Shown: positions 1-64,000 of the stretch, one piece after another
How positions within the stretch are numbered: position 1 is the first letter of the stretch
Layout of the letters: each line of letters begins with the position of its first letter
From: Bryum argenteum
Lineage: Eukaryota > Streptophyta > Bryopsida > Bryales > Bryaceae
Direction of reading: 5' to 3'
Length of the DNA stretch: 64,000 bases
NCBI GenBank assembly: GCA_037043015.1
Contig: CM073321.1
Coordinates: 12,656,001-12,720,000, forward strand
Translations under genes and position numbers: made by a program
Notes under the pieces: model-generated
What the model saw: the letters and a program-made list of their open reading frames with translations, nothing else
What the model was told of the DNA's origin: nothing
Databases searched by the model: none

Positions 1-1739
1 CGCTAACCTCCTCTATACAACAAATAAACAAGAGTAAGAAGATTTGTAGAAATATATACAATGTAGCAAGCTAAAGTACATCAATAGCAAACTCACCGCA
101 TATAAAAATTTCACAAACACGCCAACCCTAACAGGATACCAAGTGTCCTTTTTTGCTTTTGCATTCTTGCAAATCTTGTAATCCTTCACAGAGATGAGCT
201 CTTTGAAATCTTCAAGTTTTAATTTACCAAACTTCATCATGCGTTGTAGTTTCGCACACAAACTATCTTCGACATGGTCATGCTTGGTAGACCTTCATAG
301 CAGAATCAGAGGTGAAGAATATTGTAGTTGAAAATAGTATAAAATAAAATAATTTGAAGAATGAAGCGAGGCCATGACAGTCTTACCCGCGCTGCTTGGC
401 CTAAGTGTACGTACAGGGACAAAGGGCACGAATCTAGAGGACGTACATTGTTCCAAGGAATCTATACCAGGAGAAGCATCAGCCCGGACTCCTATCCAGA
501 GCCCTACCGGAGCTGGCGGACCTGCAGACGATGACGTGGACAAGGTGAATACGAAAAAACCGCATCCTGAGATTCAAGAGAAAGAGGGGATTGGATCCGT
601 GGATGAGCCAAAGCCGCCTCAGGCTACGGATAGACCAAGTGTAGACAAGTACGCCACCTATGAAGATAGCTATCGGGGATTCAGAGATCTGCCCTTAGTC
701 TTTATGTACCTCTGCATTCTTTGGGTAAAGGTGTAGCTTGCATATCAGCCCTGTGTGTCTTGTTTGTGTCATTGTGTGGTTTTCGGGTTGATTTGTCTAA
801 GTGTACTCAGAATCCGGTTGTAGTAACAGGAGTCCCTCGTAAATTCGGTGTTTGCCGTACTAGTACAAAGGAAGGGTTTGTTAGAGCGTGTGTAATCGGT
901 AAAGGTCCGAGTGAGAGAGTTCTAAGTGTTTGCGTGTGTGTCTACATGACATAGGTTCCGGTTTCATACTCCGGTTGGACGAGAGGAGCCTAGTCGGTGA
1001 GTAAGATCGACCCGGTTTCCAACCTCCTAGGTGGGATGTCTAGTTGAGGAGACCCTGACTGGGATGAGTACCAAGCCCTAGCGACCGGGTAAGATTATGA
1101 AGTGCCCTGGTTGAAATCTTGGGAATTGAGCGGTGGAATACCGTTCTCAGTAAACCGGATTCCGAGTTGTTGTATGAAGAGAGGAGAGAACCAAATGACC
1201 GTTTAAAGTGACCTACCATTCTGGACCCTAAACTGGGTGGTAGACGCGGTCGTAAGAGAGGAACGCCGAGGAGGAGAGGGTAGTAGTAAGAGAGAGAAAC
1301 TGGTGAAACTCTGATTAACTTGAATCATCTCGTAGAGAGTAAAGTAATTCTTCACTCTGCAGATTAAGAAAAAAGATCCCTCCAACGACCTATGGAGGTA
1401 AAACTAAATCTTTGTGGTGTTAACATTTTAGTACCTTTCCGGTTGTAGCCTTATTCGGTAAGGAAAGCCGGATCTGTAGTAGTTCAGTTACCTTAGGGTT
1501 TAGGCTTTGCGCTAACCGGATTAATAGAACCGGGAGTGACTCCAGAGGTCAACCGGGTAGAAGATAGGGTATAGTATTTTGTCCTAATGCTGTTGCTGTA
1601 GTAGAAAACCAATATTCTAAACCGGTTGAGACCTCCTTCTTACTTCACAGAATCTCTAATGAACGTTACTTGGAAGGTGGACCCTTTTGCTAGGCTTTTG
1701 TAGGAAAATGAAGTGTTTTTGGGCCTACTTTGTGAGGTA
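1..1739. other. No recognisable gene
   Basis: I see no gene I can support here. A 120-codon open frame on the plus strand at 374-736 is rich in Pro, Asp, Glu and Lys and ends in a short hydrophobic stretch. It matches no family I know, and a long open frame lies on the opposite strand across part of it, so it may be chance. From about 740 to 1,700 the plus strand is rich in GGTT, CCGG and TGTG and has no long frame. Confidence 0.3.
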
Positions 1740-2170
1740 AATCTCGACAACTAGACCCCAGATTGGAACCTAAACTAGACTCTAAACTGGCCTTCTCAAA
1801 CTAGACCCCAAACTGGCCTCCAAACTGACCCTGACTAAGACGGGAAACTTAAGTAGACTTCACACTGTTCCTACCCTAGGCTCCAAACTACTCTTCGGTT
1901 GGACCTGAGAATGGCTTGAACTCAAAGGTGGTCATGTCTTGGATCACAAATTGGTCTTAGCCTAGACTTGAAGCCAGCCTAGACTCAAAGCAGGTTGTAC
2001 CTTGGATCACAAAGTGGTCCTAGGCTAGACTTTAAAGTGTCCTAGACTCAAAACTCGTCATGCCTTACATTCCAAATTGGTCCTAAACTTGACCAAAAAC
2101 TGGCCTAGACCTTAAATTGGTCATGCCCTGGACTCCAAAGTGGTCCTAGACTATCCTTGAACTGGCCTAG
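1740..2170. repeat. Degenerate short tandem repeat in the left arm
   Basis: The stretch is a run of diverged units of roughly 20-40 bp built on CTAGAC, CCAAACTGG and GGTCCTAG. Its inverted counterpart occupies about 4,140-4,565 in the right arm. Subterminal tandem repeats of this kind are typical of fold-back elements. Confidence 0.6.
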
Positions 2171-3610
2171 ACAAAACCTATACAAGCCGTTGACTGTACC
2201 ACAGTGGTACTACAATTCCAACAATACTACTTATCAATACCACCTTCTAACGCCATTTTCTCAATAGTTTAGAGTGGAAAGCTTAGCATTACGTTCCAAC
2301 AAATTTAGACACAAATCCAAACATACTTCAGTAAAGAACTCATAATAGTACAGATAATTTCTGCCTCTGGTTGTACTCTCTTTGGTCCCTCCAAATATCC
2401 TTAAGTGTCTAAAGTAGTAGCTCTCTTTACTTTCCAACAGAGACACACACATTGACGCACACACCTCCTAGCTCCAGCTCCAACTTCCTCACAGCAAGTG
2501 AAAGAGAGTGAGCGCTCAGTTCCAAACCCCCTTCAAACCCAGTCGCCACCCTTGTCTCTCAACCCTAATAGATTTCATCCATCCACTAAAATTCATCCAT
2601 CTATAGGATTCATTGAGCAAAGCGACTCAGGGTAATCCAAAAGTCTAGGCTAGCACTTCAACTGCCCCGCTAAGTTAAGAATTACTGGCTAAGTAACTTC
2701 CCGGGTAACATGAGGTGACAAGGTTTTGCTCCATCACATTTGCCTAATTCTCAGTAAGCACGTCTTCTAGGATGAGGCCCCATTTGCAATCCTTTTTTAT
2801 GATGTGGACCTCCAATATTGCCTTGGCTAGTTTCAGCGTGCACGTATATGGTTACCCTGGCTAAGGGTGAGAGTGAGGAAGCAAAGCATCTGTGGCTCTC
2901 TCCCGTCGAGGTAGTTACATACCCCGCAGTCGTCTTTCTTCCTTGGGAGAGTAATGAGCCTTCTTTTTTGAGCTCCTTGTTTCCCTAGGATGGTTCGTAG
3001 CCTTGGAAATGGTCATCAAGGCCATAGACTTTCCTCTGCGTCTATAGGCTCTAGTTCCTATATTTTTCCTACAAAGTGCGATCAGATAAGGGTGCAATAA
3101 CTCCTTTGCACGCCACTTTCTCCAACTCCTGCAGTAAGCTGTTGTTGGAAATGTGTCACGCCACTCTTATTACCCCAGCGTATTCCAACCGCACAAAGTC
3201 CTCAATTAGCTTGACGCGCTTCAGCAAATTCTTTGGCACCTCGAGTAACACCTTTTAAGTGATCATTGGCATTTCCAGTTGCCAATATTGTTTCGTCTTC
3301 CTCAGTGGCACAAGTAGTGACACTTCATTCTTTCTTCTCGTCATCTTCCTTACGTGGCTCATGTCTCTTTTGTAGAACTTGCTTGCTTCCAATCGTGCAA
3401 ATAGTTGAGCAATTCAAGCTACGCATCTTAAGGGGCGCAAATGTAAAAAGAAAAAGGACAATAAACAAGGGCAAAAATAGCGGCACGCGCTAGGTACATG
3501 TAGGTCTATTTGGTTGTTAACCGGGTATTTACCAAGCTAGTAAACTAGTAATTTCTTGGTTACCGGGGTAGTGAAAAAGCTAGCCTAGACTATTGGATCA
3601 CCTTTATTCA

Positions 3611-3722
3611 GGTTGTTGGATGAATTCCTATAGATGGATGAAATCCAATTAATGGATGAAATCAAGTGGATGGATGAAATCAAGTGGATGGATGAAATCC
3701 AGTGGATTGATGAAATCAATTA
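3611..3722 (+). repeat. Short minisatellite, GGATGAAATC type
   Basis: About six imperfect units of 14-16 bp with the core TGGATGAAATC repeat head to tail on the inner side of the right arm. The matching place in the left arm (about 2,575-2,612) has only two or three units in the opposite orientation, so the array seems to have expanded on one side. Confidence 0.7.
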
Positions 3723-5215
3723 GGGTTGGAAGACCAGGGTGGCAACTATGTTGGCGGCGAGAGTTTTGAGGGAGTTTGGAAGTAAGGTCTCACTCTCTCT
3801 TTCTCTCTCTCTCTTAAGAAGTTGGAGTTGGAGCTAGGAGGTGTGTGTTTGAGTGTGTGTGTATGTTGAATAGTAGTGAGAGCTACTACTTTAGACAATT
3901 AAGAATATCTGGAGATACCAGAGAGAGTACTGCCAGGGGCATAAGTTATTTGTACTATCATGAGTTTTTAATGAAGTATGTCTGAATTTGTATGTAAATT
4001 TGTTGGAACATAATGCAAAGTGTTCCACTCTAGATTATTGGGGGAATAGTATTGGAAGATTGAGTAAGGAAAGAACAAAAAAACCGGATAAGTAGTATTG
4101 GTGGACCAGTAGTACCATTGTGGTACAATCGGGGGCTTGTACAGGTTCTGTTTAGGCCAACTTTAGGGTTAATCTAGGACCAGTTTGAAGTCCAAGGCGA
4201 GACCAGTTCAAGGTCCTGGCCAGTTTCTTGTTCAGTTTAAGATAAGTCTGGAATCTAAGGCACGACCGGTTTTGAGTCTAGACCAGTTTGAAGTCCTAGG
4301 TATGACCAGTTAGGAGTCCACAATAGAACCAGTTTCGAGTCAGGTCAGTTTCCGGACGAGGTCAGGACCTATTTCTGGTCAAGGCGAGGGCCAGTTCCAG
4401 GTTCTAACCTGAACAAGTTTGGGGTCCAGGCTAGGACTAGTTTGGAGTCCAGGTGAGAATCAGTTTGAGGACCAGTTTAGGGAGCATTTTATGGACAAGT
4501 TTAGAGTCCAGTTTGGGGTCTAGTTTGTAGACCAGTCTGTAGACTAGTTTGGGTCGAGTTTAGGTGTCAATTGGAGGTCAATAGATAAGGTATTTGAAGG
4601 GGTAGGAAGAGTACAACTCTGACATTGGCGACTATGCTTAAGTTCGGACCATGTGGCTCTTGCTACTTACGCCAAAATACTATGACAATGATTGTGCTGA
4701 AGCGGTGCTAAGCAAAGTGACCATATCAGGAGCGGCTTATAGGACTTCTGAAATCATAAACCTATCTACTAAGTTTAGGTAGTCAAAAACCAAGAAGTTG
4801 GTACTTGACGTGGCGGACGACACCAATAGTTGATGACAGCTCTGCAACAAAAAGGGGGATGGTTGCCTAATTTAGGTAAGGTTTCATCTCTCCCTCATTG
4901 ATTTTAGGTAGCATGCTAAGCACTAGTAGAAAAAGTGCAAAGGAATATAAGGAAAGAAAAAAACATAAAAATACGAATATTAGGGTTAGAAGAACAAGAG
5001 CTGAAAACACCAGTAAACTAATCACCAACGCTGATAGTAAAAACTAGGGAAGCATAGGAATGCACCTAGGGACACTTGTAAGAGTGAATTGCACTAGAAT
5101 CTTGCAAAACTTCTAAACTAAAAACAACCTCCAAAACCTAAAGGGAAGTAAAAATCTAAGTAAGAGCGGTAGCTACTCACAAAGACAACAAGGACTAGAT
5201 TGGGGTGGCAGATGT

Positions 5216-6640
5216 ATGTATTGGCTAGGAAATAAGTTCGAAGGACTAGCACGCAGGGGAGCAGAGGAGGGCTGGGAGGGAAATCCATGGCACCTACCCA
5301 AAAAAGCACCTAAATGGGTAGACTCAACTAACTACAGAAGTCACCAAGATCAGATTACCATGACCATAGAGTTCCTGAAAAAAGAAGTAGTGACTATACA
5401 ACTATCATATGATGAATAGAAGCTACCAAGAAGGCGGCAAGGAGGACAGATCTAGGAGACAAGCCAAAGAGAGGTTGGCCAGATTCAAGCTAAGATAGCA
5501 GAGGGCAGTAGTCGAAACAAGGAAGAATATGGAAGGGCAGATTGGCTTGGAGGAGTGCATTGCCAGAGGAAGCATTAGGGACCTAATCGATATGGACCTG
5601 GTGGGAGAAAACTCTAGCCAAGACACGATGATAGGAGGAATGAGGGAGACAACATCAAGAAGATCAAATCCTGGACCTAGTTTCAAAAATTGGCATGAGG
5701 AAGAGGAGATTCGGAGATATGATGGTTCGGTCTCTACACGAAGGACCAACACAAGAGAACTATCGAGACGAGGAATTGAAAATGCGCAACAGTTATGGCA
5801 TCCTAATGTAGGACCGGTGAGTTTTGTTAATGGACACCACGAGGAACATAGGAGAGACAATAGTAGACCACATACACCAATTCCAGGAAGCCAGACTCCG
5901 TGAGGATTGGCACAGTTAATCAAAACCTTGAAGAAGAAGTTGGACCAGATCAGAGCAAAAAATAAGGCATCACGAGCAGCATTCTAAGCTTCTGAAAGTA
6001 TCAGAGCTCCGCCACCTACTCCAAAGAGGCAGAAGGTGCACTTTATACGAGACAAGCTTGAAGAAGTAGTAACTAATGAAGATGAGCAAGACAGAGGTAG
6101 GTAGAAGAATTGAAGGCCAGACAGAAGGAGAAGAGACAAGCAGAAAAATAGAGAAGAATTGAGCAGGTCAGGACAGACCAGTACACCAGACAAATGGAAG
6201 AGTTGGAGCAAGCAATGGCAGGAGCCCCAAACAAGGGAAGAGGAGAAGAAGGAAGCAGACAAACTAGAAGCCCTACATCAAGAGACTCTACGCCAGGAAG
6301 CCTTGTGCTTGTCGCAGGAGGCTTAGAGACAAGAAGCTTAGAGACTAAAGGAGCACCAAAGGCAGAGAAAAGGCTAAAAACTCAACAAGAAGCTAGCATA
6401 CTTCACAAACAAGAAGTGCTACGAAAACAAGAAGCCGAACAAGAGGCTCAGCAAAAGGTTGCCTAGTGGGTTTGGCCAGGATCATCAGAAATACAAAATT
6501 GGAGATTTTCCCAAAGGAGTGGTAGAGAAGAATTGAGAGTCCTACTACCCCTTGCTATTATCCCAAAAGAAAGAGAAGGTAGCCATGTTCATACTTAAAG
6601 GCCACATACTGGTCTCTTGGCGGAAGGACAAAACCCAATG
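5216..6640 (+). pseudogene. Decayed ORF, Gag-like in character
   Basis: A series of open frames on the plus strand encodes a very polar protein rich in Glu, Lys, Arg and Gln. It has a likely coiled coil in the part from about 6,000 to 6,470 (repeated KQEAEQEAQQ-like text). Stops break it after 5,419 and 5,903 and several times between 5,985 and 6,470. No zinc knuckle, protease or reverse transcriptase motif is visible. The composition recalls N-terminal Gag-like regions of plant retroelements, but that is a guess from composition. Another possibility is a non-coding purine-rich tract. Confidence 0.25.
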
Positions 6641-6649
6641 ATGTTCGAA

Positions 6650-7620
6650 TATCAGTTAACTGGTGATAAATATCTACCAACAACATCAGAGCCTATGCAC
6701 TGTGTCGGATGCCATGTATCTACGTTGTCTTCCCTTACACGTTTATTAGTGTAATACCCGTGTTTAGGTGACTCGTGTATCGTTCGAGAGATTCTGTAAT
6801 GTGACCATGACCAAATAGTGCTAAGACAACCAACCACCAACCGTACTATTCCCCAACTTATGTTAAACCTTGCTTGGCAAGGGTATCCCTTTGCAAGAGG
6901 GGATGCACAAAGACTCTTTCCCTTATGTTTATCGTGGCAAGACGTCCACACTTAGACTCTACTCACACAAACACCCACACTTAGGCAAGCATTACGTCCT
7001 CACGACTAATCCGTCCTGGCCGTCCAGATTAGCAGGTTACACAGGCCGTCCTGATTGCCCTATCACACTTACTACAATGACAAACTCCAAGAGATCCGAA
7101 TCCGGTTAGAGGACGTCTATACGTATTCCGGTCACGTACTATTCTTGATCCGTCCCCTGAGACTACAGAGGAATCCAAGTCTGTAGCAGTTGGAAGTCGG
7201 ATTGTAATCCGACCTCGCGCACTCTACTCCTAGATCCTTCTAGATCGTAAGGTGTTTACGACAATAGTTTCCCTCTCTCACGTACCTAGACCAGCTCAAG
7301 AAACAAGGCACTCGCTAATACGCCCAACCCGACCTCAACTCCACAGATACGATCTAGCAAGGAATCCGGATTCCTAACTCCCAACTTACAACCCAGAAAC
7401 AAGAAATACGACTTCCAAGCACTCGACCTCAAAAGGGAGACAGAGTAAGGATCACACTGAATATGCGCATAAGAAGTTTGTTGATTAACAAGTAAGGAAT
7501 GTTTTAGGTGACCAAACATTCACCTATAAGTACTTCAAAGTTAACGACCTAGAAACCTAACTAGGTTGCAGCGCGGACCTACACGACCTACTCCGCAAAA
7601 AGCGACCTGCTTTCCCAAAA
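6650..7620. other. No gene seen
   Basis: This stretch follows the decayed ORF and precedes the minus-strand transposon-protein pseudogene. It has mixed composition with repeated GTCCTG and CCGGTT-like words and only short frames of 70-100 codons on both strands. It could be the 3' untranslated or terminal region of the element encoding the downstream gene. I see no terminal repeats to support that. Confidence 0.3.
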
Positions 7621-7626
7621 AAGATC

Positions 7627-9541
7627 CTATCTTTTGATCCGACTTCCTAACCCTGGGCCGGATTCTAACTTACGGATTCTAAATTCGTCCTCCTTCTTCC
7701 GCTTTGAGCTCACTCCATGCTTTGGCCGTTTCAGGGGTGTTGCTGCAATCCGGCCCACCTTGACTCTCTTGCCCGTGTCGGTTACAAACTCCTCGTCGCT
7801 CTCGTTCTCGTCCGTATCACCATCGCTCTTCAACTCCTCTTCTTCTAAGACGTTGATGCCGATCTCATGGAGCTTCTAAGCGGCTGGGGATTTCTCCCAT
7901 TCCTCGTTCGTCAGCCGCCTCGCTACTGAGCGGGTATTCTTGGCCGGAGAATCAGCTGGGCCGGCTTCGCTTTCCTCTATCTTCACTTTTCCCTTGGGTG
8001 GTCTCGAAGGTCCTGCATCCGTCCTCCGAGCTTCGGCCGACTCGGCCTTCTTGACCGGTGTCTACGCTGGCGTAGCTGCATAGGCCGGAATCGGAGGCAT
8101 CCCTGCAATCTGCTCACGGACGAAATCGAGAATTACCTTCACTTTGCTGTTGCTCTTCTCGATCTTAGTCGAGTAGGTCTTCGGTGCGAGCAGAAACTTA
8201 CGGAAAGTCTCTGCCTTGGAGACTTCCGGCTGCAGGATTTCGGCCTCAAACAGGTTCGCCTTTTGGAGGACCTCGGCCGGAACTTCACAAACCTCCACGA
8301 GTTTGACTATCTGCTCGTGAGCAGATTGAAGCGCTTGCCGACTTGTTACGAGCTCTTCCTCTCTTTGCTTGGCCGTCTCCCTCAAGCGTCTATTGTCAAG
8401 TGTAAGCTTCGTGATCTGCCTTTCCAATTGCTGATGCTGCTCCTCGGTCGGCTTGGAGTCCCACTTCTTCTTCACCTTCACCAAAGTATGTACTCCAAAA
8501 TCCTTACACATCATGGCAATTAACTCTTGATAGTGGAAGTACGTGGTGCGGGCCTCTGTAAAATGATGCCATGCCCTCATCATTGGGTCCGGATGGTCTG
8601 GGGAGGATATGGCTGGACCGAGTCTGGGTTGTTGGGCTAGATCAGAGATGTCCAATCTTCCGGGACCTCGTAATCCTCTCCGGCCGTGGAAGTTTGGCCG
8701 CGGTCGGTTTGGATTCTGACCGAGGTCGGGCGTTCAGTGGGGGATGGAGACGGAAGGATGATTACCTCCAGTGCTGCTCGTGCTCGGGTCGCCTCTCGAG
8801 CCGGCTCTTGGGGCGCTTTCGGCTGCACCTCCTCGTCCTCGGATCCGGCCTCGTCTTCCTCGTCCGAGTAGATGGCCTTGCTGTCTACGTCCTCCTCGGA
8901 TTCAAAGACGCCGTTGTTTAGAGCCGCCAACGACATCTCGTACGCCGACTCCTCATCCTCCGTCAGAACCTCCTCCTTGTCATCTCCTCCTCCAAGTGGT
9001 AAAGAAACGGGGAAATAGGGCTCGGCCGGCTCTTACCCACATTCTCCGTGAGTCGGGCGACTAAATCGCGGATGACGATCCCCCAATCTACTTCGCGCTC
9101 TCCACGTACCGACCCCAGAATGGTGTTGGCAAGTCGGATGGTGATTCGATGCGGCTTTTCCGCGTGAATGATCGGAGCCAAGAACATGATCACCGCGCGC
9201 TCCCGTGGGTCCTTGCAATCCTCCACCGCGCAGCCGTTGTTCTTGTGTGGCTTCCCATGAAAGGCCGTCTTCGCCCACTTGTGTTTCCGGCCACATAACC
9301 CTACTTCGTTGTTTTCGATCAGGCCATAAACCGCCCTCCAATGATCGGTCGTCCAGGTCGGTGGTTTGCCTCTAACCATCCCCTCAAACTGGTTCGGCGC
9401 GCCGGTCTTTATCTCGCGCACCATCTCCGCATCGCGCAATCCCCACGGGGTGTCCAACATGTCGGACAGTCCCATCCGATCGAGGTCCTCGATCAACGCC
9501 TCCTTCTCTTCTTCCTCGGCCGGAATGGTCGGAAGCACCAA
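7627..9541 (-). pseudogene. Plant transposon-protein-like gene, frameshifted
   Basis: A G+C-rich gene is read on the minus strand from about 9,541 to 7,627. The first part (9,541-8,990) has a segment with HRITIRLANTILGSVRGE, then VDWGIVIRDLVARL, then PSPISPFLYHL. This fits my memory of the plant 'putative plant transposon protein' domain (PF20167). The next part is acidic and Ser/Glu rich (8,936-8,637), then comes a coiled coil (8,655-8,100: QLERQITKLTLDNRRLRE and neighbours) and a basic tail. It is broken: the frame changes near 8,985 and near 8,650, and TAG stops fall near 8,060 and 7,877. The start is uncertain: the first codon of the open frame is TTG, so the true ATG lies elsewhere or is lost. 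Function in transposition is unknown. The surrounding DNA is A+T-rich, so this is an inserted element. Confidence 0.5.
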
Positions 9542-9544
9542 CTT

Positions 9545-10300
9545 GATAGATATCTTTACCTCCTCCCACGCCGGAGCACAAGCAGACGCCGATCACGCCA
9601 TCAGAAAGAAAAACGACAAAAAGTAAGGAGTGGCTGGGCTGAGATTGGCAAGGGGGCCGGATCGGAACAGTAGGATAGAAGGCGAGAAGGGAGGAAGCAG
9701 GATCACAAGAAGGCGAGAAAGCAGGAAAGGGAGAAGGCAGGTAACGATAAGAGCGGACGGGTTGCGTTTTATAGGGAGAGTTGGATTGGTATCCGGCCAT
9801 CATAACCTGTCCGTCCGCCATCATGACCGTCCTCGTATAGAGCCGTCTTTGGCACTCCGCGTCATTATTGTCCTTCCACCCACTCCGGCCTTCATCCGCC
9901 GTCTTTAACCCCATTCCGGCTTCTGACAGTACGTCCTCGCCGTTTGAGTGCGGAGTACGAGTTCATGAACCCCTCCTTCTTATTCAAAATTACATTCTAA
10001 GGTAAACGCATAAATATTTACACTTATTTGCCTTATAGTATACGGCCTATCACATACTTAGGTCGGATTCTAGACACTATACTTACTCTTAATGCGCATT
10101 TAATCATATTGAGCACTCAGTCAAAAGAACAGGGCCTGACACACTGGCCAAGTGGAGGAGTAAGAGTTCCATCAGCGTGTATCGGGCTTTATTGGCCTTG
10201 GAGATCACTAGACACCGAGACAAGATCAAAGATACAAACAATACCACCATTGTTTAGTTCTGGAGTACCGCTAGAGGTGGCACCTGCAGTACCATAGGTG
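9545..10300. other. 5' flank of the preceding pseudogene; no gene
   Basis: No supported gene. The G+C content falls from the gene body into A+T-rich DNA at about 9,970. The segment should contain the promoter of the minus-strand gene at 7.6-9.5 kb, but I could not pick a TATA box with confidence. Confidence 0.25.
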
Positions 10301-13300
10301 GTAGAATTCAACGTTCCACCGATGCTAGGGTCCAACGTATTACTAGGAGTGGGTCTGCCGTACCACCAGTTGTAGGAACCACCGTACTACCAGATGTAGG
10401 ACCCGCCATACCATTTGTAAAATTGGAAACTACGAATTGATTCATACCTCTTCTTCGTGCGGTAGGTAGAAGCCATAGGCAAGGGATCATATTCCCACCA
10501 GTCCCGAACAAGACGGAAGTTATACGTTGCAGACTCGGAATCGAGAGTGCGCTCAATTTTACGATCTTTGGGATGCATAACAAGGATGGCTCCTATGTCT
10601 ATCAAATGATATGCGGCAAAGAAGAAGAGGTTCTCAAAGTAGTTTTTATCAAGCTGGTTCTAGGATGGAAGTTCCGTAGGAGACACACCAGACACAGGCA
10701 AGTTCCCTGGAGTGTCTGCAAAAATAAGATCAATCCCAGGATGCTTGGGATTATATTCCATCGCCGAAAACGGGTAATTCCGGTAATTCCAATCTAAGAT
10801 ACACGTCAATAATTTATAATGGATATAAGATTTACAATTACAGAATGTAAGTGAGGAGAATATAAATGACAATTGTATGTAATAGGACCTTGTTGATGTG
10901 CCAGATGATATCAAAAATTTGCGAATCCTAGTTTCCACTCGACAGCGATTGATGAACCAAATCTCCGACGTTGCCCTTCTTGAGATACATAGGCAAAGTG
11001 ACAGATATTTTTGAAGACAAGTTGCTACCAATGTGTTTGGATTTTGGAATAGGGAGTTTGGCGAATTTAGGCTAACTGAGGCAAGGAGGGGAATGCGGGG
11101 AGTTGTGGTCAATGGTGAATGATTGAGGAGGGAACCCCGCATTTGTAAGTCCACCTGCAGAAAGTTGAGTCAATCTTGTACCGCGTCTAATTGCATTGTT
11201 TATCGCTCCATCTGAAGCCTGAGTCAAATGAGCTTCTTCTGGACCTGCAATGTCTTCTGGGAGCGGGGCAATTTCTTCAAATTCTAGATCAAGATCTAGA
11301 AGTGGGAGTTGCATTGCGTCGCTTTTTGTGTGCTCGATGCTTCGGCTGTGCAACAGGTGAAGGAGGTTTATAGGGTGGGACATGTGCGCTTGGTAAAATG
11401 AAGAAGTCGTCGTCACCATCACCGGCGATCTCCATGGGTGCGGTGCCTGGTGCGTTGGAATTGAGGTCTCGAAGGAGATGTTTCTCTTCCTTGTGCAGTA
11501 AGTTATCGTTGTATTCAAGGAACCAACTATCGATCATCAACTGTGAGTTCGTAAACCGCCTTTGTTGGGCTTCCGAGAAGATGCTGGAGGGATTGTTGGA
11601 GACTGATATGTCCTCGAGTTCTACTGGAATGGACCATGAAGCCAATGCTCCTTTGGCAACAAGCTCTTGTTTCAAGTACCTACAGTCAAGCAACCATATT
11701 ACAATGACAAAAATGAATATGTGGTACAAGTTTCATAGTATATATGATAGGAAATTGCATACCAGAATAAGAGTCTTTTAATAGTAACTTTCCCACCACT
11801 AATCTTTTAAATGTATGAGCCTTTAATGAACCTTGGGCTTGCATTAGGAGCAAGGTAGTGACCAAATGCCTTCAGCGATAACAACAACCTCCACTTCTCG
11901 ACATACACCAATGGCTTAAGAACGGCCTCAGACCACTGAATATTGAGGTTGCCATATTCCAAGAGGTTTTGCATTTCACATTCAAGTGATTGTTCCAACT
12001 GCAAATAAAGAGGACCCGTTTGCAATTAAATATCAACATAGCAATAATATTGTAAATACATATTTGAAAAGCTAATTACCTGTGCCCAAAGAGACGCACG
12101 ATGGAGAAATGCAATCAAACTTTTATCTTTCATAAGGCGATCTTCTGGAACATGGACAGCGCGACGCACTTCGTTTGGTGCATTCCACCATTGCAGCCAT
12201 TTTCCCTTGAAATTGAAATGGCCATTGGTTGTAGCTACCATGTGTAAGCAATCGATTGTCATATCGGGCTTAAGGTTTTGGCTGTAGTGATTATAAATTT
12301 GCACCTAAAATTTAAAATAAAATAAATATCCCAAATAAGATCAACTAGGCACATATAGAAACAAAATAAGACAGTCATGCATACCTCTTTCGGAAATAGT
12401 TTCTGGAGTTTGTTATTAGCTACAACAACCATCTAACGTCTTCTTTAGAATTAGGACAAACCTTTGGGTAGCAAACAAGGCGACACATGGAAATAAGCAT
12501 ACGAGAATTTTTAACAAGTTTGTAACGCAACCAGTTTATGATGGCATTAGAATCGCTCTTGTGAATCATCCTCATTTGGTTTGCACTCCAATCCGGGGCC
12601 TTGTTCTGAAGATGAGGGGGTATGTGGACGATTCCAGCGTTCACACTCCCGGGCAAAGCAATATCTTCATCATCGGAATGGGACTCGTGTTCATCATGAT
12701 TTTGCATAGCTTGAGGAACACAGTCAGGTTCCAAAGGACTATCTTCCGGAACATCAGTGCACACGTCTTGAACATTTTCTCGTGGAAGGAGATTCCTATT
12801 ATTACCAAGGAGCAATTCATCACCACTTGAGAGTTCGAATTGGTGAATCATTTGCACGAGAAGAGGGGCCATCTTCTTCTTGAACGATAGGGGCTTGAGA
12901 TATTTCCATCTGTCAATCGAATTTACCAATAACAACACCACACGCAAAAAATAAGAGTATGTCAGAAAAAATATCAAATAAATATACTATGTAATTGTTT
13001 TATAGTAAAGATAATGATAAACATATCATATAATGTTAATAATCATCTAATTGGACTCAAACTTTGCTGCAAGACGCAGTGAGCGTCGAGGTGCAATTTT
13101 GGCTAATGCCTTTGCTCTGAGACGATGCACTTTAGCCTCAACATAATAGTTTCGCATATAAGTCGCTCATGCAACCCGATCAAGGTCATCACTTGAAGTG
13201 TAACGGACAAGAGAGGGAGCAGAGTGAACTACTGGAACCGCACTTATTGTTAATGCTAGACGGCGAGACTCTACTACAGCTTTGACACGGACTTTCATAG

Positions 13301-13370
13301 CAGATAGATTGCTATCAGCATCTCCTTCCTCATCCTGAGGAAGTTGAACTCCTTTAAATGGGCCCTGCAA
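10300..13370 (-). pseudogene. Spliced gene of unknown family with methyltransferase-like 3' part
   Basis: The minus strand shows a multi-exon gene. Clear junctions are a donor after GGGCACAG near 12,081 with acceptor TTATTTGCAG near 12,007, an acceptor GACTGTAG near 11,686 with donor TTCTG/GTATGC near 11,762, an acceptor at about 12,303 (ATTTTAG/GTGCAA), and TATCTTAG near 10,798. The protein begins with a region containing KVRVKAVVESRRLAL, then an acidic region with HNDEHESHSDDED-like text, a Trp-rich part (KWLQWWNAPNEVRRAV), a Pro-rich basic part, and finally the segment described separately at 10,310-10,797. It is damaged: a TGA near 13,168, a frame change near 12,430, another near 11,300, and TAG stops near 10,658 and 10,385. 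I do not recognise the family of the first exons. It shares strand with transposase A just downstream in the window and could belong to the same or a neighbouring element. Confidence 0.45.
10310..10797 (-). pseudogene. Methyltransferase-like segment with DTPG motif
   Basis: Read on the minus strand after the acceptor TATCTTAG, the frame gives GIDLIFADTPGN, then a helix-rich stretch NYFENLFFFAAYHL, then IGAILVMHPKD, then RDWWEYDPLP. This is the order expected around motif IV (DPPY or NPPY) of amino-methyltransferases: acidic-Pro motif at the end of a beta strand, a helix, then the 'G-x-h-h-h-h-H' strand. The second motif residue is Thr in place of Pro. Two TAG stops interrupt it (near 10,658 and 10,385). 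After the second stop the frame continues with a Tyr/Gly/Trp-rich repeat (YGGSYNWWYG). Motif I (the SAM loop) was not found nearby. The methyltransferase reading is an inference from pattern only. Confidence 0.35.
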
Positions 13371-13599
13371 GACCACAAAAATCAATGAGCAAGCGAATAG
13401 TTAAAAAGTACTCCAAAACAATCAATATTACTAATTACATTGAAACAAAATTAAATCCAATTTAACCAAAAAAATCAATCATACACAATGAACGCAAATC
13501 CATATTATATTGTTCTGTTGCGCCCTCCGCGACAAAAAACACGCCATGCGAGAGAAAACATGCCATGCAATTTTTTCATATGAGGACTCAAATCCGGTC

Positions 13600-14015
13600 G
13601 GATTTTGGTCCGATTCTGCAGCCGAAATCAACCTTCTAATCCACGTCTTGTCAACAGCCCAAGCAATCACCCTGAGAGGGATTAAAGTTCTACTTTTACA
13701 TATTACAAGAAATGCAAAAAACCGACCAAATAAGCAAGCAAAATGAAGCAAGGTTTAACCTGAATGGACGCAGCTCTGAATATCCCTACTCTGAAATGCA
13801 ACATCAAGCCAGCAGGCAGACACGCATTCCGAAAATGGTCCCTCATCCGCGCAGTTACTCGATCCGTAACAGCCAAAATCAACCAATAGATGACCGACTT
13901 GTCAACAAGCAGAGCAAACACAATCAAGAGGGATGCCCGTCACACTTCCGAATGAAGCAAGGTTTAACCTGCGTAGATGCAGCTCTGAACAACCCTACTC
14001 CAAAAACACAATATT
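13600..14015. repeat. Two-copy tandem duplication, about 235 bp unit
   Basis: The phrase GCCGAAATCAACC...CTTGTCAACA...GAGAGGGAT...ATGAAGCAAGGTTTAACCTG...GCAGCTCTGAA...CCCTACT occurs at about 13,620-13,790 and again at about 13,870-14,005. The copies are diverged with small indels. Confidence 0.7.
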
Positions 14016-14224
14016 CATTAATTTGAGAGTTAAAAATCCTCTCAAAATGAAGTTGAGAGGTTTTAGATTGATGTTTTGTTGTACACAAATAACTTAGAAA
14101 GTTATGAATCTTTAAGTTTCCATTCAATTTATAGTATAATATGGGGGAAACTTTGTGCATTGTGGACTTTCCAAGTCGGAATTCCAATTGATTAATATAA
14201 AGGCCGGAGTAATTTTAAAATGAA

Positions 14225-14460
14225 TACCAAGTCATGAGCTCAGTGGTTGGATGAGAAGGAGTCTCTGTATAACGAAGGTGGTCCGAGTTTGATTCCGATC
14301 GGACTCGTTTGAGCAGCTAAAATGTACACATGACTTGGTACTCCTAAGTGAGCTTCGGAGGGCAGGAAAATTTGTGCTACCAACCAGCCACGTACCCTTA
14401 ACTGTAACATGTATGACGCACAAAAACATCAGTGGTGCTAACCACTACTACCTTTTAGAA
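14225..14460 (+). mobile_element. SINE-like element with tRNA-type boxes
   Basis: At 14,236-14,249 the text GAGCTCAGTGGTT matches an RNA polymerase III A box. About 45 bp later GAGTTTGATTCC matches a B box, the spacing seen in tRNA-derived SINEs. A 12-bp inverted pair (TACCAAGTCATG near 14,226 and CATGACTTGGTA near 14,329) overlaps it, so a small inverted-repeat element is an alternative. I see no clear 3' tail or target duplication. No tRNA cloverleaf can be closed over the stretch, so it is not called a tRNA gene. Confidence 0.4.
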
Positions 14461-14867
14461 CAAGCTAAATACATGTTATCATTTTTAATAACATAAATCA
14501 ATCGACAAAAGTATTAGATGGAAAGAACAAACCTACACTATAATATATTATAGAAAAATAATAAATGATACATTATAATATATTCATAAATGCGTACAAT
14601 GTACTTTTGATTTCAAATGAAACCCAATACTACAAAAAAGTGTTGCTTGAAGCAAGCTAAGTACCTTGAAAAACTCCATACCCTATCAATACTACCAAAA
14701 TCCCAAACCACACATCCTTGTACATCATTTGGTCTAACATATCTTCTATACTTTTAAATGACTATAATCTTTTGAATTTGAAACAAAAGATTAATATTTC
14801 TAAGTCGTAAGACAAAGCCATGACTATGTAGTTGTTACAATACACAAATTTAATACATAAAATACCT

Positions 14868-17698
14868 TCAAGCATTTGAAAATTCAACTATTGTATCGTA
14901 AATGACTTTAATCTGATCCACCGGAATTTTTAAAGTACACTCCGTTGTATCCTTCTTAACTTTTGACTTCCATAAAGTCATCAATGAAGCTGTATTCTTC
15001 CACAAAGGAGGTTGAGTATCGTCAACCTTCCAACGCAATCCTTTGTCCAAATCCCATCCATTGTAGGTCTCTTGCACATCTCGATCACTCGATGCAAGCT
15101 GAAAGAATTGAATAAGGATGCAATTTGGCTGCTGGGGGTTTATGTTCGGATCTGACAACGCTCGAGCATTCCACACCGGTCGTGAGTCACCATCAGCACG
15201 CCGAATAGCAACAAAGTATCCTTCATAAACATCACGAGCTACACGAAAAGATGGTTGAGGGCAATCTCGGATCCCTCCAAAATAGGCCTCATCCTCTCCA
15301 AACTCCTCACGAAGTTCGCCATCTTTAGCAAACTGGTCCTTCAAAGTCGCATCTATTCTCGATAATGGCCAAAATCCGTCCCGAAGAACATTTGATGGTT
15401 CAATGGGAACCTCTAATGCTGCCTTCACAGCGCACCAATAGAACACAAGATGTTCATAGCGTCTTCTATACTGTCTAGTTCTATCTTCATCAGACATTGC
15501 CTCCCAGTACTTGATAAATCTAGATATGCCCTTCACAATGTCCTCCACACCCCTCATTGCACAATGCGTCGTAGGAGTCGGATCACCACGTGGCCACAAA
15601 CAACGACCTTCCGAGTCCTCTCTCCACAACTTAATTCCGGTTGTATCATTTGGCAACCAATCTTCTGCTGTGCACGAAACCTTGTACTTCATCACGGGAC
15701 AACCTGTCGAATCCAAAAAAAACTTGAATTGTTGTGCCTTTGTATGACTAGAAAGTGCTTCTCCTCCATCCCTAATAAACCCATCGATAAATCCTTTAAA
15801 ATCCGGCACCTCTTCAACAAGGTGGGGGATGGCTGGAATAAGTTCGACGTCCATGAATGATTTCATGAGTAACGGTATAGTGGGGAAATTGTCTTTCCTC
15901 AATAACATGCTCCACCTCCCAAACATTGCATCGATGTCATCATGAGTATGCCCAACCAACATGAAATTGACGTATACCTCCCGGGAGATCTTCTTTGCGA
16001 CAAGGAGAGACCAAAAACAGAAGACATATCTATTCTTGTTGTCACCTGCTGCATTGTCCATCTGAACATTGAGAATTGGCAGAAGAGGAATTCCTCAAAG
16101 TGGAAGAGCTGGTGCTGGACGGAGTGATGATACGCACCTTGGAGAACAGCATCAAAGATAGGTGCCGACCTCGACCCCACAAAAAGCTCCCTCGCAGAGT
16201 ACTTTGGTGGCAATTCTATATCTCGGAGCAGCTTAGCAAAAGAGCCCATCGTGTAATTTGAATCGTGTGCAAAAATATCTAGACCGTAATACGCGTAGCG
16301 TACACCTCCGTGGCCATGAGCGATCATTACTGTGACGAATACAGGTAGCTTCATCAAACCATCGAGCTCTTTACCCTTGTGAGAAAAGACAGGGGAAGCG
16401 GTCTTCGAATGATCCATTTTATCATGCATAATGGTCAAACACTCATGCGGGTAGGTTTTTGACCTATACTTGTTTGCATGATATAACTCCCGATGAGCAC
16501 GGGCTGCAGCCAAGTGTACCTCGAGCTTCTTTGCCCAAAGTAGCGCTTGTTGCGACCCAAAAATAGAGCCACGACGGAGTGTGTGCAACCGATCACATTT
16601 GGAGCACTGAGCAAAGTTATTCCCGGGTTTCCGGGCATCAAATTCAGGAAAGTGTAACTCTCGAATTCTACTAAGAGAAGATGGCAAGACCATCTTCAAA
16701 CAGATGCCTTCATTTGCGGCGTTGATCTCCGGAATGGCACTCTTCCTTTTCCACGGAGCGGGAAGAATCATCGATACAACCTTCTCTCCAGATTTCAATG
16801 TCCTCGTTCGGTGGGGCATGTGATCCGCAGAGTTCTCCAGGATGCAACGCAGGGTTGCAGTTGCATGCGACGTATGCTTGCGCGGCTTAAGCAAAGACGA
16901 ATTTCCATGGGGATGCGCCATGACGCCATCAGCCACGTATGTTTGAAACCGATGGAAGGTTGCCTTGGACACTCCAGCAATATATCTCCATGCAGGCAAG
17001 CAAACATCGATTCCCTCAACCGTGACCACTCTCTTTCCGTCAGCATTCTGATGAACCCGCCTGTGAATGTCAAGCTTCATGTGAAACCTGAATTGGTAGG
17101 ACGTTTGACTATACATACGCTCTTGGAAACATCGGATCTTCTCCCTCGGGAAGGGCTGAACGCTGTTCTTGGTGCAGCAAACTTTGCTTGGGACAGAATT
17201 GATAGACTTCCGAGTTAATAATCCTTTGGATTTGACGGATGTTTCACGAGGCGAGTTCCGAATTGTATTGTTGTAACGTCCGCTACGAGATCATTGAGGT
17301 CTTGCAAGAAGTGCAACACGAGAGTCATGATCGTGTCTTATCTCATGGTCTTTGATACTAGCCCCATTATAGAAGACTTTATCGAACGGCCAGGCCCTGA
17401 CTGATTATCTCCACTCATCAAGCACCACTGTGGCATCAAGGGTCTTTGAGATCTGAACTGCGACTTGGGAGTGCCCAAGTGGACCGCTGCTACCGAGAAC
17501 AAGATTGTAACTGATGCTGTGACATAGGCCCTCCGCTACATGCTGACCGTTGTCACCGTAAAGGGTAACGAACTTAGTTGCCCAAAGACGCCGGGGGATA
17601 CCTTCATAGTTTGGAACGTTTTCCAGCTCCTCCGGTTGCACCACAAGATCCTCATTAGAGGAGTAATCACCAAGCATTTGAACATCTAGAGCAGCCAT
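14868..17698 (-). pseudogene. Transposase-like gene, copy A (DUF7869-type)
   Basis: The gene reads on the minus strand from ATG at 17,698 to the stop at 14,868. In order it has an N-terminal part (WATKFVTLYGDNG), a PFPREKI segment, a region with DHMPHRTRTLKSGEKVVS, a CSKCDRLHTLRRG zinc-binding-like motif, IMHDKMDHSKTASPVFSH, then NVQMDNAAGDNKNR, then VGHTHDDIDAMFGRWS, and a C-terminal part ending near WKVDDTQPPLWK. The three acidic motifs (HDKMD, QMDN, HDDID) fit an RNase H-fold DDE/DDD transposase. From memory the GHTHxDxD signature belongs to DUF7869 proteins. Damage: stops and an unclear frame between 17,402 and 17,290 and a one-base frameshift near 16,093 (both parts otherwise long and open). 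Family A palindromes start 59 bp upstream. Copy B at 30.0-33.6 kb aligns along its length. The enzymatic role is inferred. Confidence 0.65.
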
Positions 17699-17756
17699 GG
17701 TTGAGATTGAAAAATTATCACAAACAATAGGTTAGAAACAAAAGATTCGGTTGCGG

Positions 17757-18817
17757 TTCAACTCGAGTCGAGTTGAATATTGTAATGACTGAACCTCCCT
17801 AGTCTTATATATCCGCTAATTCGATCCAGGAATCAGAAATAAAAGGAAATAATTATGAAGAAGAAAAGATGTATGAATAGATTCAACTCGCTTTGAGTTG
17901 AAATTCCTGGAATAGTAATCCTAAGATATTCAAAACAGTCATTATCGTAGAATCTTGTACTCAAGATACTTAATGCGTTTTAAGTGGCTTGAGCGTCTCT
18001 ATGAGTTAAGAAGAACCCATAAATTAACACCAATCAAAAACATATATATGCGGTATATTGTATACGAGTTTATTTACACTGAACAGTGTCCTTAAGTTGC
18101 TTCTAGGTCGAAAATATATTTTTGAATTTAACTCGAGTCGAGTTGAATATCCACAAATGTTTAAGGCGACTTCATTGGACGGTTGAGTATATCTCTATTT
18201 ATGTGAGATTTCTAATTTAACTCAAATCGAGTTAAATATTACTGGGGTTATCAAAATATCACGTGGCGCAGCCGGAAATCCGCTCCGTAAATTTCAACTC
18301 GACTCGAGTTGAATACTAGATTTCGGAGAGAGATTATCTTCTCACAGATAAACCAGAGGACTCGATGATGTCCAATTCAACTCGAATCGAGTTGAATATT
18401 ATCACCCAGGGATAGAGCATTCTTGATTATGTGAATAATATTGATACTTAACGAATATATCTCCAATTATGTGATAAATCATATTTAACTCAATTCGAGT
18501 TAAATATTATGGGACTGATGACAATATCAGGTGTTCCTAACGAATATCGACATAGTGAATTTCAACTCGACTCAAGTTGAAATTCCACTCCAATACAAAG
18601 AGCATCCCCTTCTTAATAATCCAACTGAAACTAGAGGATTTTATATTTCAACTCGACTTGAGTTGAATACCAACACCCATGGATATATCATTCCTAATTC
18701 TGTCACAATATCTTATACTTGAAGAGATACAATTTAACTCGATTCGAGTTGAAATCGTACAGTTGTAAGTTTACATCTATACTACGGAGATATAATTTCA
18801 ACTCGACTTGAGTTGAA
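17757..18817. repeat. Palindrome array A1, 11 copies
   Basis: Eleven copies of a 21-23 bp palindrome (arm TTCAACTCGA or TTTAACTCGA, one central base, reverse complement) start at 17,757, 17,882, 18,126, 18,215, 18,291, 18,375, 18,482, 18,559, 18,645, 18,731 and 18,794. Typical spacing is 76-107 bp. A higher-order repeat of about 267 bp is also visible: 18,183 onward resembles 18,449 onward, and 18,411 resembles 18,680. The array sits immediately 5' of transposase A. A role as protein-binding sites is inferred. Confidence 0.9.
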
Positions 18818-18991
18818 CTCGTTCACTAAGGACCAGAATGCTTAAACATTCTCCCGGAAATATTGGCAGTATTTACAGACCTCAAAACCAACTAACACTC
18901 AATAATATACAGTGACGTATAAGGTGCGACGTGGACCACCTCTAGTGAATGAGCACATATTCCACGACATCATCCCCACAGACACAAAAAA

Positions 18992-19014
18992 GTTATCCGC
19001 GACCCGTGGATAAC
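18992..19014. repeat. Solitary palindrome of family C type
   Basis: A 23-bp near-perfect palindrome with arms GTTATCC-x-CG and its complement lies just beyond array A1. It resembles the family C palindromes at 53.7 and 61-63 kb (arm GTTATCCCCGG) and not family A. Confidence 0.6.
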
Positions 19015-21830
19015 GTGCATCCTATTAATAGTAAGTGTTGAAACACTGAGGAATTGTGCCTTGCACTCAATTTGCGAACCACGCTCACCTGCGATTTGCA
19101 GATTTCAAAAGGAAAAGTAGGGCTCGCAACTAAAGAAACCACGCACAACAATCAGTAGCTAATACAGGAGTCGAAAAATACATGACGGACAACTGTCATA
19201 ACCTGAAACAGAATCAAAATAATACATCATGCGCCTTTTCCACAACACTAAAACCTCTAAATGAGAAACTACATCGGACGCAGTCAGCACCAACTCAAAC
19301 TCCGTCTACACAAACACGCAATCTTGAACACACACACCGGAACAGAATATCAAACTAAGCGCACCTTGAGAGCACGGACGAGAGTGAGAGAAAATGAAAG
19401 GAAAGGTTGAGAGGCTGACTAGCCTGACCCCAGCCCAACCTCAACGGCTACATTGTGAGAGTATCCTCAACGCCCAATATCGTGCAAAAAGCCGACGCAT
19501 TTTGTCACAACATGAACTTTGTCTTCATTAGGCTCCGAAATAGGATTCCACTGTTTAAAACGGGATTTTGAAAATATTAGGCGGCAAAGATGTTTCGGCA
19601 GGAAACTAATTTTGGAGGGAAACCCATTCCTAAATATAGATTTTTTATATTTCACAAACAATTGTGTCTTAAATTTTTCTCCATAAAATTAAATATTTCA
19701 GACATAACTATGACTTGTATTCATATATTTATTGAATAAAATATAATAATTAAAAAATTAGAGTAAATAGTGTAATTGAGAACATTCCATTGACAAATCT
19801 TTACTTAATTAGGCACAATCAATAGAATCAAATATGTAGTACACTAGTTTAAAAAATTACCTTAAAAAAACAAAGAATACTTATAGAATAAAAATAGCAC
19901 AATTAAATGGGCATATGAATAAATATATATATATATATATATATATTATGTTAAATACATAATATTACAATTCAAGTATAATTGTTGTTGATATAAATTT
20001 GAATACAAATTAAGCATTTATTGTGCTATCTTAATATAGAATGACAAACGCGCAATTACATGCCCATGAGAGTACAAATAAATATAGGAATAAATAAACA
20101 ACTAAATAATATATATGTATATATAGATATATATATATATATACGAGTAAAAATGTATATGAATACATAAATAAGTACGTATATATATACATAGATACTA
20201 GTACAGAATTTAACTTCATAGAATCTTAGTTCAATTATATTCGATAATAACATAAATTTGATTATATATTGAGCATTTATTGTGCTATCTTATTATAGAA
20301 TAAGGAAAGCGCAACTATATGCACATACGAGTTCAAATATGTAAACATATATAAAGATAAATAAATAAATATACGTATATAGAGATTTATTGGTTTGTAG
20401 CCAATAATCTACTTCTATAACATAATACTATTGGACGATCTTTTGGTATGTATGATATATGGCTATGGTATGAATGATGTATGGCGATGATATTTGATGT
20501 ATGGTGATGATATGTGTGATGTATGGCGATGATATGTGTGATGTACGGCCATGGTATGTGTGATGCATGTCTATAGTACAGATGATGTTTCTCAAAGATA
20601 TCTTCTATCTATATACTCTCACTGTCTTATTTATATTGTCCAATACGTTCTCTCAAACCTTCCTACCCACTTATGTATCTATCCAATAATATTATTAATA
20701 TGTAGCCAATAATATCATTAAAAAAAATTTTATGTTGTAATAATATTAATATAATACTCATAATTTGATGATGATTTAATGTAATAGGAATAATATAGTA
20801 GTTATAGTATTAGTACAATACAAGCCAAATTAAATTTGCAAAAAAGTTATTCTAATTATAGTAACTAGGTCCAAGGGTTTAGAACAAAAATTGGTATCAA
20901 TAGAACAAACAAGTGATATCATAGACAGTGGTGGACGTAATATTAGAGTGATTTTTCATCTTCAGATAATCGTACGATGTAATTGATGTTTCCCATTGTG
21001 GGAGGCCATGTCTAGACGTATCCATTTTAGCAATGGTGAATTTACTAGTATATATATTGTCACGGATATAGATTAGAAACTTCTAGAAGATGGAGAAGCA
21101 TCTCGGAGAGTCTCATAAGGCCCTTGAGAAGTCTCGGAAGTCGCTTGAGAAGTCTCAGAAGAAGCTTCCTATCTGGTAGTATATATAGGAGGCAACATAA
21201 ATAAATAAAAAGCAAGAGGAAAATAAACATGCACACATAAAAATAATAAGCCTCATAATCTTTAAAAATTTGGTAGATAGGAGATACGTTTTTAGCTTCA
21301 GAAGCATAAAAACATAAAATGTCAATAAAGCAAGAATAACAAACCAAAAACAAAAAAAAAAAAAAACCAACAAAATAAACACGCACAGATAAAAATAATG
21401 AGCATGACAACATCTTAGAAACTGGTGGAGAGGGGATAATTTTTTAGCTTCCTTCTCGAGTCAACGATGACCTTATTGGTTTAGAGAACGTTAACTAATG
21501 GGAAGTGGGATATGAGCATTATCAATGTTGAATTAGTGCTTGGGTGTTGACAATTAAATGATGTATTTTTTTTCGAGTTTGTATTTTATTTCAACATATA
21601 ACTACACACAACTTTTTAATAATCAAAACATGGTATTTCCGGTGACACGTTTTATCCAATACTACACGTACTATTGTAAAGTGTTGTGGAGTCTAAATTT
21701 TTACGATACAATACATATAGTGTTAGAATAGGCATTTACTGAACTAATCTTCTTTTCAAAAAAATAAACTAGAAAAAACAGTTAGAAATTAGTGAAAAAT
21801 TGTATGGAATTTAGTGCAGTGTAGAGACGG
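19015..21830. other. Gene-free A+T-rich spacer with simple repeats
   Basis: No coding region is supported. It holds a TA microsatellite at about 19,921-19,947, a diverged duplication built on GCATTTATTGTGCTATCTTA (20,014 and 20,272), TA-rich tracts near 20,110-20,190, and a duplicated AATAAACAYGCACASATAAAAATAATRAGC phrase (about 21,225 and 21,376, roughly 150 bp apart). Confidence 0.6.
20441..20590 (+). repeat. Minisatellite, about 22-24 bp unit
   Basis: About six imperfect units of the type GATATGTGTGATGTATGGC repeat head to tail. Confidence 0.75.
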
Positions 21831-21989
21831 GCAGACATGAAAAGGGCAAGAAATTGCAAGCCCAGGCAATATACGGCGGGGGCAGCGTGAAAGGCGGCCC
21901 GGGTAGGCAGGGGCAGTGCAAAAGGTGGCCCGGGCAAGAGTACGGGCTACCCGCTCGAATTATGGCCGGGAACGGAGAGTGGGGGGCTA

Positions 21990-22411
21990 GGGTTTGGCCC
22001 CCACTGTAATCCTCGTCTTCCTCGCTTTTGCGCTTCGCTTGCTGAATTTGTCTGTCGGCATTCTTGCATTCTTGCATTAGTTGGTGTTTTCTTGCATTTT
22101 CGCTATCGCTACGTTCTCGCCTCGACAGTCGCTAGCTTCTAGCCTCGAAAGTAGCTATCTCCTGGCCTCAAAGGTTGTGTTTGTTCATGTTTATATAGTC
22201 TCTTTTGTTATCTACTCGCTCTTTTTGCTCTGCTTCTTGCTTCTTGCTCTGCTCCCCGACGCTTTTTGCTTCTCTTAGCTCTGCGCCTCGACTCTGTTAG
22301 CTTAGTGTCTGCTTTTCGATATATTCGCGGCATCAAGTGGGTGGCTCGTTTCGACAGCGCTTTTGCAGCTTTGGCAGCGCTCACCGAAGTTCCTGGACTT
22401 CACAATCTTCT
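21990..22411 (+). promoter_or_regulatory. Possible 5' leader of methyltransferase-like gene A
   Basis: A G+C-richer stretch around 21,840-22,010 is followed by CT-rich sequence full of CTTGC and CTCG words and then by TCTCTGTAAGTT near 22,407, a good splice donor. A further candidate exon at about 22,987-23,060 ends with AAATGG/GTGAGT. I infer promoter and non-coding first exon of the plus-strand gene that follows, because plant genes commonly have a CT-rich leader. No transcript evidence exists here. Confidence 0.3.
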
Positions 22412-23247
22412 CTGTAAGTTAACTGCCAATGTTTGTAACTTTTGGTTTGCAATTTCAGTCTGTGGTGTTTGCAATTTTTGGTCATTTCTGTCACTTTTCC
22501 AGACTTCGGGAGTTGAATTTTACTAGCTTTTAGGATCCTTGAAATTTGAGTGACTACATTGGGAAAGATAAGGAGGAAGTTTGAGTGTAGATCTAGGAAA
22601 GGAGAGGAAACTGGCCTATTGGAGCTGGTTCATAAAATTTCTGAACCCTACTTTTTAAGAGCAGATCGAGAATTTGAATGTTGAAACAAAAAGGGTGGAT
22701 GTATTTGAGCTCTTTAGGGTTGGTTCGAGGCAGTTCGCAAACCTGTTCAATTGCCAATTGGTGTAAGTTGTCAATGAGGTTGTACTCAGTGATTTTAGAT
22801 AATTAGAATGCTTATGTTCACTTCCCGATCATCGGTTTGTAAATTAATTGCAATTGAATCGGTCTACTATGTGATTCTTGCATACTTGAATCTGCGTTAC
22901 TGTTGAGAATTTCGTTATGAATCAGTCATTGTAAATTTTCTTGTTCTAATTATTTATTGTTTACAATCATTCATTGTTTGCTTCAGGATTAGGACAAAGA
23001 TGAGGCTTGTCCAATTAATTTTGGTATCTACAGTTTAGAAGGGAAGCAGACAACGAAATGGGTGAGTATTCAGTACTTAAATCTCGATGTAACTAAGTTG
23101 TAGCTGAATAGTTTGGCATTGGATTTTTGTGTTTGCTTGTTCTTCAAAATACTAGTTTTGTACATACTTAGCGTAGAAAATAGTTCAGCTCGATTCAGCT
23201 ATAGCCGAGTTGTGTTGATGCTCGAAAGATTCAATAAAAATCAGCAG

Positions 23248-24221
23248 TTCAACTCGACCGGAGTTGAATTGGAAACACATTTTATTACCTGTGCATACCA
23301 CCGCCATTATAGACTACAGTCAAATTCAACTCGGGCCAAGTTGAATTCTCCATTCAATTTGTTTCTAAGAGTTAAAACAAAAGTTCACAGACCGGAGAGA
23401 ATTCAACTTGACCCGAGTTGAATCTTTGACCTAGAATCCTTTTAACGGTCAATGACAAATTAGGCTTCAACAATTCAACTCGATTCGAGTTGAATCAAGA
23501 AAATACGAGATATAAGGGTGCTGCTATGCTTCCGCTATGCTATTCACTCGCCGCAGCCCGAACAATTTAACTCGACTCGAGTTAAATTGATAAATTACTA
23601 GCTATAATCTCAATAAACATATTCAACTCGATACGAGTTGAATCAGAGATGTGCATGTGAGAAACTAGACAATTATTCAACTCGACTTGAGTTGAATCGA
23701 TAAATTACTAGAAATGGTATCGTGGTACATATTCAACTCGATTTGAGTTGAATAACGGTAGCGCATGTGAAAGTAAATAAATAATCCAACTCGACCCGAG
23801 TTGAAATAGAAAATTTCTGTGCAGTTTTCCGAGCAGTTGAAGAAGCACCATAATATTCAACTCGAGTCGATTTGAATTATTTAAGCATAGAAATTACTAA
23901 ATGCAGACAGGGTATCCATAGGGTTGAAAAATGACACGACAAACACAAAAGGAGTACAATCCTCTGACTAAATAAGACAGGAACATGGGTCTATACAATC
24001 AACTCGATTCAAGTTTAAATTAAGAAGATTTATCTTTAAGATGAATTCAACTTGACTCGAGTTGAAAGTATTTAAGCATTGTATGTGGAGATCACAAAAC
24101 TCCTCGAAGGATGCATTCAACTCGAATCAAGTTGAATTGAACTTCCTTGGACAGTTGCTAACAATATTTGTAATCTAATAGAGACAGATAGAATGCTATT
24201 TCAACTCGACTCGAGTTAAAT
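23248..24221. repeat. Palindrome array A2, about 14 copies
   Basis: Copies of the family A palindrome begin near 23,248, 23,324, 23,401, 23,473, 23,563, 23,621, 23,675, 23,731, 23,784, 23,855, 23,998, 24,044, 24,115 and 24,198, with a more degraded one near 23,181. Spacing is mostly 46-90 bp, tighter than in array A1. The array ends about 58 bp before the acceptor TCTCATCAG that opens the first long exon of methyltransferase-like gene A, so it seems to fill an intron. Confidence 0.9.
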
Positions 24222-24278
24222 ACTAATCCTTGCAATATATATGGATAAATACTCATTTGGCCCCTCTGTCTCATCAGG

Positions 24279-24773
24279 AGAAACCAATCCAAAGGAGAGG
24301 CTCTCAACATTCTTCAAGCCCTATGTTCCTGACGGCGACAGCGAAGTCGCAGACCCAGAAATATTTGGCAACATGTAGGTGCACGCAGAGCCTACGGATG
24401 TCGAATGGTGGAGTATGCTCCTCACACTGTACACGGACAAGCTGGCTGTCGTCACCAAGTACAGGGGAGCAGAGTGCAACCTTCCCGTCAATTTGGAGGA
24501 GAACATCATCGATGTTGTCGTCTACAACACGCACTGGATCTGCGTGACGTGCATCGTGGACGACCCCAATCAAGACACGGCTCTGGACCAAGACTACGGG
24601 TCCACTTACATGATCGACACGATGAAGATCCGTTTCGACATTTGGGCTCATGTCGAGAGTATAAGACAGTCTCAGTACGAACCCTTGGCGAAGAATGTTG
24701 AGCAGCACATTCGGGTGATGGTCTGGTTGGGGTACCCAAAAAGGTTGTCCCATGAACAATTGCACTCTATGCT
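24279..24773 (+). pseudogene. N-terminal exon of gene A, unrecognised fold
   Basis: After the acceptor TCTCATCAG the frame reads through VPDGDSEVADPEIFGNM, a TAG stop at 24,376, then VEWWSMLLTLYTDK, YNTHWICVTCIVDD and VMVWLGYPKRLSHEQL. It looks strongly like coding DNA: no other stop for about 400 bp and higher G+C than its flanks. The HW...D pattern is weakly reminiscent of Ulp1-type cysteine proteases, but no catalytic Cys context is seen, so I leave it unassigned. Confidence 0.5.
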
Positions 24774-26348
24774 GGTGTGTCAAACATATCCATTTTTAAA
24801 CTATAATACAATAAGACTTCATTAGATGTGGTTTTAGTTGTCTATACTTACAATGTATCAAGAAAAAAAATTAAAAATTAAAAAAAATATTTTGAAGTAA
24901 TTTTATTTGATTTTTTAGTTGAAAAAGTAAGTCATGTCCCAATAACCTAAAATCCATAGAACCAAGCAAATGGAATATCAACCATTTTTATTTTAATATA
25001 ATTTTTGAATATGACATACATCTTCTTGTATAGAATACAAAATAATTTATTTAATTATAAAAAAATTAATTCATTGTGCACTATAATGCCTGCAAATCCC
25101 CAAATTCAGCACTTTTTCCCTCATCTATGAATGGATCCAAAAAAAATAAAAAATCTAAGAGAAAATCTATAGGCATATATACTTTGATTTCAGTGAGGTG
25201 CATGATATTTTATTTTCTATTTTAGGGTCTTTTTACTTGATTAAAATGAATAAATTAGACAAACTTTGGAGGCTTTCAATAATAATAACCTAATTAGTGT
25301 GTCCAAAAAGTGATACCCCAAGCTTACCATTGCCCATTCGCGAGTTTTGATTCACAACCAATCTTGGTAACCAGCAGCCCCCAAATATTCTCGCCCCTCG
25401 TCTCTGATTGCTGGTCACTACCATGGTGAACTTCAAGGCAAAGCTGCAACGCAAGAAGATGCAAATGCAGCCCCTTCGTCTGACGCAGGAAGTAAGCATT
25501 CACAACGGCAGCCACGAGTCGATCATATATCAGACTCCTGAGACGACGAGATCATAGAGGCGCAAGGCGATTTTGTCCCAAACACAGCGGGGGCCGACAC
25601 CAAAGAAGATCAAATCAGTCATGATGAAGAAGCCGACCCTGGCCGATCCCACGAAGATTGAACAGACAAGCTTAGTGTCGGCCTTGACAGTCCTAATCGA
25701 CAGTGTAGAGAAAGTTGTAGATTACAAAGAGTCCATGAATGTCTTCAAGAACTACTCGGCTCTTTGCCAAGACTCTTACATCTTTGGCTCTCATGTCACT
25801 TACGAGATTCCAATCGAGCGTCTCTTTACCCCCCCCCTCCGCAGACCTGAACATCCGGAACCTTGAGCAGGAAAAAGTAAGGCACACAATGCATTTCCTT
25901 ATTGAGATGTGCGATAAGGAGAAGAAGAACTTCCTCTGCGTCTTCCTGAAGAATAAGCTCGTAAAACCCAAATCTTGGGAGGAAATACAGGACGAGGAGT
26001 TCTACATGGTCAATGGACAACAGTGTGTCGAGGTCTCCAAGCAGTTGCAAAACAGGCTAGATGTAGATGTGAAGATCAGGGACTCTTTTAAGGCATGAGA
26101 CTGCTTTGTAGTATGGAATGAAGATAAGTCCATCATTTGAAGAATCTCCGCGTTCTACAATAGGGTCAACCACTTCATGAATACAAATCCAACGTGGGCG
26201 ACAAACATCATCGTGGCGCGGGAGCTGTGGAATAGCCTCGGTAGACGGGAGAATCCAAAGGAGGCTACTGAAGGTGGCAAGACCGTCACATAGAAGGCCT
26301 TCAAGGGCAAGAAATCAGCAAAGGACGCATTCAACGTATGTGCAACTT

Positions 26349-26449
26349 CATTTAACTTGATTTGAGTTGAATGGTGTTCTACACTACTTAAGATGATATT
26401 TCGATTCCATTCCTGCTGTAACCTATTTCAACTCGACTCGAGTTAAATA
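26349..26449. repeat. Two family A palindromes inside an intron
   Basis: Both lie in the 145-bp intron 26,336-26,480 of gene A, at 26,349-26,372 and 26,425-26,449. They make up about a third of the intron. Confidence 0.85.
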
Positions 26450-27861
26450 TCTAACTCAATATCGTACTCGGTTGATATAGGAGTTTATGGAAGCTGTCAG
26501 GCTTAGATTTGCTCTCATTGACGTGAAGGGCGCCCAGAAAGCAATGACAGCAATCAAGGCAGCCATAGAAAAGCTCAACATTCAGAATGAGCTTAAAATC
26601 ATTTGTGCTCCTAATGATGTCTACAAGGTCTGGCTTGAGCTTTTCTCAGCCGCATCCCAAGGGGAGCTCACCGACCCCAACACATGAAGGAAGATGAAGG
26701 AGTTGGGGAAGTGGAAGCCTAAGCATGGAAACATCTCCAGGGAGTTCTTCAAATGGATCGGCAACACAAGTTACCCCCAGCTCAAGCGATTAGCCGAGCA
26801 TATGCTGAACAAACCGAACCCGAAACGGTCATACACATATCCCAAAGTCACATTGAAGCAGATGAAGGGTATGTTTGTAGATTTCTACAGCTCTTACGAC
26901 TGGCTGGAGCGCTGCAAGAGGAAGACCATCGTAAAGCGCGTGATTCACAGCATGCGCCCTAACTTAATGCTGTTCAGCACGAGTGGGGACTTCAGGAAGG
27001 AGAGCTCGAAGAAATTCAAGACCAATTTCAAGATAACGCCAGCTACATTGAACGTTCTGATCACGAATCCCGGGGAGTCCTTCTTCACGCTGGCAAAATT
27101 TCCCAGCAACAAGAACAAGTCCGTAGAGCAACTCTCGCCGTATGCAGCAGAGTTCTTCAGAGTTTTTCTCGCCAACAAGGGGAAGTTTCAGGTTCCAAGG
27201 GGCGAGACAAACTTCAGGGCCTACAACCTGGAGGACGATATGCTGGAGGGATTGGCACGGTGACTCTTGGAACGAATTATTTTCCAAGAGAATCAAGGTC
27301 GGAATAATGGACTTCCGTAATCTCCCGGAGCACAAATGGTATCAGCTTCATCGAGCTCGTCATGAGGCTCGTACTTTTACAACGTCCTCCAAGTCTTAAA
27401 GTCTATCACGGACCCGGTGGTTACTGAAATCCCCGTTTGGGTTTCGATCTGCTGAAGTAGGAATGCTGAGGCAAAGATCAAGAATCACCTGGATAGTTGC
27501 GAGTTCGGAAACAACTACAAGATAGAGTATGCGGAATATATTCCGGCTCCATATGAGCGACTTGAGGACCAAACCCTGTCGACCAAGAAGGCCAAGGGTC
27601 ATGTCCAAATCCTCTTCTTGTTTCGAAAATCGTAGAAGTTGAAGATTCCAAACCTCCCCAAGTTCTTCCCGGGCCCCGACACTCCACAGTTCAACATCTG
27701 CGAGAGATACAACGAACTCGAGTACCGTATCTATAATACGGTATTGAGGATGGAGTTCTACCTGAAGCTACTTGATCTCTTCTGCAAGGAAGGGGATGCG
27801 ATCCTCAGTGTTTTTGGAGGCGGGAAGCTCTACTGTGCGGCCTCGGTAAGGACATCCAATA

Positions 27862-28207
27862 TATCAACTCGATTCGAGCTGAATAGTTCGTCATGACTCT
27901 GTTGCTTTCTAAGCTCGTTGTATTTAACTGGAATCGAGTTCAGTGCCCACTTCAGTGTCCAGGGATCATTTCACACTAACTTGGATTCTATTCAACTCGA
28001 CTCGAGTTGAATGGATTATTAAGTGTGCTACAAAACCATGTAATCTCATGCGTTCTTAAATTTAACTCGACTCGAGTTGAATGTATTGATTGGTGGCGCT
28101 TAGAGTTAATATTTGGTATTCAACTCGAGTCGAGTTGAATGCGCACAATAGAGTAGTATAGTAGTGCTCTCACACGCCAGCTCCGTTTCAACTTGATTTG
28201 AGTTAAA
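27862..28207. repeat. Six family A palindromes inside an intron
   Basis: Copies begin at about 27,862, 27,921, 27,989, 28,059, 28,118 and 28,186, all within the intron 27,846-28,253 of gene A. Three are perfect or nearly so (27,989, 28,059, 28,118). None falls in an adjoining exon. Confidence 0.9.
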
Positions 28208-29232
28208 CGTACAAATTATTGACGTTGTCATCCCCTGCTATGTCCACTCGCAGATGTGTTTGTTGAAGAATTACACGATCAGCTCCAGCGACGAGCACAA
28301 CGAGGCCGTCAAACTTTCGATGGAGGTTTTCAACTTGGATCGTCGAGATTTCAAAGGTGGGTACCCGTTCGTTGAGGCTTCCGTATCCAGGGAGAGACTG
28401 GAACCACCACCACCCCCCATGAAGGGCGAGAAGGGGAAGGCAAAGAGGAAAGGCAAGGCAGTAGAGTTACCACTTGACGTGAATCACCCAATATCGATAG
28501 TAATCGGGTCAAGTGACGACGATGACGATCCAAACCAAGATGTTGAGGCCTACGGATCCCAACTCCCGATAACGCCCCAAACTAGACAAGGCTCATCTTC
28601 TCATTTTCCTCATCCCCAGGAACAAGGCGTCTCCGATAGCTCTCTTCCGGCTTCCACGCCATCGCCTCAGAAGAAGAGAAGAGAGTCACTATCCGTTGAC
28701 GCTCTAATGGAAAAGCTCGTAAGAATGCAGGAGGAGGCGCAGGCGCGACAAAGGGTCGAAGTTGAAGCAGTGCTTGCTCGAGAGCGCGAGGAACGCAGAC
28801 TCCAAAGAGTGGAGGATGAGCATCGATGGAGCGTAATGATATCTAAGGCCTTCGCAAGAATACGTGGGATAGTAGTCCAAGCCATTTCGCACCTTAAGGC
28901 AAAGCCGCTCCTCTCGCTCGATCCAAGTCATAGTAAACCTCTCCTTCTGACCCACGGGGCTGCTCAGTCTTCCGACAGCGGTGCAGCTCGACATTCATCT
29001 CCTCAACGTTCCCTCCAAAGCATGCCGTTTGAGTCGACTGCAGCTCCAGCACCTGTCGGCAACATTGATCAAGATAATTGTAGGGATCAAGGCCCATCAA
29101 GTCGCTCCATACCCTCGGACCCAGTCGATTTCGAAAGGAAGGCCGTGGATGAGGAAGAGCAGATAGGGACACAGGATGAGACCCTTGATCGGAACGTTAC
29201 GGAATCAGGTTGAACTCCATGATGTAGTCTTT

Positions 29233-29256
29233 CATTTAACTCGACTCGAGTTGAAC
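29233..29256. repeat. Family A palindrome just after the gene A stop codon
   Basis: A near-perfect copy lies about 20 bp past the TGA at 29,211-29,213. It is the last family A copy in the window and may mark the right side of element A. Confidence 0.85.
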
Positions 29257-29926
29257 TAATCCTTCAATGAATGGAAGATCGCCTATAGAAGCCTTCGGAA
29301 GTTGTTGTTGGCCTAGTATATACATTCCCCTAGGACAATTTTGTTAGATTGGACTTAGTGTTCATCGTGTAAATACTTTTTGTATATGACTCTCATTTTT
29401 GAGCGCAGAGTTTGGAATACAATCATATTTTCTTACACAATTTCTCCCTCTGATTTCTACGCAAGCTCCATTGATTTGCAAAGTGTTCCAAATTTATGTT
29501 TGTCTCATGAGGTCCCCCCTATAGAAGACAAACACGTAATTCATTATAATGGTAATATTCAAACTCTCAAAATATAATCGACCTAAATTCCAACATATGT
29601 ATCGAGCTAAAAGCGCGTGTTGTAGAGCTAAAGTGAATACAAAAGATGATGAAAGTAGCAAACACAACATGCATTTCGACAGCAATTTGCAAAAAGAGCA
29701 CAATAAAACGATAAACTCAATTAAATTGGGAATCGACAATCAACGCCGAAAAATACAAACACTTGAATCGTTGACCTTTTAGGCACAATGACTGTATCAA
29801 TACTTAACTACGGATATCAGTTGCTAGCAAAGATAAGAGATAGGACTTCTACGTGCATTTCTAAGATGATTCTATTGGCAAAAAGTCACGACACAATAAA
29901 TTGATAGCTCAAATTGCACTGAGGTC

Positions 29927-29949
29927 ATTTAGCTCGACTACAGCTAAAT
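29927..29949. repeat. Solitary family B palindrome, 3' of transposase B
   Basis: A slightly degraded copy of the arm ATTTAGCTCGA and its complement lies about 32 bp past the stop codon of transposase B. With the array at 32.3-33.4 kb it brackets the body of the gene. Confidence 0.8.
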
Positions 29950-29980
29950 TGGAATACCCAAATAAACTAGGGATGTCAGG

Positions 29981-32900
29981 CTACTCCTCTCTACCGTCGA
30001 ACCGCTCAATACTTTGTTTGATGGTGTCGATTTGACGCTCCGATAATGAAATAATCGGACGCCGAGAGCCAAGTTTTGCACTTGATTTCCATGACGTAAA
30101 AATAGCATCAGCATGAAGCCATTCCGGAATGTGAGTGTCTTCAACTGTCCATTTGAAGGTCTTTGAATGTAGTCTTTGATATAACCCTTGAAGTCAGGTA
30201 TTTCCTCTATTAAATGAGGAATAACCGGCAAAGACTCTGCGTCCAATCCGTCCATAAATGACTTCATCAACTGAGTAAGTGTGAGAAAGTCATTCTCTTT
30301 CAGATTCATGCTCCAACGTCCAAAGAGGGCGTCAATATCTTTGTGGGTATGTCCAACTAACAAAAAATTGACATGTACTTCACGGAACACACCCATGTGT
30401 ACCAGAAGAGACCAAAAGCGAGACATAAATCTATTCTTGTTGTCAGAATTTGCGTTGTCTAGTTGCACATGCAGGACAGGGGGTACAGGCTCCGCCACCT
30501 AAGAAACTTTACGTTCAGGAAGAAGAGAGTTTAAACACCCTTCTTTTCCAAACAGTACAGCTTCAAAAAAAAGGCAGCGACCCTGAATTTGTGAATAATG
30601 ATTTCGAATACGAGATCAAAACACCTTCTAGATCTTGTAAAAGCTTTAATATTGATACAACAGTGTGATTGCAATCACTTGGATAAATATCGTGCCCATA
30701 AGGAGCATACCGGACATCGCTACGCCCATGCCTATTCATGCCAGTCACAGCAATTGGAAGCTTCATCAATGCATCATTTGCCTTTGTTTTATGTGAAAAT
30801 ACAGGGCACGCAGTCTTTGCATGATCCATTTTGTCATGTATTATACAAAGTTCATCTCTCGGCCTCTGAATAGAAAGAGAATGATTTGAGTAATAATACT
30901 CACGATGCGTTTCTTGATAATGCAAATGCTCCTCTAGCTTCTTGATCCACATATTCTCTTCACATGAATCAGGTACCATTGACTTGATCATTGTCTCCAT
31001 CCTGTCACAGGTTGAGAAACGAGCAAAGTTGCCCCCTAGCGCCTTTTTCGAATACTCCGAAAATTTTGACCTCCTAATCCTGCTAAGTGTGCTCTAAGAA
31101 ATGGACTTCAAGCCCAACCTCTCATTGATGTCATTAATCCCAGGTATGGCATCCTTCCATCTGCAGGACAACGGCAAGGACCGAGACACAACCTTCTCAC
31201 CAGATGTCAACATCTTCGTCCTGTGAGGCATATGATCAGCAGCATTGTCAATAAATGTCTTCAGAGTAGCTACAGCTTGCTTAACATGCAATCGTGGTTT
31301 CTTCTGTCCAACATTGCCATGGTGGCGAGCACGTAGCCCAGCTGTAGCTTCTCCCTTTTTCCTGTAAAATGTTGAAATCGGAACTCCACTTATATGTTGC
31401 CATGCACGCGCGCAAACGTCGATGCCTTCAGTGGTTACCATCATCGTGCCGTCTGGTGCCTGATGAAAAACAATTATGAACATCTATCTTGAAATGTGAC
31501 TTAAATTTAAAACCCGACGCCTCGTACATCTGCTTTCGGAGAGCCATAATTTTCTCTCGAGGGAAAAGTTGGCAACAATTCTTGATGCAACAAATCTTGC
31601 TTGCAACCAAGTTGACTGAATCTAACGTCAGGAGCTCCTCTTCTCTTTTGGTCCTTAAGAATCCTGAGTTTTGTTGTCCCAACTCATACGGTCGCACCCC
31701 CTTTCTCTTTGGATGATCTCTGGCATAAACAATGAAGTTAAATTGATCAACTCGTAAATGATCAAGCAGTGACCAACCCTCATGGATAGCATGGCTAAGC
31801 TTCCAACTCCTAGTTCCACATATGGTTTCAGCTGGTACGAAGTCGAAATTCAAGCACTTCTCGATCTGCACAACTACTTGATCTTCACATACGGGCTCGT
31901 CATTACACTGTAACATTCTATCAACATCCAGAGTCTGACTAATGCCTTCACCAACAACATCCCCTCTATCGTTGAGAAGTGTCACAAATTTCGTAACCCA
32001 TTTGCTTCTGGGCAGTCCGGGGCAATCTTTTAAATGGTCCGGAAGAACAAGCTTGGAAGGAACATCCAAGTCCTATAAAATTACAAACAAAGACGAATAA
32101 GTACAAATGGTTAAACTCAAGACAAAAATATATTGAGCAAAATTAGTAAATCCACTACCTCAGAAAAAGATGCTGAAAATCACCGTCGCCATCAGATTCA
32201 CTCAATTCCATGATTACTTGAATGCCAGCAATAAACACACAACCATGAGAAATCACTGGTAAATTGATATACCTGCAATCAGAAATGTGCATGACCATTA
32301 AGGAAATTGTATTACTATTTCGCTCGAGTCGAGCTAAATCGGCAGCAAGTTATTTGTTCATCAAGCTAGCCTCGAAGCAGTTGCATGTCAATGACTATGT
32401 AGCTCAACTCGAGCTAAATGGTCATCTAGCTACAAATACCTCGGGGTTTGATGATGAACAAAACTCTTGATGCCCATTTAGCTCGACTCGAGCTAAATGG
32501 TCATCAAGATTTTTGTTTATTACGCTAACCTCGAAGCATTTCTAAACAAAAGACCATTTAGCTCGAGTCGAGCTAAATGGTCATCCAGCTACAAATGCCT
32601 TGGAGTTGATCGGTGAACAAATATCTTGAAGACCATTTAGCTCAAGTCGAGCTAAATAGTCTTCAAGATATTTGTTCATCACACTCACCTCGAAGCTGTT
32701 GCATCTGGATGACCATTTAGCTCGAGTTGAGCTAAATGGTCTTCTTTTTAGAAATGCTACGGGTGTGTTGGTGAACACTTATTTCGATAACCATTTAGCT
32801 CGACTCGAGCTAAATGGGCATCAAAATAACTGTTCACCAACAAGCCCCGAAGCAAATGTATCTAGATGACCATTTAGCTCGACTCGAGCTGAATGGTCTC

Positions 32901-33565
32901 CCTTTAACATATGCTTTGAGGTGAGCGTGATGAACAGCTTGATGCCCATTTAGCTCGAGTTGAGCTAAATGATCATCGAGATAACTGTTCACCAACAAGC
33001 CCCAAAGCAAATGTATTTGGATGACCATTTAGCTCGACTCGAGCTAAATGGTCTTTCTTTTACAAAAGCTTCGGGGTTTGTTTATGAACAGTTTTCTTGA
33101 AGACCATTTAGCTCGACTCGAGCTAAATGGGCATCAAGAAAGCAGTTCGTCACGCTCACCCCGAAACATGTGAAAAAAGAAGACCATTTAGCTCGAGTCG
33201 AGCCAAATGATCCTCCAACAATCATCCCCCAAGAAAACTCAAATAATTCTTAGGTGGATTACCATTTAGCTCGAGTCGAGCTAAATGGTCTTACGATGAA
33301 TCATTCAAGTACTCCAACTCGTGAACTCGAAGCATTTGGATGTGGATGCCCATTTAGCTCAACTTGAGCTAAATGAGCCTGACCATATTGCATGCATTCG
33401 AGATAAGAAACTGCCTTGATATTCGTGCACAGTTATTTCTGAGAATGATTCTTGGGAACCGTGCACAAGTAAAATAGTATATTTGCCTCGATTTCCGTGT
33501 ACACCAACTCCGACGAAATCCACTTTGCCATCAGGAATGCACCACGATGAAGCCAACATATGACG
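29981..33565 (-). pseudogene. Transposase-like gene, copy B, internally deleted
   Basis: It reads on the minus strand and aligns with copy A throughout. Shared landmarks are WVTKFVTLLNDRGD, LFPREKI, DHMPHRTKMLTSGEKVVS, IIHDKMDHAKTACPVFSH, HVQLDNANSDNKNR and VGHTHKDIDALFGRWS. Near 30,157 the text jumps from IPDFKGYIKDY to FKWTVEDTHIPEW, which matches the extreme C-terminus of copy A, so roughly 280 residues are missing. It ends at TAG 29,981. Other damage: a frame change at an A8 run near 30,570, a TAG near 30,500, and breaks near 31,100 and 31,450. An upstream exon at about 32,157-32,274 follows TGATTGCAG and a candidate first exon lies at about 33,380-33,562. The palindrome array would then sit in an intron. 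Probably a non-autonomous remnant. Confidence 0.6.
32317..33378. repeat. Palindrome array B, 14 copies at about 79 bp
   Basis: Copies with core arm CATTTAGCTCGA, one central base, and reverse complement start at about 32,317, 32,397, 32,475, 32,554, 32,632, 32,711, 32,790, 32,869, 32,944, 33,023, 33,102, 33,181, 33,260 and 33,349. Most intervals are 78-80 bp. Many are extended to about 31 bp as GACCATTTAGCTCGA and complement. The intervening sequences are related, and successive ones are inverted: a spacer with CTCGGGGTTTGATGATGAAC is followed by one with its approximate complement (GTTTATTACGCTAACCTCGA). The true unit is therefore about 158 bp of alternating orientation. Confidence 0.95.
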
Positions 33566-33750
33566 AATCAACAACAAATTCTTGTTACACATTGAAATTG
33601 AGGTTATTGATCGAACTCACCCTCACGCCGTGCTCGACAGCTGCAATAATTTAACGAAGGCCCTTCGCATCCTCAAAAGCAGCGCGCGCATCAACTCCAG
33701 AGCTACGAAGAGTCCCAAACCCTAATCAGAATTTACTAAACCGGAAGCAC

Positions 33751-33852
33751 AAATGGAGTATAGGAGAAATGGAGTATAGGAGAAATGGAGTATAGGAGAA
33801 ATGGAGTATAGTATAGCACAAATGGAGTATAGGAGAAATGGAGTATAGTGAG
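33751..33852 (+). repeat. 16-bp minisatellite
   Basis: The unit GGAGTATAGGAGAAAT repeats about six times, with one variant carrying GTATAGCACAA. Long open frames on the minus strand here are produced by the repeat and are not genes. Confidence 0.9.
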
Positions 33853-34060
33853 ACGAAGGGCAGAGGTGCGGAGGTGCGGAGGTGAGGCCAAGAGCAAATG
33901 TGTGAAAGTACGAAGGTGCGGAGGAGCGGAGGAGCGGAGCAGTAGAGGACCGGAGGAGCGGGATAGTGCGCAACGAGAAAGAAGAGCGAGCAACACCAAG
34001 CGGGAAGAGAAATGGCGCCATAAAAGAGCACGAATTGGGCAGAGAAAGGGCGCCAAAAAA
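33848..34060. other. Purine-rich tract, possible 5' flank of copy B
   Basis: A GA-rich stretch full of GCGGAGG words follows the minisatellite. It lies upstream of the candidate first exon of transposase B on the minus strand, where it would be a CT-rich leader or promoter. That role is inferred from position. Confidence 0.25.
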
Positions 34061-34107
34061 GGCCACTAACGGTCAGAGAATTTTGAGTAAAAGTGATGTG
34101 GTTGGGA

Positions 34108-34190
34108 ACTTCGGGAGGAACAGGGAACTTCGCGAGGAACGGGGACATCTTGGGAACTTCGGGAGGAACGGGGACATCTTGGGGGAGTAA
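34108..34190 (+). repeat. About 28-bp tandem repeat
   Basis: GGGAACTTCGGGAGGAACGG followed by GGACATCTT repeats about three times with small changes. Confidence 0.8.
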
Positions 34191-37100
34191 AAATCATTTG
34201 AAGTTAAGTCACCGAGAAATCCGGAATATTTCTAAAAATAGAAATTACATAATTGTAATAAAAAAACCGGATTCGTGAGGAAAATGGATAACCCAAACTC
34301 AAATTAACAAAATAATCACATATTGGGCACTAGAATGTTAACCCCTAAATGCGCCGAATGTCGAAAAACGACATTTTGGATGGAAGGCAGAACTTTGAAT
34401 AGCCATATCTTCTTCATCCGAGGTCCGTTTTGGATGAAATCACTTGGGTTATGCTCCAAATCAAGTCTAGTTTGTATTGTAAAATTTGCAATAAAGTATG
34501 AATTAATGGAATGCACTTTAGTGAAGACAGCTCTTCTATTTTATTGAAACTCCAAGCATGGGGCATGTATTATCATTTCAAGCCAATTATGTGAAATTAA
34601 AAATAGTTTTTCATGATTTACTTTTTCATGGTCATGATCTTAAGGTGATTCTTAACAACTTTGCAGTAAGAAGTTTTCTGATCATAATGATTTTGCTATT
34701 CGATTTGCAATGATGTTTGGTCAACATAAACGTGACAAAATGGATGATATTTCAGGAGCTATATCTCCTTCATTCACCATTGGATTTCAACTTAATTTTT
34801 TGGGATGGCCTATAATTAAAGTCTAGTCTAAGTGATAGAAACCTTAACTAGATCTAAGATGTTTTAAAGATAAGGCATGAAATTTAATGCAAAGGATCTA
34901 GTTTTTGACTATTTTTCCTTTGTCAAATTTACGGTAGCTTTTACTAAGGCATTCATTTACATGGCTTTTATTTGAACCAAGAATTTGGAGAAACTAATTT
35001 TTGTGGCGAGTTAATGTATGGCGAGTTAATGTATTATTAGTAAAGAAATTAGTCAAGTTTACATCAAACCATAAAACCGTAATGAAAAACTCTAAACCCT
35101 AGACCATAACTAACTTACCTTTTGATATTTTAAAACCGATAACTTTAATAATAAAACTTTTACCATTGCTGCAATTATTTTTTACCACAATTCATCCGAC
35201 TACACAAAGAACAAAAGAAACTTCTAGTTGTTAAAGAGATAATGTCATTTGTTATTTGAACCTTTACAAGATTACCTTAATTACAGTATACTGAGAAAAA
35301 CATGAAAATATTTAATTACATGAAACTTATACTTAATAAATGTACAGAGGTAAAACAAATTGTTCTCGTCGTGTACCTTGGATTGATGTAGTCTTGACTA
35401 ATTCAATTTAATTTTATACTAAATTAAGTACGCAGAACTTCGAAGAGTTTTATAGAGCTGTGATAGAGTATGAAATGGAGAGTAGAATTATAGAGTAATT
35501 ATGTGAATCTATTTGCTTTACTTCCATATTTCAATCCTAACAATTGTTAGGTTTATTTTAGTGAATTAGCATGTAAAATGGACGACACTATTATCTAACA
35601 TTTGCTAAGCCGTTATGCCTAGCGTTTATGCTCAATTTATCAAAATCAACAGGTGATGTGAAGTATTGTAAGATTTGTATTTACTAAAACACGTATTATT
35701 AAAAGATTAATACTTTGTACATTAAAACAGTTATAGTAAATAAAATATTGAATTTATTTAAATGTCATTCTATAAGATTAGTTTCTACTTAAGTAGGTGT
35801 GGTATTTTAAGTATGATATTCAATTATGTTGGATGTGGTATTCTAGAAATGGATATTATAAACATAATATTCAATATATTTATGTGAAATACTATTTTAT
35901 AAGTATTTAGATAGTGAATAAGTTGAGGAATTATAAGTTTATTACTTACTTTTTTCAAGTGTGATATTTCCATATATGATATTTAAAGTATAATATTATT
36001 GGTTTAGAATTAAGTCTTGTTAACATTTAGTGAGTAAATATATTTTACAGGTTTAGTATTCTATGTGTGATATTCACACATAATAATATTTTGTTTTACT
36101 TCAATTCTTATGCTAAGATGAATTTTATATTATGGTATTCTAAACCTATTTTCAAAAATTTAGAATGTATCCGCATTTAAGGTGATGGTCCTATATGGGT
36201 TCCCATCCGTAGTCTCTCCACTCAAAAGGAGGTGCCCCTCTCAATTCCACACACATTTTTAACATCCTAGAGTTGTGTTTTGAGAAATGAAGTTTGCGAA
36301 TCTCGTGGACATATTCATGAACTACTCCAATAATTTGACCTCACCCAATTCGCAACATATTAGAGTGTCCGGACTAGTCCTTTATCCAAAAAACAGGACA
36401 TGTCTCACATGCACGAAAATAGTGAAAAGGACAAATCCGGACTATCAAATTGTATTATATTTTCCTTAAAATTTCTACATCGGTCCATATTTAAGTAATT
36501 TACAAGGTTTTTGAGATGTTACATACAATTGCATTCTAGGTAGTCCACCATGTTCCAAAGAAATTTGATTTGGGGTTAATTTGAAAAAAGTACATAGAGA
36601 GTGGCAAAAGTGTTCATTTGGAGATTGGACTTTGGGGAATCTGAAGCACATGAACATGGATGTTTGGTCAAAATTCAGAAATTCTTCATGTAATAGTTTA
36701 TGCAAGAAATGTATGCAAATCTGTCCTGCCAGGAAAGTTCAAGGAACGGACTCAAGTCACATGTTTGGAGGCTGTCAATGAAGGTGGTAATGTCCAATGC
36801 AAGTAGCGATGTGTCCAGATAGAAGTGGCTGAGGGGCATGTACTTGACATGGGAAGAAGTTGAAGCGCTCCCACCAAGCGGCATTGAGCATGTTCGTCAA
36901 TGATGGTGACCGTGTACCATGGAGTCATCAAGTGTGCGACAGATCTCATGGCATTTTTGAAGTTCCCCCCTGAACCACGGGCGGGAGATTTTTCTAGAGG
37001 GCTGCAAAAACAGATGAGTCTCCCCCCCTAAGTTTCATTGAGTGGTACTTCAAGCCGTCCGATTGCTTGAAATAGGGCGGCTGTAAACAGAGCATCCAAA

Positions 37101-39796
37101 TGCAATTGTACGTCACCATCCATGAAACTCTATGTACATGGGAGTGTCATTTCAAAGACTAAGATGTAATTATTTTTAATACCTGGTTTGGGTACCCTAA
37201 CCAATTTACAAGAGTACTTGGTTGTTCTGGAAGAGAACCATTAGTGTATATAGTTCGTACTGCCTCTGTCCTACTATAATTGTACAGTAGGTTCTCTCAA
37301 ATCTACCTCTCAAGGTAGATTTAAGAGAGCCTACTGGACAATAATAATAGGACGGATGGAGTATATTTTAAGGAGGGAACAAAAAAATAACTAAATAATT
37401 TATTATTTTATTTATTTATTTTTTTGTAATTTTAAGATATCAATAAAATAAAAGACAATTCTTAACTCCTAAAGGTCCAAAGTGTTTTGGTACCTCCAAA
37501 CTCAAAAACTGCGATTTGTAGAGGAACCTAAAGTTGACCACTTAAGCAATTTTTCAGTCATAATTGAAGCTGAATATTACGGGGTTATTTTTCTTGCATA
37601 GGGAAATAGGGTTCTCAACGTATGGTCAATTAAAAATAAATTTTTGGGCAATATTTAAATTACAATGCGTAATTGATGAAAAGTAACATACGTAAATAGT
37701 ACCAATTATAATAATGTTTATAATTTTTTACTTTGATCTCCATCATCACTAAAAAAATGTGAAATTTACAAAGTCTACCCTATTCCCATGTTATTGGTGT
37801 CCCATCTATTACTTGATTTTCAATTCGGGTACAAATTGCACTTTTATTTATAAGTGCAGTACCTAACTTGAAGTTATTTCTTGAAATAGAATTTGTATCG
37901 AATCCTAATGTGCCATGACTAACGCGTTTGGACGAGGAGCTACACTTGCCAACAAGGAGCAACCGCAATTGAAAAATGTTGAATCAATAGCAAAAACTCC
38001 TCCAAACTTGCAGTAATAGGTTTTTGTACAATACGTATTATAAAGAGTGTAATGCACATTTGGACGGTATCAAATATATATTTGTTTTGTGACAAGAAAG
38101 CAAATAATGTTTTATTTGGAGTAAACTAAACAAAACTTTCTTTCATCATGAATGTATTTAAGTTTTAACTTGCAATAAATGCATGTTCTCATATCGACTA
38201 TTTGTTACGAAAATGTTTATAAAATATCTTGAGTGTTAATAATTCTTGTATAGAAGTTTTGCATGTTGCAATGACATTTATTAAGTGTACATTGTTATGA
38301 AGAAAATAGGGTTTCTACATTGATAGTGATTTGGTATTATAATTTGAAAAAATTAGGGATGTTGGTCAAAACAAATTGCAAATGTATAGTACCCTCTAGA
38401 TGATTTACGAATTCAGCACTAAGGGACACTTTCCCCATCAACTTTGAACATTGCATGTGCACTCAAATATCATCCGATTTCAAAACCGTAAAGTGCATCA
38501 CATCCGCAATAAAGACTTCTAGATCTTCAATACGATTATACACATTTATCAATGAAAAGAATATACACAATTACAAATACTTCACACGTTGTGCACAAAC
38601 AAGTGTTACCATTCTTTGCTTCAATTTGAATGTTCATTCTAGCTTGCAAATTTGAAATGAGCTTGGAAATTTGTTCTTTAGGTACTATAGCTCAATCTTG
38701 ATGCATGATTTGTATCTCTTCCGCTTGGATTGTGGTGTAGAAAAACTTCTAAAAAGATATTGCGTAGTATTTATAGCAGATTAATGAGTCATCCTTTAAA
38801 ATCGGCAAGAATAGTAAACGTATTTGAGCTTAGCAATTAGTGCATGAGAGATATTACTCCATTTATCATGCACCACCCATCACTTTCGACTACAGCATTG
38901 TAAAGGTGCGGGGAGGGCTTCAGTGTGAATGCGACGCACTTTACGATTTTGAAATTGGATCATTTTCAAGTGCACAGGCAATGTTCAAAGATGATGGGAA
39001 AACTGTCCCTCACTACTGAATTCGTAAATCATCTGGAGGGTACTGTACATTGCACTTCTTAGGTGCAAAATTAACGAATCCGGTGTTAATGAGAGTTGAA
39101 AGACAGTCATACTATCATTCAGTCATGAGATACACTTATGTAACTTAGAATATCTCAACCGTGGCATTCATCTTCAATAAGGGAACTTGAAAGGTGGCAT
39201 ATAATATAGATAGCATACCTACGTTTAGATTGAATAACCAAGCCTTCTGAGATTCGTAACATTTCTTCTTGTTCGAGCGCAGCTCATCAAAAATCAGTTG
39301 AGTATGAGGGCATATGTTCGCGAACTCTGCATGAAGAGGAGCATAAAGATACAAAATACAAGATCAATGATGGGAAAGGGTAGAGGAGAGGGCACATAGA
39401 CATCACCAAGGATGCAACAGTACAGGTCAAAGATATTAAGGGGAGCACAATAAAGACATGTTAGCTGCTTAGCGAGGACAACCGTCAAGGCTAGCGAAGG
39501 TGGCCTAGAGGTCGGAGACGGCGATCAGCAAATCAGTGACCCTACAAGGTAAGGCACCTATGACCACATTGAGGGGCCCATTGGCACAACTTGGCAATTC
39601 ACTTCTAGAGCTTGTCCGATCCCAACCTACTCTCCCAAAACTGCCAACCACCAACTCGTAATTAGCCCTTCATGAGCGTGCTCACTAATGAAACAATGCT
39701 TACTGTGAGGTTCTCCACTTTGAATTGTGAGGTTCTTTACTTCGAATTGTGAGCTCCTAATAGTTTAAGAATTTGAGATCTAGAAGATAACTCTTC

Positions 39797-39892
39797 TTTA
39801 CAAGATATAATGCAAAGAGGCTACATTTTCTACATTTTCAGTGGTCTTTAGAAGATATAATGCAAAGAGGCTACATTTTCTACATTTTCTAC
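39797..39892 (+). repeat. Two-copy tandem repeat, about 60 bp
   Basis: AGATATAATGCAAAGAGGC followed by TACATTTTCTACATTTTC occurs twice in direct orientation with almost no divergence, so the duplication is recent. Confidence 0.8.
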
Positions 39893-40444
39893 TCTTTCGA
39901 TGGTCATAGTGCTTTCTCGAAGTCACTTGGACCAAATAATGCCCAGATAATTTTCAAGTGCCCATTTTTCTGGATCAAGGTAAAAGAATAGAAGAAAATT
40001 GTGAAACCTGTCATACTCTTACTCTAGAAGACCCTACGGTTACAATTTTCTGAATAATCTTCCGAACATATAGAATAATAAATTTTGGACTCAATAAAGG
40101 GAAAGTTGAAATTTCATACCCCTTTGGCCTTAAGCGGTTACGAAGATAATAAAAAGCTCTAGGTTCCTTTTATCTTTTGATTACCTACACTTGGACTTAG
40201 GTGTACAATGTAAGAAGTAATAGGTGGAGAAGCCTAGAGAAGAGCAACGGATACATAAATCAACCCAAATAAAAAGCCGAGATCTAATCTGACCCTTAAA
40301 CTATGATCATGAGGGAAACATAAATTTTTCATCACTCACATGGTCGTTAATTAAATAAGTGACTTGCAATTACTTGACAACCCAAGTGAATTTACCCAAC
40401 ATATTTGGATGCTCTGATTAACTATTCATTTCACAAAAACATTT

Positions 40445-40625
40445 AACGAACAAAATGCTTTCTACTACTGATAACGTAAATGAAATACCCAGCTTTCTAC
40501 TACTGAACGTAAATGAAAGACCCAGCGGCGCTGCAACGCCACATCGCCGAACATAATGCTTCCTGCTACTACTGACGTATCGTATATGAAAGTCCCCGCG
40601 GCGCTGCTACGCCACATCGCCTCTT
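40445..40625 (+). repeat. Tandem duplication with GCGGCGCTGC cores
   Basis: Units with CGAACAAAATGCTTTCTACTAC, an ATGAAAGACCC element and GCGGCGCTGCAACGCCACATCGCC-like ends occur twice, about 105 bp apart. An extra partial copy of the TTTCTACTACTGA part sits in between. Confidence 0.65.
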
Positions 40626-41069
40626 GTAGATTTTCCACTCCTCTAGAAGCCCCACGGTAACCAAAATCATGTCAATAATACAACCAAACAAAATGTTCAC
40701 TTAGTATAATGAAATGCTTCGCTTCTTTTAGCCCCACGCTTGCCATAATCTTGTCAATGATACAACCGAAACAAAATAAAATACTATGCTTTTTTTGTTT
40801 GACTTTTTCATTTCCAGTAGTTTAGTAGCTAAAATCCCACCATCATGCATGCACAAACGATTGTCTTCTTTAACTCAAGAGATAAAGACAGGATAGCAGA
40901 TTGCTTACATGTAGGTAGAGTTGGGTCCAAAGGCCTTCCTTCCGAAATTGATGTTGTCCCGGTGGCAGTAGACACCTGAACCCTAAACGAATGAAGACAT
41001 TATCCAGATCACGTCCTTCTTTGACTGTTTGATGTATGCTGTTACCTCTAGATGATTAAGTTCAAGGAA

Positions 41070-42943
41070 TCACAGCCCATCCTTCAGTCCCAACTCGTCA
41101 TCAAGAAAGTCATCATCCTCAAATAATTTGATGAAGCGTGCTTGTTGAGTTTCTCTTTGTTTTCGTCGCCACTGAGTGTAGACGAAAAACGCAAATCCTC
41201 CTAGTGATAAAATCGCGAATAATACAATTGCAATAGTCAATCCATGATGACTTCCCCCCTCCTCAGTAGGTACACCAGCAGGTTCAGTATCTGCCACCAC
41301 TTCTGCAGATGTCATATCTGCCAGAAGTTGAAACGATCAATAAGCAGAAGCCTAACTCATCCTCCTCTTACTTGGCGTCAGTACTCCACAAATTGTTCAT
41401 TAGCGATATAACAATTTTCACTTATCACTCCTGACAATGCATCATTGAGAAGCTGCACAGTAAGCTAATATCACACGGAAACAAGAGAACTTACTCTCTG
41501 AAAAAAAGCTGCAACGAGAAGAGTGGGCTAACGATACTAAATACAAACTTTTCAGATGAGTTAGGCGCATCTACATGCACTCGTGTGCTAAAGCGACCCT
41601 ATCTGCTAAAAAAGCTGAAATCTAAAACTTTTGCAAGGAGTACGTAAGGTCGCTTCTGCATACAAGAATACGTTCGAATCCACGTGACTAGAAGCTTTTA
41701 GATAAACGGTCTATTGCTATCGCAATGATTATGATCCGTCTCAATGACGTGGCATTGCTCCTTTTACATGCATGGTAGCCAGCTTAACAACAGAAGAAGA
41801 TGTAAAAATTCGAAGGGCAGGTGAACTTACTACAAGTCCGGCACACGAGTGTAAGGTTAAACTCGTTCGCTACGAATCGAGTGTAAAAACCTTCGGGACT
41901 TGGACTGAAATCAAATGGGCAAAGCTCCCACTCGTCAAATACGTCGTCTGACTTCAAAATATCCTTCTCATAAAGTCCGCAACGCTTGCAATTCTTCCCT
42001 ACCAAGTTGACGAGAGGCTGCCACCACAACTCAACAAACGTCAGAAACGCATCCTACCAAAAGCAGTCCATGTGTAACTGTTAACAAAACCTACTGTAAG
42101 AAATACCTGCCAAGATTCCAGTCCCAGGAAGGTATATAGTTGGCTCTTGGATTTAATGACAGGCAGGTACACTTTCTCTTCGCCCTGGCATTGGAAATAC
42201 ACTGTAGGCTTTCGTCCAAGCCACTCGTGCGTATTGAGAATTTCCAACAATTGTAATGTTACATTTCCATCTGCTATGACACCTGCTCATAGCGATCCAG
42301 TACAAGGGGTACTCAGTCGTGGTGACAGGCCCGGCAAGTTATAGGAGGAACGGATCGCAAAGACTGAATCTCATGTCTTGGGGACGGCGATCAAGTAGTC
42401 ATTTCGAACCAAAATCATTAACCCACCCAGATGAAACGGCCTCAGGATTCGGTGTATAAACAGTATCTCAGCCCCAGCTTCTAACCCTTATAGTATTATA
42501 TGCCTTCTATATATCCTTGAAAAGGTAACCAGATATCTCGACAAATCTCTGACCGACTGCAGAATTCTCACAAAACCCTGAAGGAAACCAAACTAACAAA
42601 TTACTCAGAAATTGACAACATAACAGCAGAAAGCAACATCAATGAGATTATTGTGACTCCAAATCAAGCGAGGGAATAAGGAGAAACCACAAAGAGTACC
42701 AATCTAACGAATTACCCGAAATTTAAAAGCGAACTGAAATCATAGGCCAAGTAACCGAAAGGAGCAGCAATTAAGGCTCTACAACAAACGAGGTGAAGCG
42801 AGAAATTTGAAACACTACACCTCCGACGCTTGAAACAGAGAAAGCGTCGAGATGAATCATTCCAAGACGAAAAACAGTGGCTTACCGGAAGCGGCAGACA
42901 GGAGCGTGAAGCAGACCGTAACGAGTATGCACAATGGGCCCAT
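41070..42943 (-). CDS. Plant-conserved single-pass membrane protein, 4 exons
   Basis: A fully intact spliced gene on the minus strand: exons 42,943-42,886, 42,270-42,107, 42,017-41,831 and 41,317-41,070. All introns are GT-AG and the phases fit, giving 218 residues ending in TGA. Residues 1-19 are a signal peptide (MGPLCILVTVCFTLLSAAS). The luminal part (about 20-161) has THEWLGRKPTVYFQCQGE, the Cys pair CKRC at 84-87, DVFDEWELCPFDF and VCRTC, with N-glycosylation sites NVT and NLT. A membrane segment runs about 163-184 (TIAIVLFAILSLGGFAFFVY), then RRK and a short acidic cytosolic tail. I recall this arrangement from uncharacterised single-copy plant proteins (DUF7953-like, name from memory). 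Cellular role unknown; secretory-pathway membrane location inferred. It is the only clearly healthy host gene here. Confidence 0.85.
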
Positions 42944-43359
42944 GACAATCACCTGAGGAGTCTGAGGAGAAGGGGCTCGCGAGGATCACCATGTGCGTCC
43001 AAGAGGTCTCGTATATGCACAGGAGAACGGAATGTCGAGTCCCCGAGGGCGAGACCTACGACCGCAAATTGTGCGGAATCTTTCGCATCCAGACCATCCA
43101 GACCGTTCTCAAGTATTGAAAGTACCGGCACCGGTACTGTATTTGTGTATGGTTTAAGGAGCCCCTTCGACAAATTAATCCTCACACTCACATGTGGATT
43201 AGTGATAGAATGAAAGGGCAGATTTGTGAGAGAACATTAGTACTGTGAATCAATTTCGTCATTTCAATCGACCTAGGAATGTCTCTAATATGCCATCGAA
43301 GCATTTAACATTAGCAGATGGCTATCACTAGCTGGCAAGCATGGTTGACCCCATCCTTT

Positions 43360-43960
43360 TCACTACGCTCCCTATATGATATGCCTCGCACGGGCCATCC
43401 TAGATCTGCATTGTCATGGTACTGGAAGAGTAGATGTGAATGAACTAAAGACCTAGACAGGGGGACGTTGGGCCAGCCAAACAAAATTCATCTGTCTAAA
43501 TTCAATGTAAAGCAAAATTAGCACTTTCGTATCAAAAATCGAAAGTAACATGCCTCCAAATTTGGGTGCCATGTCAACCATATTATGTTGTTATGCATGT
43601 ATCGGAAGGGTCTTCAAAGTAGGCCTTCGCCTTTCAGGCTCTAAGTTTTGTCACTACGCTCCCCACACCAAATCGTACGGCTCGGGCTAATCTAGCCAAT
43701 CGTCGCAGAATGGAGATGTTTTTTTGTCAAGGTGTCAAAAGAGTAGAGGCAAACGTAGTCTAGCGCCAACCATGGAGACGAGGGGGCAGCCAAATGAACT
43801 TCACGTGCCTAAATTTAAAGTAGAGCACAATCAAACCTTTGGTATTAAGAAATAAAAAAATGAAAGCATCAAGTCTTCCAAAATGCAAGTGATGTCAACC
43901 ATGCTATGTTGCTATGTTCCTTGAAGGAGGTCCTCAAAGTAGGCATTTAAGCCTTTAGGC
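43360..43960. repeat. Two-copy tandem duplication, about 297 bp
   Basis: The order CACTACGCTCCC, CTCG-GGGC-ATC, AGAGTAGA, GCAGCCAAA-AA-TTCA, CTAAATTYAA, TGTCAACCAT-TATGTTG-TATG, and TCAAAGTAGGC is seen from about 43,360 and again from about 43,657. The copies are well diverged. No coding capacity. Confidence 0.7.
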
Positions 43961-43964
43961 TTTT

Positions 43965-46900
43965 AAAAACTAAGACCCCACTTTATTACTTGATACATGC
44001 ATAGATTTTTTTTAAACATTCCATGTAGATTAAAATTATCTTAAACCATCTTACAGATTGTAATTGCCGAGGTAGCCTCAATTTTTAAAATTTATTTTAA
44101 AATCTACAAAACTTACTCTCGTGATTTTATTGAAACTAGTAAGCATTGCATTCATTCAATTATTTGACCATAGTCTTTTAAAATTAGGAGTCCAATTACG
44201 ACATTGGTTTAAAGTATTTCTTAATCTTTCATTACTTATGAATATAAGAACATTATCCCTTAGCTTGTTTGACACCCTATTTAAACATATGAATTTTGAA
44301 ATTCCTTACTACCAATTTTGGCTATTTGAACTTTTGGAATGCTTTAAAGTTTTAGTTCCTACATTCAATCAAGTTTAATTTTATTACATTTGCTTTAACT
44401 TTAGCTATAATCTTAGTTGATGATTTTTTTATAAAAAATTTACTTTAAATTTGAATATGCATTGTGTCTACTTTAGAAAAGTCGTTCTCACTTAAATTTC
44501 TAAATTTCGAGGAAATTTTTTAAGAGAGCTTTTTCTTCCTCTATAAAATGAGAGATTTACGGTCCACATGAAATACATTTAATTTGGTGAGAAAACATGG
44601 ATGTATTCCAGTAAGACTCTAAATACAAATACGAAAAGATTTGCAAAGTATTGAAGAAATTTCTCTCTTAGGAAACAAATAATATTCCTCTTAGCTTAGT
44701 TGTAGCCTTTTGTATTTTGTATAGCACACACTCTTAATCAATTTTATCATTATGCAACTACCGGTGACAAAAAATAGAATTTTTATTAAATCATGAAGTA
44801 TGATTCTATCTTGATTTATAACAAAATAAATCTCTTATTTTTTTGAGTTTTTATTGTGTTCATTAATTTTAGAAATTGAGGTCTAGAAATAGTTTTTAAA
44901 CCAAACTTCTTCATAGATATGAAATGCACACTTTATAGTACATTTTATTGCTCTCCAAAGTCCTTTAACATTTGGGGCATTTAAACTATTTAAACATATA
45001 AACTTCAAGTAGTTGCATCACGAATCTTTTTTGGTGTGAGTAGTTTACATTGTTGCAGAGATTAACAAATTTGTTACCTTTGAGGTATCAATAGAGCCTA
45101 CACAAGGAAAAAAAACTTCGATATTTTTCACAAACTGAGATAAATTACCAAACATCTTTATTAATAGCTTTTGAAATGACTCCAAAGAAGACCTATAACT
45201 ACTTTGTTTTGATAAGGAAGTGATTAAAAACAAGTCACACGGAAGTTACGTAGAAGTTCAACCAAATATAGGCATACCAAATTGATTAAAAGTAAGATAC
45301 CTTTACCTTTAAATGCCCCAACCTACTTCTGGCACAAATAATATTTTGCAAGGGTGAAATTTCCTCAAGATCTACCTGAAATAAACCAAATCCTGAAATG
45401 GGTCTTTTCCACTAAGATAAAGGCTACAATATCCTCACATCTTGGATTAAGAATATATCGTTAACACAAAAATGGAATGAAAGTTTAGACCCAATCTAAC
45501 AAAGAAAGTTAGAATCCATTTGTAAATGGGAATATAGCTCCTCGAGAACCATATATTTCCTTCTTTCTTTCAATGTTACTGCAGGATTGCAAATTGAATG
45601 TCTAAATTACTCAAATCCAAATTTTTCATTCTAAAAAATTGATGGATGTTAGGTTCTATAGCCTTTGAGGTGAATTCCATTAATTGGTGGTTTGAATTCA
45701 AAAAATATTTTACAATGATCTTGATCCGCATAAAGTTTTATTCTAAAAAAATACAGAAGTATAGCAATTAAGTAGGATCTTGGTCATTTGGAGCCCCACA
45801 TGACTACGTGACCTTAGATATTAGATTGTGCTAGGAAGATCTCAACCATAAGATTTCTTGACGCCTTTAAGATAATGGAAAACACAAAAAGGACGGGATT
45901 GTCGGATTGTTCCTCGAGAATGGAGAATAAAGGAGTTTGGGCCTATTTGTTGCAATACTTGCACCTCCCTTTACCGAGGCCCTATTGCCTTCGTTTGTCT
46001 ATGACTGCAACCTTCTGATCATTTTTATTTTTAATATTTACAACCACATCTTGGACTATTTTCACCCCTTGAATATATAGTTTACAAAGTTTTGTTTTAA
46101 GTAGCTTACTCGTGAAATATGATTATGAAATTTGGGCGATTATAGAGCAGTCCCTCTCAATACAAGCTGGACAAATACTAAAGAGCTATACACCCCCTTT
46201 TCATAAAAAATTCCACTACTTATATTTATCCCAATGAAAACCTTGTATGTCTTAATTCACTAGAATCATCAAGTAGTCAAATAAAACCTACTTTAAAAAA
46301 TTGATCTTATTATAAATTGATTACATGATTCTGATAAATGACTAATAAAATATTAGGTTAGCTAAGTATCCTCAGTAAGGTTTTAAGCTAGCTTACTAAG
46401 TCTTAAAATTAAGTCCAGTAGCCAATGTTCCATGTTTTATTCTCATATTTCAGCTATTTTAATACAATTTTTTTTTTCTTCTAAATTTCTGATGATTAGT
46501 CCCTAATGATGATTTTGTTACTAAATTGTATGAGATAGATTGTTATTTAGTGAAATTAAGATTTTTCCTTAACACCTCAAGCCAAAAGACCTGAATTCCA
46601 TAATTTACTCTAAAACTCCTCTCTAGTAATACAAGATTAAAAAGTCCAAGTTTTAACCACATGATCTAATATCTAACTAATACAAGTACTTATTAAGCGG
46701 ATGCTAAATTGAAATCCCCTAAGTATTCCTAAAAGTATGATATTCAAATTTTTAGTTTTTTACCAGATGCAAGATTCATAATCAAAATTGTTACCTAAAA
46801 ATTCCTAATTAACTAAGTTCATAATTCTCGAATTTTTAGTTATGTTCATAAGATTAAATTATCCATGTGTACAATACTACTTATGCATAAATCTCAAAAT

Positions 46901-49740
46901 AGTTTTCTACTAACATTACCAAGAAAATTCAAAACAAAAATGTATAGCTATTGATTTTTATTTCAAAACAAAAACTAATATGTTTCTGACATTGATAAAT
47001 GAGATATAGTAAAAATTTTCAAATTTTGTATTTAGATCCAAATACTAAAATAAGACATATCTATCTAAATATATTTACTTTGTCTCATAATGTCTAATCA
47101 ATATTGCAAACTTCGTAGGATTAAAGTCAATCTTGATAATCATAAGTAATAGAAGAGGTACTAGATGGATCGCTCTCTTGTAGAGCTTTGTAACAATATA
47201 TTATTTCATAACGTTTGCTCTAATAGTAATAAAAATTGGCATGCCAAAGGTTGGAGAGAACTTGATCTACCAAAATCACATGTGTGGAGCTCAATTGAAG
47301 ATATTGAGAGATGCAATGATACTGGGTAGATAGCTCCCTCTAAGAGCTTTGTGGCGATTTGTAATTTGATAACATTTGCTTTTGTAATCATAAAGTTTTG
47401 ACGCACCAAAGGTTGGGCAAAACTCCTCCAAGCATGTTCATGCTCTGCCTTTTGGTATTGAGAGTTCAATTTTGTTTCTACCGATTGTAAGTTGATCATG
47501 CACAAACATAGAAAGACTAAAAGATATCTTAAAGTGATTGAAGACTCAATACAAATGTGGTGTGGTGATCAAAGTGCTTAATAAAATGTTATGTTTGTAC
47601 TTGTTTGAAACCAATTAGACATTTTCGGAGAAAATGGAAAGAGCCTATTGATTAGACATTTTGAGATAGAGGGAGTAAAAATTTTAAATCACATAAAAAA
47701 GAATAGTAACAAATTATATAAATTACTCAAAAAAAATTTCTTTTACGCATCACAAAATATAGTCAGATGGATTCAAACCTATACTACGTCTCAGATTTAA
47801 TGTACTACCATCTATTTTTTTCATTGTGTTTTGGTTGAATCTTATATGTGTATTTCAAATTGTAACTAATATTTCAAATATGCACATGTATATTACAGTT
47901 GCATGCATATACAAATAATTACATAATATATTTGATGGAATATAATTAAATAAACTGTCATTACAAATTTCACAACTTCAAGTTGGCCCGCAATTTCATA
48001 TTATCTTGTTTCTACGTAAAGTTGCCAAAGGGAATGGACTTAGATAGAAGGGCTCTATAAAAGTAAGCTTGCGACACAATCAAATTAAGTTGTCAGTAGA
48101 AACATAGCACACCCCCTAACCGGTCGCTTTATCCTTTTGATTTGTTGTTGCTGTTGGCGAGCGTCGATAGTTGATTCTATAGAAATTTCCTTTTTTATTC
48201 ATCTTCTAAAATCGCTCTCACGCTCATGTCATCCAATTATGTCCTCTATCATGATCCAAGGACTTAAAGACCTTTGGATATCTTACGAAAAAGACTTTTC
48301 TAGCATAACTCAATCTTTAAGGTTGCAAGCGGACAAGACTCACCCCTTATTCTGATTATTGTTCGAGGCCGCACAATGAGGCACCTCACCACCCGCATAA
48401 GGTTGTTGCTCGATGGATAATAAACAAACCAATCCTATTGGCTTGCTAATTCGAGTGGATCTTTTATCTAGTCTGGTTGCCCTCCTCCACATGCCTGATA
48501 GGCCATTCGGCACAAATCTATTCTGAAGCATTCAAAACCTATTTCATGCAGAAAATTTGTTATCCTTCTTCATAAATTATTTTGAGTTTGGTTGGTTGGC
48601 TCAGGTTATTGCAACTATTAAATGTTCTTTAGCATTATAGGCTATTGAATCACAACTTTCCGTTTTGCAAGAAATGCCTTCACAACATAAAGACGAGTTG
48701 TAAAATAAGGAGGTAACCTACAACCATTGCGAAAGGTAGCCATGTCTATTGATTGTCGGCTAACACTAGTGGCGCAACTTAGATGGCACTATCAAATTAA
48801 GAGCCATTTTATATTACCGCTCATTTAAAGTTGGGTCCAATCTGGACTTGAAGTCGGCCATGAATTACATAGTTGGTCTTCAATATATCAAGCGTTATAA
48901 TATCAAGTCTAGAGGTATAAAGAACCTTGTTCTTTACCAACCTGATAGTTGTAAAAAAGAGTTCAACGAAGCTCTCTAGTCTCTACCCAAACATGAAGAT
49001 GGAAATAAAATCATATTTCTATCCCGATACCAAGCTCTATTCATAGAGTTTTGAAGCTCTAAATTTCACTAAATGTTTTTACATTTTCTTAATTTATATT
49101 GACCAATATCGTCCAACTCTAGTCTCTAATGCTAGTCAAGTATTTGAAATACTTTTTCAAACCTTAAAAGATTTGTTGAGAGCCCAATTACAACTTATTT
49201 GGAAACATGCATCGAAACAAAATCCATTCAAACAAAAATGATTCAGTGTTCAACAAATAGTTGAAGCCCTACAAAAAGGTATTTTAAATTTATAACAATA
49301 AACCTCAGAATTTTAATATCAAGTCTCCGGTACTATCTTAAATTTATCTAGCTCCAACTTACTACTTAAACTGCTACCTCAAAGATATCTAAATACTTAA
49401 AAATACAGTATTTCTTTGATAGTAACAGTGAATGACCAATTTTATTGCCACCTAAAAGTTCGAACGGATATCTAACTAAATATGGACAGTCGACATTTGG
49501 ACAAATTATGGACATTCAATCTCCAAGAATCACTATAGAAAAACTAAAAAGGTAACAAAAAGTAGGTAAATTTGAATTCAAAGGAAGAAACCTGCAAGAA
49601 AATAAGCAATATATTCATTAATTTTGAATAAACAATTAAGAAGGTATACGCAAGAACTCTGAATACATCTATAAATATATAGAAACGCACACATATTTGT
49701 AAGCATTCATATTATAACAAAGAAATACATGCTCTACACG
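43965..49740. other. Gene-free A+T-rich region
   Basis: I see no supported gene in this stretch. Frames are short and interrupted. A patch at 48,130-49,050 has slightly protein-like text in several frames on the plus strand but with stops throughout. A tandem duplication of about 165 bp lies at 47,163-47,460 (GAGCTTTGTRRCRATWTRT and CCAAAGGTTGGRMA phrases repeat in order). Confidence 0.5.
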
Positions 49741-49741
49741 T

Positions 49742-49795
49742 AACACTACGCCCTAAATCCTAAACTCTAAATCCTAAATCCTAAACCCTATGGTG
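49742..49795 (-). repeat. Interstitial telomere-like tract
   Basis: A short run of CCTAAATC, CTAAACTC and CCTAAACCC units resembles degenerate plant telomere repeat (CCCTAAA on this strand). It is a common minor feature and not a chromosome end. Confidence 0.6.
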
Positions 49796-50446
49796 TAGAC
49801 CCTATAGCTAACAGAATCCACAAGCTTGTAGCGCGGTTTTATTTGTGAATGGTTATACAAAAAGTAAGTATTAGAAGGCAGCCAATATGAAAAAATCATG
49901 AATGGAAAGAAGCGAGAATAATTGAATATACAAGGGGTGCACAAAAGCATATTAAACGGAGTGCGTGATGAAAGAAAATAATGTAATCATACTCTATTAA
50001 GATAGAGTAAAGTCGTACAAGACCCAAGCCAAATTGGGCGAGAACAACTTCAAGAAATCGCAAAGAAACAAAGATACTAGCATTATAAGTTAGTGGAGTG
50101 TCGGCAGGCAGCCAATAAGGGAAGACGAGGATTACGGGCAAGAGTGCATTGCGAATGTTGTATCTGTGTAGACTGGAGCGGAAATACGGTAGAGGGGCAT
50201 CAACATTGATTCGCACGTCTTGGACAAAGCAACTGCAAAACACGTCCTGGCCGTCCAATCTTCCGTCCACCCCGACTCAATCTCTAACATGCCTCTCCGC
50301 TGCCAAACTGTGTTGTGCACTACAACGTCGGCCCTACCTCTCCTCTAATTGTTGTCCTGCCCGTCCAAGATACTATATATTTGAAAGTCGGCTAGTAAGC
50401 AAGTGAATAATCTTGAAAAATGACACTGGAAAGTAAGTCGCGGGGC

Positions 50447-50735
50447 AGCCGATAACGGCAGCTAGGCAGCAGTAAATCATGACCTTCATTGGCATAAAGT
50501 AATACATTATGACCAGCATCTCCAAATAGCAATAGAGCTGAACCAAAACTGAAGATGAATAATGAATATATATCAGCCGGGAGCCGATAACGGTTGCTAG
50601 GCAGGGGTAGATGATCATCTTCATTGGCATAAAGCAATACACCATTACCAACATCTCATATAGCAATAGAGTTGAACCAAAATCAAAGATGAACGAAGAA
50701 TATATGACGGCCGGCAGCCGATACCGGCACACAAC
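50447..50735. repeat. 132-bp tandem repeat, two full copies and a partial
   Basis: Units beginning with AGCCGATAACGG and containing TTCATTGGCATAAAG, AGCAATAGAG-TGAACCAAAA and GAATATAT run from about 50,447, 50,581 and 50,713 (partial). Related starts (GGCAGCCAATA) appear at about 49,879 and 50,107, so the series was once longer. Open frames on the minus strand simply follow the repeat. Confidence 0.85.
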
Positions 50736-51370
50736 AAATAGTTCAATTCTCAGCATGATCGGACTTCCCCTCCTTCTTTGATCTTATAGGAGTCCATTAT
50801 TCCACCTTAGAGTTGCCATAGTTAATGCGTGGAGAGAGGTTGACACATTCTAGAACTCGACCAAGCGATACGGGAAAGTAATGGTTATGGCAGGGACAAC
50901 GGGGAACGAAGTCACTAAGGAGAACGTCCTGGAATGGATTATAATTCAACGTTGGTTTGCTCTTTGCTGGACCACACTATGGATAAGCATCAGCATCTTT
51001 CTTAGGTGTAACATCCTGCGAAGTTGATTGAAGAGATCCAGAATATGAGTCCAAACGCGCATGATCACGTGACTAGTTAGAAAGCGGCCTAAAACCCTCG
51101 AGGAGAAACGCGGAGGCAGTTGATAGTTGGGAGTTGATCTCTAGGTTAATACGCTCTCAGTACCAAACGGATCCAACCACCTCTTTAGAATATCTTCTAT
51201 TTTGAGCTATGCCCATCTTCTAGAACCTGATGAATTTTAAAAAACCGTTTTTGATGTAACCCTGCTTCTCCTTGCACTCTGGAGCACGAGCGTGCTCCTT
51301 CTCAGCATTCAGTTTCTGCGGATTGACGTCCGTGATCCCTCACAAGGTCTTGAACAGTATTGGACGTGGA

Positions 51371-51870
51371 TCACCTCAAAGAATGAGGGGTCTGCCGTGA
51401 GAGTCCTGAGTCTACATCTTGATAGGAGGACCTAGAGGGAGCTACAATGAATCTGTAGATTGCTTCTAGTACCTCATGACAAGCCAACCACAATCCCCCT
51501 TTCCTCCTTGTCAAAGAACTTGAAGAGATGATATCACTCAGTCCAACAATCTTGTTGATACCATCATGGTATACGTCCTTGACATACAATTGGAAAACTG
51601 CCACCTCCTGGACGAATTCAGGATTAAAGACCACGGTCTTCTGGGAGTCCATAAATGCCTTCATGATATCTGCAACAACGTAGGTATTCTTCCTCTTGGT
51701 AAGTTTGGACAAATGGTTATTCATTATATTCAATAGTATTTCAGCTATCACAACCTAGGGCGTCCACCATATGCGATGATACGAGACTTTATGAACGCAC
51801 GTTGACGTTGACATGTCCACCCGAAATCATTCTTTCGCATCATGGGGTTATCAAGCAATTGTTGCAACCT
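51371..51870 (-). pseudogene. Third transposase-like fragment (C-terminal half)
   Basis: The minus-strand frame 51,751-51,371 includes IMNNHLSKLTKRKNTYVVAD, IMKAFMDSQKT, and FVQEVAVFQLYVKDVYHDG. It matches the part that follows the GHTHxDxD motif in copies A and B (WSMLLRKDNFPTIPLLMKSFMD, then EVPDFKGFIDGF). The catalytic region upstream is not readable. It is more diverged than A and B are from each other, so it belongs to another lineage. No palindrome array is seen beside it. Confidence 0.4.
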
Positions 51871-52764
51871 TCATCTTCGATTATCCTCAATGCTCGATTT
51901 AGGTAGCGAGTGACGGCGCTTTTCGGACAAACTCTTTGTCGCTTCCTTTACATCAGTCGACAAACCAATAGGAGACTGAGGTTCTGAAGGTTCCTTCTGC
52001 ACATGATAAATTCAATTCCGTCTTAGAGCGAATTAAGGAAATACCAAAAAGGGGATATTCGTTATTTTGAGACAAAATGGACATATTGAGATGTTGAAAA
52101 ACACACACGCAAGGGGGATAAGGAAAAAGTTGCTGAAGTATTTCAAAGATATGAAATTTAAATTCACATGCCAAGCAAAAAGAAAGAGCTGAAGAGTCCA
52201 ATCATTAAGCACTAGGTTAGAAAATGAGATCTTAGTATAAATAGATGGAAGTAGAGATCGATTTGGCAATTTAATATTTCTATAAATAGACATTGAACAA
52301 AGCATAGTAAAGAATCACATAAGAACCTTGTTCACATTAATTCCCATGAGAAGTCACAATTGATTCAAATGAGATCATAGTTGGAAGACATGGTAAAGGC
52401 TGTATTGAAATATGAAGAATACGTACAATTGTACAAGTGTACATTATATTTTGACACTGGTATATCGTGAAAGAATGAAATAAGAGAATGAATGTAGAGG
52501 CATTAAATGTTGTGCCTTTAAGTAATAATACTAAAGATAGAGTAATTAGATGAAGGTATGTAGAATATACAAGGAATATACTAATCACATAAGAGCTATA
52601 AATGCATAGTCAAGAAAGGGGATAATCCTCAACTAAGCACAACTAGCTAAGCGGTGATATCTTAGATTTACTAAGTTCCACCAAAATGCGAAACATTATA
52701 TGTTGAATATATCCTGCCGATGAAGGATATCAGAACGGAGGAGGAAGACCACAAAGGAGGAACA

Positions 52765-53637
52765 TTAAGGCTTTGTCTCTTTAGACTTAGAGCCATTCAG
52801 CTTGATTGAATTCTCCAACAACTTGGCTTTGACCTTGTGCTGCTTTATAAGCGCGCGAATAAGATCATTGCGAAGAGAGTTTGGCAAGCAATTAGTACCC
52901 AAAGTCTCACTCCGACGGGCAAACCATGTGTCAAAACATTCTCCATCACGCCTACGAAGAGAGTCAAGAGAACGCGAAGGACGAGAAGATGAATGAGTTG
53001 CCAATTCCCCCTGCGCAGGATACGGACGGGGTGTGCAAGAAGCTCGCCTTGATGGTGGGGGACGCGATGCTAGTGGCTTTGCAAGAGGCAAGAAATCCCC
53101 CTTTGAACGAAGTTGTCGCGGGGAACCGCCGAGGAATCTTGTTGTCCTACTACTGTTAAAATTGTTGACTTGGAACGCGGGTTGTGATGTTTTGGACGTC
53201 CCACCTACATTAATGGTGGAAGGACATGCAATTGAATCTCGCAAAGGAACGCCCATAGCACCCACACCGGAATAGAGCTGCCTCTGAGGTGTTTTTGAAT
53301 TCAGAGCATTAGGCGACATGGAGCGCTACCGCGATGGTGATGTATGAAGCCGCTTCTGGGAAGACGGAGAGCAAACAGGAGTCCGAACAGGACCACGACT
53401 CGGCGGGCCGTCGACAACATTGTCAACAACACTATCTCTTGTAAAATCCATCCTTGTGGATGTTGCGTCCGTAGCCGTGAACATATTAAAATGCCTCGAC
53501 GCGAGAGAGGCGGCAACACTTGCTGAGAGTGAAACAGAACATTTGGGGACGGAGGTCCGGTTAGAGACATCATCCTCATCACCGGATCGTCGAGGGTGGA
53601 AGGCGCCTTGACCTGTAGAACAAAACCAGAAAGCCAA
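52765..53637 (-). CDS. Disordered basic Ser/Arg-rich protein exon
   Basis: On the minus strand a frame opens at the likely acceptor TTCTACAG near 53,613 and runs to 52,765 with a single TAG at 53,326-53,328. The protein is low in hydrophobic residues and rich in Ser, Arg and Pro. A more ordered end (CFDTWFARRSETLG, LIRALIKQHKVKAKLLENS) closes it. I do not recognise it. It may be the tail of a transposon-encoded protein, as it lies between a transposase fragment and a FCP1-like gene. A family C type palindrome sits just 5' of it, where an intron would be. Confidence 0.35.
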
Positions 53638-53677
53638 GTCGTGGGTTAAGAAAAGATGGACGTAGGAAAATGCAAGA

Positions 53678-53700
53678 ATTATCCACGAAGCGGGGATAAC
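53678..53700. repeat. Degraded family C palindrome
   Basis: The text ATTATCC-x-CGAAGCGGGGATAA is an imperfect copy of the family C palindrome (arm TTATCCCCGG). It lies in a probable intron upstream of the exon at 53,613. Confidence 0.6.
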
Positions 53701-54096
53701 TCAAGCGAAGAAGAACTGACATCATGTTCACAAGCACATATCATACAAGAACTTAAGAAGGAAACAACCAAATTGAAATCAAATTCAACATAAAGAGAAC
53801 AGAAGACTGAATGCATACAAGTTGATAATTCGAAAGATTATCTCCGAGTCGAGTAAAAATGACGTCTTAACTAACAACAAATAGAGAATCATACAACACA
53901 AACAATCATCAACATCAATCCTAAGTGAACATGCATCCACAAATGACAAATGAAAATTGAGCACATCGCGATGCGGTACATAAAGGATGATACAATAATC
54001 GGCTTCTTTATTAAACCAAACTGATTCATACAGTAGCAACCCAATTACATAATTATCTACTGCAACCTTAAAAAGTAATAAAGAGCGCCCTAACCG

Positions 54097-55014
54097 TCAT
54101 TGAGACAATGGCTTAGGAAAGGAAGGAGTGTCGTAAGTATGCCCTAGGTTCCTATGCGACTGCGCCATACCGTCTAAAATAAACCTCTCTAAATTGCTAT
54201 ACTTATTGAGAGGCGGAATACCAATCCTATGATTGTCGACATAGGACCGAAGATTCTCAGGCCTGCGATTGGCGAGAAGAGCAAGTAGCCACGGACTAAG
54301 CACGGCGGACAAAGTATTGTCGTCCTGACTAGATTTCGCCCAAGGCACGAGGAAAATGGCGTTTCCGATGTAGTTGCAAATACTCTTCTCAGGACTGTCG
54401 TCAATGAGGAGAGTCTTATCCAACCCAAACACAACAGCTCCGTCACTAAGCGGAAACACCGCAGAGGACAGAGTTTTTAAAAATATCCTCTTTTGCGCAT
54501 TGGTTGGGTACGACAAATAGACACCGTTGCTAACCTCAACCAAGCCACAAGACTCTTGTGTGAGGATCTCGAAAGGCTTAGGAATTCCATTGAAGAGGCT
54601 GTCAATAACGGCCACAACAGTAGACTTCTTCATCGAACTATATATCACAATCCTCGCAACATGGGCAGACATGGTCTCCAAGAAGTCCCTCACTCCCGAG
54701 CGGCAAAAGGCCGCCTTTGGAGGCACCTTGGCTGGGATGGCCGGCACGTAGAGCCGGTTCCCAGGAGAGCACATGGGAGAATTCTTCTCCAGCAATGGCA
54801 GATGTACACACTGACAAAGGATCTCGTTAATGTCGAGAACAACATTCAACCATCGAGGCGGCGCCGTCTGATCGAGTGGAGACCTCGGCCGCCGGATAAA
54901 CTCAAATTGGGAAATCAATTCTACATGGCAATCAAAGGAAACAATAATGTTGAGGATACCTGATTGAAAGCAGAGACACTGCGATCTGAGCAAATCCACA
55001 ATGACGACATGCAT
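54097..55014 (-). CDS. FCP1/SCP-like HAD-fold protein, probable pseudophosphatase
   Basis: An intact frame of 305 codons from ATG at 55,014 to the stop at 54,097. The FCP1 homology region spans residues about 56-255. Motif I reads WLNVVLDINEIL (Asp61, Ile62, Asn63), where active enzymes have D-x-D-x-T, so the second Asp is Asn and the Thr is Ile. Next come CRSGVRDFLETMSAHV (as in R-P-G-x-x-x-F-L), motif II as IVIYSS (Ser126/127), and LLIDDSPEK (Asp205/206), then an NAI motif. Members with a changed second Asp (DLNG type) are common in plants and are expected to be weak or inactive phosphatases that may bind phosphorylated partners. The first about 50 residues may include intron sequence. Its place among transposon genes suggests it could be cargo of a large element. 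Confidence 0.65.
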   Translation of the reverse strand: MHVVIVDLLRSQCLCFQSGILNIIVSFDCHVELISQFEFIRRPRSPLDQTAPPRWLNVVLDINEILCQCVHLPLLEKNSPMCSPGNRLYVPAIPAKVPPKAAFCRSGVRDFLETMSAHVARIVIYSSMKKSTVVAVIDSLFNGIPKPFEILTQESCGLVEVSNGVYLSYPTNAQKRIFLKTLSSAVFPLSDGAVVFGLDKTLLIDDSPEKSICNYIGNAIFLVPWAKSSQDDNTLSAVLSPWLLALLANRRPENLRSYVDNHRIGIPPLNKYSNLERFILDGMAQSHRNLGHTYDTPSFPKPLSQ

Positions 55015-55045
55015 TGCATTTGTGGCATTGAGGACAGATTGATAG

Positions 55046-55071
55046 GATTCTGATGCAACCTCACGACCCGA
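55046..55071. repeat. 26-bp inverted repeat flanking the CACTA element, left copy
   Basis: GGATTCTGATGCAACCTCAC with six further bases (ACCCG end) matches, in inverted orientation and with four mismatches, the sequence at 60,987-61,012. The pair brackets the CACTA element at distances of about 150-165 bp on each side. Confidence 0.55.
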
Positions 55072-55237
55072 ATTGCTTGCTTGAACTTTGCTTATTCATC
55101 TATTTTCTCCTGCAGGAGATGGACGACCCTTATTCATTATGATATTTCTGGAGTTGTCAATGTTTGCTGCGGCACGTCATGTATTATAGATTTTTGGTAG
55201 TGTTAGTTTTCAGCTTAGTCACTATAAGAAACATGCG

Positions 55238-56440
55238 TTTTTAGTGATGTTGTAAATGATGTCGAAAAAGACAATGTAGACATTAACTCGGATGTCTAAT
55301 AGACTATAAGACATCCTAGACATGGCAGATGTCTAAGCAGACGTCTAAAAAGACAGGAAGATATGTTAAGATCGAAGATGTCTTAAGGTAATTTTGGAAG
55401 GGTAAAAAGTGTGCCACGTGGGTGCTACGTAGATGACACATCAGCTTGAAGTGGACGGGCAGCGCCACATGGGGATGAAATTCATTATGATGTGGAATTT
55501 TACATGGTTCCACGAAAGATGACATGGCGGCGCCAAAATCCTACATGGACCCGAGAAAATCCAACGTGGCACGCGGGAAAAGTTGACTTGGCATGCCACG
55601 TCAGCATATTGTGGAGGTTTTATTCTCCTATCATGATAGTTTTAGACATCAGTTAAGACGACTTAAATGTCTTGCAAGACATCTTAGATGTTGCACAAGA
55701 TGTCTTGCAAGACGTATGCAATGTCTTATAAGATATATTAGAAGACAATTTTTATGTCTTATAAGATGTTTCCAGTGCGTAGATTGATGTTTAGGTTGAT
55801 GTCCTTATTAGATTTGTGATGTTTGCTCGGATGTTTGTATCGACATCCCGTAGGACATCGATGTAACGTTTTGTGTTATACATGATGTTTGCAACAATGT
55901 TACTATTGATGTTTTCTGGGCATATGAAAGGACATCTAGGATGACATTTTTAGATGTTTATATAGTCATCAGATCCGTAATCCACAGACGTCTCACATAA
56001 CATCAACTGTAAACAATGTCACATCAAAAAGCATGAGTCAAACATATATTGCTTAGGTCATTAAAACCTCAGATAACACAAAACTAGAGTATTCATTAAC
56101 ACGCCTGTCAACAACTACGATATACAACGCAGCCACAGTCTGAACTCCGTAAGTCCCTCCACTACCATCGCTTGCTGTCGATACCCGTATGGTCATGTGC
56201 ATGTCCCGCCGCTACACATATTCAATAAGCCAATATCAACTGCATTTAAAGAAGGGTTTGTAAAGGTAAAAAAATTCTGATTTAATTCCATTTGATTGCA
56301 CTACCTAGGTTGAGATGGTTTACTTCCTAACCTCAAGATATCGACACAGTTAGACATTCTTACAAACATCTGCTTAGACATTTCTCTAGACATCCTTCTT
56401 AACATCATTAAAAACAACGTTATAGACATCTGTGCATACA
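55238..56440. repeat. Left subterminal AGACATC cluster of the CACTA element
   Basis: AGACATC, AGATGTCT and GATGTCTTA words occur many times, often as inverted pairs, from about 55,256 to 55,960 and more thinly to 56,440. They are most dense within about 600 bp of the end. Confidence 0.85.
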
Positions 56441-57214
56441 CTGTTCCACTTATCTACAAGCACACATGTTGCTTCGCGGCCTCAGATCGTGTTTTGCTAC
56501 CCCGACCCCTTATGTTCCACCCTCCAAAACAGAATTCCATCAACACATTTAGACATCTTTGTGAGCCTAAATTCCGGTGCCCCGATTTTTAAGTCACAAG
56601 GTTGGGCCGTGGGATTGGAGCGCAATACAATTTGGCCTTCCAAGCAATGTTCCTTGACTACGTCCTAGAATTTCAGCGTATCCTTCAACTTCTTACCTAG
56701 ATCTAACTTATATAGAATTCCTTTCTTCTTGATCCCATATAATCCCTTACCACATGAAGGTTAACAAATCATGAACCATGCAATTCTAGCTTGGACATAG
56801 ATCAGTATTGATTGGCAATTTTGGGCAGCGCTTCCACGCTCGACTCTAATCTCCTAATTTTTAACTTTAAGGCCTACTGGTTCAGCCGTAAAACGGGCAG
56901 CGCTTCCGCGCTAATTATAAATTTCCGAATTTTTGACCCATCTTCTATAATTCCAGCCCAAACTTGGGCAGCGCTTCCGCACTACACTTTACACGTGGTG
57001 CACCCTAGCAATTAAGCACTCAAACAGCAAAGGCAAGCACGGTGCAAACATTCCAATCCAAGGCAAAGACCAAAACAAAACATGTACACGATTTAAATCA
57101 CCACAACCAATTTTTGGGCAAAAAGATTGCCATTTTTAAGATGAAACTCACAAGTACTAATGTGTTTAACTCACAAAATCTACCAACACAAAACTACGGA
57201 TCAATTGCATAAGG

Positions 57215-58015
57215 AGGAGAGAGAGGAAGCTCCCTCTGTAGTAGCACCCTGTCCACCCTCCGTAATGTCACGGGGAGAGGACAGGGCCTTCGCTGCTGCC
57301 GCGGCTAACGATCGCGGCCACGGTTCTTCCTCGCAGTGGCTGCCAATGCTGCGCCACTCCGTCACCTGCTGCTACGGCAGTCAGGAATCCCCCTCGCGAT
57401 CCGCTCCCGTCGCTTCCAGCGACAGCCACGTGCCTCCCGAACAGGACCCTCGCCGCCGTAGTTGCGCCGTTCGCGCTGGTCGGCTTCTGCCGTTGTTGTC
57501 TCGGCAGCGGTCGACGCGGCCGTGGTATGCTGGATCGTCGTCGTTACCACGTGCGGCCAGGCGTCGGCGTGATCGCTGCCTGCTCGCGCCGTTCCTCCGC
57601 CGTCTACCGATGTGCGGGCCTGATCCGGCGACCCGCCTCCGTCGTTCTTCGACCCCTCTCGCCATTGACGGCTCTGCCGGCTACGATCGCCGTTTCGGGA
57701 TCCGAAGCTGGATCGCCCGCTCGTCGTCGTCCTGATCACAATGTTGCCTCCAACCTCACGGTGCTGTCGGCCGTTCCAGCTGCTCCTGCAGCTTCCCCGC
57801 TCCGTCGCACGATCTCACGCACTTCCCATTCCCCAGCAGGGTCGCCTCGCTTTGCTCCGACCCGAATCTGCCGGCTCCTCTGGCGTCGCTGCTGTCAAGC
57901 TGGTTCCGTTGCTCGAGATCCGCCGGCCCCGACACCTCTTGCTCGGGGAACGATTCGCCAATCCTGCTACTGTGTGGGTCGGGCCCCCCGAACACCCTCC
58001 TTTCCACTAAATCTC
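57215..58015 (-). other. G+C-rich island in the CACTA element, possible captured gene piece
   Basis: Composition jumps from A+T-rich to about two-thirds G+C over some 800 bp. Open frames exist on both strands because stops are rare in such DNA. On the minus strand a GTTAGGGTTAG leader-like stretch (near 58,180) is followed by an ATG at 58,007 and a Gly/Arg/Ser-rich frame to 57,756, then another to 57,362. This looks like the start of a plant gene picked up by the transposon. I cannot identify the source. Confidence 0.4.
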
Positions 58016-59179
58016 ACACATACATCGATGTGCCCACACAACAAAGCCCCAAAAACTAACTGGATCTTCTCGTACGCACACTCCTTCCACACATCCGCCT
58101 CTTTCCTCTCCAAAAAAACTCTCAACCACCTTTCCACACACCTTTTTTCCGCACACACACACCAAAAAATCTTCTAACCCTAACTCCCACGTTCTCTCCC
58201 TAGTTGGAGACTTGGATGGAGTAAGTTTCATCTATTCCGCACGAATGAAACTTTGTTCATCCGGCAGTTCATCCGTAGGGTTTTACCAATTCCCTAGCTT
58301 ATTAATTAAGAGGAAACTTGAGCAATTTATGAATAATGATAAAGTAGTAAAACATAACTAAAACATGTCATGAAACTTTGACGCAATTTAATATTACTAA
58401 TTTAGAATAGAATAACAACCACCGAGCCATCTAAGTAGATCCCTCCAATTATCCTAGAAATTCCTAAACCAAAGGAATTAGCGCAAATGCCCCAATTAGG
58501 AATTTTGAACGTAAAAATATTATACTAGCGACTTGTAGATAGTGTTTGAATGTCGCAAACCGTTTCGGCGGTTCACAATCTTCATGTATACGCTTTCTAA
58601 GACATCTTCTGACATCATCATCATGTACATCTTCTACAACAAATCAAATACTACAAGATTTTAGGTTTCCTTCACAACAATTCAAATTCTACACGTCCTG
58701 GGGTTTACCGACAAGAGATCTTTTGAAAGACTCGTCTTCTTAAGAAGAAATCTTGTTGCCACACGAAGAGGAAAACCTACTCTCTTGAGAAATTATTGGA
58801 TTTCTACAAATACTATTCTCTTATCAGAAGTTAACAATCATTCTCAAACCGAATGGAAACAATTTCAAATCCTCTATACTTTAAACACAAACTCTTTAAA
58901 AAACTAAGGCAAAAATGAACAATTCCGTTTGAAGATTTCACGACCTAACTACACACCGTGGAACAAACCCAAGCCACAAGAAGAAGAAACCTTAACCTCT
59001 ACACTCCAAATACTAACTCCTCGAAAAAATGAAGCGAAAAATGAGCTTTGTGCGACTTCTAATTCTACTTAAAGGTCTCACGACTGAACTATGGCGGGCA
59101 AACAGCACCCTGCCGCCTGCTCATCCATCGTTTCAATGAAAATCATCCATGTAGATGGTTCTGGATGCTGTCGTAGATG

Positions 59180-60800
59180 TCATTTTCGACATCTTCATAG
59201 ACATCATGTTAGACATTTTCATGAACGTCATCTTAGACATCTCTGCAGACATTATCGTAGACATCTGATGACATTTTCAGGATTTCAACCCCAAAATATC
59301 AACTATAATAGGTTTTTTTGTTTTCTTTTACAACAAATCAAATACCAGATGCTTTAAAGTTCTTTCCACAACAAAGCACGTATTGTAAGTTATAGAGTTT
59401 TTTCCACAACAAATCAAATAATCTTCATTGATAGAAAAAGTGTGGAATTACAATCACGAGACTATTTATAGTCTTCCATGGTAATAGGCACTCTTTCAAA
59501 CTCTTAACTACCTTTTATTTCTACCCTAACTAACTTTCCAACTAAGTTTCCTAATACTAATTCTATTCTAGAATTGTCTCCTAAAACTGTATTATATAGC
59601 TACTTTCATAAATTCATGTTTCTTATAAATTTGCTTTAATTTATATAATATTGGTTGTTGATGATAGAGTAATGTATAGTCTTGCCATTAGATTATAATA
59701 ATCTAATCTATAAGTAATCAATAATATTTAATTTCTTCTTGAAGTAAGCCAAAAAATATTGTTTATTGTTTTTATTTTCTTTTTATATTTTCTGAGTATT
59801 CAAGGATTGAGGATTTTTAGAAACAGAGCCTAATCAAAGACGCGCGCCAATGGAGGACAAGCACTAAGAGAAAGAGTTGATATTATTTTTATGAGACCCT
59901 TAAGTACTGTCGCGTTTTAATAAATGACGTCTAGGAGGATGTCGTGCAAAACATCTTCATAGAAATTTCAATAGATGTCTACGCGGACATTCATGCCTGA
60001 CTGTAGTTATCGTAAGTCGGACATTGTGTTAGACATCCGACTAGATGTTGTATGACTTGTCAACTGGTTCGACGTGGAGTTTTTGTTGCCATATAGATAA
60101 AGTGTTGTACATAACTTTCTTAATCTATGTCTACGTGTTTTTTGAGGATTAAATATCCAAGAAAATACTTTTACTTTGAAATTCTATTTTTCGGCACCAT
60201 TGTTATCTTATAGATATTATATTTTTAAAATTTTTAAATAATTTTAAATCATAAAAACTTACAGAATTATAATATTCCAATTTATTTGAATATATTAAAA
60301 ATTTAAGAAATATATTTTTTATTGAAATATAATTATATATTTTAATATTTAAAAAATAATAGACCAATGAAAAAATAGTGAGAATAGTCTGAAATTAGTA
60401 TTTTCAGTATTGCCACGTCACATAATGCTTTTGCATTAAAAAAAAATTAAAAAAATATATATATAAAAAGTGTGATGTTTTTTTTTCTACTTTTGAAAAC
60501 CGCTGCACATTCACCTACTCTTTTAACATTAGAAATGCTTTTTACCCTGTCCACCGGTAAATTTTGGTCTTTTATACCTTGCTGGTCCCAAATCCCTTGC
60601 CAACGTGGCAGTTTGATGTCTATCGAGATGTCTTCAAAGACATCCATGTCTTCACCAACATTTTTTAGTTTGGTGACGTCTTCATACCCTTCCAATCCAA
60701 AATGTGCCCGTTAGACGTATAGACATCCTCCCGTCTTCGAAGACATCTTTTAAGACAGTAAGACATCACAAAATATATTAAACATCACAGAAGACATCGT
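59180..60800. repeat. Right subterminal AGACATC cluster of the CACTA element
   Basis: AGACATC and GATGTCT words recur near 59,185-59,275 and again densely from about 59,930 to 60,060 and 60,620-60,800. They mirror the left cluster. Confidence 0.85.
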
Positions 60801-60986
60801 AAAAAACAAGGATTTCTTATAGTGAGTGTTTCAGTCAAAGTTGACAAACACATCCCTTGTACATGATTGATGTAAATAAATTTATTTTTGACATCAATAT
60901 TTTTGCCTTCAAATTGGAGTGTCATTTGATGTTCCTCAATGTCTTTCTCAGTTCACCTCTATGGGATTCATTCTGCGCCCACGGGC

Positions 60987-61012
60987 TGTAAGATTGCATC
61001 AGAATCCGATCG
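60987..61012. repeat. 26-bp inverted repeat flanking the CACTA element, right copy
   Basis: Inverted partner of 55,046-55,071 (complement strand reads GGATTCTGATGCAATCTTAC). It overlaps the 3' end of methyltransferase-like copy C, so it may be transposon-end or shared gene-end sequence. Confidence 0.55.
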
Positions 61013-61158
61013 AAGAGGCCATAATCTCCAGCCGTATCGAGCTGATTGGCAATAGCCTCTCCGGAATCTTCATTCCCACCAAGGATATCGTCGATATGCT
61101 CAGGTTCCCTGTCGGCGGTAATTGGCTGCCCCTAGGAGTCGGAGCCAATAGCTGCAAG

Positions 61159-61280
61159 ATTATCCCCGGCTTGGCGATAATCTGGAGAGGTTGTGCCCAA
61201 CGGCAGCGGCAAAGGATCCACCTCGCTGTTAGGTAGAGCGGCGGTGGTCGTGGTAGTATTATCCCCGGCCTGGGGATAAT
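61159..61280. repeat. Two family C palindromes within the last exon of copy C
   Basis: Copies at 61,159-61,181 and 61,258-61,280 (arm ATTATCCCCGG). In the best reading frame they translate to Tyr-(Pro/Arg)-Gln-Ala-Gly-Asp-Asn, so here the palindrome is part of, or tolerated by, coding sequence. Confidence 0.75.
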
Positions 61281-62721
61281 TTGCAGCAGACTCGGAACTT
61301 GGGGCGTTCCTGAAATCGAAGGAAAAGTCGCCTCCTCGCCTGCAACAATCGCAGCAATGTGGGCTGGCATCGGCTCGCGTTCTAAACTAGACCTCATCAA
61401 CTTGATCATGGCGTCACGTTCTGAGAGCTTCCTTGCGTCCTGTGCTTCCTTCTTGGCCTTCTCTAGTGCCAGTCTGGCCTCCTCGGCTAACTTCCTCCTG
61501 TACTCCCCGTAGTGTTCTTCAACCTTCACACACGGAGCACCTGGAGGAGGCGCAACTCCTGCTGCATTCGCCATCGGGTCAGTAGAGCGGTTGCACACCA
61601 CAACAACCTTCTCTTTCTTCACCGGCGTGTCACCATCAAAAGCTGGCAGCTCGGTATCGTCAACTGCCCGGTTTCGACAACGGGAGCTCGAAGGTGTCGA
61701 CGACGAGAGCTCGATGGTTTCGCCTTCAAAAGCAGGGACTTCGACGACATAGAATTCATCCGCTGGATCCCCGACGTCATCGTCACTCAGATCGATGTAA
61801 ACGTGGGTGTGCGCCACGATTGCATAGAGTGGTTTCCCCCGTCTGTGTAAAACTTTACTCTGAGGGGTTGTGTCCACTGCAGGTGCAACAGTAGATGAGG
61901 GCATGGCACAAGATGCCCCATCCAATGGTTGACTCGGAGTCGTGGTCTCAGCTGCAAGATCGAGCTGACGTTTCAATGGCTTCCGCGACTCAGCAAGCGC
62001 CTCGGGGTTGCCCGATGATCCGACGACAACATCCGCAAATAATTGAACAGGCATTGTTGTCGTCGTGACGAGCCTCGACGAGATCACTGGCATAGGCTCC
62101 TTACTAGGGCGTCGGATCTCGGTATCAAGCCCCTGCGCGTGGTGGTTGGTGCTCTTCACTCATCGGAGTGGACCTAGGAGGAGATGTCTTCATAGCAACT
62201 GTTGATGGTGCTGTTGGCGATGCCTCCGCTGATGGTGCTGTGGGCGTTGCCTGCGCTGATGGTGCAGTAGGCGATGCATGCGGGGATTGCATGACCGGGG
62301 AATCTCCAATCGCCTGACGAACCGAGTTGTCGGAATCGTCACCATCAGAGTCGCTGGAAGAATCATCGTTATTCTTCTCCTCCGAGGAGTCCGCAGAAGT
62401 ATCTGAGGCCTGAGTTTGAGGCGACCGCGTACTCTCAGCTCCCAGGTCGGACACTGGCTCAGCTGCAGAAGATGATGGTTGGCTTCCCTCGAATGAAGCC
62501 CTCGTTACGAGGGTGAGGTCAGCCATTTTGTCAGAGGATGAGTTCTTCTTGGTGTCGTAGGGACAATCATTGTAGATGAAGTCCCTATAGTCAACCCTCG
62601 CCCTTTTACCCGCAGAGAGCAGGTAACCCCTGTAGTAGTGCTTGTCAACCAAGCCATAAAAGGCATGTTTCAAGATCTGCATGGAAAGAGAAGTAACAAT
62701 TAGTCACGGTGGACTGGGTAA

Positions 62722-62902
62722 AGTTATCCCCGGCCCGGGGATAACTGATAGAACTTGATACCGAGAGATAAACAAGATTATCAACAACACGAATACATGT
62801 GAACAAGAAAATCTATCCAGATGATATGGCCGAATATCAACACTATAATACAACAAAAGTTATAAAAGTACGGAAGCTATTTATCCCCGGGGCGGGGATA
62901 AT
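62722..62902. repeat. Two family C palindromes inside an intron
   Basis: Copies at 62,722-62,744 (perfect: arm GTTATCCCCGG, central C, complement) and about 62,880-62,902 (one mismatch near the centre) lie within the 270-bp intron 62,677-62,946 of copy C. Confidence 0.9.
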
Positions 62903-64000
62903 GGTACCATTTCAATCCATGAGAGGATGGTGGATGTTGAGCTTACCAGGGAGGCGACCATGAATTTGGAGCCGGAGAAGATCCCGAGTGTTGATTGACC
63001 TTTCTTGCAATACTGGCGGATGAGTCCAATGTAAAACTCCATCTACAGCTCCGAGTACTTAGCACACCACTTGGATCCCTTGTAACGCCCACTATCTGTG
63101 TAATATGGCACAAGTGGGGCTTTGAACTCCGAGGGGTAGGTGCCGATGATGGCTTGCCCTTCTGGTGTCTTCTTGAACAAGAAGATGATGAACACGTCGT
63201 TCGCAGATTTCTCTGGGGCTGGCGCGTTGAAGATCTTCTCAGCTTTCGACACCATGTACTTGGACGTGCTCATTGTGTAGTTGGGGTGGCTGAGCAGAAT
63301 CATCCCCTTTAGCTTATCAAGCTTCTTCGCAATAGCGTCGTTCACAATCCAGACCCATACAGTAGGGTCTGTGTAAGCTGGACTTGATATCACCGCGAAC
63401 TTTGCTACCAAGGCATTGAAGAACTCCTTCGCAGAATTGGAGTCCTTGCACAGGGAGAAGGCAGTGTCTCGCAAATCGAACAGCCCTAGCGAAACTGTTC
63501 CTGCAGGCGCCTCTGTCGACCATTGGCTAGTGAGAGTCATGGCCTTCGAGTCGAAGGTTTGAAGATCAAATCCCTTGCTGGACTCCCGATGCTTGGACTT
63601 CCCCCGCAGGAAGTTCTTGAAGAAGTCTTCGATGTTGGGGAACATGAGCTTCATCTCCCCGGCCGTCTTGCATTTCCCCCGATTCTGCACTCGGGTCGAG
63701 TAGAATTTAGCCTCGACGTGGCTGAGTAGCATGTTCCACGATGCCGTTGAGAAGGCCTTTCTCGACTTTCATTTCTTCCATTTCTCTAGGCATACTGCTC
63801 CGCCGTTGGGAAGGAAAAATGGAAGAGTTGGTCTAACCGCCTTCAACTCTTGGTACACGATTGCCTTGCACTTCTGACAAATTATCCAATCACCACACGC
63901 GTGGCTCAAGCGATGAAAGTATTTGGTTTTGTGGAAGGACAACCTTGGGTACTTCATCGCTCCATCGGCAGTTTCAACATGGACGAGGAAAGTGATGACT

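Follow-up and report, generated by a model that had tools for sequence, protein, structure and literature searches.

Why are two related transposase-like genes, lying close together in the genome of the moss Bryum argenteum, each accompanied by arrays of a different palindrome? We analyzed a stretch of 64,000 nucleotides of contig CM073321.1 that contains both genes (here, the window), together with related elements elsewhere in the genome. The palindromes are part of large DNA transposons, their class follows the clade of the transposase-like gene, and they are putative sites for a dimeric protein that the elements themselves may encode.

Palindrome arrays in the window

Exact matches to arm A (TTCAACTCGA) number 28, versus 0.20 expected, and span positions 17757 to 29255; those to arm B (TTTAGCTCGA) number 21, versus 0.22 expected, and span 29602 to 33285. 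This confirms the preliminary description, which assigned A palindromes to copy A of the gene and B palindromes to copy B, in separate territories; the left end of a second element, element B, at 29531 divides them. Searching the window de novo for palindromes recovered both families, each in the form of a 21-bp palindrome with a single central base. With ≤4 mismatches allowed, the window contains 34 A sites, 15 B sites, and 5 sites of a third class, which the preliminary description overlooked. The third class belongs to a third element that runs from 52049 to beyond 64000; its fifth site stands alone near 53689. The A arrays do not form one block but are distributed over several parts of an element truncated to 15.5 kb (14005 to 29530). 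Arrays of the various families have short, clear periods (53, 79, 46, 33, 54, and 43-44 bp). Table 1 lists the features.

Table 1. Features of the three elements in the window
Feature	Position	Strand	Remarks
Left terminal inverted repeat, element A (AACACAATATTCATTAATTTGAGAG)	14005..14034	+	Start as in A elements C1:8157776 and 8477874
Gene T copy A (DUF7869)	14868..17644	-	ORFs 14868-16094, 15899-17290; Pfam PF25273; 5' part from tblastn using copy B
Class A palindrome array 1	17757..18817	.	Just upstream of T copy A
Class A palindrome array 2	23247..24219	.	Upstream of gene 2
Gene 2 remnant, two main exons	24300..27880	+	Alignment to A8158; limits approximate; insert ~24713-25335
Class A palindromes at gene 2 intron position	26350..26446	.	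By homologous intron; splice sites of this copy not read
Class A palindrome array	27862..28206	.	Downstream of gene 2 exon 2
Single class A site	29234..29254	.	Before missing gene 3 of element A
Left terminal inverted repeat, element B (AACACGTAATTCATTATAATGG)	29531..29560	+	Homology to A ends at 29531
Surviving left part, element B	29531..36179	+	Aligned pieces ~81-92% identical to B1215 and B507
Gene T copy B (DUF7869, decayed)	29944..32072	-	ORFs, Pfam, tblastn
Class B palindrome array, ~79-bp period	32317..33372	.	Upstream of T copy B
Terminal repeat-like end, third element	52049..52072	+	2 mismatches to family pattern
Gene 3, third element, NIF-type phosphatase	54097..55095	-	Pfam NIF E=9.4e-12
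Class E palindromes TTATCCCCGG-N-CCGGGGATAA	61160..62901	.	61258, 62722, 62881, weaker one near 61170
Gene 2 exon, third element	63043..63768	-	20% identical to exon 2 of M1050; 22-24% to those of A, B, C, M

The elements are DNA transposons

The arrays lie in DNA transposons of 16.8 to 21.5 kb with terminal inverted repeats (TIRs) and 4-bp target site duplications. All five elements for which both ends were read have TIRs and matching duplications (TACA, TTAA, TACA, CTTG, and CTAT), and their termini begin AAC(A/C)C or AATAC. The left end of element A recurs as an inverted repeat at the other ends of the A elements at C1:8157776 and 8477874; in the window, we found no element A sequence resuming beyond element B. 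The elements encode the transposase-like gene T, a second protein (gene 2), and a NIF-type phosphatase (gene 3). Palindromes are found upstream of T, upstream of gene 2, in the gene 2 intron, and further on, in clusters ordered comparably across A, B, C, and M elements. The clusters are internal, including some between gene 2 and gene 3, apart from a half-site that B elements carry at position 71; no full palindrome lies within the 60 bases examined at each TIR.

A 4-bp duplication agrees with that of Sola1 elements and is unlike the ~9 bp of VANDAL and other Mutator-like elements. EnSpm/CACTA elements have CACTA termini, 3-bp duplications, and transposase-binding motifs clustered beside their ends; the termini, the duplications, and, apart from the half-site, the internal clusters do not fit this assignment. 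We rejected a reading as subterminal transposase-binding repeats because of the internal placement. Kolobok and piggyBac elements, whose 4-bp duplication is specific for TTAA (PMC9587614), do not fit: only one of the five duplications is TTAA.

Genes of the elements

The only significant Pfam match of T is PF25273 (DUF7869; E=1.5e-32 for a piece of copy A and 2.5e-30 for a piece of copy B), and it has no significant match to a Mutator-type transposase domain; DUF7869 is not mentioned in the set of papers searched. The preliminary description was right to call copy B a homologue, since both copies carry DUF7869, but copy B is decayed and spread over several frames. The copies are 48% identical in the N-terminal part and 62% identical over the 106 aligned C-terminal residues of copy B. 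The N-terminal region gave nonsignificant hints of DNA binding: HTH_7 (E=0.041) at residues 265 to 278 of T copy L037 and a PHROG DNA-binding profile (E=0.17) at 250 to 300 of L038. We dismissed an intron in T, since the gap is in frame in both of these copies. Of six T copies sampled from the other DUF7869 clade, five (L031 to L035) have no palindrome array in the stretch read.

Gene 2 has a homologous GT..AG intron in A8478, B507, C1303, and M1050, and in all four of these copies, whose splice sites were read, the intron contains the family's own palindrome. Between families A and B, gene 2 diverges faster (31-32% identity) than T (49-52%). Gene 3 also diverges fast (A-B, 28%; A-C, 42%), so the pace of divergence does not point to gene 2 in particular; for this reason our confidence in gene 2 as the binder, and in the explanation favored below, is slightly reduced. 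Gene 2 pieces yielded nothing significant in Pfam, NCBIfam, PHROGs, or PDB sequences, and the pieces scanned had no significant Pfam match to DUF1985, the domain of VANC. A tblastn search with one exon from each of two copies gave no match in phages, and a scan of viral contigs with one exon found no relative. Gene 2 does carry an F-x-I-I-x-G-Q-H-x-V-x-A-x-K-like stretch, and comparison with a ParB profile gave a weak match over 29 columns (hhalign probability, 16.7%; pairwise E=0.0015) with an unclean shuffle control: of 40 shuffles, 36 had scores much lower than the real match and 4 had much higher ones, through an artifact, and the reversed profile scored low. Motif and profile match together weakly suggest a ParB-like part in gene 2, and a C-terminal motif might possibly be that of a methyltransferase.

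Palindrome class follows gene clade

There are at least five related palindrome classes in the genome, counting the B core as split by its outer bases. Exact sites number 875 for A, 5,878 for the B core, 127 for D, and 693 for E, versus 0 for reversed controls, and the classes share a 21-bp frame in which TT marks the edge and CG occupies arm positions 8 and 9. Classes rarely mix: in C1:0-2.36 Mb, 20 of 21 multisite clusters, and 26 of all 27 clusters, contain one class only, whereas each of 10,000 label shuffles gave at least 14 mixed clusters.

In the T tree, A, B, C, D, and E genes each group together, and by our count three changes of core class suffice to explain it. The class of the nearby palindromes correctly predicted the clade of T in six of six cases, and when E arrays were used as the predictor, a T gene was found in both cases. 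The agreement between class and clade includes tests on genes fetched without their palindromes. All five A-class T genes lie within 9 kb of A sites; 8 of 10 D-class T genes lie within 10 kb of D sites, and 2 do not. B-class gene 2 was found beside B sites in five of five cases (two of them from elements already studied), and a gene 2 relative (55%) had no site within 12 kb among the matches listed. T and gene 2 covary with the sites equally well; among the elements read, no recombinant separates the two genes.

The preliminary description proposed that protein and site coevolve and named two observations that would speak against this. One, a transposase clade associated with unrelated motifs, did not appear. 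The other, palindromes scattered without link to these genes, was not seen either, although for 10 of 18 D clusters no D-class T lies within 10 kb among the matches listed. Coevolution is supported insofar as class tracks clade; however, clades B and C use the same 21-bp B core and are parted only by its outer bases (CCATTTAGC.. versus CAGTTTAGC..), and we dropped a strict rule of one motif per clade for the core.

What might bind the palindromes

The explanation we favor, at roughly even confidence, is that the palindromes are putative sites of a dimeric DNA-binding protein encoded by the element, most probably by gene 2, which changes together with its sites and would act against silencing or at promoters. 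The noncoding DNA of these large TIR transposons would thus be seeded with sites for the element's own protein, each family having its own arrays upstream of T, upstream of gene 2, in the gene 2 intron, and further along. If protein and sites change together while arrays turn over by short tandem duplication, a family would come to recognize mainly its own copies. Such a protein would most likely serve to maintain expression of the element's genes, either by lifting their silencing or by switching on their promoters, in the manner of VANC in VANDAL elements. TIRs, target site duplications, gene order, site placement, covariation of class with clade, and successful predictions were observed; binding, the identity of the binder, and anti-silencing are what we infer.

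Departures from consensus are mostly one-sided (one-sided/matched: C, 93/0; M, 23/0; B, 71/4; A, 136/20; D, 24/3; E, 40/1), a pattern that favors reading the sites as dimer targets. It also bears on whether the palindromes are RNA or DNA hairpins, such as small-RNA precursors or cruciforms. Perfect inverted repeats, the longest of 31 bp in the window and of 39 bp in L036, would suit hairpins, as would matched double changes above chance in A (20 versus 2.3), B (4 versus 0.6), and D (3 versus 0.5). Yet the arms are separated by a single base, and in class A a single variant, C>T at position 3 of the arm, makes up most of the matched changes (18 of 27 in a nonunique count); with mismatches mostly one-sided, hairpins seem extremely improbable. 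Inheritance of functionless tandem repeats, with covariation reflecting phylogeny alone, would explain the clear short periods and the agreement of classes with the tree. It accounts poorly for a 21-bp core kept while spacers and periods vary, and for separate clusters within one element, intron included, that are all of one class; we regard it as very improbable. Placement upstream of genes, and a short core conserved amid diverged spacers, might also reflect sites for host transcription factors serving as element promoters or enhancers, the families having drifted between factors. This reading is quite improbable in our estimation, given that the classes are element specific and their common frame better fits one diverging protein family.

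T itself might bind the palindromes through its N-terminal helix-turn-helix-like stretch, for autoregulation or assembly of a transposition complex. Palindrome class can be predicted from T clade, one array adjoins the start of T, and the nonsignificant DNA-binding hints fall in this N-terminal region. Clusters in the gene 2 intron and between genes 2 and 3, rather than by the TIRs, count against this reading, as does the better conservation of T than of gene 2 between families; we consider T an unlikely binder. The gene 2 product is no weaker a candidate, and with about even confidence we would place it ahead of T. A bolder form of the gene 2 reading is a parS-like system, in which a ParB-like (possibly ParB-methyltransferase) gene 2 product would load at the arrays in promoters and intron, spread along the element, and block its silencing, with at least five mutually exclusive specificities in one genome. 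We view this form as speculative and unlikely.

One plant genome contains at least five natural versions of an apparent protein-site pair, whose sites number from more than a hundred to several thousand per version, which makes change of specificity, and escape from silencing without derepression of relatives, directly testable. If binding is real, the palindromes could serve as compact addresses to which proteins might be directed in plants. Should gene 2 prove to be the binder, they would suggest possible targets for the accessory ParB-methyltransferase proteins of algal transposons, for which the available part of PMC12477816 names none.

Comparison with known systems

Among bacterial systems, ParB/parS and the ParB-family anti-silencer VirB (PMC10653881) would follow the same logic, if it applies here: a dimeric protein loads at a palindrome and relieves silencing. 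No comparable arrays are described for them in the available part of that source, and homology of gene 2 is a candidate only. Sola1-1_Ec32 of Ectocarpus is a 21.5-kb transposon with an accessory gene on the strand opposite the transposase, whose 1,104-amino-acid product is described as having ParB-like and DNA methyltransferase parts and perhaps binds and modifies the transposon that encodes it; counterparts are cited from green and red algae (PMC12477816). Judged by this description, the moss elements resemble it in size and gene orientation; the available text does not mention site arrays for it. Sola1 is listed for Physcomitrella (PMC9033089).

The closest parallel in kind is the VANC/VANDAL system of Arabidopsis, where binding and demethylation have been demonstrated: family-specific motifs of 8-9 bp lie in tandem repeats of noncoding DNA, and motif and protein, the latter less conserved than the transposase, change together (PMC5735166, PMC10398659). 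VANC targets are located in introns of the accessory genes and ahead of the transposase gene, on its upstream side (PMC5735166). The preliminary description suspected an undescribed family; our literature search found no published description of this moss transposon family, but motif arrays that change together with a DNA-binding protein of the element are a known kind in plants, as VANC shows (PMC5735166). The moss elements differ in their 21-bp palindromic core (the term "palindrom" is absent from the 2017 VANC text, PMC5735166), DUF7869 transposase, 4-bp duplication, and a gene 2 that lacks a significant Pfam match. What they share with VANDAL elements is where the arrays of family-specific motifs lie: in accessory-gene introns and in the region upstream of the transposase.

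Palindrome classes in the window and the genome

As the preliminary description had claimed, the two palindrome arms in the window occupy separate territories, each with its own homologous copy of the transposase-like gene T; both arms occur far more often than expected (see the table). Both T copies contain Pfam DUF7869, and their N-terminal parts are 48% identical. A de novo palindrome search of the window recovered both arms, each in a 21-bp palindrome that has a single central base. Homology to element A ends between the territories, at 29531, which is also element B's left end; we looked for a continuation of element A beyond element B and found none within the window. The T gene of the third element should lie beyond the window.

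We searched the genome (258.8 Mb, 25 contigs; the window is C1:12656001-12720000) for exact copies of each arm; reversed control sequences gave 0 in every case. The genome also encodes a LEAFY-type SAM_LFY domain (E = 1.1e-28), which none of 14 control genomes showed; LEAFY is a plant family, and this indicates a plant host. Class E was first read from the window's third element and then counted across the genome. Outer bases split the B-core, common to families B and C, into CCATTTAGCTCGA (1221 copies) and CAGTTTAGCTCGA (1323 copies). Related classes are all 21 bp long, have TT at their outer edges, and carry CG in positions 8-9 of the arm. L030 is a T copy that belongs to a second DUF7869 clade (N-terminal part 19-23% identical to the others); its array upstream of T is unlike the other classes and has core GGGTGAGCACATGCTCACCC, of which the genome contains 5 exact copies in two places, each within ~6 kb of a match to DUF7869 (C3:4170051 and C3:25951542). 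The other five second-clade copies sampled (L031-L035) had no array in the stretch read.

Palindromes, elements, and other repeats, with locations and sizes
Feature	Location	Size, copies, or remarks
Class A, arm TTCAACTCGA	window 17757-29255	28 exact copies in window (0.20 expected); 875 in genome
B-core, arm TTTAGCTCGA	window 29602-33285	21 exact copies in window (0.22 expected); 5878 in genome
Class D, arm TTATCGTCGN		127 exact copies in genome
Class E, arm TTATCCCCGG		693 exact copies in genome
Second-clade array AGAGGGTGAGCACATGCTCACCCTCT	L030 4780-5150; C3:25946221-25947389	unrelated palindrome, period ~55 bp
Single B half-site near left terminal repeat	position 71 in B1215 and B507; window 29602	
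Element A8158		16,813 bp, both ends read
Element A8478		17,011 bp, both ends read
Element B1215		19,015 bp, both ends read
Element B507		21,503 bp, both ends read
Element C203		18,572 bp, both ends read
Third element, right part	window 52049-64000	more diverged; NIF gene, gene 2 exon, class E palindromes
Other repeats	window 2108-4474, 6703-7686, 9817-10141	67-80% identical to flanks or insides of other stretches read

Element structure and genes

Comparing copies located both ends of five elements; A8568, C1303, C810, C375, and both window copies were read at one end only or are cut. In each of the five, the terminal inverted repeats begin with AAC(A/C)C or AATAC, and matching 4-bp duplications flank the element (TACA, TTAA, TACA, CTTG, and CTAT). 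A8158 and A8478 are 97% identical yet have different flanking duplications, which suggests separate, fairly recent insertions. The genome contains at least 151 DUF7869 profile matches (150 of 1810 first-look candidates scored). Among 71 listed A-class T copies (≥77% identity, the window's own excluded; 102 of 1845 candidates scored), 62 lie on C1, a contig making up 17% of the genome; this crowding might reflect a sex chromosome or local hopping.

Counted from the left end, the genes are T, oriented leftward, then gene 2 and gene 3, both rightward. T open frames reach about 980 codons, and their conserved motifs (HDKMDH, QxDN, and GHTHEDID) probably form a DDE/D-type core. Gene 2 has a GT..AG intron between its two main exons. 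Its product yielded nothing significant in Pfam and other family searches (best Pfam E = 0.022) and no match to PDB sequences. In most copies, exon 1 encodes a ParB-like stretch, F-x-I-I-x-G-Q-H-x-V-x-A-x-K; comparison of gene 2 and ParB profiles gave only 16.7% probability over 29 columns, with 4 of 40 column shuffles scoring artefactually high. The C terminus might be a decayed methyltransferase. Gene 3 encodes a phosphatase of the NIF type (E = 2.3e-15 in A, 2e-11 in C, and 9.4e-12 in the third element in the window); this NIF/FCP1-like protein is a transposon passenger in all three. In comparisons across families, gene 2 shows lower identity than T (31-32% versus 49-52% for A-B; 37-41% versus 53-57% for A-C), and gene 3 is about as low as gene 2 (28% and 42%, respectively).

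Co-variation of palindrome class and transposon family

The link between palindrome class and transposon family proved real and repeatable. In C1:0-2.363 Mb, the overlap of five site listings, 174 exact sites (B and C sites counted only with their outer bases) formed 27 clusters, 26 of which had a single class, as did 20 of the 21 multi-site clusters; 10,000 label shuffles gave a minimum of 14 mixed clusters. The lone mixed cluster comprises element C203, ending at 220197, and then a D group that starts at 226470 and is accompanied by a D-class T (223490).

On C1 below 8.6 Mb, all five A-class T genes lie ≤9 kb from an A site and none ≤37 kb from a D site; an unclassified DUF7869 match (8470337) and an A site are separated by 11 kb, and three T genes (56-58% identity) are more than 100 kb from any A, D, or E site. 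Of 10 listed D-class T genes below 15.74 Mb, 8 have a D site within 10 kb; conversely, a D-class T is listed within 10 kb of 8 of the 18 D clusters but of none of the other 10. Two T genes that share 51-53% identity with D, one of them the L041 gene, are situated 0.2 and 2 kb away from E sites, and two further T genes (46% and 51%) have no listed class nearby. All five B-class gene 2 copies, two in elements already characterized, lie beside B sites; one 55%-identical relative has no class nearby.

Predictions were also borne out. Next to two E arrays, in stretches for which no gene was listed beforehand, we found a T gene each time. We took six T stretches without their neighboring exact palindromes (four being all the listed T on C1:0-2.36 Mb except one known A-class, and two chosen near D sites); the T clade was as expected from the neighboring palindrome in all six (two B, two C, and two D). 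The T tree groups A (96), C (100), A+C (95), D (99), E (100), D+E (94), and B (98), with an uncertain root on a long branch. The expected agreement of transposase tree and motif holds for the grouping of the five clades but not for the B core, which is common to clades B and C; by our count, three core-class changes suffice on this tree, the minimum for four.

Site placement and the candidate binding protein

Palindrome clusters occur in comparable order in A, B, C, and M elements: upstream of T (seen in A, B, and C, since T of the M element lies outside the stretch read), upstream of gene 2 and inside its intron, and in at least one spot between genes 2 and 3. In all four copies with both splice sites (A8478, B507, C1303, and M1050), the intron is canonical GT..AG, at the corresponding place, and contains its own family's palindrome class. 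Array periods are 79, 53, and 35 in B, 46 and 33 in C, 54 in D, and 43-44 in E.

A palindrome may serve as a two-fold protein site or form a hairpin. Departures from consensus were mostly one-sided: 136 versus 27 two-sided (20 matched) in class A, 71 versus 6 (4 matched) in B, 93 versus 4 (0 matched) in C, 24 versus 5 (3 matched) in D, 40 versus 4 (1 matched) in E, and 23 versus 0 in M. Against this, matched changes were more numerous than chance predicts in A (2.3 expected), B (0.6), and D (0.5), although most of those in A are one C>T variant (18/27, a non-unique count). On balance, the pattern of changes appears more consistent with a two-fold protein site than with a hairpin.

We propose that a dimeric element-encoded protein would target the palindromes, with protein and sites changing together; its role may be anti-silencing or promoter activation. 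Gene 2 is our favored candidate for the binder, with roughly an even chance, because, besides those at T, sites occur in its own promoter and intron, a layout like that of VANC targets. T, at which sites also lie, is a possible but less probable binder; among the elements read, no recombinant separates the two genes. VANC targets are reported to be placed upstream of VANA and inside introns of VANB and VANC, and VANC is less conserved than the transposase (PMC5735166); VANC binds its motifs in noncoding DNA and takes away silent marks (PMC5735166, PMC10398659). The bacterial ParB-family protein VirB is described as loading at a palindrome and relieving silencing (PMC10653881).

Relation to known transposons

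Neither DUF7869 nor GHTHEDID was found in the literature searched, nor was any report of subterminal palindromic bryophyte transposons; titles and abstract openings on giant elements with 4-bp target duplications, and those on palindromes with anti-silencing, showed no such family. Sola elements have a 4-bp target duplication, with which that of these elements agrees. The nearest counterpart is Sola1-1_Ec32 of Ectocarpus (21.5 kb), whose ParB-plus-methyltransferase gene lies opposite the transposase, according to PMC12477816; for green and red algae that report refers to Iyer 2011 and Petroll 2025. A table in PMC9033089 lists Sola1 in Physcomitrella.

Tests of transposase type, duplication length, and DUF1985 each gave a mismatch, which rules out identity with VANDAL. 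By analogy, these elements nevertheless appear to work like VANDAL/VANC. The earlier suggestion of an undescribed family holds in that this large plant transposon group was not found in print, but not as to its kind: an element-encoded protein co-evolving with its motif arrays is already known from VANDAL/VANC, and what is new is the form, with long palindromes, a different transposon, and a possible ParB-like binder.
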